64,000 bases of DNA from an uncultured Eubacteriales bacterium (GTDB lineage: Bacteria > Bacillota > Clostridia > Christensenellales > CALVMC01). Below the pieces are notes generated by a model. That model searched no databases. It saw only the letters and a program-made list of their open reading frames with translations, and had not been told where the DNA came from. How positions within the stretch are numbered: the first letter of the stretch is position 1; every line of letters begins with the position of its first letter. This document shows, one piece after another, positions 1-64,000 of the stretch. The stretch is taken from NCBI GenBank assembly GCA_949296455.1, contig CASFOZ010000002.1:71574-135573 (forward strand). Reading direction: 5' to 3'. The translations under genes were made by a program, and so were the position numbers.

Positions 1-962
1 AGTTTTTCATTGAGTTCTTTATTGAATTTAGTAACTGTGGAATTATCTTTTTCCACGATATCCCACTTATTCATTATAATAACGGAAGGTTTGGATTGTT
101 CGTGAATGTACCCGCAAATTCGGATATCCTGCTCACTAATATTCTGAGTTGCGTCCATAACCATAAGAACGACATCGGCACGACGAATTGCATCGAAAGC
201 CCTTATAACGCTGTAATATTCTACTTCCTTATCGACGCTGCGTTTTCTTCTTATACCTGCGGTATCTATAAGAATAAATTTCTTTCCGTCTTTTTCAAAT
301 GGGGTATCTATGGCGTCACGGGTTGTTCCCGCCTTATCGCTGACTATAACTCTGTCATAGCCTAAGAGTCTGTTTACCAAAGAACTTTTCCCTGCATTCG
401 GTCTTCCGACGACTGCGATTTTTATACCCTCTTCTTCGGAGCAAGAGTTGAATCTTTCTTTAAGAAAACTTGTTATTTTATCGAGAAGGTCCCCAAAACC
501 CAAAGACTGCTCCGAAGAAATAGCGAAAGGTTCGCCCATACCGAGCGCATAAAAATCGGACACATTGAAATAATTTTGGTTATCTGCTTTATTAACTACC
601 AAAATAACCGGTTTTTTACTTCTTCTTAAAATATCTGCAATATCGTAATCGCTTGCCAAAAGTCCTTGTTTAGCATCGGTAAAGAATAAAATTACATCTG
701 CAAGGTCTATTGCCGTTTCAGCCTGTTTTTTAATATGGCCCCACATTGCGTCATCGCTTTTAAGTTCCAATCCGCCGGTATCGACAAGAGTAAAAGTAAA
801 TCCGCACCATTCTGCGTCGGCATAAAGTCTGTCACGGGTGACGCCGCTTTCATCGTTGACTATGGACAGCCTTTTTCCTATAATTTTATTGAAAAAAGTG
901 GATTTGCCGACATTAGGTCTTCCTACTATGGCGACAAGCGGTTTTGTTTTGTTTTTTTCCAT
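1..962 (-). CDS. der: Ribosome-assembly GTPase Der (EngA), 3' end outside the window
   Basis: Der is a double-G-domain GTPase that binds the 50S subunit and is needed for its maturation. About 320 residues are visible. The first P-loop, GRPNVGKST, lies near residue 14, and the first DTGG switch near residue 61. The second G domain begins with GRPNAGKSS and has DTAGIRRK and a NKWD base-recognition motif. The KH-like C-terminal domain is cut off by the window edge, so no stop codon is seen. The ATG start has no Shine-Dalgarno sequence, but a TATAAT box lies 7 nt upstream, which suggests a leaderless mRNA. Two membrane-protein genes lie upstream on the same strand. Identification is firm because of the tandem G domains. 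Confidence 0.96.
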   Translation of the reverse strand, partial: MEKNKTKPLVAIVGRPNVGKSTFFNKIIGKRLSIVNDESGVTRDRLYADAEWCGFTFTLVDTGGLELKSDDAMWGHIKKQAETAIDLADVILFFTDAKQGLLASDYDIADILRRSKKPVILVVNKADNQNYFNVSDFYALGMGEPFAISSEQSLGFGDLLDKITSFLKERFNSCSEEEGIKIAVVGRPNAGKSSLVNRLLGYDRVIVSDKAGTTRDAIDTPFEKDGKKFILIDTAGIRRKRSVDKEVEYYSVIRAFDAIRRADVVLMVMDATQNISEQDIRICGYIHEQSKPSVIIMNKWDIVEKDNSTVTKFNKELNEK

Positions 963-969
963 AGATAAA

Positions 970-998
970 ATTATAATAGAGAAATTTTAAAAAGTAAA
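970..998 (-). promoter_or_regulatory. Promoter of der, placed for a leaderless transcript
   Basis: On the minus strand, TTTACT and TATAAT are separated by 17 bp. The -10 box ends 7 nt before the der ATG, so transcription should begin at or next to the start codon. No ribosome-binding site lies between them. This is inferred from sequence only. Confidence 0.45.
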
Positions 999-1085
999 GA
1001 TAATTTTAAAACCAAACGGCGACATAATCAAATAATTATCGGTTTTATTTTCGTTGAAACATTCAATGGTATAATTTCAATTAAA

Positions 1086-1751
1086 TTAATCTTTTTTTCT
1101 TTTGTTTTCTTTGTTTTCTTTTTCTCTGTAATCGTCAATGCTGTAAATTTCTCCCGCTTCGAATTTATTTACCTTTTCGGCTTTTAATTTTCTTACGGTG
1201 AAATAAGCGAAGATTTTATAAATTAAAGCTGATACGGTAAAAGAAAGCACAATCAAATCCAATTGTATTCCGCCCCCTAAAACATAAGTTCCGAAACCTG
1301 AAACATAGAAGTAATATATCGAGCCCGTAAAAGCGGAAAGATAAGAAACAGTAACCGCTCCCCTGAACGATGAAGAAAAAACCGCTCCGCCGACCGAGGC
1401 GATAAGGACGAAAATAAACATATGCAGATATTCGAAATCCTTTGCCGGGACAAATGTTTCAAAAACTATAAGACACGCAGAAACGATTGCAACGCCGGCA
1501 AAGTCCAAAGCGATGAGTTTTAAATTTTTTGAGGAAAGCCATAAATAGAGTCCTGTTAAAATTAAAGGAACAAATCCGAAATAAAAATATACGCCGTTAA
1601 AAATCAAAGGCGGAATAATATTCAGTAATATTACGAGAGTAATAACGGCAAGAGCCGCTCCTTCGCAAAGACGCAGTTCGTAAATCGACCTTTTAAGAAG
1701 TCCGAAACCTATAAGAAAAATTAAAATACCGAGAATTATATAACTTATCAT
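1086..1751 (-). CDS. Unrecognised multi-pass membrane protein, 221 aa
   Basis: I do not recognise a family. The sequence has about six or seven hydrophobic segments covering residues 1 to about 185. A charged cytoplasmic tail rich in Lys and Glu follows (KENKENKRKKD at the end). No signal peptide is separate from the first membrane helix, and no catalytic motif is visible. It lies between another membrane protein with a similar Lys-rich tail and der, all on the same strand. The upstream gene ends 45 nt before it, so the two are probably cotranscribed. The ribosome-binding site is weak (GAG). A transporter or membrane scaffold would fit, but nothing in the sequence decides between them. Confidence 0.75.
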   Translation of the reverse strand: MISYIILGILIFLIGFGLLKRSIYELRLCEGAALAVITLVILLNIIPPLIFNGVYFYFGFVPLILTGLYLWLSSKNLKLIALDFAGVAIVSACLIVFETFVPAKDFEYLHMFIFVLIASVGGAVFSSSFRGAVTVSYLSAFTGSIYYFYVSGFGTYVLGGGIQLDLIVLSFTVSALIYKIFAYFTVRKLKAEKVNKFEAGEIYSIDDYREKENKENKRKKD

Positions 1752-1796
1752 ACTCGGTATTATTTTGCGCTTAAATTTTATTTTTATTAATAATTT

Positions 1797-2960
1797 TTAA
1801 TTTTTGAAAATATCTTCCTGTTTTCCTTCCGGAATATTGGTAAGACGGTTCTTTTTCTTCTTTCTTTTGTTTCCGTCGTCGGATTTCTTTTCCTTGTTTT
1901 TATCTTTAACAACTGCGACTTCCTTGCTTTTACTGTCGGTAAGAGCCGATTTATCTTGATTATAAAGTACAGGAAGTTTGGAATACTGTTCGGGATTTTC
2001 GTGTACTTTTTTGATATCGAAATTATCTTCGAAAGATTTAAGTTCCACAACATCGGGTCTTACTATTTTGTCTACCGAGGTATAGAAAGACTTTCCGTTA
2101 ATGGTATAATAAAAAACCATTTCCAAACATCTTGTAAAAAGCATACTGCCGGGAACCATAAACACGAACCCTACCCCGAATGTAGAAAGAGTAAACAATA
2201 CGCCTACGGACGCTAAAATCAGATATACTATAAAATATGTTCCGAAAAACTTAGCGAAGCGCTTTGTTGAAGTAACGATAGAATATTTCAAAGAAGCGAA
2301 AATTTTTCCGTTATCTGCGACTATCGCCGGGAGCCATAATGAGGTAAAAGACTGTCTTACCGAACTTATCCCGACCGCCATAAAGACGAATAGGAAAAGT
2401 GCAAAAAGGCTGTTGACCGAAAATATAAGAGTCGTAAGATAAACGGCGAGCGCAAGAATACCTACATCGAAAACCAAAGTGACAAGAACTTTAACAAGGT
2501 TGTATCTAACCGACAGTTTAATATTGTCTATGAAATTACTGCTGAACCCGTATCTTGATTTACTTGTCATAAAGTTATTTAAAATATCTACGGTAGGAAT
2601 ATCCGCTAAACCTATAAACATACCGCCAAGCACGAAGAAAACGATAATAAGGATAATAGAGCCTGTAAGAGCCGCATAGTTATTCTGAATTACGGCGCCT
2701 ATTGCGGTAATATCGTTATTGAGATTTTGAAGAGCCGTCGAATAATTCACATCGCCTTGAAAGAATAGAGAAATCGTTTCGGAAAGGTGGTCAAAAAACC
2801 CTGTTTCCACAATACCGTTTACAAGAGGTCTTGTCAGCGGCACGATAACGCCTATGCCTATTCCCGTAAAAATGGCAACGACAATGGCGCAGTAAAGCAT
2901 TAATTTATAAACGAGCGAAAATTTCGAAAGCAAAAGATTTGCCGAATGTTTTACTATCAT
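1797..2960 (-). CDS. Unrecognised membrane protein with a Lys-rich cytoplasmic tail, 387 aa
   Basis: About six transmembrane segments lie between residues 15 and 280, separated by a longer loop at about residues 45-95. The last 100 residues are hydrophilic and very basic, with a KRKKKKNR stretch, and would face the cytoplasm. I see no catalytic motif and do not recognise the family. The start is well supported: GGAGAAACA precedes the ATG. It is the first gene of a probable three-gene run with the 221-aa membrane protein and der, although der also has its own promoter-like sequence. A weak -10-like TACAAT lies about 25 nt upstream of the start codon. Confidence 0.75.
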   Translation of the reverse strand: MIVKHSANLLLSKFSLVYKLMLYCAIVVAIFTGIGIGVIVPLTRPLVNGIVETGFFDHLSETISLFFQGDVNYSTALQNLNNDITAIGAVIQNNYAALTGSIILIIVFFVLGGMFIGLADIPTVDILNNFMTSKSRYGFSSNFIDNIKLSVRYNLVKVLVTLVFDVGILALAVYLTTLIFSVNSLFALFLFVFMAVGISSVRQSFTSLWLPAIVADNGKIFASLKYSIVTSTKRFAKFFGTYFIVYLILASVGVLFTLSTFGVGFVFMVPGSMLFTRCLEMVFYYTINGKSFYTSVDKIVRPDVVELKSFEDNFDIKKVHENPEQYSKLPVLYNQDKSALTDSKSKEVAVVKDKNKEKKSDDGNKRKKKKNRLTNIPEGKQEDIFKN

Positions 2961-3050
2961 TGTTTCTCCGTCCTTATATATTTATTGTATTACAAAAATA
3001 ATAAAAACAAAAGTAAAAAAGAGAAATTTATCGATAAAAAACGATATTAT

Positions 3051-3689
3051 TTAAAAAAAAAGCGGTATTTGAGAAGGTTTTGAAGCATAAAATAAGCCGT
3101 TTAACTTTGCTAAATCTTCTTTTTTCCCGTATCCGTAGAGAACGAAAGCGCAATCCATACCTAGAGCGTCCGCACCTTCTTTATCGTAAAGAGTATCCCC
3201 TATTAAGATTGCGTTGTCAATTTTCATATCGGTTTTCAATATTGCATAGGTAAGAACTGCTTCTTTACTTAGCCGCTGACTTTTTAAATCGGCGCCGTAA
3301 ATTCCGTCGAAGAAGATATCGGCTTTTAAATCGTGTAAAATTTGTTTTGCGATAAATTCCTGTTTCGAAGTTGCGACATAAAGCTTAAAACCGTCCTTTT
3401 TAAGTACTTTCAGCATTTTTAAAGTGCCTTTATAAAGTCGGCTTTGTTTATAACCTTTTGAAACATAAAATTCGCTGAAAACGGAAACCGCTTTTTCTAT
3501 ATCGTCCCCTTTAAGGTATTGCCCGAAAGAATAGGCAAGCGGGGGTCCTATAAATTTATCGAGATTATTTTTATTTTCTTTTATTCCGAATTTTTTAAGA
3601 GCATAAATAAAGGAATTCTTAACCCCTTTTGCCGAATTAAGAAGAGTGCCGTCCAAATCGAAAATAATCGTATCTTTCGTATATTTCAT
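3051..3689 (-). CDS. HAD-superfamily phosphatase (phosphoglycolate phosphatase/PpaX-like)
   Basis: A 212-residue soluble HAD hydrolase. Motif I is DLDGTLLNS, with the nucleophile Asp near residue 11. A helical cap follows, then motif II in VATSK, and motif IV in GDTLYDKEGADALGMD. The C-terminal GYGKKEDLAKL is typical of the Gph/PpaX group, which hydrolyse phosphoglycolate, pyrophosphate or sugar phosphates. The exact substrate cannot be read from sequence. I chose the ATG at 3689 because AAGG lies 6 nt upstream; a TTG five codons earlier is unlikely. It stands alone between the membrane-protein cluster and the divergent glucosidase gene. A short fragment resembling its C-terminus occurs near 12430-12475. 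Confidence 0.88.
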   Translation of the reverse strand: MKYTKDTIIFDLDGTLLNSAKGVKNSFIYALKKFGIKENKNNLDKFIGPPLAYSFGQYLKGDDIEKAVSVFSEFYVSKGYKQSRLYKGTLKMLKVLKKDGFKLYVATSKQEFIAKQILHDLKADIFFDGIYGADLKSQRLSKEAVLTYAILKTDMKIDNAILIGDTLYDKEGADALGMDCAFVLYGYGKKEDLAKLNGLFYASKPSQIPLFF

Positions 3690-3736
3690 ATTTAACCTTA
3701 ACAATTTTCAATTGAATTATAAATGAAAGAAAAAGC

Positions 3737-3781
3737 TTTTGCAACTATATATTAACTAAAAAGTTTTTGCAACTATATATT
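3737..3781. repeat. Two identical 17-bp direct repeats upstream of the glucosidase gene
   Basis: The 17-mer TTTTGCAACTATATATT occurs at 3737-3753 and again at 3765-3781, with a 28-bp period. Both copies lie 44-88 bp upstream of the -35 box of the GH13 promoter. This is a likely site for an activator or repressor that binds in pairs. The regulator is not in the window. Confidence 0.6.
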
Positions 3782-3824
3782 GCTTAATTAAATAATTTAT
3801 ATATTATAATCTTTACTAAATTAT

Positions 3825-3853
3825 TTGACATAAATCGATTTTAATTTTATTAT
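3825..3853 (+). promoter_or_regulatory. Sigma-A type promoter of the GH13 glucosidase gene
   Basis: TTGACA (perfect -35) and TATTAT (5 of 6) are separated by 17 bp, 42 nt upstream of the ATG. An AGGGGTG ribosome-binding site follows at about 3883. Confidence 0.75.
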
Positions 3854-3895
3854 TAAAATATTAAACAAATAAATAAAATACATAGGGGTGAAATT

Positions 3896-5560
3896 ATGAA
3901 GAGCAGATGGTACAAAGACGCAGTGGTATATCAGATATATCCCAGAAGTTTCTGTGACAGCAACGGAGACGGAATCGGCGACATTAAAGGTATAACAAGT
4001 AAAATCGAATATCTCAAAGAATTAGGCATCAATGCAGTATGGTTAAGTCCTGTATACAAATCGCCTAACAAAGATAACGGATACGACATATCCGATTACC
4101 GTGATATTATGGACGAATTCGGAACGCTTGACGATTTTAAGGAAATGCTTGACAAGTTTCATAAAAACGGTATCAAAGTAATTATGGATTTAGTCGTAAA
4201 TCACACATCGGACCAACATAAATGGTTCCAGGAAAGTAAAAAATCCAAAGACAATCCGTATCGTGACTATTATATATGGCGAAAAGGAAGAGGAAAAGAC
4301 GGTAAAAAGCCGCCGAACAACTGGACATCGAGATTTATGGGACCCGCTTGGGAATACGACGAAGCGAGCGGCGAATTTTATATGCACCTTTTTGCCAAAG
4401 GTCAACCGGACTTGAATTGGAACAATCCTAAAGTAAGACAAGAAGTTGCCGATATATGCAATTATTGGTTTGAAATGGGTGTAGACGGTTTCCGCTGCGA
4501 TGTTCTCACCTATATATCGAAGCCCGACGATTTACCCGACGGTAAATTCAATTTGGGACTTATCGGGGACGAACATTTTACGATAGGTCCTAATTATCAC
4601 AAATACATAAAAGAATTAAATCAAAAAAGCTGGTCAAAATACGACAGCTTTATAATAGCGGAAGCAATAGGAACAGGCATCAAAGACGCAGAAGCACTAA
4701 CAGACGAAAAGAACGAAGAACTCGATTCCCTTTTCCATTTCGATTTAGCAAATGTCGACGCAATACTGCAATTTATTCCGAAAAAAGTCGACCTTGTAAA
4801 ATTCAAGAAAATAATCAACGACAGACAGAATTTACCCGTAACCACCTGGAACAGCAACTATTATGAAAATCACGACCAACCTCGTTCTCTTCCCCGTCTT
4901 GCAGACGGCGGCGACTTAATGGAAGCCGGCAAAATGCTTGCAGTTTCCCTATTAATGATAAAAGGAACGCCTTTTATATATCAGGGAGAAGAACTCGGTA
5001 TGACTAACTGTGCTTTCAAAAAGGAAGAAATGATAGATGTAATGGCAACGCAGATAATGGGAATGTTCCATAAGATTACCCCTCTTCTTGACAATTGGGC
5101 TTATAAAGTAATGCTCAAAAGAGCAAGAGACCACGCAAGAACGCCTATGCAATGGAACGGAACGGAAAACGGCGGATTTACGACGGGCAAGCCCTGGATG
5201 GTAGTAAATCCGAATTACACGGAAATAAATGCCGAAAAGGAACAAGCCGACGAAAATTCTCTGTTGAATTTTTATAAAAAGGTAATACACTTTAAATTAG
5301 GCAATGAAATTGCAATAAACGGAAATTACATAGAATATCTTAAAAAGAATAAAAATCTTTTCGTATTTGAAAGAAGACTTGAAAACAAATCTCTATTTGT
5401 GATATGTAATTTCAAAAACAAAGATATAAAGTTTGCGCTTCCGGAAGAAATAAATTACAAAAACTGCGAACTTAAAATAAGCAACAACAAAGACGCAGGA
5501 AAACTTGAAAGCTGCGTCCTAAAACCATACGAAACGAGAATATACGAACTTGAATATTGA
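3896..5560 (+). CDS. GH13 alpha-glucosidase, probably oligo-1,6-glucosidase
   Basis: This 554-residue cytoplasmic enzyme has the length and N-terminal motif (WYKDAVVYQIYPRSF) of oligo-1,6-glucosidases and trehalose-6-phosphate hydrolases. It should cleave short alpha-glucosides from the non-reducing end. The catalytic triad is visible: nucleophile Asp202 (GFRCDV), acid/base Glu256 (IIAEA) and Asp327 (ENHDQPR). The residue after the nucleophile is Val; in this family Val there goes with alpha-1,6 preference and Thr with alpha-1,4. Cys just before the nucleophile is unusual, since a hydrophobic residue is more common. There is no signal peptide. No transporter or regulator gene adjoins it, so its substrate supply must be encoded elsewhere. 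A consensus promoter, two upstream repeats and a terminator mark it as a single-gene unit. Confidence 0.92.
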   Translation: MKSRWYKDAVVYQIYPRSFCDSNGDGIGDIKGITSKIEYLKELGINAVWLSPVYKSPNKDNGYDISDYRDIMDEFGTLDDFKEMLDKFHKNGIKVIMDLVVNHTSDQHKWFQESKKSKDNPYRDYYIWRKGRGKDGKKPPNNWTSRFMGPAWEYDEASGEFYMHLFAKGQPDLNWNNPKVRQEVADICNYWFEMGVDGFRCDVLTYISKPDDLPDGKFNLGLIGDEHFTIGPNYHKYIKELNQKSWSKYDSFIIAEAIGTGIKDAEALTDEKNEELDSLFHFDLANVDAILQFIPKKVDLVKFKKIINDRQNLPVTTWNSNYYENHDQPRSLPRLADGGDLMEAGKMLAVSLLMIKGTPFIYQGEELGMTNCAFKKEEMIDVMATQIMGMFHKITPLLDNWAYKVMLKRARDHARTPMQWNGTENGGFTTGKPWMVVNPNYTEINAEKEQADENSLLNFYKKVIHFKLGNEIAINGNYIEYLKKNKNLFVFERRLENKSLFVICNFKNKDIKFALPEEINYKNCELKISNNKDAGKLESCVLKPYETRIYELEY

Positions 5561-5590
5561 AATCAATGAAATAAAAAAATATTCTTTAAT

Positions 5591-5618
5591 AAAAAACGCT
5601 CTTAAAAGAGCGTTTTTT
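5591..5618 (+). terminator. Rho-independent terminator of the glucosidase gene
   Basis: A GC-containing stem, AACGCTCTT paired with AAGAGCGTT around a two-base loop, is followed by a T run and begins 31 nt after the stop codon. The A run on the other side lets it also act on the minus strand. Confidence 0.85.
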
Positions 5619-5623
5619 TATAT

Positions 5624-5722
5624 GAAATTTCCGTAATTACTGCAAATACGAAACTCGCCTTTTCTGTACCGTCTAAATTTTTTTAAATATCATATCGTCT
5701 GTATTAACCGCTGAAATAATAA
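5624..5722 (-). pseudogene. Decayed fragment of an ftsY gene
   Basis: The gap beyond the ftsY stop is similar along its length to an internal part of ftsY at about 5830-5930. On the minus strand it reads AVNTDDMIFKK, then in another frame LDGTEKASFVFAV. The intact FtsY has AVDIDGIILNK followed directly by LDGTAKGGVVFAI. A frameshift and an in-frame TAG show it cannot be translated as one piece. The LDGT motif matches FtsY rather than Ffh. It looks like the remnant of a tandem duplication. The alignment was done by eye. Confidence 0.6.
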
Positions 5723-5743
5723 TTAAAAAATGATAAAGGTAAA

Positions 5744-6637
5744 TTAACCTACTATTTCATCAACGAAGGTTTTGGGGTCAAATTCCAGCAAATCGTCGAG
5801 TTTTTCCCCTACGCCTATAAATACGACAGGAATTTCTTTTTCAGCACTGATTGCGAATACTACTCCGCCTTTTGCCGTGCCGTCTAATTTATTAAGTATT
5901 ATTCCGTCTATATCCACCGCTTCCCCGAAAATATCGACTTGTGAAACGGCGTTCTGACCGGTAGTGGCGTCCAAAACAATATAGCATCTGTAATCTGCGT
6001 CCGGTCTTTCTCTCTGAACGACTTTATATATTTTTTTAAGTTCTTCCATAAGGTTCTTTTTAGTTTGCAACCTTCCTGCGGTATCTATAAGAAGAACATC
6101 GTAATTTTTGGCTTTCTGAGAACTCAAAGCGTCAAAGACAACGGCTGCCGCATCGGCGCCTTCTTCGTGTTTGATAAGCCTTGCACCGCCTCTTTTTGCC
6201 CATACTTCGAGCTGTTCGCCTGCCGCCGCTCTGAAAGTATCTGCAGCTGCAATTACTACGCTTTTCCCTTTTTTTCTGAAAAACTCCGAAAGTTTTCCTA
6301 TTGCCGTTGTTTTTCCGACGCCGTTAACTCCTGCAACAAGAATAACAAGCGGATACTCGTATTCGGGAATTTCATAATCTATCTCTTCGAGCATTATTCT
6401 TTTTAGTAAATCTTTTGCGTCTTCGGGATTTTTGAGTTTTTCTTTAAAGACTCCGTCCTTTAATTTTTCTATAATGTTATCGGTTGCGGTTGCACCTAAA
6501 TCGGAACTTAAAAGAGACATTTCGAGTTCTTCATAGAACTCGTCTAAATTTTTAGCATTGAAAGCGTTAAAAATCTTTTTGGAAATATTATCGGCTGTTT
6601 TTTTAAGACCTTCTTTTATTTTGGAAAAGAAACCCAT
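5744..6637 (-). CDS. ftsY: Signal recognition particle receptor FtsY
   Basis: FtsY is the membrane-associated SRP receptor GTPase; it docks ribosome-SRP complexes at the Sec translocon. At 297 residues it holds only the NG domains, the short form usual in Bacillota, with a basic amphipathic N-terminus (MGFFSKIKEGLKKT) for membrane contact. The N domain covers about residues 20-85. G1 is GVNGVGKTT near residue 104, DTFRAAA is at 133-139, then come DTAGR and NKLDGTAKGG. The GGAGAG ribosome-binding site supports the ATG. It lies 113 nt downstream of smc on the same strand, the classic smc-ftsY pair, although rnc is not next to smc here. Confidence 0.96.
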   Translation of the reverse strand: MGFFSKIKEGLKKTADNISKKIFNAFNAKNLDEFYEELEMSLLSSDLGATATDNIIEKLKDGVFKEKLKNPEDAKDLLKRIMLEEIDYEIPEYEYPLVILVAGVNGVGKTTAIGKLSEFFRKKGKSVVIAAADTFRAAAGEQLEVWAKRGGARLIKHEEGADAAAVVFDALSSQKAKNYDVLLIDTAGRLQTKKNLMEELKKIYKVVQRERPDADYRCYIVLDATTGQNAVSQVDIFGEAVDIDGIILNKLDGTAKGGVVFAISAEKEIPVVFIGVGEKLDDLLEFDPKTFVDEIVG

Positions 6638-6750
6638 ATTCTCTCCTTTTTCTCATAATACAAAAAATATTATAAGTTTAATTTATTATAATTTCTGTAA
6701 AATAAATTTTAATCGTCAAAGCAAAAATATAGTAGGAAAACTTTCGAATT

Positions 6751-9700
6751 TTATGCTTGTTTGCTTTCGGCATAATTTTTAACTGCGTCGGCAAGTTTAA
6801 CCGAAACTATTTTGGAAATCCCTTTTTCTTCCATAGTTACGCCGTAGAGAGTGTCCGCAAGTTCCATAGTCGGTTTTCTGTGAGTGATAACGATAAACTG
6901 CGTATTTCTCGAAAACTTATGAAGATATTCGGCAAAAAGTTTGGCATTGGAATCGTCGAGAGCGGCTTCTATTTCGTCGAGAATACAGAACGGCATAGGT
7001 CTGAGTTTCAATATCGAAAAGAGTATAGCGATAGCCGTAAGAGCCTTTTCGCCGCCGCTGAGAAGAGATATATGCTGTAATTTTTTACCCGGAGGCTGAG
7101 CAAGAATATCGATACCTGCCTCTAACGGGTCGTCTGTTTCGTCGGTATTGAGAATAAGTTTTCCTACGCCGCCGCCGAAAAGTTCTTTGAATATAACGCT
7201 GAAATTAGCGTTGATTTTTTCGAAATTTTCCTGAAAAAGCTTAACCATATCGCCCGTAAGTCCTGCGATAATTTCTTTCAAGGATTTTTCGCTTGTTGCG
7301 ATATCTTCATACTGAACATTGAATTCTTCGTATCTTACCTTGGTCTCGTTAAGCATATCTATTGCGCCGACATTGACTTCGCCGCCGAGTTCGGAAATTT
7401 TTCTTCTGTATCTGTTGATGAGACGCTGTCCTTCTTCCGGTTCGAAGTCTTCTTTTTTATAAATCATAGCCCCTTCATAAGTAAGATTATAATCTTCCAT
7501 AATTCTCTGTTGAAGGTATTCTATATCGGCGTCCACTCTTGCAAGACTTGCTTCCTGAGCGGCTACTTTGCTCATAGCTTCGTTTCTGTGCTGAGTTATA
7601 ACCTTGCGTTCTTCTTCGAGTCTTTCCTGCTCTAATTTATTTGTATCTTTTCCTTCCGAAATAATTTTTAATCTTTCTTTTATTTTCTCTATTTTTTCTC
7701 TGTCTTCGCCCGACATTTCCATTTCGGAAAGTTTTCTGTTAAGTTCTTTCATTCTCGCATCGAGAATCTGTATACGGGAAGTAGCTTCGTTGATACTTTC
7801 GGTAATATTAGTACATTCGCCTTTAAGTCTTACGATTTCCGAATTATAGGTTTCCGTTTCTTTTTCCATTGAAGAAATAGAAAGCATTAATTCGTTTCTT
7901 TTAGTTTGCAGACTGTCTCTTAATTTTCTTTTTTCTTCGAGTTCTTCTCTCTGACGGTTTTTAAGTTCGGAAGCTGTATTTTTCTGAGCGCTTGCGCCGA
8001 CATCGAGACTTTCGGCAAGTTTGATTTTTGTGTCTATTGAATCGAAATTTTCCTGTAAATTTTTAAGTTCGTCGGAAGTTTTAATAAGTTCTTCGTTTAA
8101 AGATTTAAGGTTCTCTTCCGTTTCGTTTAATTTTTCCTGTTTACGGGCTTCTTCTATTTCCGTTTCGTGGCACTTATCGCTGACGCTTTTCAGAGCGGCT
8201 TCGAGTTTTGCATTTTCGGCTTCGAAATTTGCGCCGTTATTAACTAACTTGTTTTGAAGCAGTTTTGTTTCTTCTATGCTTTTACGCAGGTTATCTATCT
8301 GCGTTTCAGGTCCTAAAAGAGTAACAGCGCTTTTACCGTTATAGCCGCCTGTAATAGACCCGGAGCGCGAAAAAATTTCGCCCGTTAAAGTTACGATTTT
8401 AAATCCGTAATTATATTTTCTTGCAAGTAAAACGGCGTTGTCTACGTTATCGACTACGATAATTCTTCCTAACACCGACTGCATTACCCTTTTATATTTG
8501 CTGTCGTAATTTATTAAATTGCAAGCGACGCCCAACACGCCTTTTTCTTTTAATGCGGGATGCCCATCATAAGTTTCTGCGCTGACAGAAGTCATCGGAA
8601 GGAATGTAACCCTGCCGTACTGTTTTTCTTTAAGATAACCTATGAGTTCCTTTGCGTCGTCTTCGTCCTTAGTTACGATATTCTGCAATGTATTTCCGAG
8701 CGCAAACTCGATTGCCGTCTGATATTTTTCCGAAACCTTTATAAGTTCCGCAACTACCCCGCAAACACGGGATTTCACGAAGGAATTCTCTTTTGCGTCC
8801 TGCATAAGTTTTTTAACCGACGAAACATACCCTTCGTAGGAATTTTTAAGATTTTCATAAAAGTTAAGATTGGAAGTCAAAGCGGCAATTCTGTTTCCCG
8901 CTTCTCTAACCTCGTCTGCGTTTTGTTTGGATTTCACGATATTTTCGTTATACTTTCTCTCAAACTCACTGCGAACGGAAATATGTCCTTCTCTTTCTCT
9001 TTTAAGTATTGAAATATCGCTGAATAATTTAGTTCTGTTTTCTTCGAGAGCTATTATTTCTTTTTTATTGCTGTCGATAATGAATTTAGCGTCGCTAATT
9101 TTTTCCGACAAAGCTTCCCTTCTTTCTTTAAGACCAGAAAGATTTGCTCTTATGTCTGCAATTTCGTCCATAGTTTTGAGCATAAATTCTTCGTGGGCTT
9201 TTGCTGCGTCGTCTGCCTTTTGCAACTCGTCAATAACTTTAAGATAAGCGTCTTCGATTTTTGCGTACTCGTCTCTGCAATCTTTAAGTCTTGTTTCTAT
9301 TTGAGAGACAGCGTAAAGGTCGGTTGCCATTTGTTCCGATTTATATTCGACGATAGCGTTGCTTTTAACGATATCGTCTTGAAGCCTTTTATACTCTCTC
9401 GACATACTCTCAAGACTTGCGGTAGCGGTCCCTTTTTCGCCTGAAATTCTGACCTGCCCTTCGAGAATTTTCATTTGCTGCTCGTTAAGAGAAGCGATTT
9501 CGTTATCAGTATTTTCGATACTGTTTTTAATGCGCAATAAATCCTTTTCGATAACTTCGCATCTTAAATCTATTTCGTGAATTTCTTCGTTAAGACCGTT
9601 AAGTTTATCTAAAATCTTTCTTTTATCGTTAGCGCCGTTATCGTATTTATAGATATACATATTGGCTTCGAGTTCTCTCAAAGCGTCTCTGTATTCTAAA

Positions 9701-10359
9701 AATTTCTGGGCTTTATCAGCCTGACGTTCCAAAGTCGTCATCTGATTTTTTATTTCGGTAAGAAGGTCGTATAGTCTTACCATATTTTCCTGAACTCTTG
9801 CAAGTTTTCTTTCCGCCTCGACCTTTCTTGCCTTAAATTTCAAAATACCTGCGGCTTCTTCGAATATCGTTCTTCTGTCGTCGGGTTTGGAACTTAAAAT
9901 CTCGTCTATTTTACCTTGACCTATTATAGAATAACCTTCTTTACCTGCGCCGGTGTCACGCATAAGGTCTATAATATCTTTTAGTCTGCAAAGTGTGTTA
10001 TTGAGATAATATTCGCTTTCGTTGGAACGATACAGCTTTCTTCCGATAGTAACTTCGTTGTTGGGAAGATTGAAAAGTTTTTTTCCGTTAGCGTCGGGAG
10101 TATTGTCGAATACGAGAGAAACCTCGCAAAAAGAAACCGATTTTCTTTTTTCGGTACCGTTGAAAATTACGTCCTGCATATTTTTACCGCGCAGAACTTT
10201 GGCACTCTGTTCACCGAGCACCCACCTTACTGAATCGGCTACGTTGCTTTTACCGCAACCGTTAGGACCGACTATACCGGTGATACCTTCGTTGAATTCT
10301 ATTTTTATTTTATCGGCAAAAGACTTGAAGCCGAAAAGTTCGATTCTTTTAAAGTTCAA
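6751..10359 (-). CDS. smc: Chromosome segregation protein SMC
   Basis: SMC is the ATPase core of bacterial condensin and works as a homodimer with ScpA and ScpB. The 1,202 residues match the usual length. Walker A GPNGCGKSNV is at residues 31-40. Two long coiled coils flank a hinge at roughly residues 510-650. The signature LSGGEKALTA lies near residue 1098, with Walker B FCILDEIEAALDD about 30 residues later. I accept the TTG start because GGAG lies 7 nt upstream and the family's N-terminus begins exactly there. It precedes ftsY. scpA and scpB are not in the window. Confidence 0.97.
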   Translation of the reverse strand: MNFKRIELFGFKSFADKIKIEFNEGITGIVGPNGCGKSNVADSVRWVLGEQSAKVLRGKNMQDVIFNGTEKRKSVSFCEVSLVFDNTPDANGKKLFNLPNNEVTIGRKLYRSNESEYYLNNTLCRLKDIIDLMRDTGAGKEGYSIIGQGKIDEILSSKPDDRRTIFEEAAGILKFKARKVEAERKLARVQENMVRLYDLLTEIKNQMTTLERQADKAQKFLEYRDALRELEANMYIYKYDNGANDKRKILDKLNGLNEEIHEIDLRCEVIEKDLLRIKNSIENTDNEIASLNEQQMKILEGQVRISGEKGTATASLESMSREYKRLQDDIVKSNAIVEYKSEQMATDLYAVSQIETRLKDCRDEYAKIEDAYLKVIDELQKADDAAKAHEEFMLKTMDEIADIRANLSGLKERREALSEKISDAKFIIDSNKKEIIALEENRTKLFSDISILKREREGHISVRSEFERKYNENIVKSKQNADEVREAGNRIAALTSNLNFYENLKNSYEGYVSSVKKLMQDAKENSFVKSRVCGVVAELIKVSEKYQTAIEFALGNTLQNIVTKDEDDAKELIGYLKEKQYGRVTFLPMTSVSAETYDGHPALKEKGVLGVACNLINYDSKYKRVMQSVLGRIIVVDNVDNAVLLARKYNYGFKIVTLTGEIFSRSGSITGGYNGKSAVTLLGPETQIDNLRKSIEETKLLQNKLVNNGANFEAENAKLEAALKSVSDKCHETEIEEARKQEKLNETEENLKSLNEELIKTSDELKNLQENFDSIDTKIKLAESLDVGASAQKNTASELKNRQREELEEKRKLRDSLQTKRNELMLSISSMEKETETYNSEIVRLKGECTNITESINEATSRIQILDARMKELNRKLSEMEMSGEDREKIEKIKERLKIISEGKDTNKLEQERLEEERKVITQHRNEAMSKVAAQEASLARVDADIEYLQQRIMEDYNLTYEGAMIYKKEDFEPEEGQRLINRYRRKISELGGEVNVGAIDMLNETKVRYEEFNVQYEDIATSEKSLKEIIAGLTGDMVKLFQENFEKINANFSVIFKELFGGGVGKLILNTDETDDPLEAGIDILAQPPGKKLQHISLLSGGEKALTAIAILFSILKLRPMPFCILDEIEAALDDSNAKLFAEYLHKFSRNTQFIVITHRKPTMELADTLYGVTMEEKGISKIVSVKLADAVKNYAESKQA

Positions 10360-10400
10360 TTTATCGCTCCGTATTACAGCATAACATAATAACTTTTACT

Positions 10401-10428
10401 ATTATAACATAAAGGTGAAAATTTGCAA
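10401..10428 (-). promoter_or_regulatory. Promoter of smc-ftsY with extended -10
   Basis: TTGCAA and TATAAT are separated by 16 bp, and the TGT directly before TATAAT makes an extended -10. The -10 box ends 41 nt upstream of the smc start. The same ATGTTATAAT string is found in the gyrB promoter. Confidence 0.55.
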
Positions 10429-10491
10429 ATTATATAAAGGCGGTATTTTGCGAAAATTATACAATTAATTCGACAAAGGAAAAAACCGTGA

Positions 10492-10520
10492 TTTACAAAG
10501 GAAACATATAATGATATAAT
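10492..10520 (+). promoter_or_regulatory. Promoter of rqcH, placed for a leaderless transcript
   Basis: TTTACA and a perfect TATAAT are separated by exactly 17 bp. Only 9 nt lie between the -10 box and the rqcH ATG, so the transcript should start within a few bases of the start codon. No Shine-Dalgarno sequence is present. Confidence 0.6.
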
Positions 10521-10529
10521 TTAATTATT

Positions 10530-12245
10530 ATGCCTAACGATTTTATAAACATAAACGCATTATGCTCAGAACTTAACGAAAAACTCAACGGCGGACACAT
10601 AGAAAAGGTCACGCAGCCCGAAGACGACGAGATACACCTGTATATCCGAAACGGCTCTGGAAATTTTATTCTTGTCATATCCGCAAGTCCGTCCTATCCG
10701 AGAATACACTTAACGGCAGCAAAGAAAAAGAATCCTCTGACCGCTCTTTCTTTTTGCATGTTTTTAAGGCGTTTTGTTCAAGGCGGCAAAATCAATAATA
10801 TACAAACCCTTAACTGCGACAGAATTGCGGACATATCGGTAACCAAAAAGAATGAAATGCTTGACGATATAACCGTTCATATAGTTTGCGAACTTATGGG
10901 AAGATACAGTAACATAATCGTATGCGACGAAAATTACATAATAATGCTTCCTTTGAAAATCATACCCTTCGAACCTTCAACCGACAGAATAATTGCACCG
11001 AAAGCAAAATACGAGTTTTTGAAACAGAACAAAATATTGCCTGCCGACAAAGAGAAAATCGAACGGCTATTAGAAAAAACGGAATTTAAAAGAACGGTAA
11101 ACGGCGATATAGACGAAAGCTCTGTAAATCTGCTTTCTGCAAACATAGCAGGCTTTTCCAAAAAAACATTTGAAATTTTACTTGAAAAATATCGTAAGGA
11201 AAAATCCAAAACGGCGGAAAGTTTAGCCCGTTTAATTTCCTCTTTCGTTAGTTTGAACGGAAGCAAGCATTTCTCCCCGTGCACTTTGGGCAATGAAAAA
11301 GAAATAAAGGATTTCAGTGCGGTAGCGCCTGAAAAGGAAAACTGCGTATTAAGAGAATCGCTTAATGCCTGCGCCGATATTTATTACTATGAACTCGATA
11401 AGAAGGAACGGCTTAAAAGCAGAGCAAAAAATCTGGAACGAAATCTCAAAAACAGAAAGGCAAGACTCATAAAAAAAATATCTCTTTTGAGAACAAAATC
11501 GGAAGAGAGCAAATGCGCCGAAGAATATAAACTTAAAGGCGAACTTTTGTTAAGTAATATTTACAAACTCAAAAAAGGCGAAAAGGAAGTAATACTGGAT
11601 AATTATTACGATGGCTCCAAACTCAAAATAAAACTCGACGAAACCCTTTATCCCAAGCAAAACATAGAAAAATATTTTAAAACCTACAACAAATTAAAAA
11701 CGGCAGGTATTATGACTTCAACGCAATTAAAGGAAGCGGAAGAAGAACTCGAATATGTAGAAGCCCTTTTTAAAAATCTCGAGATTGCCGAAAACGACGA
11801 AGACATAAACGATATGGAAAAAGAGGTCGGAATATACAAAAACGACAAAAAACAAGGCTCAAAATGCGTTAAAAACCAAAAAACAGAGTCAAAACCTTTA
11901 AAATACTCTGTAAACGGAAAAATGCTTTTAATCGGAAAAAACAATTTTCAGAACGAAAATATAACCTTTAAAATTGCAACTGCCGAAGATATATGGCTTC
12001 ATATAAAAAATTCTCACGGCGCCCACGCAGTACTTGAAAAAGGCTCTTCCGAAAAAGATATTCTTACCGCCGCCGAAATAACGGCATATTATTCAACATC
12101 TCAAAATGCCAAAACGGAAATAGATTATACCTTAAAAAAATTTGTTAAAAGACATCCTTCAAAAAAGTCGGGACTTGTAATTTATACCGATTATAAAACA
12201 CTGACCGTTGTTCCGAACAAGCACGAGGAATTGATTGTTAAATAA
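10530..12245 (+). CDS. rqcH: Ribosome quality-control protein RqcH (NFACT family)
   Basis: RqcH binds 50S subunits blocked by peptidyl-tRNA and recruits tRNA-Ala to add C-terminal alanine tails that mark the stalled peptide for degradation. The protein has 571 residues, as usual. The NFACT-N domain fills the first ~270 residues, a coiled coil lies at about 285-430, and the NFACT-R domain (EDIWLHIKNSHGAHAV) lies at about 480-560. Asp97-Arg98, the pair essential for tailing in Rqc2/RqcH proteins, is at exactly that position (NCDRIAD). Older annotation calls this family fibronectin-binding protein. It is divergent from smc and probably leaderless. The final ~100 residues carry the RNA-binding part. 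Confidence 0.95.
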   Translation: MPNDFININALCSELNEKLNGGHIEKVTQPEDDEIHLYIRNGSGNFILVISASPSYPRIHLTAAKKKNPLTALSFCMFLRRFVQGGKINNIQTLNCDRIADISVTKKNEMLDDITVHIVCELMGRYSNIIVCDENYIIMLPLKIIPFEPSTDRIIAPKAKYEFLKQNKILPADKEKIERLLEKTEFKRTVNGDIDESSVNLLSANIAGFSKKTFEILLEKYRKEKSKTAESLARLISSFVSLNGSKHFSPCTLGNEKEIKDFSAVAPEKENCVLRESLNACADIYYYELDKKERLKSRAKNLERNLKNRKARLIKKISLLRTKSEESKCAEEYKLKGELLLSNIYKLKKGEKEVILDNYYDGSKLKIKLDETLYPKQNIEKYFKTYNKLKTAGIMTSTQLKEAEEELEYVEALFKNLEIAENDEDINDMEKEVGIYKNDKKQGSKCVKNQKTESKPLKYSVNGKMLLIGKNNFQNENITFKIATAEDIWLHIKNSHGAHAVLEKGSSEKDILTAAEITAYYSTSQNAKTEIDYTLKKFVKRHPSKKSGLVIYTDYKTLTVVPNKHEELIVK

Positions 12246-12539
12246 AATTATTTAAACGATAAACAGCAAATTATCGGCTCGCCCGAAATATAAAGTAAAA
12301 GTAAAAAATGCGATATAAATACTAACTTAAACATTACTATTAAATTACCCGTTATTTAAGAACCGATAATATCGACAGTTTTAATTTAACAGTAAAACTT
12401 TATTAAATATAAATGATAGAATAAAATTTTTAAATTTTTTTAACATCTTTTTTCTTACCGTATCCAAAGAATACCAAATTAAAAAAATCTTCCCTTTCGG
12501 AAAGATTTTTTAATTTGATTTTTATCAACATATTATTTT
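12246..12539. other. AT-rich gap between the convergent rqcH and pyrR genes
   Basis: The gap holds a hairpin terminator at 12481-12512. A 33-codon open frame (12532 to about 12431, minus) has a C-terminus, GYGKKKDVKKI, that resembles the end of the HAD phosphatase at 3 kb. I see nothing else in it. Confidence 0.4.
12481..12512 (-). terminator. Terminator of the DUF177-to-pyrR operon
   Basis: On the minus strand, AATCTTTCC and GGGAAGATT pair around GAAA with one G-T wobble, followed by seven T. It lies about 30 nt beyond the pyrR stop. The A run on the far side could let it serve rqcH as well. Confidence 0.65.
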
Positions 12540-13981
<1,442 letters not shown>

Positions 13982-14001
<20 letters not shown>

Positions 14002-14590
14002 TTTCTTTATTATTTTCAGCGTCTTTATTTATATTTTCTTCTTTAATTTTATTCTTCTTTTCGTTGTTGCCGTAAACAAATATGATATAAACAATCAGCA
14101 TGATAAAGCCGAAAATAATGACGAGGTCGGCGATATTGCCTATTCCGAAATTAATTCCGAACCATGTTTCGAAAAATTTGTATTCTATAAAATCCCTTAC
14201 GTACCCGAAAGCGAGTCTGTCGTAAAGATTTCCGAAAGCGCCCGCAATGATAACAACGATTGAAAATCTTAAAAGTCTGTGCGCTTTGGGTTGAATAACA
14301 AGAAAAACAAGACCGGCGATACAAAGTATAAGAGAAACAGATATGAGAAACCATTGCTGTCCTTCGAGAATACCGAAAGATGCGCCGTAATTTTCGATAT
14401 AAGTAAGATTACAGAAGCCTTCTATAACGGTAATGGAATTTCCGACGGTATGGTCGAGAGCATCGGAAACAATAGATTTCGAAAGTAAATCGGCAAGAAT
14501 AAGAACTGCAAGTAAAATAACTTCAACGACATAAAAGATTATATCTTTTTTAGTTATTTTAACATCGAAAAGTTTCTTAAAAAAGTTCAT
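13982..14590 (-). CDS. lspA: Lipoprotein signal peptidase (SPase II)
   Basis: LspA removes signal peptides from prolipoproteins after lipid attachment; the lipoprotein at 43.7-44.6 kb would be a substrate. Four transmembrane helices are visible. The catalytic aspartates are Asp133 (GYVRDF) and Asp155 (GNIADL), with the conserved NYGASFG and GAFGNLYDR motifs before them. At 202 residues it is longer than usual because of N- and C-terminal extensions. The C-terminal ~30 residues are highly charged and Asn/Lys-rich. AGGTG precedes the ATG at a good distance. The gene overlaps rluD by 20 nt. Confidence 0.95.
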
Positions 14591-14610
14591 AGTGCACCTG
14601 CCGGTTAAAA

Positions 14611-14979
14611 TTATCTTTTTTTATTGATTGAAAGACCCGTAACGCTTACGCCTGACGGAATGAATATATACATATTGTCCTTAATATATTGCATTGTACC
14701 GTCAACAGCGTAAATTGCACCCGATAAAAAGTCAAGCATACGCTGAGCGGTTTCCTCTTTTATTCCCGAAAGGTCGGCAAGAACGCTCTGCCTTTCTTTT
14801 ATGTTATCGATAATCCATTCTATATCTTTAATAGTTTCGGGTTTACTCAAAACGAACTTCGAGCCCAACTCGCTTGCTAAATTTTTAGAAAGAGCACGGG
14901 CTTTGCTTTTGTTGAGTTCCCCTAAACTTTCATATTTTTCCGCAATATCGTTATCGGATTTTCTACCGTTCCAATTCAT
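14611..14979 (-). CDS. sepF: Cell division protein SepF
   Basis: SepF bundles FtsZ filaments and tethers them to the membrane at the division septum. The 122 residues include the conserved DUF552 fold at about 40-115, with DLSGIKEETAQRMLDFLSG and a final strand ending in IFIPSGV. The usual N-terminal amphipathic membrane helix is poorly defined here: the first residues are MNWNGRKSD. The protein is slightly short for the family. The ATG overlaps the yggS stop (ATGA), repeating the yggS-sepF (ylmE-ylmF) pair of other Bacillota, but ylmG, ylmH and divIVA do not follow. Confidence 0.9.
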   Translation of the reverse strand: MNWNGRKSDNDIAEKYESLGELNKSKARALSKNLASELGSKFVLSKPETIKDIEWIIDNIKERQSVLADLSGIKEETAQRMLDFLSGAIYAVDGTMQYIKDNMYIFIPSGVSVTGLSINKKR

Positions 14980-15650
14980 AAACGCTCCCCGAAAATCGCA
15001 CGACCTACACGAACCATATTTGACCCGTATTTGACGGCAATCTCATAATCTTCCGTCATTCCCATAGAAAGAAATTCGACTTTTAAATTGTTTTGCTTTA
15101 TATTTTTAATTTTAACATATAAGTTATACATTTGCAAACACATTGCTTCCAAAGAAGCGATGTCTTTTTTGGGAAGAACGCACATAAGACCTTTTACGGT
15201 GATTCTGTCGAACTTTTCCAAGGCTTTTATGAAACTTTCGGTCTCTTCTTTCAAGATGCCGCCCTTGCTTTCTTCTTCTCCGATATTTATTTCTATTAAA
15301 ACGGAAGCGTTAATATTTCTTTTTTCGCACTGTTTCTGAATTTCTTCTGCAAGATTCAACCTGTCGAGAGAATGTATAAGACATACCTTATCAATGATAT
15401 ATTTAACCTTATTAGTTTGAAGTCTTCCGATAAAATGCCATTTAAAGTTCTGAAGTTTCGGAAATTTTTCGATAAGTTCCTGTACTCTGTTTTCTCCTAC
15501 ATCAAAGACATTGCAATCGGAAAGCAAAGCGATTTCGTCCGCCGACCTTGTTTTGGTTGCGGCAATAAGCGTCACCTTTCCGTCTCTTTTGACGACAGGC
15601 GAAACTGCGTTGATATTATCGTAAATTATTTTTACATTATCTTTTATCAT
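14976..15650 (-). CDS. yggS: PLP-binding protein YggS/YlmE (PLPHP family)
   Basis: YggS proteins bind pyridoxal 5'-phosphate without known catalysis and keep vitamin B6 and amino-acid pools in balance. The PLP lysine is Lys33 in AATKTRSADEI. The motifs WHFIGRLQTNKVKYI, HSLDRLNLA and SMGMTEDYEIAV are typical of the family. I chose the ATG at 15650 (224 residues), where the family's N-terminus begins. The frame is open further upstream, but that part lies inside rnc. The start overlaps the end of rnc by 14 nt with no strong ribosome-binding site, so it probably depends on translational coupling. Confidence 0.92.
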   Translation of the reverse strand: MIKDNVKIIYDNINAVSPVVKRDGKVTLIAATKTRSADEIALLSDCNVFDVGENRVQELIEKFPKLQNFKWHFIGRLQTNKVKYIIDKVCLIHSLDRLNLAEEIQKQCEKRNINASVLIEINIGEEESKGGILKEETESFIKALEKFDRITVKGLMCVLPKKDIASLEAMCLQMYNLYVKIKNIKQNNLKVEFLSMGMTEDYEIAVKYGSNMVRVGRAIFGERL

Positions 15651-16341
15651 AATTTTTTTTAAGCAGTTCCAAAGCTTTTTTTGCGCTGTCCTGTTCGGCG
15701 GCACGTTTGCTTTTTCCGTTACCCACTGAAATTTCCTTTCCGTCAACGAAAGAAACGCAACTAAACATAGGATTATTTGCGCTACCGTTGTTTTGCGTTT
15801 TGAATTTAATATCCAATTTCGCTTTTGCGCAGTACTCATAAAGTTCGGATTTTGAATCTATAAGACTGCCTTTCATAACGCTATCGATAATATCGGAAAA
15901 CTTATCGATAATAAACTTAAAGGCGGCTTTCATTCCACCGTCACGGTAAATTGCGCCTATAAGAGCTTCTAAAATATCGGATTTCATTTTATCGCTTAAA
16001 TTTTCCCTTCCGTCGTCCGAAAAGGAAGAGGAAGCGATTACAAATCTTGCCAAATCAAGATTTTCAAAAATTTTACAGGTAGGTTCCTTCGATACGATTT
16101 TCGCCCTGCCCCTTGTAAGCTGTCCTTCGTCGAGTTTTTTATAATTGTTCAGAAGGAAATCCGTCACTGCAAGTTGAAGCACCGAATCTCCCAAAAATTC
16201 AAGTCTTTCATAATCGTTAACGCCGTTAACCGCCGAAGAGTGTGTAAAGGCTCTTTCGATAAGATTTTTATTTTTAAAAACATATCCCGTTATATTTTCT
16301 ATTGCGGATATATCCTGATTTGAAAGACTGCTTCTCGTCAT
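15637..16341 (-). CDS. rnc: Ribonuclease III
   Basis: RNase III cuts double-stranded RNA, including rRNA precursors. The signature ERLEFLGDSVLQL starts at residue 45, and the second acidic catalytic cluster is DILEALIGAIYRDGG near residue 120. A double-stranded RNA-binding domain covers about 160-232, ending in GKSKRAAEQDSAKKAL. The length of 234 is normal. It follows plsX by 6 nt. In many Bacillota acpP lies between plsX and rnc, and smc follows rnc; here both are absent from this spot. Confidence 0.96.
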   Translation of the reverse strand: MTRSSLSNQDISAIENITGYVFKNKNLIERAFTHSSAVNGVNDYERLEFLGDSVLQLAVTDFLLNNYKKLDEGQLTRGRAKIVSKEPTCKIFENLDLARFVIASSSFSDDGRENLSDKMKSDILEALIGAIYRDGGMKAAFKFIIDKFSDIIDSVMKGSLIDSKSELYEYCAKAKLDIKFKTQNNGSANNPMFSCVSFVDGKEISVGNGKSKRAAEQDSAKKALELLKKNYDKR

Positions 16342-16347
16342 AACTTT

Positions 16348-17340
16348 TTACTCGATAAAATTCTTGATTTTTCCTAAAATATCGTTTTCAGCCATTTTTC
16401 TGGCTTGTTCTATTGCGGCGGCAAAAGCCTTGCTTCCGCTGGAACCGTGAGCCTTAACTACTATTTTGTTTACTCCCAAAAAGCCCGCTCCGCCGATTTC
16501 GTTATAGTCGAGCTTCTTTTTTACTCCCCTTAAAACATCTTTCAAAAGAAGTGCTCCGAGTTTAGCTTTAAGCCCGCCCGAGTTAATTTCACTTTTAAGC
16601 ACATTGAATATTGCGCCTGCCGTTCCTTCGCAGGATTTAAGAGCCACGTTTCCCGAAAAACCGTCGCAAACCACTACATCGTACTGCCCGGAAAGAATAT
16701 CTCGTCCTTCCATATTTCCCATAAAGTTTATATTAGACTCTGATAAAAGTTCAAAAGTCTCTTTTGTCAGAGCGTTGCCTTTTTTATCTTCGCTTCCGTT
16801 GGAAAGAAGTCCTACCTTCGGTTTTTCCACTCCGAAAACCGCCGACATATAAGCGCTTCCCATATAAGCGAACTGAACGAGCATATCGGCTTTGCAGTCG
16901 ACATTTGCACCGCAGTCGATAAGCGCAACCCCTTTATCTTTGACGGTAGGAAGAATGGGACAAAGCGCAGGACGAATAATATTCGGGATTCTGCCTACTT
17001 TCATAATAGCCCCAGCAAGAAGGGCTCCGGTAGAACCCGACGAAATGATTCCGCTTATATCGTCGTTGTTTTTAAGAAGGTCATAAGCGACAACCATAGA
17101 CGAGCCTGTTTTCTGTCTTATTGCGTTTGTTGGAATATCGGAATTATTGATTATTTCATCAGCATTGATTATATCTATTCTGTCGCCGCTGTATTCACCG
17201 GCAAGAATATCTTTTATTGCGCTTTCTCTGCCGCAAAGAATCAGATTTAAATCGGAAAATTTGTTCACAGCCTGAACGGCCCCTAAAACATTGGCTTTCG
17301 GCGATAAATCGCCGCCATAACAATCTACAACGAATTTCAT
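16348..17340 (-). CDS. plsX: Phosphate acyltransferase PlsX
   Basis: PlsX converts acyl-ACP and phosphate to acyl-phosphate, the acyl donor for PlsY in phosphatidic acid synthesis, working at the inner face of the membrane. The 330 residues match the family, with MKFVVDCYGGD at the N-terminus and the conserved ASADTGALL-like SSGSTGALL and VALIDCGANVDC motifs. GGAG-like AAAGGAGAA precedes the ATG. It follows rpmF after a 105-nt gap holding a hairpin that may reduce readthrough, and it is directly followed by rnc. No other fatty-acid or plsY gene is present in the window. Confidence 0.95.
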   Translation of the reverse strand: MKFVVDCYGGDLSPKANVLGAVQAVNKFSDLNLILCGRESAIKDILAGEYSGDRIDIINADEIINNSDIPTNAIRQKTGSSMVVAYDLLKNNDDISGIISSGSTGALLAGAIMKVGRIPNIIRPALCPILPTVKDKGVALIDCGANVDCKADMLVQFAYMGSAYMSAVFGVEKPKVGLLSNGSEDKKGNALTKETFELLSESNINFMGNMEGRDILSGQYDVVVCDGFSGNVALKSCEGTAGAIFNVLKSEINSGGLKAKLGALLLKDVLRGVKKKLDYNEIGGAGFLGVNKIVVKAHGSSGSKAFAAAIEQARKMAENDILGKIKNFIE

Positions 17341-17389
17341 AATTTCTCCTTTTAAAATACTTAAAGCCGTTTGTAATTTACCCCGAAAA

Positions 17390-17419
17390 ACAGAAAAAGT
17401 CCCTCGTTTTTGCGGGGAC
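17390..17419 (-). terminator. Hairpin with T run between rpmF and plsX
   Basis: On the minus strand, GTCCC and GGGAC pair with one internal mismatch, followed by TTTTTC. It begins about 30 nt after the rpmF stop. It may be a partial terminator that makes L32 mRNA more abundant than the downstream mRNA. Confidence 0.45.
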
Positions 17420-17450
17420 GATTTCGTTTGAAAAAAGCGACAATAAAAAA

Positions 17451-17645
17451 CTAAGCCTTAGCTGCCTTTTCTTTTTTAACTACAACTTCGGTCCCGTCAT
17501 AATAACCGCAACTTGGACAAACTCTGTGGTTTTGTTTCAATTCGTGGCAATGCGGACATTCCATAACCGATGGCTTACTGATTTTCCAATTAGCGGCTCT
17601 TGAATTTTTTCTGGCCTTTGAAGTTTTTCTTTTTGGTACTGCCAT
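17451..17645 (-). CDS. rpmF: 50S ribosomal protein L32
   Basis: L32 is a small zinc-ribbon protein of the large ribosomal subunit. The 64 residues start with AVPKRKTSKARKNSR after Met. The zinc ribbon is CPHC (16 or so residues after the basic start) and CPSC, so this is the Cys4 (zinc-binding) form. GGGAGG precedes the ATG. It lies 12 nt after the DUF177 gene, the order seen in most bacteria. Confidence 0.97.
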   Translation of the reverse strand: MAVPKRKTSKARKNSRAANWKISKPSVMECPHCHELKQNHRVCPSCGYYDGTEVVVKKEKAAKA

Positions 17646-17657
17646 TTTTGTGCCTCC

Positions 17658-18140
17658 CTAAAATTTAATATCTTTGAGTACGGAAAAAGGATTATCCCCT
17701 TTATCCGTCGTGTTTTTTTTACATTTACATTTGCTTTTATTAAGATTCGCTCCGCAACTTTGACAAATTCCTTTGCAATCTTCTTTACACAGAATTTTTT
17801 GCGGAATACCAAGTACGATACATTCGTTTATACAATCGGTAAGGTCTATAAACTCGCCGTTGTTTTTTAAAACTGCGTCGCTTCTTTTGAAAGTTTTATC
17901 GAAACTTTCGCAAATGGTGACATCGGCGTTTTCGAGACATCTGTCGCATTTAAAAATAGCTTTTGCGGTAACGGTAAACTTGAATATCAAATCGTCCTTA
18001 CAAACTGCGTAAAAGCCTTTGACTTGTGCAGGTGAAATAAACTTACCGTCTTTATCCGAAATCAAATCGCCTGACAAATCTATTTTTTCATCGAATTCGA
18101 CTATATCGGTATCGACCGATTTAGAGATATCAATTTCCAT
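17658..18140 (-). CDS. DUF177 protein (YceD family), 160 aa
   Basis: YceD-family proteins are almost always encoded before rpmF. A role in 23S rRNA or 50S assembly has been described for plant and bacterial members, but the molecular function is unclear. The protein has a CDRCL motif at about residue 70 and a Cys-rich C-terminus with CKEDC, CQSC and CKC, which probably binds zinc. Basic and acidic residues alternate at the C-terminus. It is the first gene of the operon and follows a near-perfect promoter. The identification rests on the Cys pattern and position. Confidence 0.88.
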   Translation of the reverse strand: MEIDISKSVDTDIVEFDEKIDLSGDLISDKDGKFISPAQVKGFYAVCKDDLIFKFTVTAKAIFKCDRCLENADVTICESFDKTFKRSDAVLKNNGEFIDLTDCINECIVLGIPQKILCKEDCKGICQSCGANLNKSKCKCKKNTTDKGDNPFSVLKDIKF

Positions 18141-18162
18141 TAATTACTCCGCAAACATTGTT

Positions 18163-18191
18163 ATTATAAATAAATAAAGACTAATTGTCAA
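18163..18191 (-). promoter_or_regulatory. Consensus promoter of the DUF177-rpmF operon
   Basis: Perfect TTGACA and perfect TATAAT are separated by 17 bp, 22 nt before the DUF177 ATG. A second TTGACA lies about 50 bp further upstream, without a good -10 box. Confidence 0.85.
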
Positions 18192-18308
18192 CTAAAAGAA
18201 ATTAACTATCTTAATTTCGAATGTGTCAATCAGTCTTTAATAATTTAATGAATCAGACTGTAAAAAATTAATTTTTATAGCGCCATTAATAAACCGGTAA
18301 ATCAAAAA

Positions 18309-19514
18309 TCAGATTTTACCGTTTTCAACAAGAGCGAGAGTATCCCTTGCGATAACGATTTCTTCGTTAGTGGGAATAATAAGAACTTTAACCTTTGAAA
18401 ATTTCTTGTTAATCTCGCATATTTTTCCTCTTTCTGCGTTTTCGTTTTTTAATTTATCGAATTTGACTCCCATAAATTCAAGGCCGTCCAAAACCTTTTC
18501 ACGGATAAAGTGTGAATTTTCTCCGACGCCGCCCGTCATAACTATACAATCGACTCCGCCCATAACCGCAGCGTAACTTCCTATATATTTTCTCACTCTG
18601 TAAGCAAACATATCTATTGCAAGAGAAGCCTTTTCGTTGCCTTCGTCAGAAGCCTTTTTGCAATCTCTCATATCGGAAGAGACGCCCGAAATACCTTTGA
18701 GTCCGCTTTCCTTATTCAATATATTGAGCATTTGAGAAATATCGATTTTTGTTTTATTCATAACGAACTCTAAGACGGCAGGGTCTATATCTCCGCTTCT
18801 CGTTCCCATCATAAGTCCTTCCAAAGGGGTAAGTCCCATTGAAGTGTCTACGCATTTTCCGCCGTCGACTGCGGCAACGGAAGCTCCGTTCCCGAGGTGA
18901 CAAGTAATAACCTTTGCTTTACTGTTTTTCAGATATTTCAAAGCCTCGCCCGAAACGAACCTGTGACTTGTGCCGTGAAATCCGTATTTTCTTATTTTCC
19001 ATTTATCGTAGTATTCGTAAGGAACGGCATACATATAAGCCTTTTTAGGCATAGTAAGATGGAACGCCGTATCGAAAACGGCGACATTTTTCTTGTCTTT
19101 AAGTATATTGAGACAAGACTCTATACAACTTATATTTGCCGGCATATGCAAAGGTCCTAAAGGTGCGTTCTTTTTACATATCGCAAGAGTTTCATCGTCG
19201 ATAATTATCGATTTATCGAAATCCTCTCCCGAGTGAAGAACTCTGTGTCCGACCGCCCCTATTTCATTGATATCAGATATAACTCCGTATTCTTTATCGC
19301 AAAGGCAGTCCAGAACCTTTTTTAGAGCCTGTGTGTGATTTTTAAAATCTTCTTTTAAAGTTACGGATTTTCCGTCCTTTCCTTTATGGGTAATCTGAGA
19401 GCCTTCCATACCTATGCGCTCAACCGTGCCTTTTGAAAGCACGCTTTCGTCACTCATATCGAAAAGCTGATATTTTAAAGATGAACTTCCTGCGTTTACA
19501 ACTAAAATTTTCAT
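18309..19514 (-). CDS. ackA: Acetate kinase
   Basis: AckA transfers phosphate from acetyl-phosphate to ADP, giving acetate and ATP. The 401 residues start with MKILVVNAGSSSLKYQLF, where Asn7 contacts the nucleotide, and carry the second signature GFHGTSHRFV and the active-site GNGASVAAVDGGK. I chose the ATG at 19514: the frame is open for 26 more codons upstream, but that part overlaps pta and is not conserved. GGGGAGA precedes it. It lies 14 nt after pta and forms with it the acetate branch of fermentation, which can also use acetyl-CoA made from pyruvate. Confidence 0.97.
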   Translation of the reverse strand: MKILVVNAGSSSLKYQLFDMSDESVLSKGTVERIGMEGSQITHKGKDGKSVTLKEDFKNHTQALKKVLDCLCDKEYGVISDINEIGAVGHRVLHSGEDFDKSIIIDDETLAICKKNAPLGPLHMPANISCIESCLNILKDKKNVAVFDTAFHLTMPKKAYMYAVPYEYYDKWKIRKYGFHGTSHRFVSGEALKYLKNSKAKVITCHLGNGASVAAVDGGKCVDTSMGLTPLEGLMMGTRSGDIDPAVLEFVMNKTKIDISQMLNILNKESGLKGISGVSSDMRDCKKASDEGNEKASLAIDMFAYRVRKYIGSYAAVMGGVDCIVMTGGVGENSHFIREKVLDGLEFMGVKFDKLKNENAERGKICEINKKFSKVKVLIIPTNEEIVIARDTLALVENGKI

Positions 19515-19528
19515 AATCTCTCCCCTTA

Positions 19529-20521
19529 TTATTTCATACTTGCCTGAAGCGCCGTTATGGCAACCACGCTTATGACATCTTCGCTGCTGCAACCACGGGA
19601 TAAATCGTTGACAGGTTTATCGAGTCCCTGACAGATAGGTCCTATCGCTTCTGCGCCGCAAAGCCTCTGAACTAATTTATAGCCTATATTTCCCGCTTGA
19701 AGGTCGGGGAAAATCAGAACGTTAGCTTTTCCTGCAACCTGACTTTTCGGAGCTTTAAGTTTACCTACAGACTCTACGAGAGCGGCGTCTGCTTGAAGTT
19801 CTCCGTCCACAATCATAGACGGTTCCTTTTCTTTTATTAATTCGAGTGCCTGAACGACTTTATCTACGTTTTCGTGTTTTGCGCTGCCTTTTGTGGAAAA
19901 AGACAATAAAGCGACTTTCGGCGATTTGATACCCGCAATACCTCTTGCGCTCGATTCGGAAGCGATAGCGATATCGCATAGCTGTTCTGCCGTGGGATTG
20001 GGAATTACCGCACAGTCTCCGAATACAAGTACCGGATACTTGCTGTTTTCGGGAAGAACCATAATAAAGCAAGAAGAAACGGTTTTAATTCCTTTTTTTG
20101 CTTTGATAACCTGCAAAGCCGGTCTTAACACATCGCCTGTGGAATTAATACTTCCTGCGACCATACCGTCGGCGTCGCCTGCTTTCATCATAAGGGTTCC
20201 GAAATAAAGATTGTTTTTTGCAAGACTTAAAGCCTGTTCCATATCCATACCCTTATCTTTTCTGAGATTGTAAAGAAGTTTAGCGTATTCTTCGGTTTTA
20301 ACCGAGGTTACGGGGTTTATTATTTCTATACCGTCCAATGAAATATCCTTACATTTTTCTTTGATAATATTTTCATTTCCGAGAAGGACAATTCTTGCAA
20401 TTTTTTTAACGGTAATCTGATGTGCCGCTCTTATAATTCTTTCTTCTTCGCCTTCCGCTAAAACTATCTTTTTATTAAGAGTAGAAGCCTTGGCCATAAT
20501 TTCGTTCATTAAAATACTCAT
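19529..20521 (-). CDS. pta: Phosphate acetyltransferase
   Basis: Pta converts acetyl-CoA and phosphate to acetyl-phosphate and CoA, feeding AckA. The 330 residues correspond to the short, single-domain form of Bacillota. It includes [24 protein letters not shown] and [17 protein letters not shown]-type motifs in the PTA/PTB fold. It shows the AP-binding GSA-type loop and no N-terminal P-loop extension. GGAGTGAAATT precedes the ATG. It is the first gene of pta-ackA and is divergent from tmcAL, sharing a 118-nt intergenic region. Confidence 0.96.
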
Positions 20522-20593
20522 AATTTCACTCCGTATAATTTACTTTAAAAAAATTATTTTATCGTGTATAATAATCTTTAACCGACAGAAATA

Positions 20594-20622
20594 ATTATAC
20601 AACAATAATCAAATAATTGAAA
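20594..20622 (-). promoter_or_regulatory. Promoter of pta-ackA
   Basis: TATAAT is preceded by TTTCAA at 17 bp on the minus strand. The -10 box ends about 72 nt upstream of the pta ATG. Confidence 0.45.
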
Positions 20623-20639
20623 GTAAATAAAAGGATAAA

Positions 20640-21794
20640 ATGGAAATCGTTGGAGTAATAGCGGAATTCAATCCCTTTCACAAAGGTCATAAAAGGCTTG
20701 TTGACGAAATAAAAAAGGCTTATCCCGCCTGCACGATAGCAGTCGTTATGAGCGGTTGTTTTACCATGCGGGGCGAGCCTGCAATATGCGACAAATATCT
20801 TCGTGCCGAAACTGCGGTAAAAAACGGCGCCGATATCGTTGTGGAACTTCCGCCCTGTTATGCGACTGCACCCGCTCAGTATTTTGCCGAAGGCGGAATA
20901 AAAACTCTTATGAAATTTCCCGATTTCAACCGCCTTGCATTCGGCAGCGAAGACGGAGACATACAGAAAATAATAAAGGGCGCCGAACTATTAAAAAGTC
21001 TTGACGACGACAGAACATTCAAAGAATATCTTAAAAAAGCATTGAAAAGCGGAAAGCCTTTTATGGAAATAAAAACAAAGGCTTACGACAAAAAAGCTGA
21101 TTTTTGCGATTTAAAAAAACCTAACAATTTACTTGCCGTCAATTATATTAACGAAGCAAAAAAATTAAAGCCTGACCTTGAATTTTTCACCGTTAAAAGA
21201 GAAGACAATTTTAACGATGACAGTCTTTCGTTCTCAAATCCTTCCGCAAAAGCATTGAGAAAAGCTTTATGCGAGGGAAAGGACATAGAACGATTCATTC
21301 CCTTATCCACTCAAAAATTCATAAGCGGCATACAAAATGAAATTTTCGACGCAATGGTTTTATCTTCATTGAAAAACAAGACCTTAACGGAACTTTCCAA
21401 TCTCGCAGGTATATCAGAAGGACTTGAAAACAGAATAAAAAAATACGCAACGGAAAGCGCAAGTTACAGCGAATTTTTAGAGAAGGTCAAAACAAAAAGA
21501 TACACCTTAAACAGACTTAAAAGAATAGCCTTGTCTTCCCTTCTCGATATCGACAAAACAATGTTTTCAGAGTGCGTCGCTACCGAACCCGTACTAAATG
21601 TACTTGCTGTCGCAGAAGACAATAAAGACATATTGGGAAGAATAGAAAATAACTCATTTACGGTAAAAAACTGCGACAGAATGCGTTTTGGCGATAATTT
21701 GCACCTAAAACTTATAGAAAAAGAAGAAAATTTATATGAAGCCCTTTCCGGTAAGAAGATAGAAAAAACCGCCCGTTTCGTAAAACGAATATAA
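20640..21794 (+). CDS. tmcAL: tRNA(Met) cytidine acetate ligase TmcAL
   Basis: TmcAL (YlbM) activates acetate with ATP and adds it to the wobble cytidine of elongator tRNA-Met, giving ac4C34. The N-terminal nucleotidyltransferase motif GVIAEFNPFHKGHKRLV is at residues 4-20, and VVMSGCFTMRGEPA follows near residue 37. FSNPSAKALRKAL resembles the SxTxIR motif. The 384 residues are near the family's usual 390-400. AAAGGA precedes the ATG. It uses acetate, the product of the divergent pta-ackA unit. ylbJ follows after 39 nt. Confidence 0.93.
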   Translation: MEIVGVIAEFNPFHKGHKRLVDEIKKAYPACTIAVVMSGCFTMRGEPAICDKYLRAETAVKNGADIVVELPPCYATAPAQYFAEGGIKTLMKFPDFNRLAFGSEDGDIQKIIKGAELLKSLDDDRTFKEYLKKALKSGKPFMEIKTKAYDKKADFCDLKKPNNLLAVNYINEAKKLKPDLEFFTVKREDNFNDDSLSFSNPSAKALRKALCEGKDIERFIPLSTQKFISGIQNEIFDAMVLSSLKNKTLTELSNLAGISEGLENRIKKYATESASYSEFLEKVKTKRYTLNRLKRIALSSLLDIDKTMFSECVATEPVLNVLAVAEDNKDILGRIENNSFTVKNCDRMRFGDNLHLKLIEKEENLYEALSGKKIEKTARFVKRI

Positions 21795-21833
21795 TTTTTC
21801 ATATCCCGCAAAACCTGTTCATAAAATTTAAAT

Positions 21834-22835
21834 ATGGGTTTTTTAAAAAGCGGTATTTCAAAAAAAAGAACGTTGGTAATACTTCTGATAATTTCAGTAA
21901 TGGTCGCCTTTATTTGCTCTCCCGAAAGGTATATCAAATCGGTATATTCGGGAATTACTCTTTTTGTAGTATCTGTTCTTCCCGCTCTTTTCCCCTTTTT
22001 CTTTTTTACCAAACTTCTCACGGGGCTCGGTATGAGCGGCGCCGTATCTTCACTTTTTGAAAAGCCGATAAAAAAACTTTACAACACAAACTCGGCAGGC
22101 GGTTATATTTTTACAATGAGTATAATGAGCGGTTATCCCGTAGGCGCCAAACTCGTTTCGGAATTCTACGAAAACGGTTATATAGGAAAAGACGACGCAA
22201 AAACAATAAGCAGTTTTACATCTACCTCAGGTCCTCTCTTCGTCGTGGGAACGGTAGGCTCTGTTATGCTGTGCAATAAATATGCGGGCTTGTTTTTATT
22301 GTTTACGCATTATATAGCGAGTATCGTAAACGGATTGTTTTACCGAAAGAATAAGAACAAAAGCAATTTCGAATATACAAAACATATCGAAAAAAAACCG
22401 ATAGACGAAGTACTTTCCGAAAGCATTTATAACGCAATAATATCGGTACTTATAGTAGGCGGATATATAGCAATATTCAATATGCTTATAGATATTTTGT
22501 ACGATATGGGAATTTTAAAAGGAATCGAGAACGCAGTGGCGTTTATATTGAAACTTACGGGAAACAGCGAAAACCTTGCAAAAGGAATAACCTATTCTTT
22601 AATAGAAGTAACGAGAGGCACTGCCGAATTTGCTTCATCAGGACTTTCTCTTAACGAGATATTACCGTTTATCGCAGGCTTTCTATCTTTCGGCGGATTG
22701 GGAATCGCAATTCAATCTTATACCTTTTTGTCAAAATGCAAAATAGGCTTTTTTTATCATCTTTTAACAAAATTCACGCAAGCTTGCACGGCATTTTTAA
22801 TAACTTATATTTTTTGTATGTTCATAAAATTTTAA
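21834..22835 (+). CDS. ylbJ: Sporulation membrane protein YlbJ
   Basis: YlbJ belongs to a family of polytopic membrane proteins with nucleoside-transporter-like gate regions. In Bacillus subtilis it is made under sigma-E and is needed for heat-resistant spores. The 333 residues have about eight hydrophobic segments. The conserved motifs are VLPALFPFFFFTKLL, IMSGYPVGAKLV and STSGPLFVVGTVG. There is no clear Shine-Dalgarno sequence, and TAAAAT lies 6 nt before the ATG, so this start is less certain. It follows tmcAL, its neighbour in Bacillus too. Confidence 0.9.
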   Translation: MGFLKSGISKKRTLVILLIISVMVAFICSPERYIKSVYSGITLFVVSVLPALFPFFFFTKLLTGLGMSGAVSSLFEKPIKKLYNTNSAGGYIFTMSIMSGYPVGAKLVSEFYENGYIGKDDAKTISSFTSTSGPLFVVGTVGSVMLCNKYAGLFLLFTHYIASIVNGLFYRKNKNKSNFEYTKHIEKKPIDEVLSESIYNAIISVLIVGGYIAIFNMLIDILYDMGILKGIENAVAFILKLTGNSENLAKGITYSLIEVTRGTAEFASSGLSLNEILPFIAGFLSFGGLGIAIQSYTFLSKCKIGFFYHLLTKFTQACTAFLITYIFCMFIKF

Positions 22836-22864
22836 AAAACGAAATACAGCGATTAACTAAACGA

Positions 22865-23338
22865 TTATCTTTGTCCTTTGTTTTTGAACATATCGCCTTC
22901 TAATTCTTCTCTTGCGTTTCTTATATAATCGAGTACGGTGGAAACGGTATTTTCTATACTTACCAAATGTTCGTCGACAAGTCTGTTTACCTGATACATT
23001 GTACGCTGTTTATAAGCGTCCGCCTCTTTACGCAGAGTATCGGCTTCCTGTGAAGCCTTTTTCATAATGTTTGTTTCGGCAATCATACGCTGTTCTTTTT
23101 CTTTTGCGTCTTTCATAAGCTGTTCGACGTAATTTTTCGCATCGGCTTTAATAGCGTCTCTTTCTTCTATAATTATCTTGGCTTTTCTGAGTTCTTCGGG
23201 ATACTGGGACCTTATTTTACTTAAAATTTCCATAATACGGTCTCCGTTTACGGTAACGGAAGAAGAAGAAAAAAGAGTTTTTTTCCCTTCGAGCATTTCC
23301 CCTTCGAGTTCGCTCAATAACAATTCAATATTATCCAT
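22865..23338 (-). CDS. Coiled-coil protein downstream of coaD, 157 aa
   Basis: I do not recognise a named family. Residues 1-45 may fold separately. Residues 50-120 are strongly helical and charged, with repeated Glu/Lys/Ala and a KDAKEKEQRMIAE stretch typical of a long coiled coil. The C-terminal ~40 residues are also helical. No transmembrane segment or signal peptide is present. It resembles DivIVA/GpsB or ATP-synthase b-type coiled coils in composition, and such genes are often annotated that way after coaD in Clostridia. AAGGAGC precedes the ATG. It is the last gene of the long operon and faces ylbJ. Confidence 0.75.
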   Translation of the reverse strand: MDNIELLLSELEGEMLEGKKTLFSSSSVTVNGDRIMEILSKIRSQYPEELRKAKIIIEERDAIKADAKNYVEQLMKDAKEKEQRMIAETNIMKKASQEADTLRKEADAYKQRTMYQVNRLVDEHLVSIENTVSTVLDYIRNAREELEGDMFKNKGQR

Positions 23339-23374
23339 AATTATTGCTCCTTAACTGTCTTTAAGACAAAAAGA

Positions 23375-23836
23375 TTATTTGTTTTCCTTTAATTTTTTTT
23401 CAACCGTATCGGGAATAAATTCTTCGGCGCTAAGATTGTTTTTAAGTTTTTGCCTTGCCTTTGTAGAAGTTATATGGCTGCAATCGGAAAAGAAGAAAAC
23501 CGTGGGGATTCCCCCTTTTTCCAAATTAAACTTTGCCATTTGTTTTTCGTAAGGGAAATCCTCTTTATTTCTTATTCCTCTGATAAGGCAGCCTATTCCG
23601 TTTTTATTGCAGTAATCCACAGCGTAACCTTCGTAATAGTCCGCCGAAACATTTTTACGGTTTTTGAAATATTCTTTTATTGCGTCAAGTCTTACATTGT
23701 GAGAATATTCGGCGTTTTTTTCGGGATTGACGAGCATAAGGACAACAACTTCGTCGAAAAGTTTTAAAGCCTTTTCAACAAGTTCTATATGTCCGAAGGT
23801 AAGAGGGTCGAAAGTTCCCGTAACAGCACATTTCAT
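23375..23836 (-). CDS. coaD: Phosphopantetheine adenylyltransferase
   Basis: CoaD makes dephospho-CoA from 4'-phosphopantetheine and ATP, the fourth step of CoA synthesis. The 153 residues have the nucleotidyltransferase motif GTFDPLTFGH at about residues 6-15, then RGIRNKEDFPYE and the C-terminal ITSTKARQ motif. I chose the ATG at 23836 because AGGTGA lies just upstream. An ORF start eight codons earlier lacks a ribosome-binding site. It lies directly after rsmD, the common rsmD-coaD pair. Confidence 0.96.
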   Translation of the reverse strand: MKCAVTGTFDPLTFGHIELVEKALKLFDEVVVLMLVNPEKNAEYSHNVRLDAIKEYFKNRKNVSADYYEGYAVDYCNKNGIGCLIRGIRNKEDFPYEKQMAKFNLEKGGIPTVFFFSDCSHITSTKARQKLKNNLSAEEFIPDTVEKKLKENK

Positions 23837-23897
23837 ATCTTCACCTTTAATCCTTTGCAATAAAAATTAAGTTTACGACACATTAATGGTTTTGCAG

Positions 23898-24434
23898 TTA
23901 GGCCTGTTCAATAAAACTGAGTTTGATTTTGCCGTAATTTCTCGTATCTTTAATTATATACTGTAAAGGAACGCAAGGCAAGTTTAAAGAAGAAGTTTCG
24001 TAAACTATGATACCGCCGTCCGAAAGCAGTTTATTTTCGTAAATCGAGCCGAGAAGTTTTTCGGAAAAATTTTCCTTGTAAGGCGGGTCGCAGAAAATTA
24101 TATCGAAAGTTTTTCCTTTAAGCATATTTATTGCGGTAAAACAATCGTAGTTTATAACTTTGGAATCTGAATTAATCAAAGCAAGATTATTTTTCGTAAG
24201 CCTTACGCTTTTTATATCTTTGTCGCAAAAGACTACTTCCGCAGCTCCCCTGCTGATTGCTTCTATTCCCAAAGCGCCGGAGCCTGAAAACAAATCGAGA
24301 ACCTTTAATCCGTCGAGTCTTTGACCTAAAATATTGAAAAGCGCCTCTTTGACCTTATCGGAAGTAGGTCTTATATTCGTATCGGAAGGTTCTTTTAATT
24401 TTCTTCCTTTAAAACTGCCGCCAATAATTCTCAA
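23898..24434 (-). CDS. rsmD: 16S rRNA (guanine966-N2)-methyltransferase RsmD
   Basis: RsmD methylates G966 of 16S rRNA during 30S assembly. The 178 residues begin with MRIIGGSFKGRKL, the usual N-terminus. The SAM-binding VLDLFSGSGALGIEA lies near residue 45, and the catalytic FCDPPY near residue 113. The start codon is TTG, supported by AGGT 6 nt upstream and by the exact family start. It overlaps the previous gene by four bases (TTGA). Confidence 0.94.
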   Translation of the reverse strand: MRIIGGSFKGRKLKEPSDTNIRPTSDKVKEALFNILGQRLDGLKVLDLFSGSGALGIEAISRGAAEVVFCDKDIKSVRLTKNNLALINSDSKVINYDCFTAINMLKGKTFDIIFCDPPYKENFSEKLLGSIYENKLLSDGGIIVYETSSLNLPCVPLQYIIKDTRNYGKIKLSFIEQA

Positions 24435-25009
24435 TTTTTTACCTGCCGTTCAAATATATTTTTTTCGTTCAAGGTGAATATATCCTTTTCCGTAATGACT
24501 GCGTCGAGTTTTACATCGAACTTCGAACAAGGCAGTCTTTCCGCCTGTTGAGAAGAAAAAGCTATACCTAATTTAAAAGCATTCGTTTCCTTTAAAAATC
24601 TGTCGTAGTAGCCTTTCCCTCTTCCGAGCCTTGTTAAAGAATCGTCAAATGCGACAAGCGGCACAATAACGACATCGATATTCTTCTGAATTTTTCCCTG
24701 CGGCTCTTTTATATTGTATTTGTTAAATGAAAAATCGGTATTTTCTTTAAAACATACTGCTTTTAATGTTTCGCCGTTCAAAACAGGTGCGCTTAAATTT
24801 TTTTTGCAATCTGTAAGTTTTTTTATTAAAAAGGAAGTATCTACTTCGTTTTTAAAACTTAAATAAACATTTATGTTTTTGGAATTTTTAATTATATCGC
24901 AGTTTAACAGCTTGTCCGCAATAATTAAAGAAGCTTCTTTTTTTTCCGCAACCGTTAAAGAAGCCGTTTTATTAAGATATTCCTTTCTGAGCAATTCTTT
25001 TTCCGTCAT
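24431..25009 (-). CDS. 5-formyltetrahydrofolate cyclo-ligase
   Basis: This enzyme uses ATP to turn 5-formyl-THF into 5,10-methenyl-THF, returning a storage folate to one-carbon metabolism. The 192 residues carry the ATP-binding RLGRGKGYYDRFL motif at about 136-148, and the KNINVYLSFKNEVDT and IDVVIVPLVAFD strands. The N-terminal KELLRKEYL helix is typical. It overlaps alr by four bases at its start and rsmD by four bases at its end, so the three are translated together. Confidence 0.93.
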   Translation of the reverse strand: MTEKELLRKEYLNKTASLTVAEKKEASLIIADKLLNCDIIKNSKNINVYLSFKNEVDTSFLIKKLTDCKKNLSAPVLNGETLKAVCFKENTDFSFNKYNIKEPQGKIQKNIDVVIVPLVAFDDSLTRLGRGKGYYDRFLKETNAFKLGIAFSSQQAERLPCSKFDVKLDAVITEKDIFTLNEKNIFERQVKN

Positions 25010-26079
25010 AACAAATAGTACCTTTTAAGTCTACCTTTAAAAGAAGTTAGTATTTCATAAGGAATGGTATTACAGTGCTCTGCGATATCGTCTGCTGTTA
25101 TATCGAGTCCGTTCTGCGAACCTAAAACAGTGACGGTATCCCCTTCCTTGACATTAAGATCCGTAACATCGGCAAAAAACAAATCCATACATACATTGCC
25201 GATAATTTCAGCATAACTTCCGTTTATAATAACTTTGCCGCCTGTTGAATCTCTTCTTATTCCGTCGTTATAGCCGCCTCTTATCACTGCAACACACATA
25301 TCTTTTTTTGCGACGAAAGCGTCTGAGTACCCTATCTTTTCGCCTTTGCGGACATTTTTAACGGAATTGACTTTTGAATAAACGCTTAAAGCAGGCAATA
25401 AATTCAATGGGCTTTTTTTACCGTATCCGTAAGCACCTATGCCGAGCCTTACCATATCGTAAGGAAAATCTGCCGCATAAGAAGAAGAGGAAATCTGTTT
25501 TATATAATCCTTGTAATAGCAATCGGCAACGGAAATAAATTCTTCAAATCTTTTTATCTGTGCGTTTTTATTGCTTTCGGAAGAAATATGAGAAACAATA
25601 CCTTTGAAACGGATATTTTTAAGTTTTAAAGAAAGAGCCATCATCTCTTCGAAATCGGAAATATTTTTTATTCCGAGTCTGTTCATTCCCGTATCGGTTT
25701 TGATATAATAAGAAATAATCTTAGATTGAGCCTCTGCATGATAGTCTAAAAACAGCAACTCTTCCGGGCTTTTCAAACAAGGTTCCAGATTGAACTTTAC
25801 CAAATTTTTAAACTCTTCTTTTTCTGAAACGGTAACGGTAACGGGATTAAAAATACCGTTTAATCTTAAATTCAAACCTTCGTCCGCATTCATTACGCCG
25901 AAGCAGTCTACCAAATCCAAGGTATTTTTTGCGGTTTCGATTAAACCGTGTCCGTAAGCGTCGGCTTTGAGCATAAGAGTAATTTTAACTCTTTCGGGTA
26001 AAAGTTTACGGTATCGGCAAATATTTTTTCTTATACAGTTAAAATCCGTAACGGCGATTAAATTTTCGATAAATAACAC
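25006..26079 (-). CDS. alr: Alanine racemase
   Basis: Alr makes D-alanine for peptidoglycan; in spore formers some Alr proteins are also spore-associated. The 357 residues show the PLP lysine in MLKADAYGHG near residue 39 and the second catalytic residue Tyr in KIGYSDAF near 249. GNVCMDLFFADVT completes the active site of the neighbouring subunit. The best start is GTG at 26079, where the family begins, but the AAGAAG ribosome-binding site is directly against it, so the exact start is uncertain. It lies 21 nt after the ACT-domain gene. Confidence 0.93.
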   Translation of the reverse strand: MLFIENLIAVTDFNCIRKNICRYRKLLPERVKITLMLKADAYGHGLIETAKNTLDLVDCFGVMNADEGLNLRLNGIFNPVTVTVSEKEEFKNLVKFNLEPCLKSPEELLFLDYHAEAQSKIISYYIKTDTGMNRLGIKNISDFEEMMALSLKLKNIRFKGIVSHISSESNKNAQIKRFEEFISVADCYYKDYIKQISSSSYAADFPYDMVRLGIGAYGYGKKSPLNLLPALSVYSKVNSVKNVRKGEKIGYSDAFVAKKDMCVAVIRGGYNDGIRRDSTGGKVIINGSYAEIIGNVCMDLFFADVTDLNVKEGDTVTVLGSQNGLDITADDIAEHCNTIPYEILTSFKGRLKRYYLL

Positions 26080-26100
26080 CTTCTTTAATCGCCGTAAATT

Positions 26101-26520
26101 TTATTTGAAATCGGAAACCACCTTTACGCCCCGTTTATTGAGAAGCTGAACGGTTTTTTCGTTATCGGCGACTTTTAGTATGATATAAGCCTTATTGGCT
26201 TCGCTTCTTGCATATGAATACAGATACTCGATCTGAATTTTTTCCTCGCTCATAATTTTGAGAACCTTAGCAAGAGAGCCGGGCACATCGGGGATTTCGA
26301 TACCAATCATATCGGTACTGATAACCGTAAATCCTGCCTTTTTAAGGGCTTCGACCGCTTTTTTGTTATCGCTTGTAACCGCACGAAGTATTCCGAATTC
26401 TTCTGTGTCCGCAATCGACATTGAAATGAGGTCTATTTTGGCTTCAGCAATAACCTTTGCAAAGTCATAAATTCTGCCCTGTTTATTTTCCAAAAATACG
26501 GCAATCTGATTAACTACCAT
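26101..26520 (-). CDS. ACT-domain protein linked to the aryl-CoA module
   Basis: A 139-residue protein made of two ACT domains (about 1-68 and 70-139) and nothing else. ACT domains bind amino acids, and stand-alone tandem ACT proteins next to paaK and ior genes are common in Clostridia and archaea. A role sensing aromatic or branched-chain amino acids is therefore likely, but the ligand is not proven. AAAGGAGA lies at a good distance from the ATG. It follows the second paaK by 45 nt. Confidence 0.85.
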   Translation of the reverse strand: MVVNQIAVFLENKQGRIYDFAKVIAEAKIDLISMSIADTEEFGILRAVTSDNKKAVEALKKAGFTVISTDMIGIEIPDVPGSLAKVLKIMSEEKIQIEYLYSYARSEANKAYIILKVADNEKTVQLLNKRGVKVVSDFK

Positions 26521-26565
26521 TTTTTAATCTCCTTTCATTTTATTCCGTAATACAAGAAAAGTGTC

Positions 26566-27867
26566 TTAATATTTTCTGTTATCGATAATTCTTTTAGCTT
26601 TGCCTTCGTAGCGGGGCAAACTGCTTGGCGCAACGAGTTTGACATTTACGCTTATACCGAGCATGGATTGAAGTTTACTTTCCATTTCCTTTTTGACCAT
26701 TTCTATTTTTTTGACTTCGTCGGAGAAAATACTTTCTGTCATTTCCACTCTTATTTCGAAGTAATCGGTGGAATCGAAGCGGTCCACATAAATTTCGTAA
26801 TGCGGAAGCACGCCGTCCCCGTAATTCAAAAGCACGGTTTCGATTTGCGACGGAAAAACGTTTACGCCACGGATAATAAGCATATCGTCGCTTCTTCCTA
26901 TAATTCTGCCCATTTTAACGAAGGTTCTTCCGCAAGGGCATTTCTCGTCTTTAAGCATGGTAATATCTCTTGTTCTGTATCTTATCAAAGGTATTCCCTC
27001 TTTTGTAAGGGTTGTAAAGACGAGTTCTCCTTTGGAATTGTAATTCAAAGGTTCGAGAGTTTCGGTATCCAATATTTCGGGATAGAAATGATCTTCGTAA
27101 ATATGACAGCCGCTCTGGTCTGAACATTCGGAAGCAACGCCGGGTCCTGTAATTTCCGAAAGCCCGTAAATATCGTAAGCTTTTATTCCTAAAAGTTTTT
27201 CTATTTTCTTTCTCATTGTATCCGACCAAGGTTCTGCGCCGAAAATTCCTATTTTAAGGTCGGGAAGTTCAACGCCGCTTTTCTGCATTTCCTCCCCTAA
27301 ATAAATAGCGTAACTTGGCGTACAACAGAGAACATTTGCCTGAAAATCTTTCATTAAAGAAATTTGTCTTGCCGTGTTGCCGCTCGATGCGGGAACGGCA
27401 ACAGCCCCTAATTTTTCCGCACCGTAATGAAGACCGAGTCCGCCGGTAAAAAGTCCGTATCCGTAAGATACATGTACAATCGAATTTTTATCCGCACCTG
27501 CCGCAACGAGAGCGCGCGCTGCACACTCTGCCCAAACATCTATATCTTTTTTAGTGTACCCTACAACCGTGAGTTTTCCGCTTGTTCCGCTGGATGCGTG
27601 AAGTCTTATAATATTTTTTCTGGGTGCGGTAAACATTCCGAACGGATAATTGTCTCTCAAATCCTTTTTTGTGGTGAACGGAAGTTTAACTATATCGTCG
27701 ATACTTTTAATATCCGACGGCTTAACTTTAATGTCGTCCATTTTAGCGCGGTAAATTGCGTTGTTGTTATAAACATAATCTACAAGCTTTACAAGTCTTT
27801 CGCTTTGAAGGGCTTTGAGTTCGCTTCTCGACATGCATTCTGTTTTCTTATCGTAATACTTTTCCAT
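26566..27867 (-). CDS. paaK: Phenylacetate-CoA ligase-like enzyme (second copy)
   Basis: This acyl-CoA synthetase couples aryl-acetate, ATP and CoA to the thioester; in a fermenter it can run in reverse and give ATP from aryl-acetyl-CoA. The 433 residues show the AMP-binding motif LHASSGTSGKLTVVGYT near residue 90, YGLSEITGPGV near 235, and IIGRSDDMLIIRGVNVFPSQ near 330. The final lysine is in KAKRIIDNRKY. It starts 1 nt after iorB ends. The other copy, at 30.2-31.5 kb, is similar throughout. The substrates may differ, for example phenylacetate versus indoleacetate, but this cannot be told here. Confidence 0.92.
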   Translation of the reverse strand: MEKYYDKKTECMSRSELKALQSERLVKLVDYVYNNNAIYRAKMDDIKVKPSDIKSIDDIVKLPFTTKKDLRDNYPFGMFTAPRKNIIRLHASSGTSGKLTVVGYTKKDIDVWAECAARALVAAGADKNSIVHVSYGYGLFTGGLGLHYGAEKLGAVAVPASSGNTARQISLMKDFQANVLCCTPSYAIYLGEEMQKSGVELPDLKIGIFGAEPWSDTMRKKIEKLLGIKAYDIYGLSEITGPGVASECSDQSGCHIYEDHFYPEILDTETLEPLNYNSKGELVFTTLTKEGIPLIRYRTRDITMLKDEKCPCGRTFVKMGRIIGRSDDMLIIRGVNVFPSQIETVLLNYGDGVLPHYEIYVDRFDSTDYFEIRVEMTESIFSDEVKKIEMVKKEMESKLQSMLGISVNVKLVAPSSLPRYEGKAKRIIDNRKY

Positions 27868-27868
27868 A

Positions 27869-28438
27869 TTAAAGATTATATCCCCTTTTTAAAGCTTCTA
27901 AATTTCCTTCGAGAGTTTTTTGCGGAACCGTGCTCTCTACGGCTTTTTTTATATCTTCGAAAGAAATATCCATAGTTTTAGCAAGTTTTCCTATCATAAC
28001 GACATTTACCGATTTCGGATTTTTTATTTCTTCGGCAATTTTAAGAGCGTCTAATTTTATAACCTTGCAAGTGTTTTCTATCTCGGAAAGAATATCGTTA
28101 GGATAAGGGCATTTACCCGTAATTACCGGCATAGGATAAATTTGCTGAGTGTTGACAATAACCGTTCCGCCTTTTTTCAAATAACTTATGTAACGGACGG
28201 CTTCGAGTTTTTCGAAAGACAGAATAATATCCGCCTCACCTTCGTCTATTATCGGAGAGTGAATTTTTTCGCCCATTTTAACGAAAGTGACTACGCTTCC
28301 GCCCCTTTGAGCCATACCGTGTACTTCGGAAAGTTTACAGTCGAGATTTTTATCGGAAGCAAGTTTTCCTAAAATTCTCGACGCAAGAAGTGTTCCCTGT
28401 CCGCCTACGCCTACAATCATAATATTGCATTTAATCAT
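27869..28438 (-). CDS. iorB: Indolepyruvate:ferredoxin oxidoreductase beta subunit
   Basis: IorB is the gamma-domain subunit of the enzyme that oxidatively decarboxylates aryl-pyruvates with CoA and ferredoxin to aryl-acetyl-CoA. The 189 residues begin with MIKCNIMIVGVGGQGTLLASRILG, of which GVGGQG is the nucleotide-binding motif. EVHGMAQRGGSVVTFV follows. I chose the ATG at 28438, which overlaps the iorA stop by four bases (ATGA). The frame is open 11 codons further, but that part is inside iorA. Catalysis needs IorA. Confidence 0.93.
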   Translation of the reverse strand: MIKCNIMIVGVGGQGTLLASRILGKLASDKNLDCKLSEVHGMAQRGGSVVTFVKMGEKIHSPIIDEGEADIILSFEKLEAVRYISYLKKGGTVIVNTQQIYPMPVITGKCPYPNDILSEIENTCKVIKLDALKIAEEIKNPKSVNVVMIGKLAKTMDISFEDIKKAVESTVPQKTLEGNLEALKRGYNL

Positions 28439-30156
28439 CTGTCCACCTCCGTAAGAGCGCCGAATTTGCAAAGTTTACCGCAAAGTCCGCAATCGGTACA
28501 AAGTTCTTTGTTTACTTCAACCTTCCCGTCGGTAATTTGAAGAGCGGGACAACCTAATTTCATACATGCTCTGCAATTTACGCACTTATCGTTTACAAAA
28601 TAAACCTTTTCCTTGATTTTTTTATTTAACAGCGCACAAGGTTCTTTTGCGATAATTACCGAAACACCGTCGTAAGAAAGGTGTTCTTTTATAAGGCTTT
28701 CTATTTTTTCGATATCGAAAGAGTGAACTTCGTCAACCTTTTTTGCGCCGCAGGCAATACAGACATCTTTTAAATTGAGACAGTGAGTCTGTTCGTTTCT
28801 TATAGTAAGTCCCGTAGCGGGGTGATTCTGGTGCCCCGTCATACCGGTTGTCGAGTTATCGAGAATAATCAGAGTAGTTTTACCTTTATTGTAAACTGCG
28901 TCTATAAGACCGGTTATACCGCTATGTACAAAAGTGGAATCGCCTATAACGGCAACGGAATTTTTTGAAAACTGCGGATTAGCCTTAATAAAACCGTGAT
29001 TGACTCCCACGCTTGCTCCCATACATATAACGGTATCGACAGCCGATAAAGGCGGCTGTGCGCCGAGCGTATAGCAGCCGATATCTCCGGTCACCGTAAG
29101 TTTAAGTTTACTGAGCACATAAAACACGCCTCTGTGCGGACAGCCTGCGCACATAACGGGCGGTCTTTGAGGGACTTCGACCGAAGAAATTTTATCGGTT
29201 TTTTCGCCCGTGATTTTCTCTTTGATAAGAGATGGAAAAATCTCGCCCTGAACGGGAAAAACTTCTTTTCCTATACAGTTTATACCGAGTTTTTTCACTG
29301 CGTTTTCGATAACCGGTTCCATTTCTTCAACGATATAAATTTTATCGCACTTTAAGCAGAATTCTTTAATAAGCTTTTCGGGAAGAGGATTGACCATACC
29401 GAGTTTAAGGACGGATACGTCGCTTAAAGCCTCTTTGACATACGAGTAGGTATCCCCTGCGCAGATAACTCCCGTCTTACCTTTATATTCGGCAAAGTTT
29501 ATTTTCAAATCGTTGCAATCTTTAAGAAGTTTTTCTTCTCTTTCCTTAACCGCAACCCTTCTTCCCCTTGCCATAGCCGGCATCATAGCATATTTTGTTA
29601 TATCTTTTTTATACTCTTTAAGAGGTATTTCTTTTCTTTCAAGACACTCCACAAAACTTTGCGAGTGCGAAACCCTTGTCGTCATTCTGAGCATAACGGG
29701 TGTATCGTATTTTTCGGAAATTTCAAAAGCGAGTTTTGTAAATTCCTTTGCTTCGTTGCTGTCCGACGGTTCAAGCATGGGAACATGAGCGGAAATTGCA
29801 TAATATCTGCTGTCCTGCTCGTTCTGAGAAGAATGCATACCCGGGTCGTCGCAGCACACAAGAACAAGTCCTGCGTTCACTCCGCAATAAGCATAGGTAA
29901 AAAGCGGGTCGGCAGCGACGTTAACTCCTACATGCTTCATCGAAACAATGCTTCTTGCCCCTGCAATACTTGCGCCTATTGCAACTTCGAGAGCGACTTT
30001 TTCGTTCGGAGCCCATTCTGCATAAATTTCATTGAACTTCGCTATATTTTCGGTAATTTCCGTACTGGGAGTTCCGGGGTAAGCAGTGGCGACTTTTACC
30101 CCTGCTTCATAAGCACCTTGGGCAATTCCCTGATTTCCTAAAAGTAATTTTTTCAT
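28435..30156 (-). CDS. iorA: Indolepyruvate:ferredoxin oxidoreductase alpha subunit
   Basis: IorA carries the thiamine pyrophosphate and iron-sulfur sites of the aryl-pyruvate oxidoreductase. In the 573 residues, the pyrimidine-binding domain comes first (AYPGTPSTEI near residue 27), the TPP-binding GDSTFVHSGITG lies near 400, and a C-terminal 2[4Fe-4S] ferredoxin domain has CVNCRACMKLGC and CTDCGLCGKLC. I chose the ATG at 30156, 5 nt after GAGG. A GTG two codons upstream overlaps that site. It lies 8 nt after the first paaK. Reduced ferredoxin from this reaction would serve hydrogen or energy metabolism. Confidence 0.96.
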   Translation of the reverse strand: MKKLLLGNQGIAQGAYEAGVKVATAYPGTPSTEITENIAKFNEIYAEWAPNEKVALEVAIGASIAGARSIVSMKHVGVNVAADPLFTYAYCGVNAGLVLVCCDDPGMHSSQNEQDSRYYAISAHVPMLEPSDSNEAKEFTKLAFEISEKYDTPVMLRMTTRVSHSQSFVECLERKEIPLKEYKKDITKYAMMPAMARGRRVAVKEREEKLLKDCNDLKINFAEYKGKTGVICAGDTYSYVKEALSDVSVLKLGMVNPLPEKLIKEFCLKCDKIYIVEEMEPVIENAVKKLGINCIGKEVFPVQGEIFPSLIKEKITGEKTDKISSVEVPQRPPVMCAGCPHRGVFYVLSKLKLTVTGDIGCYTLGAQPPLSAVDTVICMGASVGVNHGFIKANPQFSKNSVAVIGDSTFVHSGITGLIDAVYNKGKTTLIILDNSTTGMTGHQNHPATGLTIRNEQTHCLNLKDVCIACGAKKVDEVHSFDIEKIESLIKEHLSYDGVSVIIAKEPCALLNKKIKEKVYFVNDKCVNCRACMKLGCPALQITDGKVEVNKELCTDCGLCGKLCKFGALTEVDR

Positions 30157-30163
30157 ATACACC

Positions 30164-31456
30164 TCAAATTTTTCTTAAATCGGTAACTCTTTTTGCCTTT
30201 CCTTCGTATCTTTTAAGAGAAAGCGGTTCCACAAGTTTGACCTTTGCGTCAATTTGAAGAACGGTTTTTAAACTGTGTCTTATTCTGCTTTGCAAACTTT
30301 CAAGGCTAGCAAAATTAATGAGAAGCTGAGCGTCGTTGACTTCGACGAGTACTTCGAGAGAATCGAGATATCCTTCTCTTCTTACAATTATTTCGTAATT
30401 ACCTCCGATTTCCGAAAAGCCCATAAGGACTCCTTCAATCTGAGAAGGAAATACGTTTACCCCTCTTATAATAAGCATATCGTCGCTTCTTCCCTTGATT
30501 TTTTCCATTCTTGCAAAGGTTCTTCCGCACTCGCATTTTTCATAATTTATAGCCGTAATATCTTTTGTTCTGTATCTGATAATCGGAAGTCCTTCTTTAC
30601 AAAGAGCCGTGAGAACCAATTCACCGAATCCGCTTTTTTTAGGCTCTAAACTTTCCGTATCCACGATTTCCGGATAGAAATAATCTTCGTTGATATGCAT
30701 ACCGCACTTTTTAATGCACTCCCCTGAAACGCCGGGACCTATAATTTCCGAAAGTCCGTAATTATCGGTTGACACTATTCCGAACTTCTTTTCAAGTTCC
30801 TTATGCATAGCCTCGCTTGAAGCTTCGCTTCCGAAAAGTCCTAATCTTAAAGAAAGGTCTTCTTTTTTAACGCCCATTTTTTCCATAACTTCGCTTATGT
30901 AAAGAGCATACGACGGAGTTGAAACAAGGGCGGTAACTTTAAGGTCTTTCATAAGCATAACCTGTCTTTCGGTATTTCCGCTCGATGCGGGTACAACCGC
31001 AGCCCCTATTTTTTCCCAACCTTGATGAAGTCCGAGCGCTCCCGTAAACAGCCCGTACCCGAAAGCAATCTGAACGATATCCTTATCCGTCCCACCTGCC
31101 GCAGCAATTATTCTTGCAACGCACTCCGACCACATTTCAAGGTCAGCCCTTGTATAAAAAACAACGGTAGGCTTTCCGCTTGTTCCGCTCGATGCGTGCA
31201 CTCTTACGATATCCTTCATATCGACAGCCATAAGCCCGTAAGGATAATTATCTCTTAAATCCTGCTTTGTAGTAAAAGGCAGTTTCGATATATCTTCCAA
31301 ACTTTTAATATCGTCGGGACTGACATTTGCTTCATCGTATTTCTTTTTGTAGAAAGGAACATTATCGTAAGCATATTTCACGGCTTTTTTGAGCCGTTCG
31401 AGCTGTATTTTTTCAATTTCTTTTCTCGGTGCTTTTTCTATCTCGCTGAAAATCAT
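30164..31456 (-). CDS. paaK: Phenylacetate-CoA ligase-like enzyme (first copy)
   Basis: The 430 residues align along their length with the second paaK. Shared motifs are VHASSGTSGKPTVVFYT near residue 90, YGLSEIIGPGVSGE near 235, and KGRSDDMLIIRGVNVFPSQ near 330. Typical lysine-containing KAKRVTDLRKI ends the protein. It overlaps the hydratase gene by four bases and precedes iorA by 7 nt, so all three are made together. Two copies on either side of iorAB suggest two substrate ranges or different directions of the reaction. The cysteine-rich loop CGRTFARM is also conserved in both. Confidence 0.92.
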   Translation of the reverse strand: MIFSEIEKAPRKEIEKIQLERLKKAVKYAYDNVPFYKKKYDEANVSPDDIKSLEDISKLPFTTKQDLRDNYPYGLMAVDMKDIVRVHASSGTSGKPTVVFYTRADLEMWSECVARIIAAAGGTDKDIVQIAFGYGLFTGALGLHQGWEKIGAAVVPASSGNTERQVMLMKDLKVTALVSTPSYALYISEVMEKMGVKKEDLSLRLGLFGSEASSEAMHKELEKKFGIVSTDNYGLSEIIGPGVSGECIKKCGMHINEDYFYPEIVDTESLEPKKSGFGELVLTALCKEGLPIIRYRTKDITAINYEKCECGRTFARMEKIKGRSDDMLIIRGVNVFPSQIEGVLMGFSEIGGNYEIIVRREGYLDSLEVLVEVNDAQLLINFASLESLQSRIRHSLKTVLQIDAKVKLVEPLSLKRYEGKAKRVTDLRKI

Positions 31457-33705
31457 TTTAACGCCTCGCTTTTGTAGAAATTAATAAGACACCCGTCAAG
31501 AATAATCTGTTTTTCGGTATCCGTTAATTTATCTAGTTTTAAAACGGTATCGTAAACCTTTCCTTTTCTTAAAACTTTGACATCGAAATTTTCGGTTCCG
31601 TTTTCTATTTTTTCTCTGACCGAAGGAATAAAAATTATATCGTCGGTTTTAAAATCGAATTTGTCGTTTGTGAAAGGAATAATACCCCAATTTATAAGGT
31701 TGCTTCTATACCTTTTGGTAGCGTATTCCCTTGCGATATTGATACCGCCGCCTAAAACTCTCTGACAGGAAGCAGCCTGTTCCCTTGCGCTGCCGTCGCC
31801 CGGTTTTACGGCAAACACTCCGCTTACGAGATTGAAGTTTTTAACCTTTGCAAGACTAAGACCGTCTTTTGCTTCTTTGAATGCTTCTGAAAAATCCGAC
31901 GCCTTTTCGCAGACGGCTTTTTCTCCTGCCTTTTTGGCTCTTTCAACATATCCCGGGTCTTTTCTCGATAAAGTAAATTCGCTGAGTTTTAAAGGGTTAG
32001 AGCGGTAAGACGAAGTTTCCCCAGACGGAATGAGTTCGTCGGTTGTCGTAACATCGTCATAAATTGCGGAAGCAATTTTAACAAGCATATTGTCTTTAAG
32101 AGAGTTAACTTCCGGCCAGTCCTTAATATTCGGACCGTATTGAAGTTCTGCTCCCTCTTCTTTGCCGCCGCTGTAAACTCTGTTATTGTAGGGTGCAAAG
32201 TCAAAGGAAAACTTCTTGATTTTATCGTTATAATCCGTTTCTTCCGCCGAAGTCAGAATACCGCCCGAAGCAGCCGTTGCCGCAATACTTCTTGCGTCCA
32301 TAAGCGCAACGGAAGCAATTTGTCCTGCGGAAGGTTTACTTCCCTCTCTGCTTTCGAAATTTCTTGTAGTGTGTCTTATGCTGAGTCCGTTATTGCAAGG
32401 CACATCGCCTGCTCCGAAACAAGGTCCGCAAAAAGCAGGCTTTATAACCGCACCCGCTTCCATAAGTGTTGCGACTGCGCCTTTTTTTACAAGGTCGATA
32501 TAAATAGGCTGAGAAGAAGGGTAAACCGAAAGAGAAAATCTTCCCTTTCCGCAGCTTTTTCCTTTAAGAATATTCGACGCCGTATAAATATTATCGTAAG
32601 TTCCTCCCGCACACCCTGCTATGACGCCTTGTTCGATATATATCTTGCCGTCTTTGATTTTATCTGTTAATGTATAACTTTTATTGTTTAAAAGCTTTCT
32701 GCCCTGTTCTTCGACTTCTTTAAGTATTTCATAAGGTTTTTGTATAACTTCCTTTAAATCGAAAACATTGCTTGGGTGGAAAGGCATAGCAATCTGCGGA
32801 ACGACTTTTTCAAGGTCAATTACAACGGCTCCGTCGTATACCGCAAGTCCTTTCGGTTCGAGTTTTTTAAATGCGTCCGCCCTTTTATGTACCTTAAAGT
32901 AATCTTCGGTTTTTTTGTCGGTAATCCATATAGAAGAAAGACAGGTGGTTTCCGTAGTCATAACGTCTATTCCGTTTCTGAACTCGATAGGAAGATTATA
33001 TACCCCATCTCCGACAAATTCCAAAACCTTATTCTTTACAAAACCGTTTTTGAAAACCGCTTTAATAAGGCTTAATGCTACATCCTGCGGTCCTACTCCC
33101 TTTTTAGGTTTGTTTTTCAATACGACTGCAATAACCTCGGGATAATTAATATCGTAAGTTCTTTTAAGAAGCTGTTTAACAAGTTCCGGGCCTCCTTCAC
33201 CGCAAGCCATAACTCCCAAAGCTCCGTATCGAGTATGACTGTCGCTTCCGAGTATCATTTTACCGCAGCCGCTCATCATCTCACGCATATAAGTATGAAT
33301 AACGGCAAGATTTGCAGGAACATAAATTCCGCCGTACTTTTTCGCTGCCGAAAGCCCGAACATATGGTCGTCTTCGTTAATGGTGCCCCCTACTGCGCAT
33401 AAGCTGTTATGACAGTTAGTTAAAACATAAGGCAAAGGAAATTCTTTAAGTCCGCTTGCTTTAGCAGTCTGGATAATTCCTACATAAGTTATATCGTGCG
33501 AAGCAAGAGCGTCGAATACTATATTGAGCTTTCCGCCCTTTTGGGTATTTTCAGACTTATTGTGTTTTGAAAGTATGGAATAGGCTATCGTATTTTTATA
33601 ACCTTCCGTAAAATCCTTTTCCGTAAAACCTAAGGCCGCAGCCTCTTCTTTTGAAATAATGTTGTTTTGATAAAAATAAACTTCGTTTTTAATTAAATCA
33701 GCCAT
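31453..33705 (-). CDS. Aconitase-family hydratase (YbhJ-like)
   Basis: A full-length, 750-residue aconitase-superfamily protein with domains 1-3 and a C-terminal swivel domain (about 600-730; REYATKRYRSNLINWGIIPF). Three cysteines that could hold a [4Fe-4S] cluster are seen in IAGCAGG and AFCGPC, and the substrate-binding GSDSHTRYGALG is present. YbhJ-type proteins are called hydratases, but their substrate is unknown, and they are not the main aconitase. I chose the ATG at 33705, with GAGG upstream. The frame stays open 31 codons further, but without a ribosome-binding site. It is the first gene of the aryl-CoA operon, after a good promoter. Operon position suggests a role with 2-oxo or hydroxy acids. 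Confidence 0.88.
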   Translation of the reverse strand: MADLIKNEVYFYQNNIISKEEAAALGFTEKDFTEGYKNTIAYSILSKHNKSENTQKGGKLNIVFDALASHDITYVGIIQTAKASGLKEFPLPYVLTNCHNSLCAVGGTINEDDHMFGLSAAKKYGGIYVPANLAVIHTYMREMMSGCGKMILGSDSHTRYGALGVMACGEGGPELVKQLLKRTYDINYPEVIAVVLKNKPKKGVGPQDVALSLIKAVFKNGFVKNKVLEFVGDGVYNLPIEFRNGIDVMTTETTCLSSIWITDKKTEDYFKVHKRADAFKKLEPKGLAVYDGAVVIDLEKVVPQIAMPFHPSNVFDLKEVIQKPYEILKEVEEQGRKLLNNKSYTLTDKIKDGKIYIEQGVIAGCAGGTYDNIYTASNILKGKSCGKGRFSLSVYPSSQPIYIDLVKKGAVATLMEAGAVIKPAFCGPCFGAGDVPCNNGLSIRHTTRNFESREGSKPSAGQIASVALMDARSIAATAASGGILTSAEETDYNDKIKKFSFDFAPYNNRVYSGGKEEGAELQYGPNIKDWPEVNSLKDNMLVKIASAIYDDVTTTDELIPSGETSSYRSNPLKLSEFTLSRKDPGYVERAKKAGEKAVCEKASDFSEAFKEAKDGLSLAKVKNFNLVSGVFAVKPGDGSAREQAASCQRVLGGGINIAREYATKRYRSNLINWGIIPFTNDKFDFKTDDIIFIPSVREKIENGTENFDVKVLRKGKVYDTVLKLDKLTDTEKQIILDGCLINFYKSEALK

Positions 33706-33733
33706 TAATAAACCTCGATAAATGAATATAGAT

Positions 33734-33762
33734 ATTTTAACTTTTTTAACGAAAAAATGCAA
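33734..33762 (-). promoter_or_regulatory. Promoter of the hydratase-paaK-ior operon
   Basis: TTGCAT and TAAAAT are separated by 17 bp on the minus strand, with the -10 box 28 nt before the start codon of the hydratase gene. Confidence 0.55.
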
Positions 33763-33824
33763 CTTATTACAGTTTAATATAAAAATAGAGTTATACAAAT
33801 TTTAAAAAGTGTGATATATTAAAT

Positions 33825-34319
33825 ATGGTTATGGAAAAGTTTAAATTTAAATTTACAAAATCTTATATTGCTTTTATATCGATATGTTATGTTCTTTTGT
33901 TTGCGGCTATAATACTCATACTGCTGAGAATTTCGGGCGCATTCAATCTGATATCTTACAGCTTGGCAGGCGACATTCTGACAATGGTATTCGCCTTGAT
34001 TTTTGTTGCGATAATCACATGGGTGGTGATAGACAGGTATTACAGAGTTAAAAACGGAAATCTTACTCTATCCCTTGCCTTCTATGTAGTATGTATCCCC
34101 ATTTCGGAAATACAACTTGTTCAGGAAGATAAAAAATCGGGAACAATCGCAGTCTACTATAACAGTACAAAAAAAGATACACCCGTAATAAGAGTTATGC
34201 CGATAAATATCGACCGAAGCGAGAACGAAAAATTCGTTAAAGTATTGCGGGAAGTCAATCCTAAAATAATATATAAGACAATCGATATCGCAAAAAAACC
34301 CGAAGATGCGGAAAATTAA
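33825..34319 (+). CDS. Small membrane protein with a PH-like C-terminal domain, 164 aa
   Basis: Two hydrophobic segments at about residues 13-36 and 48-68 form a hairpin in the membrane, followed by a soluble domain of about 90 residues. Its pattern of strands (FYVVCIPISEIQLVQEDKK, then IRVMPINIDR and a final helix) resembles bacterial PH-like domains of the YdbT/YyaB type. The function is unknown. A second ATG two codons later is an equally good start, and no ribosome-binding site is visible. It is divergent from the hydratase operon and ends before a strong terminator. Confidence 0.7.
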   Translation: MVMEKFKFKFTKSYIAFISICYVLLFAAIILILLRISGAFNLISYSLAGDILTMVFALIFVAIITWVVIDRYYRVKNGNLTLSLAFYVVCIPISEIQLVQEDKKSGTIAVYYNSTKKDTPVIRVMPINIDRSENEKFVKVLREVNPKIIYKTIDIAKKPEDAEN

Positions 34320-34403
34320 TGAATAGTAATATGTAATAACATTAAGCCCTCTCGGACATAAAATTAAAAAGCAATAAAAATCATATAATCGATAAAAAAA
34401 TAC

Positions 34404-34427
34404 AGCCGCACAAATGTGCGGCTTTTT
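34404..34427 (+). terminator. Terminator after the PH-like protein gene
   Basis: AGCCGCAC and GTGCGGCT pair perfectly around a 4-nt loop, followed by TTTT. A-rich sequence on the left makes it usable for the tRNA transcript from the other side as well. Confidence 0.85.
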
Positions 34428-34659
34428 CATAAGTATGTTAAAATTTTTCTTCTGTATACAAAATCTTCTTCTTTTGTATAATATAATGTTACAAAATTCT
34501 TTAAAATTTGTCAATATTTTCAGCAAAAAACTTTGTTATTTTTTACCATAATATAAATCGTTTCAAACAAAAAATTCCCGCAACCTCTACTCAAAGTAAA
34601 AATCACAGGAACAATAACTATCATAAAAAAACGCCGATATATTGCATTTTTAAATGATT

Positions 34660-34735
34660 TGGTGCGTCTTCAGGGACTCGAACCCTGGACCCACTGATTA
34701 AGAGTCAGTTGCTCTACCAACTGAGCTAAAGGCGC
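34660..34735 (-). tRNA. tRNA-Lys (anticodon CTT)
   Basis: The full cloverleaf is visible, with the anticodon loop CTCTTAA, the T-loop TTCGAGT and an encoded CCA. One acceptor pair is mismatched (C4 with A69), which is unusual. It is last of the eight tRNA genes in the transcript. Confidence 0.93.
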
Positions 34736-34739
34736 ATAA

Positions 34740-34814
34740 TGGAGCGGGAAACGAGATTCGAACTCGCGACATTCGCCTTGGCAAGGCGACGCTCTACCAC
34801 TGAGCCACTCCCGC
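34740..34814 (-). tRNA. tRNA-Gly (anticodon GCC)
   Basis: The anticodon loop is TTGCCAA, the acceptor stem GCGGGAG pairs with TTCCCGC, the discriminator is T and CCA is encoded. It lies 3 nt from its neighbour. Confidence 0.95.
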
Positions 34815-34817
34815 AAG

Positions 34818-34900
34818 TGGTGCGGATGGCGGGACTTGAACCCACACATCGAAGATACCAGATTCTAAGTCTGGCGCGTCTGCCATTCCGCCACATCCGC
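34818..34900 (-). tRNA. tRNA-Leu (anticodon TAG)
   Basis: Anticodon loop CTTAGAA, a long variable arm, acceptor GCGGATG with CATCCGC, discriminator A and encoded CCA. It reads CUA and other CUN codons. Confidence 0.95.
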
Positions 34901-34931
34901 ACGGTTTGACGGAAGTTTGAAGCGCCTTTTT

Positions 34932-35007
34932 TGGTGATCCATCCGAGAATCGAACTCGGGACACCATGATTAAAAGTCATGTGCTCTACCGACTGAGCTA
35001 ATGGACC
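34932..35007 (-). tRNA. tRNA-Lys (anticodon TTT)
   Basis: Anticodon loop CTTTTAA, acceptor GGTCCAT with ATGGATC (one G-T pair), encoded CCA. Confidence 0.95.
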
Positions 35008-35012
35008 ATATA

Positions 35013-35088
35013 TGGCTGGGGTGGCAGGATTTGAACCTACGAGATGCCAGAGTCAAAGTCTGGTGCCTTACCGCTTGGCTACACCCCA
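35013..35088 (-). tRNA. tRNA-Gln (anticodon TTG)
   Basis: Anticodon loop CTTTGAC, acceptor TGGGGTG with CACCCCA, discriminator G and encoded CCA. The T1-A72 acceptor start is typical for tRNA-Gln. Confidence 0.95.
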
Positions 35089-35096
35089 AAGTATAG

Positions 35097-35174
35097 TGGG
35101 GTGAGTAATGGGAGTCGAACCCATGACCTCCAGGGCCACAACCTGGCGCTCTAACCAACTGAGCTATACCCACC
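35097..35174 (-). tRNA. tRNA-His (anticodon GTG)
   Basis: Anticodon loop TTGTGGC. The extra 5' G(-1) typical of tRNA-His is encoded and faces the discriminator C73. CCA is encoded. Confidence 0.95.
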
Positions 35175-35183
35175 AAACCGTAC

Positions 35184-35260
35184 TGGCGAGCCTGAAGGGA
35201 TTCGAACCCCCGACACACGGCTTAGAAGGCCGTTGCTCTATCCAACTGAGCTACAGGCTC
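35184..35260 (-). tRNA. tRNA-Arg (anticodon TCT)
   Basis: Anticodon loop CTTCTAA, acceptor GAGCCTG with CAGGCTC, discriminator G and encoded CCA. It reads AGA and AGG codons. Confidence 0.95.
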
Positions 35261-35265
35261 ACGAG

Positions 35266-35339
35266 TGGAGCGGGTGATGGGAATCGAACCCACGCAATCA
35301 GCTTGGAAGGCTGAGATTCTACCATTGAACTACACCCGC
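35266..35339 (-). tRNA. tRNA-Gly (anticodon TCC)
   Basis: Anticodon loop CTTCCAA, acceptor GCGGGTG with CACCCGC, discriminator T and encoded CCA. First gene of the tRNA transcript. Confidence 0.95.
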
Positions 35340-35371
35340 GAGTCAAGCCTCTTTACTTACAACGCCTAAAT

Positions 35372-35400
35372 ATAATACCATAGCAAAAAAACGGTGTCAA
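35372..35400 (-). promoter_or_regulatory. Strong promoter of the eight-tRNA cluster
   Basis: Perfect TTGACA, 17 bp, then TATTAT with an extended TGG just before it. The -10 box is 32 nt upstream of tRNA-Gly(TCC) and immediately follows the yfcE-like gene, so the tRNAs are probably transcribed on their own. Confidence 0.85.
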
Positions 35401-35408
35401 GTAAAAAG

Positions 35409-35879
35409 TTAAAATAAATAAACAGGTTTTGCAAAAATTCTCTTATCGTTAACTACTGCGTACACATAAGCGGGGTTTGAAGACTTGAAACTCGAAAGAG
35501 AAGGAACATTTATAAGAGAAGGTTTTGTATCTAAACGAACGGAAAAGGAATGAGTGTGTCCGAAGAATACTGTGTCATAATTTTTGAATTCGTTTAATAT
35601 TTTTTCGTCGGAATATTTAACCGAAAAAAGGTCGCCGTGGGTGAGAGCGATTTTTAGGTTTTCTATTTGAACAGTCTGCGTTTTGGGAACTGACGAATCG
35701 GTGTCGCAATTTCCCATAACTGCGTATAACTTATCGGGATAAAATTCTTTTATGATTTTCAAATCGTTTAAGCCGTCTCCTAAAAAGAAGATATAATCGA
35801 CATCGTTAAATCTGTCAGAAATCTGAGACAGAGCGTTTTTATCTCCGTGACTGTCTGAAAAAGCAATAATGGTTTTCAT
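35409..35879 (-). CDS. YfcE/MJ0936-family metallophosphoesterase
   Basis: A 156-residue calcineurin-like phosphodiesterase. The two-metal site is built from FSDSHGD near residue 8, GDGLND near 34, GNCD near 57, THGD near 80 and GHTH near 109. Family members hydrolyse phosphodiesters in vitro, but their natural substrate is unclear. It is translated with rdgB: the rdgB stop overlaps its ATG by four bases. This rdgB-yfcE pairing is common in Clostridia and suggests a role in cleaning up nucleotides. Confidence 0.92.
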   Translation of the reverse strand: MKTIIAFSDSHGDKNALSQISDRFNDVDYIFFLGDGLNDLKIIKEFYPDKLYAVMGNCDTDSSVPKTQTVQIENLKIALTHGDLFSVKYSDEKILNEFKNYDTVFFGHTHSFSVRLDTKPSLINVPSLSSFKSSNPAYVYAVVNDKRIFAKPVYLF

Positions 35880-36457
35880 AATTTTTTCTGAAGCTGCAAT
35901 AGCGCCCTTGCTCTGTGACTTACCGAATTTTTTTCATCGTCCGAGGCTTCCGCAAAGGTCTTTTTTAAATCGTAACTGTAAAAAAGGGAATCGTACCCGA
36001 ACCCGTTATCCCCTATTTCCTTTTCGGTAATTTCGCCGTCGGAAGTTGCGGTAACGGTTACTTGTTCGTCGTTACCTTTTATTAAAACAAGAGCGCAAAC
36101 GAAACGGGCTTTTCTGTTTTTTTGATTTTCAAGAAGGGTTAAAAGTTTTTTTCTGTTATCGGAATCGTTTTTGTTTTCCCCTGCAAACCGAGCCGAAAAT
36201 ATACCGGGGGCTCCGTTTAGGGCTTCGACTTCGAGACCGCTGTCGTCTGCAAGTACGGCAAAGTCTTTATCCTTTAATAAATTTCTTATTGCGGTTGCTT
36301 TTAACAAAGCGTTTTCCTGAAAAGTCTTTCCTGTCTCTTCCACATCGACAAAGATACCTGCATCTTTTAAAGATATAACTTCTTCCACTTTATTTTGAAG
36401 TATTTTTTTTATTTCTCTTATTTTATTCTGATTATTGCTTGCAACGATAAGACGCAC
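35876..36457 (-). CDS. rdgB: XTP/dITP pyrophosphatase RdgB (HAM1 family)
   Basis: RdgB hydrolyses XTP, ITP and their deoxy forms to monophosphates and keeps damaged purines out of DNA and RNA. The 193 residues start with VRLIVASNNQNKIREIK. ADDSGLEVEALNGAPGIFSARFAG gives the metal and substrate site, and GDNGFGYDSLFY the base-specific pocket. I chose the GTG at 36457, six bases after GAGGTG. A TTG nine codons earlier has no such site. It is followed by the phosphoesterase gene with a four-base overlap. Confidence 0.94.
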   Translation of the reverse strand: MRLIVASNNQNKIREIKKILQNKVEEVISLKDAGIFVDVEETGKTFQENALLKATAIRNLLKDKDFAVLADDSGLEVEALNGAPGIFSARFAGENKNDSDNRKKLLTLLENQKNRKARFVCALVLIKGNDEQVTVTATSDGEITEKEIGDNGFGYDSLFYSYDLKKTFAEASDDEKNSVSHRARALLQLQKKL

Positions 36458-36767
36458 AAAATCACCTCGTAACGAGAATATCAAAGAGTATGATTTTTGT
36501 CAATCGTCAAAAAGTCAAAGCATTTAAAACATTATAAATAAATGATTAGATTCTTAAATTTAATAACTGTCCCTGCCTTTTCACTATTCTGCGTTTTACC
36601 ATAAAAAATTAAAACACTGTAACTTTATTCTTAAAACAATTTGTTGTACACTAATTAAAATTAAGTATTGAATAGTTTTAATAAAAATCATTAAATAAAT
36701 ATAAATAAATTTCTGAAAATTTTAAATATAAATTATCAGTATTAAATATTAAATTCAATATTAAATA

Positions 36768-36837
36768 TTAAAATCAGCGTTAATATTAAAATCAGTGTTA
36801 AATTAAAATCAGTGTTAAATTAAAATCAGTTGTTAAT
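36768..36837. repeat. Four tandem 17-18-bp repeats
   Basis: TTAAAATCAG occurs at 36768, 36786, 36803 and 36820, each followed by a GTTAA-like stretch, giving a period of 17-18 bp. A degenerate fifth copy lies near 36733. No spacer sequence separates them, so this is not CRISPR. Confidence 0.7.
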
Positions 36838-36866
36838 ATTAAATTACCTGTATTAAATATTAATGA

Positions 36867-36895
36867 AAATAAAAAAGCGACTGAAAGTCGCTTTT
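36867..36895 (-). terminator. Terminator of spoIVA
   Basis: AAAGCGACT and AGTCGCTTT pair around a 3-nt loop on the minus strand, then a T-rich tail. It starts about 34 nt beyond the spoIVA stop. Confidence 0.8.
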
Positions 36896-36928
36896 ACTGA
36901 TAGAATCGGTTTTAACCTGATTGAATTA

Positions 36929-38407
36929 TTAAATTAATATACAGATTACTCCGCCTTTGCCCTCGTTTACTATTCTTGTCAAGGTTTTTCTGAGTTTTAC
37001 CTGAGCCTCTTCGGGAAGGGATAAAAGTTTACCGTTTATACCTTCGTTGACAAGAACATCGAGAGATTTACCGAACATGTTAGTGTTCCAAATACCGTTT
37101 TTGTTGTTTTCAAATTCTGAAAGAAGGAAATCCACCATATCTTTACTTTGTTCTTCGCTTCCTATAATAGGATTGATTTCCGTTTCGACATCGACTTTCA
37201 TAATATGAAGCGACGGCGCTGTAGCTTTGAGTTTCACTCCGTATTTTGAACCTTGTTTGGTAATTTCAGGCTCTTCCAAAACCATTTCGTCCATTGTGGG
37301 ATTTACGATACCGTAACCCTTCTCGTTGACGCTGTCGAGAGCCGATTTGATTTTATCGTATTCTGTTTTTGCGTGTTTGAGTTTTTTAACGAAAGCAAGA
37401 AGATTAAAATCGTCTTTGACATCGGTTTCGCACTCGTCCGAAAGCACTTTATAAAAGAGTTCGGGTTTAGCGTCGAACTCGACTTCTATTTTACCCTGTC
37501 CGAATTCCACGGAAATGGCTTTTGTCGGTTCAAAGTACTTATCGTCGGTAAAAAGAGTTTCGAAGTTTTTAAAATCTTTCATTTTAATAACTTTCCCCGA
37601 AATATCTTTAATGGCGTTAAGAGCGGTTTTTATAATATCGTTATCTTCGTTTAAGGCCTGCATCCATTTAGGAATATTGGCTTCGATTAATTTGATAGGA
37701 AATTCCATTAAAATGCTTTCCATAATTTCGGCAATCTGTTCTTCGGTAATTTCGAGAACGTTTTGAGCCGATACGGGGACTCCGTATTTAAGTTCGAGAG
37801 CGTCTCTGAGTTTTAATGTTTCTTCCGCTTTGGGATTTTTGGAATTAAGTACAATCATAAAAGGTTTACCGATAGCTTTAAGTTCGGAGACCACCCTTTC
37901 TTCTGCGTCGATATATTTTGAGCGTTCTATACCGGTAACCGTTCCGTCGGTTGTAACCATAATACCTATGGTGCTGTGTTCTTTAATGACTTTAGTCGTT
38001 CCGATTTCTGCGGCTTTTTCGAAAGGGATTTCCTTATCGTCCCAAGGGGTATGGACGAGACGGGGCTTATCGTTTTCGATATGACCTAATGCGCCGTCTA
38101 CAAGATAACCAACGCAGTCAATCATTCTCACATTTACTTCGAGACCTTCGGTAAGAGAAATGCGCACGGCTTCGGCGGGAACGAATTTAGGCTGAGTAGT
38201 CATAATTGTTTTACCGTCGGCAGATTGAGGCATCTCATCGATAGCCCTTTGTTTTTTGTGCTGATTTTCGATTTTGGGAATAACCAGCGATTCCATAAAC
38301 TTTTTAATAAAAGTTGATTTGCCCGTTCTTACAGGCCCCACCACGCCGACATATATATCTCCGCCGGTTCTTGTGGCGATATCGTTGTACAGGTCAAAAC
38401 TTTCCAT
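36929..38407 (-). CDS. spoIVA: Stage IV sporulation protein A, spore-coat basement ATPase
   Basis: SpoIVA polymerises on the outer forespore membrane with ATP and forms the base on which the coat is built. The 492 residues are exactly the Bacillus length. The Walker A GPVRTGKSTF lies at residues 24-33, and the TRAFAC-like switch region and NSKNPKAEE follow. The protein ends in GKGGVICILI, like the conserved C-terminus needed for anchoring through SpoVM in Bacillus. GGAGG precedes the ATG. In Bacillus it is made under sigma-E; I could not find a clear sigma-E promoter, only a weak AAATATT/CATTTTTT pair about 75-95 nt upstream. This gene is the strongest sign that the organism sporulates. Confidence 0.96.
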   Translation of the reverse strand: MESFDLYNDIATRTGGDIYVGVVGPVRTGKSTFIKKFMESLVIPKIENQHKKQRAIDEMPQSADGKTIMTTQPKFVPAEAVRISLTEGLEVNVRMIDCVGYLVDGALGHIENDKPRLVHTPWDDKEIPFEKAAEIGTTKVIKEHSTIGIMVTTDGTVTGIERSKYIDAEERVVSELKAIGKPFMIVLNSKNPKAEETLKLRDALELKYGVPVSAQNVLEITEEQIAEIMESILMEFPIKLIEANIPKWMQALNEDNDIIKTALNAIKDISGKVIKMKDFKNFETLFTDDKYFEPTKAISVEFGQGKIEVEFDAKPELFYKVLSDECETDVKDDFNLLAFVKKLKHAKTEYDKIKSALDSVNEKGYGIVNPTMDEMVLEEPEITKQGSKYGVKLKATAPSLHIMKVDVETEINPIIGSEEQSKDMVDFLLSEFENNKNGIWNTNMFGKSLDVLVNEGINGKLLSLPEEAQVKLRKTLTRIVNEGKGGVICILI

Positions 38408-38470
38408 ATCTATCCTCCAATTAATATGTCTTTAAAAGTATATGAAAGCAATTTAACCGTTATGCAAAAA

Positions 38471-38569
38471 ATGTCGAATAACCGTAAATATTTTTTCTTA
38501 TACTTTATACCCTACGGATATTTTATTTTATTGAAAAAGGAGCTGAAATATTACAAAAAAGCAAAATAA
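38471..38569 (+). CDS. Possible 32-residue basic membrane peptide
   Basis: A complete small frame from ATG to TAA. It has a hydrophobic, aromatic core (YFFLYFIPYGYFILL) followed by a Lys-rich tail, the make-up of a small single-pass membrane protein. There is no Shine-Dalgarno sequence and no clear promoter, so it may be chance. It lies beside spoIVA, and such small proteins do occur near sporulation genes. I do not recognise a family. Confidence 0.25.
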   Translation: MSNNRKYFFLYFIPYGYFILLKKELKYYKKAK

Positions 38570-38670
38570 ACATTTAAAAATATTTGGTAGCTTAAAAGCA
38601 AATTTTGAGAAAAATTTTTTATATTGAAAGAAAAAATTTCAGGAAAAATAAACGGAATTTAAAGTACAAA

Positions 38671-38700
38671 TAAAAAAGGACGGTTTATCCGTCCTTTTAA
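38671..38700 (-). terminator. Terminator of gyrB-gyrA
   Basis: AAAAGGACGG and CCGTCCTTTT pair around a 5-nt loop on the minus strand with a following T run. It is 21 nt after the gyrA stop. Confidence 0.85.
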
Positions 38701-38720
38701 AATTAAATTACAATTAAAGT

Positions 38721-41204
38721 TTAGCAATGAGCCGCATCGAAAACCAAAACTATTTCAACCGAACCGCTGCGCTTATCGATAACCATTTTTCCTTGATTTG
38801 TTCTGTTGAGAATATTAATGGATTCGCTGTTTACGAGATATGTATCTCCTTTTTCTGTATTGATAGCAATATCGTAAGGATTAGTAACAAGTTCAGCAAA
38901 AGCGACGGTTCTTCCCGATTTATCGTTGAGTTCTGCTATTTTGACGCCCTTTCTTGCTCTGTTCATAATTTCTATATCGGAAGCGACTACCCTCTTTGCA
39001 TAACCGCCGGAAGTAATAATAAGTATTTCGCCTTCGTTAGAGTGCGGAATAACATTTACGATTCCGTCTCTGTTTTCGAGAGCGATACCTTTTACACCGC
39101 CGGATTTTCTGCCTTGAACGGGGATATCTTCTTCATTAATGTTAAGGCATATTCCCCTTCTTGTAACAAACAGACATTTTTCGTTACCGTTAGTGTATGC
39201 GACTTTAATAACCTCATCGTTATCTTTGAGGACGACGGCGGGCGCATAGCCTCTGTTACTCTTATATTCTTTACTTTCCGTCTTTTTAGCGAGACCGTTT
39301 TTAGTAAAGAAGAGGAAATAGCCTGCCGCAAAATCGATACTCGAAGAGAAGATTGCGATAATTTTTTCCTTTTTATCGAGTTCCGGGAAAATAGAATTTG
39401 CCTTTACGCCCTTTTCCTTCCATTTTTTCTCTTGAACGTTATCGAGATTGAATTTAAAGTAATTTCCCAAATTAGTGAATGCGGTAATCTCGTGATAAGT
39501 ATTTGTGTAAAGAGCGATTAAAGGAACATCGTCGATTGTACTCGAAGTTTTGTTTCTGAACGCTGCCGTATAATTTGCGGACGAAACTTGTTTTATAAGA
39601 CCGTTAGGTTGAAGAATGATATAGCCGTCTTTATAAGCAAGAGTTTTAGGAGTTTTAGACTCTTCCATCTGAGCCTGGTCGGCCATAGTAATGATAAGGG
39701 TTTTTCTCGGAGTCTTATATTGTTTTTTAATTTCGAGAATTTCCTTTTTAACAGTCTCGTATTGAAGATGTTTCGAAGCGTAAATAGCGGCAAGAGTCTG
39801 GATAAGTTTTTCTACTTCTACGAGTTCTTTTTCGAGTTTTTCGATTTCAAGAGAAGTAAGACGAGCAAGTCTCATATCGAGAATTGCCTGAGCCTGTCTT
39901 TCGGAAAGAGCGAATCTTTCTCTCAAACGTGTTCTTGCAACGGGAGTAGACTCGGAAGTTTTAATTATTTTAATTACCTCGTCTATATTTTTGATAGCGA
40001 TGATAAGGCCTGTCAAAATATGCTGACGCTCTCTTGCTGCGGCAAGGTCGAAACCTGTTCTTCTGTAAATAACTTCTCTTTGATACTCTACATAATATTT
40101 AATAATTTCTATAAGACTTAAAAGTTTCGGTTTACCGTCGGCGATAGCGACCATATTGATATTGAAAGAGCACTGCAAATCGGTTTTAGAATAAAGTTTA
40201 TTTAAAAGTTTGAATACATCGACATCTTTTTTAACCTTAATAACGGCCCTCATACCGTGTCTGTCTGACTCGTCGACGACGTCTGCGATACCGCCGAAAA
40301 CTTCTTTATTAGTCTCTCTTAGTTCGTTGATTTTTTTAAGCAAAGCGGCTTTATTGACCTGATAAGGAAGTTCGCTAATTACAATATGTTTTTTATCGCC
40401 TGCCCCGGTTTCGATATTGACCTTAGCTTTTACGGTAATTTTTCCTCTGCCTGTTTCGTAAGCTTTGTAAATCTCGTCGTTTTCAACTATATAACCGCCG
40501 GTCGGGAAATCCGGAGCCTTAATGTAAGTCATTAATTTTTTAAGGGTTATTTTAGGGTTGTCTATGAAAGCGACAACGCCGTCTATAACTTCGGCAAGGT
40601 TATGAGTCGGGATATTTGTTGCAAGACCTACCGCAATACCGGAAGCGCCGTTAACAAGAAGGTTCGGATATCTGCCGGGAAGGGTTTCGGGTTCCATTAA
40701 GGTATCGTCGAAGTTTAATCCCCATTTTACGGTATCCTTTTCCAAATCTTTTAAGAGTTCCAAAGCAAGCGGACTGAGTCTTGCTTCTGTGTAACGCATA
40801 GCGGCTGCGCTGTCGCCGTCGACGGAACCGAAGTTGCCGTGCCCGTCGATAAGCGTCATACCCATAACGAAAGGCTGAGCCATACGAACCATAGCGTCGT
40901 AAACCGAAGTGTCGCCGTGCGGATGATATTTACCCAAGCAGTCGCCGACGATACGGGCGGATTTTTTATAAGGTTTATCGGGAGTAATTCCCATATCGTA
41001 CATAGAATAAAGAATTCTTCTTTGAACAGGCTTTAAGCCGTCTTCTATACGAGGAAGTGCTCTGTCGAGAATAACATATTCGGCATACGGCATCATAGAC
41101 TGATGCATAACTTCTTCTACGGAAGCGTCAATAACCTTTGTATTTTCCTCATCGTCGTCGAATTTAAGTTCTTCTTCTACTTCAAATTCTTCCATATCAG
41201 CCAT
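38721..41204 (-). CDS. gyrA: Type IIA topoisomerase subunit A (GyrA/ParC)
   Basis: This subunit cuts and rejoins DNA. In the 827 residues, the winged-helix and tower part contains [21 protein letters not shown] (the quinolone region) and the catalytic Tyr in [11 protein letters not shown], near residue 140. The coiled coil and C-terminal six-bladed domain follow. The usual GyrA box (QRRGGKG) is not intact; a related [10 protein letters not shown] is found near residue 700. The sequence also mixes GyrA-like (NFGSVDGDS) and ParC-like (MAQPF) traits. It could be gyrase, topoisomerase IV or the clostridial intermediate type. It overlaps gyrB by 8 nt. No dnaA, dnaN or recF is near, so this may not be the origin-linked pair. 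Confidence 0.9.
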
Positions 41205-43170
41205 TTTTTCTGTCCCCCAGTTTTATGAAATTATCCACCTTGTTGAAGTTAGCGTAATTGTAAATGTACTGTCTTCTGACTTCGATGTTGTCACCCATAA
41301 GGGTGGAAATCATTTTATCTGCGTTTGCAGCGTCGTCGACATTAACTCTCATAAGGCTTCTTGTTTCGGGATTCAAAGTAGTTTCCCAAAGTTGTTCGGC
41401 ATTCATTTCGCCGAGACCTTTATATCTCTGTATTTTATAATTTTTAGATTTAGCAAGAACGTTTTTAAGTTCTATATCGTCATAAGCATAAACAATGCTG
41501 TCTTTCTTTTCCACTTTATAAAGAGGCGGCATACCGATAAAGACATGGCCTTCGGTGATAAGACTTCTCATATAGCGGAAGAAGAAGGTTAAAAGAATAC
41601 TTCTTATATGCGCACCGTCCTGGTCTGCGTCGGCGAGAATAATGATTTTGCCGTATTTAAGATTTGAAATATCGAAGTCGTCATCGAAGCCTGCGCCGAG
41701 CGCATTGATAATAAGTCGTATTTCCTCGTTTGCAAGAAGCTGAGCGATATTTTTCTTTTCAGCGTTAATAGGTTTACCTCTTAAAGGAAGTATTGCCTGA
41801 AAGGTTCTGTCTCTGCCCTGTTTTGCGCTGCCGCCTGCCGAATCGCCTTCGACGATAAAGAGTTCGTTGTGTTCGAATTTTCTTCCCGAACAGCCTGCGA
41901 GTTTTCCTACAAGGGAACTTCCTAAAATGCTGTTCTTCTGTCTTAAAATTTCTTTTTGTCTTCTTGAAAGTTCTCTGACTTTAGCCGCTTCCAAAGCTTT
42001 ATTTAAAACTTTATTGGTAAGTTCGGGGTCGAGGTCATTTTCGAAGAATTTCTGTAAAAGTTCACTTGCGACAGCTTCGACTTTTGCCTTAACTTCGGGA
42101 TTTCCGAGTTTAGTTTTAGTCTGACCTTCGAACTGCGGATTTTTTATTTTAACCGACATAACGACGGTAAGACCTTCACGAAAATCTTCGCCTAAAAGGT
42201 TATCCGCCTTTTCTTTAAGCATACCTTTTTTACGGAGCAAATCGTTTAAAACCTTTGTAAGCGCCGATTTAAAACCTGTTTCGTGGGTACCGCCTTCCGT
42301 TGTCGGAATATTGTTTACATAAGAAAACATATTTTCGGTATACTCCGAAGTATATTGCATAGCGAAATTAAGCTGAAATTCCGATTCATTTTCTTCTGCG
42401 GTGAAAGGTTCTCCGTAAAGGGTCTCTTTTGCTTCGTTAAGATATTTTACGAAGTCGCTGAGTCCCCCTTCGTATTTAAATTCTGCGTGTCTGAAATTAC
42501 CTTCTTCGTCCTTTTCTCTTCTGTCCTCTACAGTTAAAGTAAGACCTTTATTAAGAAAAGCGAGTTCTCTTAATCTTTTCTGAATGGTTTCAAAAATAAA
42601 TTTTTCTTTTCCGAAGACTCTTGCGTCAGGCATAAAGTGAACGAAGGTTCCCGTTCCGTCGGCTTTTTCGCCGGTTTCTTTAAGATGTCCCATAGCCTTA
42701 CCCGAAGTAATTTTACCTTCTGCGTCTTCGACGCTTGCAAATTCCATCTGATAAACCTTATTGTTTCTTTTGACTCTGACTTTAAGCCACTCTGAAAGAG
42801 CGTTTGTAACAGACGCACCGACGCCGTGAAGACCGCCCGAATAGTTATAACTTCCGCTGCCGAATTTACCGCCTGCGTGAAGTTCCGTAAATACGACTTC
42901 TACCGCACTTACGCCCTTTTTAGGATGCTTGTCTACCGGGATACCTCTGCCGTTATCTTCTACGCTTATGCTGTTATCTTCGTAAACTATAAGGTTTACT
43001 GTATCTCCGAACCCGTTTGCAAGTTCGTCGATACTGTTATCTACGATTTCCCAAAGAATATGGTGAAGTCCTTTATTTCCTGTTCCGCCGATATACATAC
43101 CGGGACGGACTCTGACGGCTTCCAATCCTTCGAGAATTTGAATATCTGAAGCTTTATATTCTTTACCCAA
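41197..43170 (-). CDS. gyrB: Type IIA topoisomerase subunit B (GyrB/ParE)
   Basis: The ATPase subunit partners the A subunit. The 657 residues begin with the GHKL ATPase domain ([18 protein letters not shown] near residue 20, [22 protein letters not shown]). The TOPRIM domain has [14 protein letters not shown] near residue 440 and [15 protein letters not shown] near 510. The length is normal for the form without the Gram-negative insert. The start codon is TTG, with GGAGGGG six bases upstream. A promoter with an extended -10 precedes it. The B and A genes overlap and are transcribed together. ParE cannot be ruled out. Confidence 0.92.
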
Positions 43171-43199
43171 AATTGTCCCCTCCGTATTAAACTTATTTA

Positions 43200-43228
43200 A
43201 TTATAACATAAACTTTAAAAATGGTAAA
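43200..43228 (-). promoter_or_regulatory. Promoter of gyrB-gyrA with extended -10
   Basis: TTTACC and TATAAT are separated by 17 bp, with TGT directly before the -10 box. The box is 29 nt from the TTG start. Confidence 0.65.
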
Positions 43229-43422
43229 ATGAATAATAATATATATATAAATATTTATTTTTAATATTTAAACCATAGATAATAGGAAAAGAGATTAAAA
43301 GATTCAATCTTGTAAAATAAACTGACAACAACCGAATTAAAAGAATAAGAAATAATAAAAGATAATTTATTTCCGATAATTTCATTTTTTGATATATAAT
43401 TTTTATTTTTTAATTATATTTA

Positions 43423-43593
43423 TCAGCAAATTATTTTAATATCGGAATTAAAATCGGAAAATGCACCGTTTCTGTTTTGGAATTTTAAATCGTTAACCGA
43501 ACCGGAAAAAAATGAAATCATAAAAGAAATAAGGAACACTGCAATAAATTTAAGAATAAATTTTGAAATTTTTTTGATAATATTAATAATCAT
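43423..43593 (-). CDS. Possible 56-residue exported or membrane peptide
   Basis: The frame starts with a basic N-terminus (MIINIIKKISKFI), has a hydrophobic stretch of about 20 residues and then a polar tail rich in Asn and Asp, ending in CYS. This is the pattern of a signal peptide or small membrane protein. There is no Shine-Dalgarno sequence and the frame is AT-rich, so chance is possible. It lies beyond the terminator of the lipoprotein gene and before gyrB. Confidence 0.3.
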   Translation of the reverse strand: MIINIIKKISKFILKFIAVFLISFMISFFSGSVNDLKFQNRNGAFSDFNSDIKIIC

Positions 43594-43643
43594 ATTAATA
43601 TTATATTCAAAAAAAACTAATTTATAATAAAAACTTGTCCAAT

Positions 43644-43678
43644 AAAAAAGGACAAAAATTTAACCTTTTGTCCTTTTT
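43644..43678 (-). terminator. Terminator of the giant-protein / lipoprotein operon
   Basis: A long stem of AAAAAGGACAAAA with its complement encloses an 8-nt loop on the minus strand, followed by T-rich sequence. It begins 34 nt after the lipoprotein stop. Confidence 0.85.
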
Positions 43679-43711
43679 ATTAAGAAAGACCTTTTTACTA
43701 CTCAATTTAGA

Positions 43712-44635
43712 TTAAGACAATAAATCTGCTGTATATTCATCGAAAACCATTTCTTTTTCGTTATAGGAAAAATAAACAGTTGTATTGTTAGTAGTCTGTT
43801 GATTATTTACGAACGCATCGGAAGGAGCAATAATCGTATATTGGTCGCAATTTTCATAACTTCTGATAAGTCCGTTTTTCCACATAGTAACCTTGTAGTA
43901 GTGTTTGGTAAGTTCTACGCCTGCACCTTCCCTTTTATTTTCGGAAAGAGCGTTTTCGATAATTACTTTACCGTAATCGCCGACACTTGCAACTAAATCG
44001 AATCCTATCGTAAAAGTATAGTAATCTCCCTCATCGACAGGCGCAGTAGTTACGGAAGCGTCCACCGTTTCTGCGGTGTGATTGAAAGTAAATAGTTTTT
44101 TAGGGTCGTCGAGAGTATAACCCGTATAATAATCGGCATAAGACATGGTAATTTTTTCATCCCATTCTTTAACACCGTAAATCCCGTCTGTCTCCCCGAA
44201 GGACTTAGCTTCCCTTCTCGTTACGGTATCGTTAATGACGGCAACTTCGGTAGCGCTTTCTGCAAATCCTCTGACTATAACTAGAACGGGAGAGTCTGTA
44301 ACTATAACGGTATTTTTGCTGTAAATATTTCCGTTCTGAACTATTTTAACGGACTCTATATTCATTTTTGCAAGAGGACTTTCTTCATCTCCTGCTTTTG
44401 CTTCTCCTATGGTAAGCATAGCGGTATACTTTTGGTCGTAATAATTTTTAACGCCCGCCTCGAACATTTCCCAAGCCGACATATTTTCGTTAATGGAATA
44501 TGTAACTTCAATGTCGGCAGGAAGGGTCTCGCCTATAATATCGGTATTTTGAATGTTGACATTACAAGCCGTTATTGAAAAAATCAATAAAACTGCCACT
44601 GTTGCTACTATAATAAATTTAGTACTTTTTTTCAT
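43712..44635 (-). CDS. Surface lipoprotein of unknown function, 307 aa
   Basis: The N-terminus MKKSTKFIIVATVAVLLIFSITAC has a type II signal peptide with the lipobox ITAC, so the mature protein starts at Cys24 and is lipid-anchored. LspA in this window would process it. The remaining ~280 residues are rich in Thr, Val and Asp and look all-beta, with no motif I recognise. The gene follows the giant protein by 19 nt with AGAGG upstream, and a strong terminator follows, so the two genes are one operon. A role in anchoring or assembling the giant protein is possible but only inferred from this position. LolA/LppX-like folds are an alternative. Confidence 0.85.
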   Translation of the reverse strand: MKKSTKFIIVATVAVLLIFSITACNVNIQNTDIIGETLPADIEVTYSINENMSAWEMFEAGVKNYYDQKYTAMLTIGEAKAGDEESPLAKMNIESVKIVQNGNIYSKNTVIVTDSPVLVIVRGFAESATEVAVINDTVTRREAKSFGETDGIYGVKEWDEKITMSYADYYTGYTLDDPKKLFTFNHTAETVDASVTTAPVDEGDYYTFTIGFDLVASVGDYGKVIIENALSENKREGAGVELTKHYYKVTMWKNGLIRSYENCDQYTIIAPSDAFVNNQQTTNNTTVYFSYNEKEMVFDEYTADLLS

Positions 44636-44654
44636 TTTTTTTCCTCTTAGTAAT

Positions 44655-47600
44655 TTATTTTAATATATTTCTTCTTTTTTTAAGAAGAAAACATATATAC
44701 GCTAAACTTATTAACCCTAAAACGCCTAATATCGAAGCAATAACGATAAGAGCAATATTTCTGGTATCGGGCATAATGGTAAGATAACTTTCGCCTTCCG
44801 AATTATCGACGACTATAACGAAGTTTTTACCTGCGCTTAAATTCTCGGCACTGATAAGATAAGTACCCGTGCTTTCGCCTTCTTCTCTGACAAGTTCGCC
44901 GGTAATTTGAAGTTCATCTAAAAATTCCTGTCCTGATACGATTTCATAATAAAGCGTCGGGTCAAGGCTTCCTTGAAGTTTGCTGTTACCGTAAATTTTT
45001 ACGACAATAGTGGCAGGGATAATGGTGCATACGCCTTGTTTTTCGATAACAAACTCATAAAGTGCATTGAGGTTTTCGTCCGTCATTTCCCATTTAATCG
45101 GATATTCCCCTATTTCGGTTCCGTCGATTGACATTTTAACGCCCTGTTTTATATCCATAAGGATAAGAGAATGGAAATCGGGCAAATTGGAATAACTTGC
45201 TGTAAACTGCGGTTGTGTTCCGTAATTTACGGTAGTATCGTTTACAGTAACATAAATTTTCCATTTATTGACAGTAAGAGTACCTGCGACAAGTTGAATG
45301 TTATAGTTTGTCATATAAAGTTCTGTTGCAAAGTTGATATCGTAGGTACCGGGAACGATACGGGTGCCGACAGGAAGAGAGAAGTCTACTCTTGAATGTT
45401 CCGCCTCACTTATACCGGGAAGAGTATCGAGAGTGGAAATCACACCGTCTACTCTGTACTTATAATCGTTTATTATTTCGCCGTAAGTTATAGTAATATC
45501 TTCGAATTGAACGATAACCAATTTCTTTACGAGACGAGTCGTGTATTTGGCGCCGTTGAAATCGGAAATTAAATTATTGGTCGTTTTATCTTCTTCGGTA
45601 TAGAAACTTGCGGATACTTTTGTATTTTTAAACGCAGGGAGAGTTAACGCATAAATATTTGCATTTGGACTCATAGCATCTATACCCGATTTTACATATA
45701 TCGAAGCATAATCGCTTGTACCGTTAATAAGCATACCCGATGTAAGAAAATCGGAAAGCGTATATCCGTGATTTGCTTTACCGTTAATTAGTAAAGTATA
45801 TTGAGGTTCGGTATTATATTCGGTAGTTACATTATAACCTTTTCCGTCTTCTTCATCCATAATAATTTCTATTTCGGATTTTTCAACCGTAAGGCTGAAT
45901 TTTTCTAATTTTTCCGAGACGGAATTTTTACTTCCCCCATTTCCGTAAACTACGAGATTATAGAAACTTGTAACATCGTTTCCGTTTTCATCGTAAACTT
46001 TAAATGAATATTCGTAATTACCCGCCGTATAATCTAATTTACCGTTTGAAGAATTTGCATCACCCGAAGAAGCAAGTACGGCTTTAAGGATATGCGTATT
46101 GACGGTAAGGAAATTATTTTTAAGGAGTTCTATATAATAATCTCCGCCCTCTATTTTATTGCTCCAAGGTGCAATAACAGGGATATTTTCGGTATATTTA
46201 ATGGTTATTCCGTTGAAATAACTATCGGTGCCGTAATAACTTGTTATTCCGAAATTAACGGTTTTAGGATTAACTTTTATATTAAGTATTTTAATATTTT
46301 CGTAGTAACCTTGATAATCCAAAATTTCGTAATTGGAAAGTCTGTTTCCGTAAAGCGCTACATAAAGATTTTCGTTAGCGGGCGAAATCAAACCGGTAAC
46401 GTTTACGCCGTTACTGTTTTTGATAAATATAGCGTCCTTTAAAATATCCTGCACGGTGTCGCCGTTGACAAGATAGGAAGCCAAATAGGTTTCTAACTCT
46501 TTTAATGCGGCTTCTTTCCACCCCTCTTCGCCTGCAACGAGTTCACCGTAAATATATTCGAGAGTCTTGTAATTTTCGATTTTATTTAACTGTATTGACT
46601 TTTTATTTACAGTAATCGTATATGATGCGGAACTGATTATATAACTTGAAGATATATCTGCACCGAGACTGTTTAAAACTTTAAAGTCACTTGTATTCAC
46701 GGTATAAATTCCTGCGGGCAAACTACCAAATTGCGACTGCAAGAAAACTTCTCCGTTTGCATTAACAAGATTGAAATTACCGCTTATTGTATCGCCCGAA
46801 ACGAGTTTCGAAGTCAGATTCGAGAAAAATCCGTTTTCCAAATCGCTGATTGAAGAGGTATTTCCGTAAACAAAATTAATACTTTCATTTGAAGCGGATA
46901 CGCTCTTTGCGTAAATATTTCCTGTCAAATCGGATTTGACGCTGAATGTTACAAAATAATTGTTTTTAAGCTCTTCAATCAAATTAAGACCGCCTTTATC
47001 GCTAGTGAACGTAATATTTATTCCGCCTGCCGAAGCGGATTCGGCATTCTTTTTATTGCTGTATTTTGAAGAATAATTAAGTATAGCCGAATTTTCGTTA
47101 TAACTAAATACTGCCTTTAAAGAGCCTTCGGAAACAAGAGATAATTTATAATTATTAATATCTTCACCTTTGAGTCCGTTTGTATTAGATGTTTCGAAAA
47201 TGTAGTCTGAATCCGATTGAACGACGACATCGGCGGTTCCGTCGTAAACTTTATTTTTTGCCGAATCTTTTAAAGAAACCGTAACTTCGAGACGAGCCGA
47301 CGAAACGGTAACCACAAAATTCTTTCTTAACAATACTTCGTTATAATTATTAGTTACCGTTAATGTAATGTTATAACCGTTTGCGTAAACATTTTTTATA
47401 AATGCGGTATCGAATAAATCGGTTTTGTTTACCCCGTTTTCATCGGTATATGAACCTGAAAATTCGAAATTCAATTTTTCATTGACGGGTATTCCGTTAA
47501 GAAGATTGTTGAATACGGAATTGTCATACTCGCCTTTTTCGTTTTTCGAGCCGCCCAGAATAAGTACGGGTTTACCGTTTTCGATTTTTACATCGAAGAG

Positions 47601-50600
47601 ATATGCTGTATTTTTAATAGATTGAGCATTGCTGTTTTCTATATTATAGAATTTACCTTGGTCGGAAATATTTAAAATATTTGCTCTTATAGTACTGCTG
47701 TTACCGTTATAAGTATAAGAGTAATCGGGAGCGCCTATATATTGATATATTGCTTCTATAACCGTATCTTCCTGTAAAGAATTAAATTTATAAGAATACT
47801 TATAAGGACTCAAATAATTATCGCTGCCGGAAATTCTGTATCCGATAAATATATAAGAATTCAGCGCACCTATATAACTGTTTATGTTGCTTGAAATATT
47901 GCTGTCGTTTTCTTTGTCTTCATCCGAATAAATAAAGGTAACGGAACCGTTATTGTCAAGACTGTAATTTTTCTCGTCGTCCAGAACATTTCCGCTATCG
48001 GTTACAAACTGAACGGTTATTGCAAGTTTTCTCGTAAGAGTTATAGAAGAAGTTTTTGTAGCGAGATTAAAGTATTTAATAAAATCGGTACTCAAATTAC
48101 TTTCCGAAATCGAACTCATATCCGCAACATAACCGTTTTGAAGTTCGAGTCTTAAATTATTTGTAGAATCGTTATAGAATAAATTGAACTCGTCCGCATT
48201 TTTAAGATTTGCAATTTTTATATATAAACCTTTTATTCCGCTTAATTCTGAATAAGATTTTCCTGCGAAGGTATATTTGGTAAGAATATCGCTGCTGTCT
48301 GAAACGCCGGTAGCCGCAAGATAGGAATTTGTAACGGTTGCGCCTGTCAACATTTCCCCTATAATATAATCGCCTTCGGGACAAAGTATAACGTCGAATA
48401 AAACATTCTCTATTTTGCCTGTCGAAGAAAGAGTTTCGATAGCGTTGTTAATCATTGTTTTATCCAATTTAACTGTTCCGTTTTTAACGGTTCCGCTGAC
48501 GGTATCGAAGAAGGTATTGGAAACAATCAATCTTTTTCCGTTAAGGTCGAATACCATACCCGAGGGAACATTGAGCAATATAGCCTCATAACAGATAAGG
48601 TCGGACATTAATTTAGCAGTACCAGCCGTAAGGTTTGAATCTCTTAAAACCTTGACATCCTCGGCAGATTTAAGTTCGTAACCGCTTGCGCCCGTGTTCA
48701 AGGTGACCACAAACTTGAAGGTACTCGTTCTGTAAACATCGCTTTCTTTAAGGGTTTTGTAAGTCTCGGTGTAATAAGTTGTTCCTACAGTATTTCCGTC
48801 TGCATCCTTACCGGAATAATCGACGAATTTATAAAGCGTATTCTGAGCATTTTCTGAAATACTGAACACAAATTCGCCGCTTGAGGAAGAAGAGTTAAGC
48901 ATATTCTGAGACTGATAGTAAATTACATTTATTTTTTCGGTTCCGATAACAGGTTCCGAAGAATAATAAGATATCGCCCATACATTGTAATTTTTATTTG
49001 AGATACCGAATTTTATCTGTTTGTTTCCGAAGTCATAAAGCAAATCGTAAATATTTGCGGTATTGGAATTTAGAACGAAAGGACTGTCGTTTTCATAAGT
49101 AAGATTTACTGTAATAGTATTTCTTCCGCCCTGTATAACACCGTTAAAGTTTGTCAAAGTATAACTTTGAGTTAAATCGGATATACCGCTGCCCGAAAGG
49201 GTGATATTGTTTTCTATTCTGACCGTGACATTTGAAGAGTCAACGGAAGATATGCTTTTCATAAATGCTACAAAGTCAAGATAGTCGGTTTCGTCAGCTA
49301 TTGAAGTAACTGTAAATATTTTGATATTGACATTGTCATAGAAAGACATCGCACCGTTAAGGTTGTTCAATGTAACATTTGAATTTATGATATTATAAAC
49401 GAGTTTACCGTCGGAATCTTTATATTCCGCATAGATATAAGCGTCGTTACCGTTTGCTGATTTTACCGTGAAAATTCCCTCTGAGACGTTAACTTCATAA
49501 TATCCGTCTGCTTGATTTAATACATATATGTTTTTAAGATTTAAAATACTTCTTCCTGAATAATCCGTTAATAAGTAGGATTTTTCGACAACGCCGTTAT
49601 TTGTTGCAGCCACTAAATAATTGTCGTGCTGACTTGCGGCTGCCGACTTTCCGTCAACGATAAGCAGCGAAGAAATAGTTCCCGTATTTGTATTTACGAA
49701 AACAGGATAACTTGCGGAAGAAGTATAAGCCGTCTTTCCGTAATCGCCAAGGAAGGAAATTTTTAAAGAATTGATATTTCCGCTATTATTTTTTATAAAG
49801 CCTTCCTGATAAGAATACCCTGCCGAAGAATTGAGATTCAATTCTATTCCGCTTAAATTCCCCGAAAGAGTTTCAATAAAGTAATCTGAGGCGGAAGACA
49901 AGGAAATCGTGATTTTCCCTTTACCTTCTATACTGCCGGAAAATTCTTTAATCGAAGACGGATTAATTAATTCAATATTCGAATTATCCGCTATGCTGAA
50001 AGTTTTATCGGAAAGAATATCCTCATTGAAATTCGAAGCATTTGTAACCGAAGATAATAAATCAAAAACTGTTTGACCGTTTGTATTATTTATATTTTTA
50101 TCAATAAGAACGATAAAGCCGTGGAAAACATTATCGAGAGAAACGGTATCGATAAAATATTTATTGTCATTGTTATTTAAAATATTATAACCGCTTTCCG
50201 TTTTTTCAAAGGCTAAATCGGCAAATTCGGAATTATATATTTTAATAGCCTTTATTCTTTCCCCGTCGAATCCGGAAGAAAGAGTATTGGCTTTTTCATT
50301 TGCAAGAAGCATTTTGCAGTTATTTACATTTGAACCGGTAAACATATTTTCGGTAATATTATTGGAATAAATAAGTATATTAGAAACACTGCCCGAAGTG
50401 CTTGAAGAATTAATTTTCATACCCGCCGAAGTTTGGTCGTTTACTATAATATCGGTTATATCGCCAAGAACATTAAAGAGGCTTTTAATTTCCTGAATAT
50501 TTCCCGTAACATTTATAACTTTATCGTTACCGTTTAATGTAACAAATGAATTTATCGAAACATTCGAAGAATTGATTTTTGAAATATCTACAATCAAATT

Positions 50601-53600
50601 TTCTACAATATTAATCGTAACTATGTTACCCGACGAGCCTGAGACATATTTAAGAGCCAATAAATCGTCGCCATACTTTATATCCTTGCCGAATCTTAAA
50701 ATATATTTTTGATTTTCGGAAGTTTTTGCTATACTTACAGACGAAGAATTTGCAGTAACGGTATTATCGTATACGCCGTTTTTATAAAGAGTAAGTATAT
50801 TGTCTTTGGTAATGTTTGTGAAGGTAATAATATAATTACTAGCGTCTGAATTAGTAATTATAAAGTGTTCGCTAACATTTTCCAAGCCCTCAACGGAAAC
50901 GATATTTAAGCCTGTCGTATTATCGATATTTGCATAATCGGACATATTGAAAGAAACGGCAAAGGAAGAAATTGCTTTTTGAAGCTGTGAATTTTTATAT
51001 GAAGGAATAACTCTTCCTGCCATAACAGAGAAGTGGTCGATATATCCGAAGTTTTCTATCTGCGACAAACTTGTACCCTGCCTTAAAAAATCACCGCCGT
51101 TAAAGTAAACATAAACATTTGAAACCGAAGAGTTCGTTCTGCCTGCAAAACCGCCTGCATAAGCAAATTCCCCTGCAAGGATATTATTGAGATAGAAAGA
51201 AACATCGGTTAAGTTGATTATTGCAGAAGAAACATTTTCTTCGCTGTAAGAAAGATTTGCTCCTACAAAGCCGCCGAGATTGGCAGTCTGACCGGTACCG
51301 TAAACGGCTGAATTACTCATTGTCAAATTGGAATTTTCGATAACGCCCGATTCAGTCTTTCCTGCAAAACCGCCTACTGCATTATTTGCCGTAAGAGTGG
51401 AATTCGATACGGAAACATTAGAATTATAAATACCCGTATCTGAAACATTGAGACCTACAAGTCCGCCTGCGCTTCCGCCTGAAGAAACAATCGAAGAACC
51501 GTTTGTAATTTGTACGCTGCAAGAAATTATTTTTCCGTTATTTCTTCCTACAAGTCCGCCTGCGAAATTTGTTCCGCTGACAGTTCCCCCGGAAATTCTG
51601 ACGGTAACGCTTTCAACTGTTCCCTCGTTGATTGCGGCAAGAACACCTGTTATATCGGAGCCGGAAATAGTAGAACTCAATTCAACTAAAAGATTTTTAA
51701 CAGTAACATTTTTTGCAATGTAACCGAATAATCCCATATTTGCATATTCATTAGCAAACACTCCCGAAATTACGGATATGGTCTTATTGTTTCCGTCGAA
51801 TACGAATGAAAAATCCGAAGTAGTTACAATAGGTTGTATCAAGGCAGCCTGTGAAGAAGTAATTGTAATATTATTTACAAGTTTAAAGGTTTTAAGTGAC
51901 CCGTCTGAATTTGTAATTCCGCTGAATTTATTGCTGTTGACTGAATCTATAAAATAAATAAAGTCATTGAAATCGGCAATATCTGTTTTAATAAATACGG
52001 CATAAACATACTGAGCGGTACTGAATACCGACGCATTTAAATCGGATTCCGAACTTATTTGTTCTGGATTGATTTCACCTAAATTTTTATAGTAACCCGA
52101 AAAATACTGCATATTACTCGTGAATACAATATTATTTGAAATAAATTCAGCCGTCACCGAACCGTCGCCTATAATTTTCAGAACGGAAACAGCCGATTGA
52201 TTTATAGCGACAGATGAAAACTCGTCTATAACCGCCCATGCCGATGATGAACCTGTACCGTCAAGAACATAGATAACCGTTCCCGACGGAGCGGAAAGAT
52301 TATCCTGCGAAACATTTACGACCGCAACGGAACTCGATGTTCCCGAGTTATAAGCTATGGCTCCCGCAACGGTAGCATAAATACCGTTGTTTGCCTTTAT
52401 AGAACCGCCTTCGTTGAAATTAACGATAATTCCTTCAACGGTAAGAGTGTAAGCGGAATCCGAATAAATTGCGCCTGCGGCACCCGAACCGTTATGGGAA
52501 AGAGTTACGGAATTATTTATATCTATTTTAAGATTGGAAACGGCACCTGTGTTGAACAAGATACCGAGACCTATTTTGGAATACATAACATTCGATTCTA
52601 TGTTTCCGTAAAGAACAAAGGAAGAATTTGTGACCCTGCCCTGATTATTGTAAATAAGACCTGCAAACTCGTAAATATTTACCGAAGAATTTTGAGCGAC
52701 TGTAACTGCGATATTATTCAAAGTACCGTAATTATAAAGAACGGCAGCGGCAAATTTTGAAGAAGAATTTGTATTCCCTTCTATATTTACATTTACATCT
52801 GAAATACTACCGTAATTATAAATCGCTATCAATGCGCTATCGTTTTTTATTAAATTTTCCGAACCGGTAGTTATTAAATTGAGATTTAAAACCTTACCGC
52901 TTTCATCTATTCTGTTAAACAGAGCGGAATCGGGTTTTAATGTTATTGTGTTTCCGTTTCCTTTAAAGGTTCCTCTAAAACCTTTGGACTGAGTACCGGC
53001 AGAAAGATACGAAACGGAAGACAAATCTATCGAAGACAGAACATCAAAAGTCATCCCCCTTAAATCCAGTCCTGCCGAGACAGCATAGGAAAGTTCCATC
53101 ATATCGTCGGGAACGGAAATTGCAAGGTTTAAAGCAATCAGACTGATATCGAGATTTTTATCGTTTACGGTAGAAGAATAAGACTGTATATTATTTGAGC
53201 TTGTAACTCCGCTCAAACTTGTCTGAGTCTCGTAATTTCTGAACCAGTTAATGTAATAACCTGTTTTAACGTCTGTTTCGAATACGATACCCGAAGTCGA
53301 AAACTCATATCGGAAAATATCGTCGGAAGCAGCCGCAACAAATGTATTGATACCGGTAGGACGGGTAAAGTCAAAATAATTTTTGGCAAAACAAACAATC
53401 CAGCTGTTAGTTATGGAATAATTAGAAGAGCCTATCATTAAAAATTCTTTTTTCAAAGCTTCACTTTCACTGTTTGCAGTCTCGTTCAGATTGAAGCCAA
53501 ACCCGTCGCCTATTTCGAAAACAACGTTTTCGATTTTTCCGCCTAAATTTCTGATAAGACTTGCCTGCCTTACTGTCCCTAAACCTAAAATTCCGTCAGC

Positions 53601-56600
53601 CACTATTCTTATGTTTCTGATAGCGGCGTTTGTACCCATAACATCGATTAAATAACCTGTTTCGAGATTTTTTAATCTTAAAGTATATCCTTGTCCGTCA
53701 AGAGCAATATCGAATTTATTGAATCCTTTCGACAAACTGCCACTTAATAATATGTCGTTAGTTAAAAATGCGGTAATACCTATATAATCTTCGGCATCGT
53801 AATCAGTTATTTGATTCAATGAATCAATCAGATCTTCAAAATCTTTTTCACTTTCTATTCTGATTTTAAAGGAAGTTGCAAACATCTGAGTATTATTTGC
53901 CGATAATTCCTGGGGAGAATTTTGTATGAATATTTGATTGAAAACCCCGTTTTCTTTGAAGCCGATATAAATATTTCTACTTGATGTTACTTTCAATTTG
54001 TTATTGCTGTAACTGAAAACAATATCATAAATATCTATTGCGGCTGTACTTAAAATATTAACTCCGTTCAATAAATCGCCGTCGTTAACGCCGCTTAATT
54101 TAACGGGTATAGCCGATTTGTCCGTTCCGTTTTTAACAACAAGATAAGAGTTCTGAATTTCAGCATTATCTCCTACTGCCGCAGCGAATCTGCCCGAGGC
54201 TGTATTGGAATTTAATTGACTCTCGTTATAATAAACAACGGTATTTGTAACCTTTCCTTTTATAATACCCGCAAGTGCACCGGTATAATCGCTTGTCGAA
54301 TCTCCCAAGACGCTTTGATTCATTTTAACTATTAAATTTCTTACTTCCCCTTCGATTATACCGAAAATACCCGTATTTTCCTTACTCGTAAGACCTGCGT
54401 TTACGGTTATGGTATATCCGTTACCGTCATATGTGGCTTTGAACCCGTCTATTCCGATAGGGTCAAAGAAGGAATTTATCTCAATATCGGCACTTTGGAT
54501 ATAAACCAATCCCGGCACATTATAACTTGTAAAAATCTTATTCGCTATATTTGTCGATAAATTATTCAAGTCTGTAAAATTAGAAATAACGAACTTATTA
54601 TAGACTATATAAGAAACACCGTAATTTCCTACATCATAAGTTTTTTCAAGAACAGAAGCATCAGAATCCGTTTGGAAAATTTCACCGTTTCCTAAAATTA
54701 TGCTTATTTTATTTTTTATATCGTAATTATAATTAATTGCGCCGTTAGTTTTAATAAAATCAACAGTCAAATTTTGTGACCCTAACGATAAGCTGAATTT
54801 TATTCCTATACCGGGTAAATCGTTACGGACAAGGAAGGTTGTCGATTTTTCGTTCAACGCAGAACCCGAATTAGCGGAAAAGGCATAAAATTCCTGATAG
54901 TTTTTAAACCATACATTATTTACTTTTTCTGCATATTTTTGATATCCTGCAATACCGCCAATAGATGCCATATCGCTGATACCGTTTTCAAGTTCAATGT
55001 TATAGTCTAAATCAACCAGAATATTATTAATCGAACCTTCGCTGTACCCTGCGATGAAACCGAAGAACAGCGAATCTTTTCCTACAGTAATATCACCGTT
55101 TGTCTTTATTGTCAAATTGAAAATCTGACCGGCAGCTCCTAATCTTCCTACAAGACCTGAATACATTAACCCGTTTTCAAAACTGAAATTCGAACCTAAA
55201 GTTATTGTATTATAATTACCGTTAATTGACCCGTTGAATGTATAAACTTCTCCCTCCGGCACTCCTAATGGCTGATATCCGCTGATATCCATAACAAAAT
55301 TGTTTGTGATATTTATAGTAATACCCTTTAAATCGAAATCGTGAGAATAACCGGCTACATTTGAGAAATCGGTTGCACTATTAACGTCAAAGTCGAGATA
55401 AACGGCAAAGTAGTCTTTATTTGACATACTCTGAGAAAATTCAAAAGAATTAATATTCTGTCCCGAACCGGAAACTTCATCTTCGTAAAAACCGCTGCCG
55501 CCTAAGCCGTTCACGGTAATGATACCGGCGTCCATAGAAATATCAACTACGTTGGCTCCGTTCACAGAGTTAGAAGAAGTATAGCCTATAATATTCAAAC
55601 GGTTAAGTCCGAAATTATTTTCCAAAGCGTCGCTGTAAGCATTGTTTTTTGCAATAAGCCATACATTTGACAAGGCGGAATTGATATAACCGAAAACGCC
55701 GCCCGGAAGACTCTTTGCAGAACTTACATTCACCTGACCTTTCGAACCCTCGGAAGCAGAACCGTATTTCACGTTATTTCTTATAAGTACGACAGAATTT
55801 GAAACAGTACCCTCGCAGTAAGCAGCAAGAGCGCCGGCATAACTCGTACCTGTAATAATACCGTCGAGAATAACGGCAATATTTGAAATTCTGCCGTTAC
55901 TTCCCATATATCCTATAAGACCTGCATAATCGGCATAAAGATTTACATTTGAAGAAATCGTAACTTTATGGTTATTGCCGTTAACAACTCCGTTGAAGCC
56001 GGTATAAACGTTGCCGTAAACATCGGTCACGGAAAAATTGGGATTTCCGAGAGGAACGAATTCTGCGTCCGACAGAATATCGAGATTGCTGTTTATATTA
56101 ATCCATATACCGAAAAGATAAGCGGTATTCGAAGTATTGAATATATTTGCGATATTTACTAAATCGGAATAAGAATTTATTTCGGTAACGATCTGCGAAA
56201 GATAATAATCGAGACCTGTTCCGGTAGCCGGCAGATTATAGACATAAGTCAAAGTTTTCGACGTATCGACATCGAAAGCATATCCTGTATTTCTGTTATA
56301 AACTTTGACCGAGTTATTGTAAGGGAAGATAATTTCAGAACTTGCGACAACAACAGAGACGCTTATAGTATTACCTGTAAACTCGGCATTAATGGTACCG
56401 TTACCTGCGACGCTGAAAACATTTATACCGCTGCTGTCGAAATTGCTGGGATTTATAATAAGATTATTTCTTTTAACAAGCCAGGAGTTAACATCTGAAT
56501 AAACCGTCGTGTCGTAAGAAACGCCTGCGAAATATTTGGCTGCTATATTATTATCTGCAAGGTAGGTCAAAAGACCGTTAACGGTGCCTCCGATTCTGTA

Positions 56601-59600
56601 TCCTATCGCACCTGCGGCAAACCCTGACGACGCATTGAGATTTTTAATTTTACCTAAAATATAAACTGAACTTTGCGAAATATTTGCATAACCTGCGCCT
56701 AAAAGTCCGCCGACAGCGCCGCCCAAAATACTGAAAGCCCCGAAATTAACGCTGTCCGAATAATCGTTACCTTCGCTGTAAATACCGTAACCCTGCGCAA
56801 TATTTACGGTAGTATTAAATAAATTACCGTTAAGCATCTGAACGCCCAAAGCGCCGCCTGCAACGGAACCCGTGTAAATGTTTCTTGAAACATTTACGGT
56901 AGTAAAATAAACGGAAGAATTGGTATAGTTTTCAGCAACCACTCCGCCGAAAGTACTTATAAAAGAAACTTTATCGTCATATACGGAAGAGCCTATAATA
57001 TTTACCGTATTGACAAGATTGGAAAGACTTGAACTTCCGACGCTTGCTTGATTAAAAAAGACTAACCCGCCGAATTTGTAAACATTTATCGGATCGAAAT
57101 CGCTGTTATAATCGGCTTTGATACCTGCAACAATTCCAGCCTGATTATAAACGATACCGCCTGAAAAAGCCACTCTCGATTGATTTGCGGATATCGATTC
57201 GCTTCCGACAATACCGTATATGTAAGTTGCCGCAGAGTAAATATTACCGTTATTGTAATTAGCAAGGCCGCCGAAAACGGCATTATTGGAAACAGGCAAC
57301 AGTTTAGCGCCTGCACCTAATCTGAAAAAGGTTGTATAACCCAAATCGGCAGAACTTTCAATCGTTCCGAAATTCCACCAAGCGATACCGCCGAAACTGT
57401 CGGTTTTAACCGAGCCCGTACTTTGAGAAGAGAAGGTACCTATTTCGACCGAGCAGTCGGAAATTAAGCCGTTTTCGTTATTTCTTAACACAATTCCGCT
57501 AAACAAACCTTCAACGGAACCGATTTCTATATATGACGAATAACGGATATTTACATCTTCGATAGTACCGTTATTATAATAAGCAATACCGTAGAAATTG
57601 GAATGAACACTGGAATTTGCGGAATTGTTTAAATAAGTAATATTTACATTATTTATTCCGCCGTAGCGTGAAATGTTGTAAAACAGCGAAACGAAATAAT
57701 TCGTTCCCGAAGAAAGATAAAAGTTTATATTATAACCGTTTCCGTTAAGTATGCTGTTAATTTCGTTTGAACAATAAAAGCCGCTGAACATATTCCCTGT
57801 ATTGATATCGGAAGCCGTTCCTATATTGAAATCTATATTGCTAACGAGATAGAACTGAATACCTTTATAAGAACCAACTGTCTGGTTAAAGTAGGCTCTC
57901 AAATCCGATTCGGAATCGATCTGATTTTGTATATAATACACTGCAATATTTTTACCGTCGTAAGTATAAGAGCCGCTGCTTGAATAATAGGAAGATAAAT
58001 CGGTGCTTATAGAATAAGTTGTTCCGTCGTCGTAGTCCAAAAAGCCTATAAAAGGAATTTCTTCGCCTTTCGAATTGAGAATGGTTTGCTTTGCCGTAAC
58101 GGTGAGTTGCCCTAAGGAATCCTTCGTTACGGAAAGGGCTCCGAAGTTTTCATTATCCGCACCCTGCCCGTAAACCTTGATTAACGTTGCTTTATAAGTT
58201 GAATTAGCATTAGCTGCTCCTGCCGCAATTTTAAGAGAAGAGGTATCGTAATTGCCGCTAACTATAACTAAATTATTAAGAAACTGCACCCCGCCCGTTC
58301 CGATAACGGCATTGGGAAGATTAGCCGAATTGAGTCCGTTAGAAAGTACTACCGCATTGTTTGTTATGACAGAACCGTTTACAGCCTGACCTGCTACAAG
58401 TCCGTGAGTACCCGTAAAAGGAGAATTTTTAATATTGTTATTTACATAAACAATACATCCGTTTACAGTGCCGCCGCTTTCAACCTTACCCGCAACACCG
58501 CCGAATATGCTTGTATTATCCGTTGCGCTTATTGTGCCGCCCGAAAAACTTACCGAACAGTTATTTATCCTGCCGCCCGATAAGACTTCTTTTGCAATTG
58601 CGCCGAAAGTTGAATTATTTAAACTCAATACCGCAGTGGAAGTAAATGTTACATTTATATTATCGACTCTGCCGCTTAACTCTTTTACAAGAGCGGCACC
58701 TTGTACCTGAGTTCCCGTAAAAGTCCCCGAATAATTTAAGTTAAGATTAATAATAGTCCCGGAAGCCGCTACGGAATTGAAAATACTTCCTAATGTTTTA
58801 TTAACGGTAATAGTGTAATTGTTTCCGTTGAAAGTGCCTTCGAAATTGTTAAACAGGCTAACCGTGACCGAATTAAGGAAAGTCAAATCCGTTCTGAGAT
58901 TAATAACGGAATTTTTAAATGTAACGCCGGCTTGGGCAAGCCTGTTAAAATCAGACAGATTATTTATGTCCGTGCTGTAAACGAAGAAAGCGCCGACTAC
59001 ACTTCCCGTATGGGAAGCCGTCAAGCTTATAGTAATTTCATTTGAAGCATTTGTAATTGAGCCGCTTATTTGGGGATTTCCTGTCGCACTATAATAATTT
59101 CCGTATCTTATCTCGTTAAAGTAATTGATTTTAACGGTACCTGCGCTTATAGTTGCGGTAAATTTATCCATAAACCCTGCGCCTTTACCGTAACTACTAC
59201 CTTCTTCACCCACAAGAATTTCAACGGCATTATAGTAAGAAACATAACTTCTGACGGTTGTAATTTCATTGTTTATATTTATACTTTTATCTATACCGGC
59301 AAATGTATTATTATTTTCATAATCAATACGAATATTACTAAAATTATATAAACCGCCAACAAAATGGTATCTATAAGAAAAACCAGTTTTGTTATCCTCT
59401 CCCGTAGTTGTATCAACGCCGATAAAATAACTCTTCGTATAAGGAACATTATTTGCCTGATCCTTTGCAATAAAGTCCTCGTAAATTACCGCACAGTTTT
59501 TAGTTACAACATTTATCGGAAATAAGGCGTTTCTGTGAGCAGTCGCCAATGTAAATAAAGAGATAAACTCCGAAACGCTGTTTAAATATGCCCACTCTTT

Positions 59601-62600
59601 ATTTCTTTTCTTTCCCGGGGCGGAAGCTGCCGACGAATAATCGAGTCCGCTTAAATACTCCGCAACGGTATCTATGGAATTGAATGCATTAAGACTTGTA
59701 AATATAACTGAAATATCTTGAAAAGAAGTGCCATCATCTCTTGAACCATTAACTCTTCCACTGAACCCGCCTATATAAACGCCTAAATCGGAATTTCTCA
59801 GTTCGATTGTATTCATATCGAACTTTCCGCCGCTGTATAAAGTAGGACTCTCTATATTAGATTCGACATAAGCTGCGCCGTCGAATTTTTTAACGAATTT
59901 GTTGACTGCAACAGAAATTCTATTATAAGTACCGCCCTCTATTCTGCCTATAAACCCGCCTAAATACATGAGCATGCTGTAAGCGCTGTAACCGTAAATG
60001 GTTCCTGCATTTTCAGAGCTGCAATCGGAAATGCTTGTGCGGTAACTTTTTCCTGCAAACCCGCCCGCACCGCTTCGAACATTTGCGGCGTATGCTATAA
60101 CGGAAGCCTCGCCTACTTTATCCACACTGTGCTGAGAGGACACAAAAGGATTGGAACTTGCTATATAGCTGTTTGAAGATGATATAACCTTTACATTCTG
60201 AATTGTAGCAGAATCAGTATCATTTTCCTCTAAACCTACAGCCCCCGCAAAGGCACCCGCAAAAACTTCCTTAAAGACGCCGTCTGCACCTTGCGCCACT
60301 ATATAAGCGTTATTTACTATATTCAAATTTGTAACGGTAGCCTTATTTGTTATAGCGCCGAAAACGCCTGCGTAGTACATTTCATATATAACCGAGCCTT
60401 GATTTAAGGTTATGGTATAACCGTTGCCGTAAAATTTTGAGCCGAAACTGACGCTTGCACTGCCGAGGGGTAAAAGTCTGCTTTCAAAGGTTATATTCGC
60501 CATAAGATTTATTTCAATTCCCTCTATATAACCTGCTCCCATAGAGTAATCGTATGCTACCCTGTTAAAGTCGGCTGCCGAATAAATTTCATCCTTGAAA
60601 AACTCGATTAAAATCATTTTTCCAATACCGTCAAACCTTTCCGTTATAGACTCTCCTAAAGTAAAATCCAGAGCGGAAAGGGTATTGCCATCAAACCGTG
60701 CCGAAAAAAGGGAACTGTTTTGAGAATATAAGTTCGTGTTCGTGCTAATCTGTTTTTGCTTGTTTAAATTATAAGTTTCTTCTAAACTGAGCTCACCATA
60801 ATCTGCCGTATACACGCCGTAATTGCCGCTGTCGTCACGGTATAAATTTTCGGGATTTTTAATCGATAAAATAAGGTCGCTGCCGCCTGCTATAACCTCC
60901 GCAAAGCCGCCGCCTGCAATAAAAACCTTTTTACAGTAATTTAAATCATAGGTATCCAAAAGCCCCGTTACAGGCGCTAAAACTAAAGTATTAATAAATT
61001 TATTTTTTATGCTATCAGGAAGATTGGAATTACCGAAAATCGCATTTGCGTCGTTTCTATTATAAGTCTCCGTCCAGTTTGTACCGTCCATCGAATTATT
61101 TTTAATTACAGAATAATTCTGAATAACCGAAGAGGATATGGCGTTTGAAAAAATTACAGCATTGTTTGAAAATGTAATATTTGAATTACTTTCATCAATA
61201 TTACCTACAAAACCCCCTGTATACTGATCTGCATAATAATTTGCGGAAGTTGTGCTGACAGCACTGCCGTTTAAAGAGAGTACCGAATTTGATATATTGC
61301 CGTTAACATACCCCGCAAAACCGCCTGCATAAAACTTATTTTCTTTTGAATCTTCGTCATAAATCTGATAAGCGAAATTTAAAACCGAAGAAGTTGCTAT
61401 AACATAAACTTTATCCACCGCAGAATCGAGCCTTGCAAAGCCGAAAGAGTTGTATGTATTTGTGTTATTCCCAGAACTTGTAGTTCTCGGCGACGCCATA
61501 TAACTGCAACCGTTAAGATTGAATACAATATTACTACTGTTCCCGCTAAGAGCGCCTACGGTACCCATATAAAAGGCTCCTGCGCGTTTTGTAGTAAAGG
61601 TATTTGCTAAGCTTGAAGAAGTTGCGTTTACCGTTATATCGGTTAATGTCCCCTGCGCATGAGCAATAAATGTACCTAAATACAATTCCATAGAGACATT
61701 GTTTGCAGGCTGCTCGCTTGTACTTGTTAATGTTATACTTAACTCTTCGGCATTAAAAATTACATTGTTTAATGAAGAAGAATTTGTTATTCGAGCTATA
61801 AAACCGCCCATTGCCGTCGTATGTGTGGCGGTGAAATCTGCATTGTCGAGTTCTGAAAGCAAATTTAAATTTTTGACCGTTGCAGTTATATTTTGAAATG
61901 CAACATTATTTGCATACCCGAAAACCGCACCGAAATAGTTTTCGACATCGTTCTTGTCATTCTGAGTATACTTAATAGTACTTCCGTTACCGTTTATTAC
62001 AATATTTAGATTTTTTACGGTAGCATTTTGAATATTTGCAAACAAAAGCCCGAAAGCGCTGCCGTATGCGGAAGCACTAACTTCAAACTCGGTAGCCGAA
62101 CCGGTATAATTGATTGTTATGGTATGACCTCTGCCGTCGAAAGTAACTTTGTTACTTGAATCCTTGCCCGATAAATATAAGAAATGCCCGTGTTTTGGAC
62201 TGATTGTTATATCATTAGTGAGATAAAAGTAAGAACTATTATAATTACCGTAAGCCTTGTTATTATTACCATCATTATCGAATATTGTATTACTGGGTCT
62301 GCTTAAATCAGAAGAAGTAATTTCAGTTCCGCTTTGAAGTTCTCCGCTAACCGTTGCGCCGCCCGTCACGTTTCTTCCGTTGAAAGTTTCTTCGGAAAGG
62401 ACGTTGCCGTAGGAAGTTTCGTAAGAGATATTGCCGTCATAACTTTGATCTGCCGCAAACTCATAGTCGAGTTTGTCGCTGCCGTATGTAATATCGCTCT
62501 TTTCGGAAGATAAAGAAATAAGACTTTGAGTATTAAGACCGCTGAAAATACAGGAAAAAACTATTGCCGCAATCAGCAACAATACGATAAATCTGACCGA

Positions 62601-62630
62601 TTTTAAACTGACAAATTTTCTTTTAGTCAT
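44655..62630 (-). CDS. Giant beta-helix surface protein, 5,991 aa
   Basis: One unbroken frame of 5,991 codons. Residues 1-40 form a basic, then hydrophobic export signal. From about 80 to 4,870 come about 14 modules of 200-600 residues. Each begins with a strand like IxSxSDLxxLA, then a beta-helix segment with a core such as FNGNNYTITV, GLUG-like turns (GGFAGKTESGVIENS) and a small beta domain. Module starts are near 80, 680, 1222, 1570, 2150, 2415, 2680, 2924, 3172, 3548, 3983, 4182, 4443 and 4652. Residues ~4,870-5,950 look like YDG/MBG Ig-like domains (KVYDGTADV near 5124, VNYGTQPQF near 5797, YGNSKLQGSLDP near 5878). A transmembrane helix (about 5958-5985) and RRNILK end the protein; there is no LPXTG. 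GGGGGAG precedes the ATG. Adhesion or polysaccharide contact is likely, not shown. Confidence 0.92.
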   Translation of the reverse strand: MTKRKFVSLKSVRFIVLLLIAAIVFSCIFSGLNTQSLISLSSEKSDITYGSDKLDYEFAADQSYDGNISYETSYGNVLSEETFNGRNVTGGATVSGELQSGTEITSSDLSRPSNTIFDNDGNNNKAYGNYNSSYFYLTNDITISPKHGHFLYLSGKDSSNKVTFDGRGHTITINYTGSATEFEVSASAYGSAFGLLFANIQNATVKNLNIVINGNGSTIKYTQNDKNDVENYFGAVFGYANNVAFQNITATVKNLNLLSELDNADFTATHTTAMGGFIARITNSSSLNNVIFNAEELSITLTSTSEQPANNVSMELYLGTFIAHAQGTLTDITVNATSSSLANTFTTKRAGAFYMGTVGALSGNSSNIVFNLNGCSYMASPRTTSSGNNTNTYNSFGFARLDSAVDKVYVIATSSVLNFAYQIYDEDSKENKFYAGGFAGYVNGNISNSVLSLNGSAVSTTSANYYADQYTGGFVGNIDESNSNITFSNNAVIFSNAISSSVIQNYSVIKNNSMDGTNWTETYNRNDANAIFGNSNLPDSIKNKFINTLVLAPVTGLLDTYDLNYCKKVFIAGGGFAEVIAGGSDLILSIKNPENLYRDDSGNYGVYTADYGELSLEETYNLNKQKQISTNTNLYSQNSSLFSARFDGNTLSALDFTLGESITERFDGIGKMILIEFFKDEIYSAADFNRVAYDYSMGAGYIEGIEINLMANITFESRLLPLGSASVSFGSKFYGNGYTITLNQGSVIYEMYYAGVFGAITNKATVTNLNIVNNAYIVAQGADGVFKEVFAGAFAGAVGLEENDTDSATIQNVKVISSSNSYIASSNPFVSSQHSVDKVGEASVIAYAANVRSGAGGFAGKSYRTSISDCSSENAGTIYGYSAYSMLMYLGGFIGRIEGGTYNRISVAVNKFVKKFDGAAYVESNIESPTLYSGGKFDMNTIELRNSDLGVYIGGFSGRVNGSRDDGTSFQDISVIFTSLNAFNSIDTVAEYLSGLDYSSAASAPGKKRNKEWAYLNSVSEFISLFTLATAHRNALFPINVVTKNCAVIYEDFIAKDQANNVPYTKSYFIGVDTTTGEDNKTGFSYRYHFVGGLYNFSNIRIDYENNNTFAGIDKSININNEITTVRSYVSYYNAVEILVGEEGSSYGKGAGFMDKFTATISAGTVKINYFNEIRYGNYYSATGNPQISGSITNASNEITISLTASHTGSVVGAFFVYSTDINNLSDFNRLAQAGVTFKNSVINLRTDLTFLNSVTVSLFNNFEGTFNGNNYTITVNKTLGSIFNSVAASGTIINLNLNYSGTFTGTQVQGAALVKELSGRVDNINVTFTSTAVLSLNNSTFGAIAKEVLSGGRINNCSVSFSGGTISATDNTSIFGGVAGKVESGGTVNGCIVYVNNNIKNSPFTGTHGLVAGQAVNGSVITNNAVVLSNGLNSANLPNAVIGTGGVQFLNNLVIVSGNYDTSSLKIAAGAANANSTYKATLIKVYGQGADNENFGALSVTKDSLGQLTVTAKQTILNSKGEEIPFIGFLDYDDGTTYSISTDLSSYYSSSGSYTYDGKNIAVYYIQNQIDSESDLRAYFNQTVGSYKGIQFYLVSNIDFNIGTASDINTGNMFSGFYCSNEINSILNGNGYNINFYLSSGTNYFVSLFYNISRYGGINNVNITYLNNSANSSVHSNFYGIAYYNNGTIEDVNIRYSSYIEIGSVEGLFSGIVLRNNENGLISDCSVEIGTFSSQSTGSVKTDSFGGIAWWNFGTIESSADLGYTTFFRLGAGAKLLPVSNNAVFGGLANYNNGNIYSAATYIYGIVGSESISANQSRVAFSGGIVYNQAGIVAGIKADYNSDFDPINVYKFGGLVFFNQASVGSSSLSNLVNTVNIIGSSVYDDKVSFISTFGGVVAENYTNSSVYFTTVNVSRNIYTGSVAGGALGVQMLNGNLFNTTVNIAQGYGIYSEGNDYSDSVNFGAFSILGGAVGGLLGAGYANISQSSVYILGKIKNLNASSGFAAGAIGYRIGGTVNGLLTYLADNNIAAKYFAGVSYDTTVYSDVNSWLVKRNNLIINPSNFDSSGINVFSVAGNGTINAEFTGNTISVSVVVASSEIIFPYNNSVKVYNRNTGYAFDVDTSKTLTYVYNLPATGTGLDYYLSQIVTEINSYSDLVNIANIFNTSNTAYLFGIWININSNLDILSDAEFVPLGNPNFSVTDVYGNVYTGFNGVVNGNNHKVTISSNVNLYADYAGLIGYMGSNGRISNIAVILDGIITGTSYAGALAAYCEGTVSNSVVLIRNNVKYGSASEGSKGQVNVSSAKSLPGGVFGYINSALSNVWLIAKNNAYSDALENNFGLNRLNIIGYTSSNSVNGANVVDISMDAGIITVNGLGGSGFYEDEVSGSGQNINSFEFSQSMSNKDYFAVYLDFDVNSATDFSNVAGYSHDFDLKGITINITNNFVMDISGYQPLGVPEGEVYTFNGSINGNYNTITLGSNFSFENGLMYSGLVGRLGAAGQIFNLTIKTNGDITVGKDSLFFGFIAGYSEGSINNILVDLDYNIELENGISDMASIGGIAGYQKYAEKVNNVWFKNYQEFYAFSANSGSALNEKSTTFLVRNDLPGIGIKFSLSLGSQNLTVDFIKTNGAINYNYDIKNKISIILGNGEIFQTDSDASVLEKTYDVGNYGVSYIVYNKFVISNFTDLNNLSTNIANKIFTSYNVPGLVYIQSADIEINSFFDPIGIDGFKATYDGNGYTITVNAGLTSKENTGIFGIIEGEVRNLIVKMNQSVLGDSTSDYTGALAGIIKGKVTNTVVYYNESQLNSNTASGRFAAAVGDNAEIQNSYLVVKNGTDKSAIPVKLSGVNDGDLLNGVNILSTAAIDIYDIVFSYSNNKLKVTSSRNIYIGFKENGVFNQIFIQNSPQELSANNTQMFATSFKIRIESEKDFEDLIDSLNQITDYDAEDYIGITAFLTNDILLSGSLSKGFNKFDIALDGQGYTLRLKNLETGYLIDVMGTNAAIRNIRIVADGILGLGTVRQASLIRNLGGKIENVVFEIGDGFGFNLNETANSESEALKKEFLMIGSSNYSITNSWIVCFAKNYFDFTRPTGINTFVAAASDDIFRYEFSTSGIVFETDVKTGYYINWFRNYETQTSLSGVTSSNNIQSYSSTVNDKNLDISLIALNLAISVPDDMMELSYAVSAGLDLRGMTFDVLSSIDLSSVSYLSAGTQSKGFRGTFKGNGNTITLKPDSALFNRIDESGKVLNLNLITTGSENLIKNDSALIAIYNYGSISDVNVNIEGNTNSSSKFAAAVLYNYGTLNNIAVTVAQNSSVNIYEFAGLIYNNQGRVTNSSFVLYGNIESNVMYSKIGLGILFNTGAVSNLKIDINNSVTLSHNGSGAAGAIYSDSAYTLTVEGIIVNFNEGGSIKANNGIYATVAGAIAYNSGTSSSVAVVNVSQDNLSAPSGTVIYVLDGTGSSSAWAVIDEFSSVAINQSAVSVLKIIGDGSVTAEFISNNIVFTSNMQYFSGYYKNLGEINPEQISSESDLNASVFSTAQYVYAVFIKTDIADFNDFIYFIDSVNSNKFSGITNSDGSLKTFKLVNNITITSSQAALIQPIVTTSDFSFVFDGNNKTISVISGVFANEYANMGLFGYIAKNVTVKNLLVELSSTISGSDITGVLAAINEGTVESVTVRISGGTVSGTNFAGGLVGRNNGKIISCSVQITNGSSIVSSGGSAGGLVGLNVSDTGIYNSNVSVSNSTLTANNAVGGFAGKTESGVIENSNLTMSNSAVYGTGQTANLGGFVGANLSYSEENVSSAIINLTDVSFYLNNILAGEFAYAGGFAGRTNSSVSNVYVYFNGGDFLRQGTSLSQIENFGYIDHFSVMAGRVIPSYKNSQLQKAISSFAVSFNMSDYANIDNTTGLNIVSVEGLENVSEHFIITNSDASNYIITFTNITKDNILTLYKNGVYDNTVTANSSSVSIAKTSENQKYILRFGKDIKYGDDLLALKYVSGSSGNIVTINIVENLIVDISKINSSNVSINSFVTLNGNDKVINVTGNIQEIKSLFNVLGDITDIIVNDQTSAGMKINSSSTSGSVSNILIYSNNITENMFTGSNVNNCKMLLANEKANTLSSGFDGERIKAIKIYNSEFADLAFEKTESGYNILNNNDNKYFIDTVSLDNVFHGFIVLIDKNINNTNGQTVFDLLSSVTNASNFNEDILSDKTFSIADNSNIELINPSSIKEFSGSIEGKGKITISLSSASDYFIETLSGNLSGIELNLNSSAGYSYQEGFIKNNSGNINSLKISFLGDYGKTAYTSSASYPVFVNTNTGTISSLLIVDGKSAAASQHDNYLVAATNNGVVEKSYLLTDYSGRSILNLKNIYVLNQADGYYEVNVSEGIFTVKSANGNDAYIYAEYKDSDGKLVYNIINSNVTLNNLNGAMSFYDNVNIKIFTVTSIADETDYLDFVAFMKSISSVDSSNVTVRIENNITLSGSGISDLTQSYTLTNFNGVIQGGRNTITVNLTYENDSPFVLNSNTANIYDLLYDFGNKQIKFGISNKNYNVWAISYYSSEPVIGTEKINVIYYQSQNMLNSSSSSGEFVFSISENAQNTLYKFVDYSGKDADGNTVGTTYYTETYKTLKESDVYRTSTFKFVVTLNTGASGYELKSAEDVKVLRDSNLTAGTAKLMSDLICYEAILLNVPSGMVFDLNGKRLIVSNTFFDTVSGTVKNGTVKLDKTMINNAIETLSSTGKIENVLFDVILCPEGDYIIGEMLTGATVTNSYLAATGVSDSSDILTKYTFAGKSYSELSGIKGLYIKIANLKNADEFNLFYNDSTNNLRLELQNGYVADMSSISESNLSTDFIKYFNLATKTSSITLTRKLAITVQFVTDSGNVLDDEKNYSLDNNGSVTFIYSDEDKENDSNISSNINSYIGALNSYIFIGYRISGSDNYLSPYKYSYKFNSLQEDTVIEAIYQYIGAPDYSYTYNGNSSTIRANILNISDQGKFYNIENSNAQSIKNTAYLFDVKIENGKPVLILGGSKNEKGEYDNSVFNNLLNGIPVNEKLNFEFSGSYTDENGVNKTDLFDTAFIKNVYANGYNITLTVTNNYNEVLLRKNFVVTVSSARLEVTVSLKDSAKNKVYDGTADVVVQSDSDYIFETSNTNGLKGEDINNYKLSLVSEGSLKAVFSYNENSAILNYSSKYSNKKNAESASAGGINITFTSDKGGLNLIEELKNNYFVTFSVKSDLTGNIYAKSVSASNESINFVYGNTSSISDLENGFFSNLTSKLVSGDTISGNFNLVNANGEVFLQSQFGSLPAGIYTVNTSDFKVLNSLGADISSSYIISSASYTITVNKKSIQLNKIENYKTLEYIYGELVAGEEGWKEAALKELETYLASYLVNGDTVQDILKDAIFIKNSNGVNVTGLISPANENLYVALYGNRLSNYEILDYQGYYENIKILNIKVNPKTVNFGITSYYGTDSYFNGITIKYTENIPVIAPWSNKIEGGDYYIELLKNNFLTVNTHILKAVLASSGDANSSNGKLDYTAGNYEYSFKVYDENGNDVTSFYNLVVYGNGGSKNSVSEKLEKFSLTVEKSEIEIIMDEEDGKGYNVTTEYNTEPQYTLLINGKANHGYTLSDFLTSGMLINGTSDYASIYVKSGIDAMSPNANIYALTLPAFKNTKVSASFYTEEDKTTNNLISDFNGAKYTTRLVKKLVIVQFEDITITYGEIINDYKYRVDGVISTLDTLPGISEAEHSRVDFSLPVGTRIVPGTYDINFATELYMTNYNIQLVAGTLTVNKWKIYVTVNDTTVNYGTQPQFTASYSNLPDFHSLILMDIKQGVKMSIDGTEIGEYPIKWEMTDENLNALYEFVIEKQGVCTIIPATIVVKIYGNSKLQGSLDPTLYYEIVSGQEFLDELQITGELVREEGESTGTYLISAENLSAGKNFVIVVDNSEGESYLTIMPDTRNIALIVIASILGVLGLISLAYICFLLKKRRNILK

Positions 62631-62650
62631 TCTCTCCCCCGAATAAAACC

Positions 62651-62679
62651 ATTATATCATATTTATTATATATAGGCAA
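62651..62679 (-). promoter_or_regulatory. Promoter of the giant-protein gene
   Basis: TTGCCT and a perfect TATAAT are separated by 17 bp, with 20 nt between the -10 box and the ATG, enough for the GGGGGAG ribosome-binding site. So the giant gene can be transcribed without the upstream gene. Confidence 0.7.
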
Positions 62680-62766
62680 TATATATATTTATTGTTTTTT
62701 CCGTTTTTTTCCTTTAAAAATTCCTTTCGATAACTTAAACAATTAATTTACCGATATAATTTTTTA

Positions 62767-64000
62767 TTATGCTTCGATATTAACTGTTAAAAGCTCGCTC
62801 GTTTCGTAAATATCGTATGTCTGAGCATTTTCCGATTTAATGCCGAGTTTAAGTTTGTATTTCTGTCCGCTGACGGGAACTGATACGCTCTGTCCTGCCT
62901 CGTTTATGAAACCGAGTACGTTAAGATAAATATTTTGCGTTATTTTATCTGCCCCGTCGCCTATGGTAAACTCACAAAGAACGGAAAAGTCGGAATAATT
63001 TTTAACGGTAATTTCCGTAACTTTTTCTCCGTTCGAGCCTACAACCGCACTGAAAGTAAGTATTGAAAGGGTAACGGTAAGGACTACCTTCTTTCCGCCC
63101 CTGTCAAGGGTAAGGGTAAGTTCTGTTGAATTTTGACCGTTTTTATAAGCGTTTTTAACGGTCTCTTCTACCGTTTTACCGCTTTCCTTACTTTCGAATA
63201 CTGCGTTGAAAGAATAGTTTTTACCGTCTATTTGCAGTATAAAGAAGGTCGGAAGTTCTATATTATAGGGATTTACCGCAAGGCTGTTTAAGGGCGAATT
63301 TTCGTACATGAAGTCGCTGTCAGTTAAACTGTCGATTATATAAACCGTTACCGTCACCTGCTGATATCCGCCGAAATCGTCCCCGCAAAGCACGTTAAAG
63401 TAGGCAACTTCATAACCTCTATCGCCTATAACGGTTTCTCCCAAAGTTCTGTAATTAACAGACGAATATTCCCATTTGATATTGAGGTTTTTACCCGTGC
63501 CGTCCGTAAACATGACGCTGAGAGTATCTTCAAGTTCATTGGTTTTCTGTTCGTATACGACAGGACTAGTCGAAGCGATAATTTTGGTATCTGCAATTAC
63601 CGTAATTTCAAATTCCTGACTTAATATTGCGTTACCTAATACGAGGGTTGCCGTAAACTCGCCGCCTTCGTAAAGAGCTGTTTCAATGCCGTTCTTTTTG
63701 AAATTCCTTATTGCCATATAAGGAATCGTACCTACCGTTCCGTTTCTGAATTTAACTGCATAGCTTGTAAAGGTTGCGCCCTCGTAAGGACTTATATTGA
63801 TTTCGCTTGCGATTAAGCTTTCGACGACTTTATTTAACAAGGTTACATTTGCATTTGTTGTAGCCGTATAGGTTTTTCCGTTAGCCGAATAGGAAAGATT
63901 AACTCCTACCGCCACCGTCAAATCGGAACTTGCTGTTTTTAAAGTGTTTATATTATCTTTAATAACATTTTCGGCGTCTTTTGCAAAGAAGGCTTCGAAC
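62767..64000 (-). CDS. C-terminal part of a large Ig-like surface protein, 5' end outside the window
   Basis: The frame is open to the window edge, so the start is missing; about 410 residues are visible. They are beta-rich and poor in Cys, and show repeating blocks of about 90 residues resembling bacterial Ig-like folds (for example ITVIADTKIIASTSPVV and VTVTVYIIDSLTDSD). No C-terminal membrane helix or LPXTG is present: the protein stops at ETSELLTVNIEA. An ORF start would be TTG at 63921, but the frame continues upstream without a stop, so this is not the true start. It lies 136 nt upstream of the giant gene on the same strand. It may be a secreted or partner-attached protein of the same locus. 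Confidence 0.8.
   Translation of the reverse strand, partial: FEAFFAKDAENVIKDNINTLKTASSDLTVAVGVNLSYSANGKTYTATTNANVTLLNKVVESLIASEINISPYEGATFTSYAVKFRNGTVGTIPYMAIRNFKKNGIETALYEGGEFTATLVLGNAILSQEFEITVIADTKIIASTSPVVYEQKTNELEDTLSVMFTDGTGKNLNIKWEYSSVNYRTLGETVIGDRGYEVAYFNVLCGDDFGGYQQVTVTVYIIDSLTDSDFMYENSPLNSLAVNPYNIELPTFFILQIDGKNYSFNAVFESKESGKTVEETVKNAYKNGQNSTELTLTLDRGGKKVVLTVTLSILTFSAVVGSNGEKVTEITVKNYSDFSVLCEFTIGDGADKITQNIYLNVLGFINEAGQSVSVPVSGQKYKLKLGIKSENAQTYDIYETSELLTVNIEA

Follow-up and report, generated by a model that had tools for sequence, protein, structure and literature searches.

A pair of adjacent giant genes of near-constant size in two families of uncultured gut bacteria: a probable GLUG-type beta-helix protein and a predicted lipoprotein built of repeats

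The window analysed here, a stretch of 64,000 nucleotides from an uncultured Eubacteriales bacterium, carries on its minus strand a very large gene, B, preceded by the end of a still larger gene, A, and followed by a small gene, L (Table 1). A lies mostly outside the window; the whole gene (G000:C2:134340-161669) is directly upstream of B and encodes 9,109 aa. Probable homologs of L, 324-328 aa long, occupy the equivalent place in a second family, with an E of 4e-4 in a profile comparison over the last 100 residues. Together the three genes take up about 46 kb, or 3.3% of a 1.4 Mb genome.

Table 1. Features of the A-B-L locus, in window coordinates
Feature	Position	Strand	Basis
Gene A, 3' end (410 codons), last Ig-like domains	62767..64000	-	ORF, extension past window
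Gene B, predicted surface protein (14 modules, MBG/Ig-like region, C-terminal TM)	44655..62630	-	ORF; 5,987-aa ortholog
B N-terminal signal peptide region, aa 1-35	62526..62630	-	TM-like window + sequence
B module 1, aa 103-680	60591..62324	-	SxxDF layout, both profiles
B module 2, aa 681-1220	58971..60590	-	SxxDF layout, both profiles
B module 3, aa 1221-1569	57924..58970	-	SxxDF layout, both profiles
B module 4, aa 1570-2149	56184..57923	-	SxxDF layout, both profiles
B module 5, aa 2150-2414, model confident for residues 1-180	55389..56183	-	both profiles + model
B module 6, aa 2415-2680	54591..55388	-	SxxDF layout, both profiles
B module 7, aa 2681-2923	53862..54590	-	SxxDF layout, both profiles
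B module 8, aa 2924-3171	53118..53861	-	SxxDF layout, both profiles
B module 9, aa 3172-3549	51984..53117	-	SxxDF layout, both profiles
B module 10, aa 3550-3978, Pfam GLUG match at 51315-51386	50697..51983	-	both profiles + Pfam
B module 11, aa 3979-4175, divergent	50106..50696	-	inclusive profile only
B module 12, aa 4176-4442, divergent	49305..50105	-	inclusive profile; independent profile weak
B module 13, aa 4443-4651	48678..49304	-	both profiles
B module 14, aa 4652-4867, divergent	48030..48677	-	inclusive profile; noise with independent profile
B C-terminal Ig-like/MBG region, aa 4868-5955; MBG_2 at 44805-45005, 45273-45515	44766..48029	-	Pfam
B C-terminal TM helix + KKRRNILK, without LPXTG	44676..44765	-	TM-like window
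Gene L, 307-aa predicted lipoprotein, 19 bp gap downstream of B	43712..44635	-	ORF

A preliminary description of this DNA had read B as one uninterrupted gene of 5,991 codons, and the ORF listing and the translation bear this out, with an ATG start and no internal stops. The same frame recurs in an independent genome (G001), which belongs to a second species in its genus and in which the frame is 5,987 aa long and 92% identical, which excludes an assembly artefact. Every complete B protein has exactly two TM-like windows, one N-terminal and one near the C-terminus, the latter being followed in B by a basic tail. As the same description had it, this membrane anchor has no LPXTG: the only LPxTG-like string lies in the middle of the protein, at aa 2133, and a C-terminal LPXTG is absent from the eight B proteins compared. 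Sortase was found neither in this genome nor in 20 relatives (21 genomes checked), which fits anchoring of B in the membrane and not in the wall. Anchoring by sortase was rejected on these two grounds, and the string 'MPDTR' in front of the TM helix was dropped as a variant sorting signal, there being no sortase and no conservation of the string in the second family. The YDG/MBG-type beta domains expected towards the C-terminus were recovered as MBG_2, the sole family above its cut-off in the Pfam scan of B. Beyond GLUG (see below) and MBG_2, Pfam and NCBIfam recognise almost nothing in the protein: the searches gave no adhesive Pfam domain, no enzyme family at a meaningful level, no DUF5776 or SH3b-like C-terminal domain, and no TPS or haemagglutinin domain. 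Long internal DNA repeats were not found in B either, nor were long tandem repeats such as underlie phase variation.

The core motif, which had been counted 13-14 times, each time behind an SxxDF strand, is far in excess of chance. In the strict form [FLIVY]xGxxxTIT it occurs seven times in B, as against a mean of 0.09 and a maximum of 2 in 2,000 shuffles, and in a relaxed form 17 times (shuffled mean 2.0, maximum 8). When laid out from SxxDF-type starts, B comprises 14 modules of 197 to 580 residues, each opened by the SxxDF helix/strand, and all 14 are recovered by an inclusive profile that takes in B itself, in agreement with the original estimate of about 14. An independent profile was built solely from modules of the other family, without any B sequence. 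With this profile, modules 1-10 and 13 score 19.8-85.6 bits (best shuffle 4.2) and module 12 scores 9.0 bits, weakly above shuffles, whereas modules 11 and 14 are indistinguishable from noise. Judged by their profile scores, the last four modules are divergent. The Pfam GLUG match occurs at a single place, in module 10 (23.5 bits, cut-off 20.5); the remaining modules stay below the curated cut-off, although three members of the module alignment do match GLUG. The residues conserved among the modules are structural glycines and aromatics, without a conserved catalytic set. As to family, B would be placed with the giant GLUG-type beta-helix surface proteins, an ordinary assignment. The earlier remark that its plan matches no named adhesin stands at the level of the family, but modules of the GLUG type are already known.

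A structural model of modules 5 and 6 is confident only over the first 180 residues, in blocks mostly of pLDDT 60-91. In this part, which belongs to module 5, a capping helix is followed by serial short strands; the second module is of low confidence. The Foldseek neighbours of the model are nearly all right-handed beta-helices, with M26 IgA1 proteases at the top and, among the others, the beta-solenoid of the L. reuteri serine-rich repeat protein (SRRP), phage tailspikes, pectate lyases and polygalacturonases. The best E is 0.11, and none of the matches falls below 0.001. The first 180 residues and the neighbours they attract thus favour the proposed beta-helix, whereas the E values and the unconfident second module fall short of establishing it; on this model, the B modules are likely, though not proven, to be beta-helices.

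The neighbouring protein A is of a different make. It opens with a signal peptide, and the FFVAC/N that comes next is lipobox-like. In the A proteins examined from six families, a single hydrophobic segment at the N-terminus precedes a cysteine whose surroundings mostly fit a lipobox, and a TM helix is absent from the C-terminus. From this ...AC-type pattern, A is predicted to be a lipoprotein. With a repeat profile seeded on motifs that are apparent by inspection, a unit of about 310 aa is detected 23 times between residues 48 and 7,199 (E 1e-11 to 1e-32); the copies are followed by Ig-like domains with an FDPY...GNxxGGYQ signature, one of which gives a Big_4 match. The unit itself matched no Pfam or NCBIfam family and no PDB sequence. 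Its model is moderately confident (pLDDT 58), the confident part being a strand-helix-strand-strand-strand core, and Foldseek returned no fold match for it, none being at E below 0.001. By eye, the hairpin pattern 'xxYYxGxxxYLDLxxxGLxKIKIxxLDL', which every unit shows, resembles that of LolA/LppX-like lipoproteins, a likeness that we take to be suggestive. An assignment of the units to DUF6612 or to LolA-like proteins was nevertheless unsupported: no lipid-binding lipoprotein family of Pfam or NCBIfam matched, and comparison with DUF6612 members gave 2 bits with HMMER and an E of 0.61 with hhalign, equal to shuffles. Naming this unit would annotate proteins of 7-12 thousand residues across many gut genomes. 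In the A protein of this genome, a strongly hydrophobic hairpin (aa 7268-7325) lies between the repeats and the Ig-like domains, within the stretch where dN/dS against the second species is highest (0.63); it is not conserved in other families.

Codon comparison of B between the two species of the genus gave dN 0.043, dS 0.213 and dN/dS 0.20, and the corresponding dN/dS for A is 0.13. The supposition that selection keeps the frame is thereby upheld, and the comparison indicates that B is under purifying selection over its whole length. The N-terminal 1,500 residues evolve fastest (dN/dS 0.3-0.56, as against 0.1-0.26 elsewhere), which would fit an exposed contact end formed by the N-terminal modules. 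Between the same two genomes, dS in A drops from about 0.45-0.5 over its initial 1,500 codons to about 0.1 near the 3' end, and is low (0.11-0.22) in most of B. The low values in the 3' part of A and in most of B suggest recent exchange or gene conversion.

The pair is also present in a second family (f16). In three genomes A proteins of 10,277, about 10,458 and 10,531 aa are followed, after about 106 bp, by B proteins of 6,394, 6,383 and 6,373 aa; in two more, the 3' end of A adjoins a complete B of 6,313 or 6,216 aa, and in another a B of 6,345 aa comes after an A of 9,880 aa that contains an assembly gap. Orthologs of B of similar length occur in at least eight genomes besides that of the second species, and B adjoins A in every genome of both families in which the contig could be followed through. 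This adjacency was found only in these two families. Identity between their B proteins is about 23-27%, and G+C is 0.37 in this genome as against 0.47-0.59 in the second family, which together imply an old pair. Between the families, module lengths along the series of 14 correlate with r 0.964-0.974 (permutation p 1e-5). Modules in matching positions are on average the most alike, the mean double-centred score being 0.31 at offset 0, 0.22 at offset -1 and lower at other offsets, and none of 100,000 permutations reached the observed sum. Orthology of single modules is weak, only 1-6 of the 14 modules in each species having their best match on the diagonal. A promoter-like site lies just before B, such sites occurring at about the number expected by chance, so that A and B may or may not share a transcript.

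The profile of the A unit reaches beyond the two families. Of 396 genomes of the order, 93 match it; they represent six families, and the matches lie mostly within frames several thousand residues long, those read out ranging from 2,731 to 12,524 aa. Among 391 genomes sampled from the class no match lay outside the order, the only two that matched belonging to it. A stands without a recognisable adjacent B in the four other families whose surroundings were read, which indicates that A does not depend on B. In one of them (f6; G129:C2:123872-137203), an A of 7,367 aa is followed by a frame of 4,443 aa that has a TM helix at its C-terminus. No B module was detected in this frame with the module profile, yet it is possibly a functional counterpart of B. 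In another (f24; G149:C26:45920-52177), a protein of 2,085 aa near A contains a stretch, HETSHVLGAPDLYH, that by eye resembles M6-type metalloproteases. Two unlinked frames of 6,139 and 6,122 aa (G056:C2:28307-46726 and G058:C11:255931-274299; families f3 and f6) carry several B-type modules and adjoin small exported proteins with an 'AWFTD/AWFSD' signature that by eye resembles TasA/camelysin-type genes. Although close to B in length, they were rejected as B orthologs, having few modules and different neighbours and not lying beside A.

Bacterial giant proteins are usually described as poorly conserved or variable in length. That a giant pair keeps both its length and its module plan suggests a structural role, and its near-constant size across two uncultured gut families suggests a fixed cell-surface structure and not a fast-changing adhesin. 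Building on what is directly observed (an intact frame under selection, signals of topology, the plan of the modules, the order of the genes and their conservation), we give a somewhat better than even chance, a probability of roughly 0.55, to the reading that A and B are the two halves of a conserved cell-surface structure of fixed size, a layer or a fibre. A would be exported and lipid-anchored at its N-terminus, with the 23 units projecting outward and the Ig-like domains at the end. A signal peptide at the N-terminus of B would direct its export, and the C-terminal helix would hold it in the cytoplasmic membrane, the MBG/Ig-like region serving as a stalk that starts near the membrane and crosses the wall, with the 14 beta-helix modules outside. 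Anchored at opposite ends and encoded together with the small lipoprotein L, the two would most likely form the layer or fibre, the length of which would be under selection, and the outer modules of B may contact other surfaces or glycans. Surface location, physical partnership, rod geometry and ligand contact are what we infer for the two proteins; their constant size points to a structural element (layer, fibre or spacer) more than to a variable adhesin. It is tempting to go further and to regard the pair as an undescribed two-giant surface machine of one gut-bacterial order, in which A would string together about 23 copies of one new domain and B would be a beta-helix partner of fixed length. 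We advance this tentatively and consider it rather unlikely; within such a machine, A would possibly be a tube carrying lipids or other ligands, or a rod that sets length.

Alternatively, B may be a conventional giant fibrillar adhesin, anchored in the membrane, with beta-helix heads that bind glycans or host proteins on an MBG/Ig-like stalk, its pairing with A being incidental. The domain types and the topology of B fit this explanation, as do its weak nearest folds, which include the L. reuteri adhesin and the tailspikes. GLUG-type modules are a common component of numerous smaller frames in the order, and comparable giants of Apilactobacillus kunkeei have been interpreted as adhesins (PMC12863079). 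However, the near-constant length and module plan of B and its lack of long DNA repeats set it apart from adhesins of variable length, the Pfam scan gave no known adhesive domain, and an incidental pairing is hard to reconcile with an A beside every B whose contig could be followed in the two families. We regard an adhesin as possible but doubtful. The remaining explanations appear less probable still. If the A units were tandem LolA/LppX-like half-barrels for lipids or hydrophobic ligands, A could form a conduit through a thick envelope, with B as its partner or outer casing; the hairpin likeness seen by eye, the N-terminal lipobox and the core of the unit model would agree with this, but the missing lipid-binding family, the negative DUF6612 comparison and the empty Foldseek search make it quite unlikely. 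That B is a carbohydrate-active enzyme with many catalytic beta-helix modules, like a polysaccharide lyase or hydrolase, is suggested by the pectate lyases, polygalacturonases and tailspikes among its structural neighbours; since neither an enzyme family nor conserved catalytic residues were found, this is very improbable. An assembly artefact or a decaying gene might be suspected in a draft assembly of 19 contigs, but hardly merits consideration given the same frame in an independent genome, the further orthologs of similar length, the low dN/dS and the lack of stops.

No published report of the A-B pair was found in the open-access literature. Among published systems, the Giant1-5 cluster of A. 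kunkeei comes closest; consecutive genes there encode exported surface proteins of 3,000-8,000 aa and occupy 6% of a 1.5 Mb genome (PMC12863079). Both loci have consecutive giants in a small gut-associated genome, with asparagine-rich sequences and a beta-solenoid domain, the latter a likely one in B. The A. kunkeei proteins, however, have one N-terminal beta-solenoid, long alpha-helical/beta-sheet repeats and C-terminal DUF5776/SH3b-like ends (PMC12863079), whereas B has 14 likely beta-helix modules, carries a TM helix at its C-terminus and adjoins a protein, predicted to be lipid-anchored, whose repeat is unrelated. With the GLUG-motif proteins (PF07581), B shares its one GLUG match, and M26 IgA1 proteases are its nearest solved folds; it differs from these proteins in having one module over the cut-off, no protease domain and a fixed plan of 14 modules. 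To count as a fibrillar adhesin, a protein needs one or more known adhesive Pfam domains in addition to stalk domains (PMC8286594). Like B, such adhesins are long multidomain surface proteins with repeated stalk-type domains (PMC8286594, PMC9210967), but B has no recognised adhesive domain and no sortase motif, and its length is fixed. As no adhesive domain was found, B is not filed among them, even if it may work like one. The adhesin-like proteins of gut methanogens combine right-handed beta-helix regions, likely in B as well, and Ig-like domains with anchoring by a membrane helix and not by sortase; they reach 4,691 aa, their membrane helix is usually N-terminal and, in the part of the source considered here, they are without a lipid-anchored giant partner (PMC11532034). 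Finally, B had been placed among the largest bacterial surface proteins. This needs qualifying, since its neighbour A has 9,109 aa and a length of up to 39,678 aa is cited for giant ORFs of Omnitrophota, which are described as mostly poorly conserved, with few annotated domains (PMC10066038). Their products are likewise exported or membrane proteins of great size, with a proposed role in attachment or predation (PMC10066038); for A and B, in contrast, architecture and length are kept between families.

Several other large frames occur in this genome. A protein of 1,889 aa (G000 L023:3382-9051, on G000:C4), a smaller relative, contains a GLUG motif and Listeria-Bacteroides repeats besides two modules of the B type. 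At a contig end (G000:C4:140470-155100; L022:4470-19100) lies a frame encoding 4,876 aa in which MBG domains occur, and its 3' end, which overlaps another frame, may be misassembled or frameshifted. A third, of 2,767 aa (G000:C2:169894-178197), has an N-terminal membrane helix and measures 2,778 aa in the second species of the genus. Within the window, spoIVA, encoding the stage IV sporulation ATPase, lies at 36929-38407, and its presence suggests that this small-genome lineage may form spores. Just below spoIVA, at 36735-36843, there is an intergenic tandem repeat of six copies of 17 bp.
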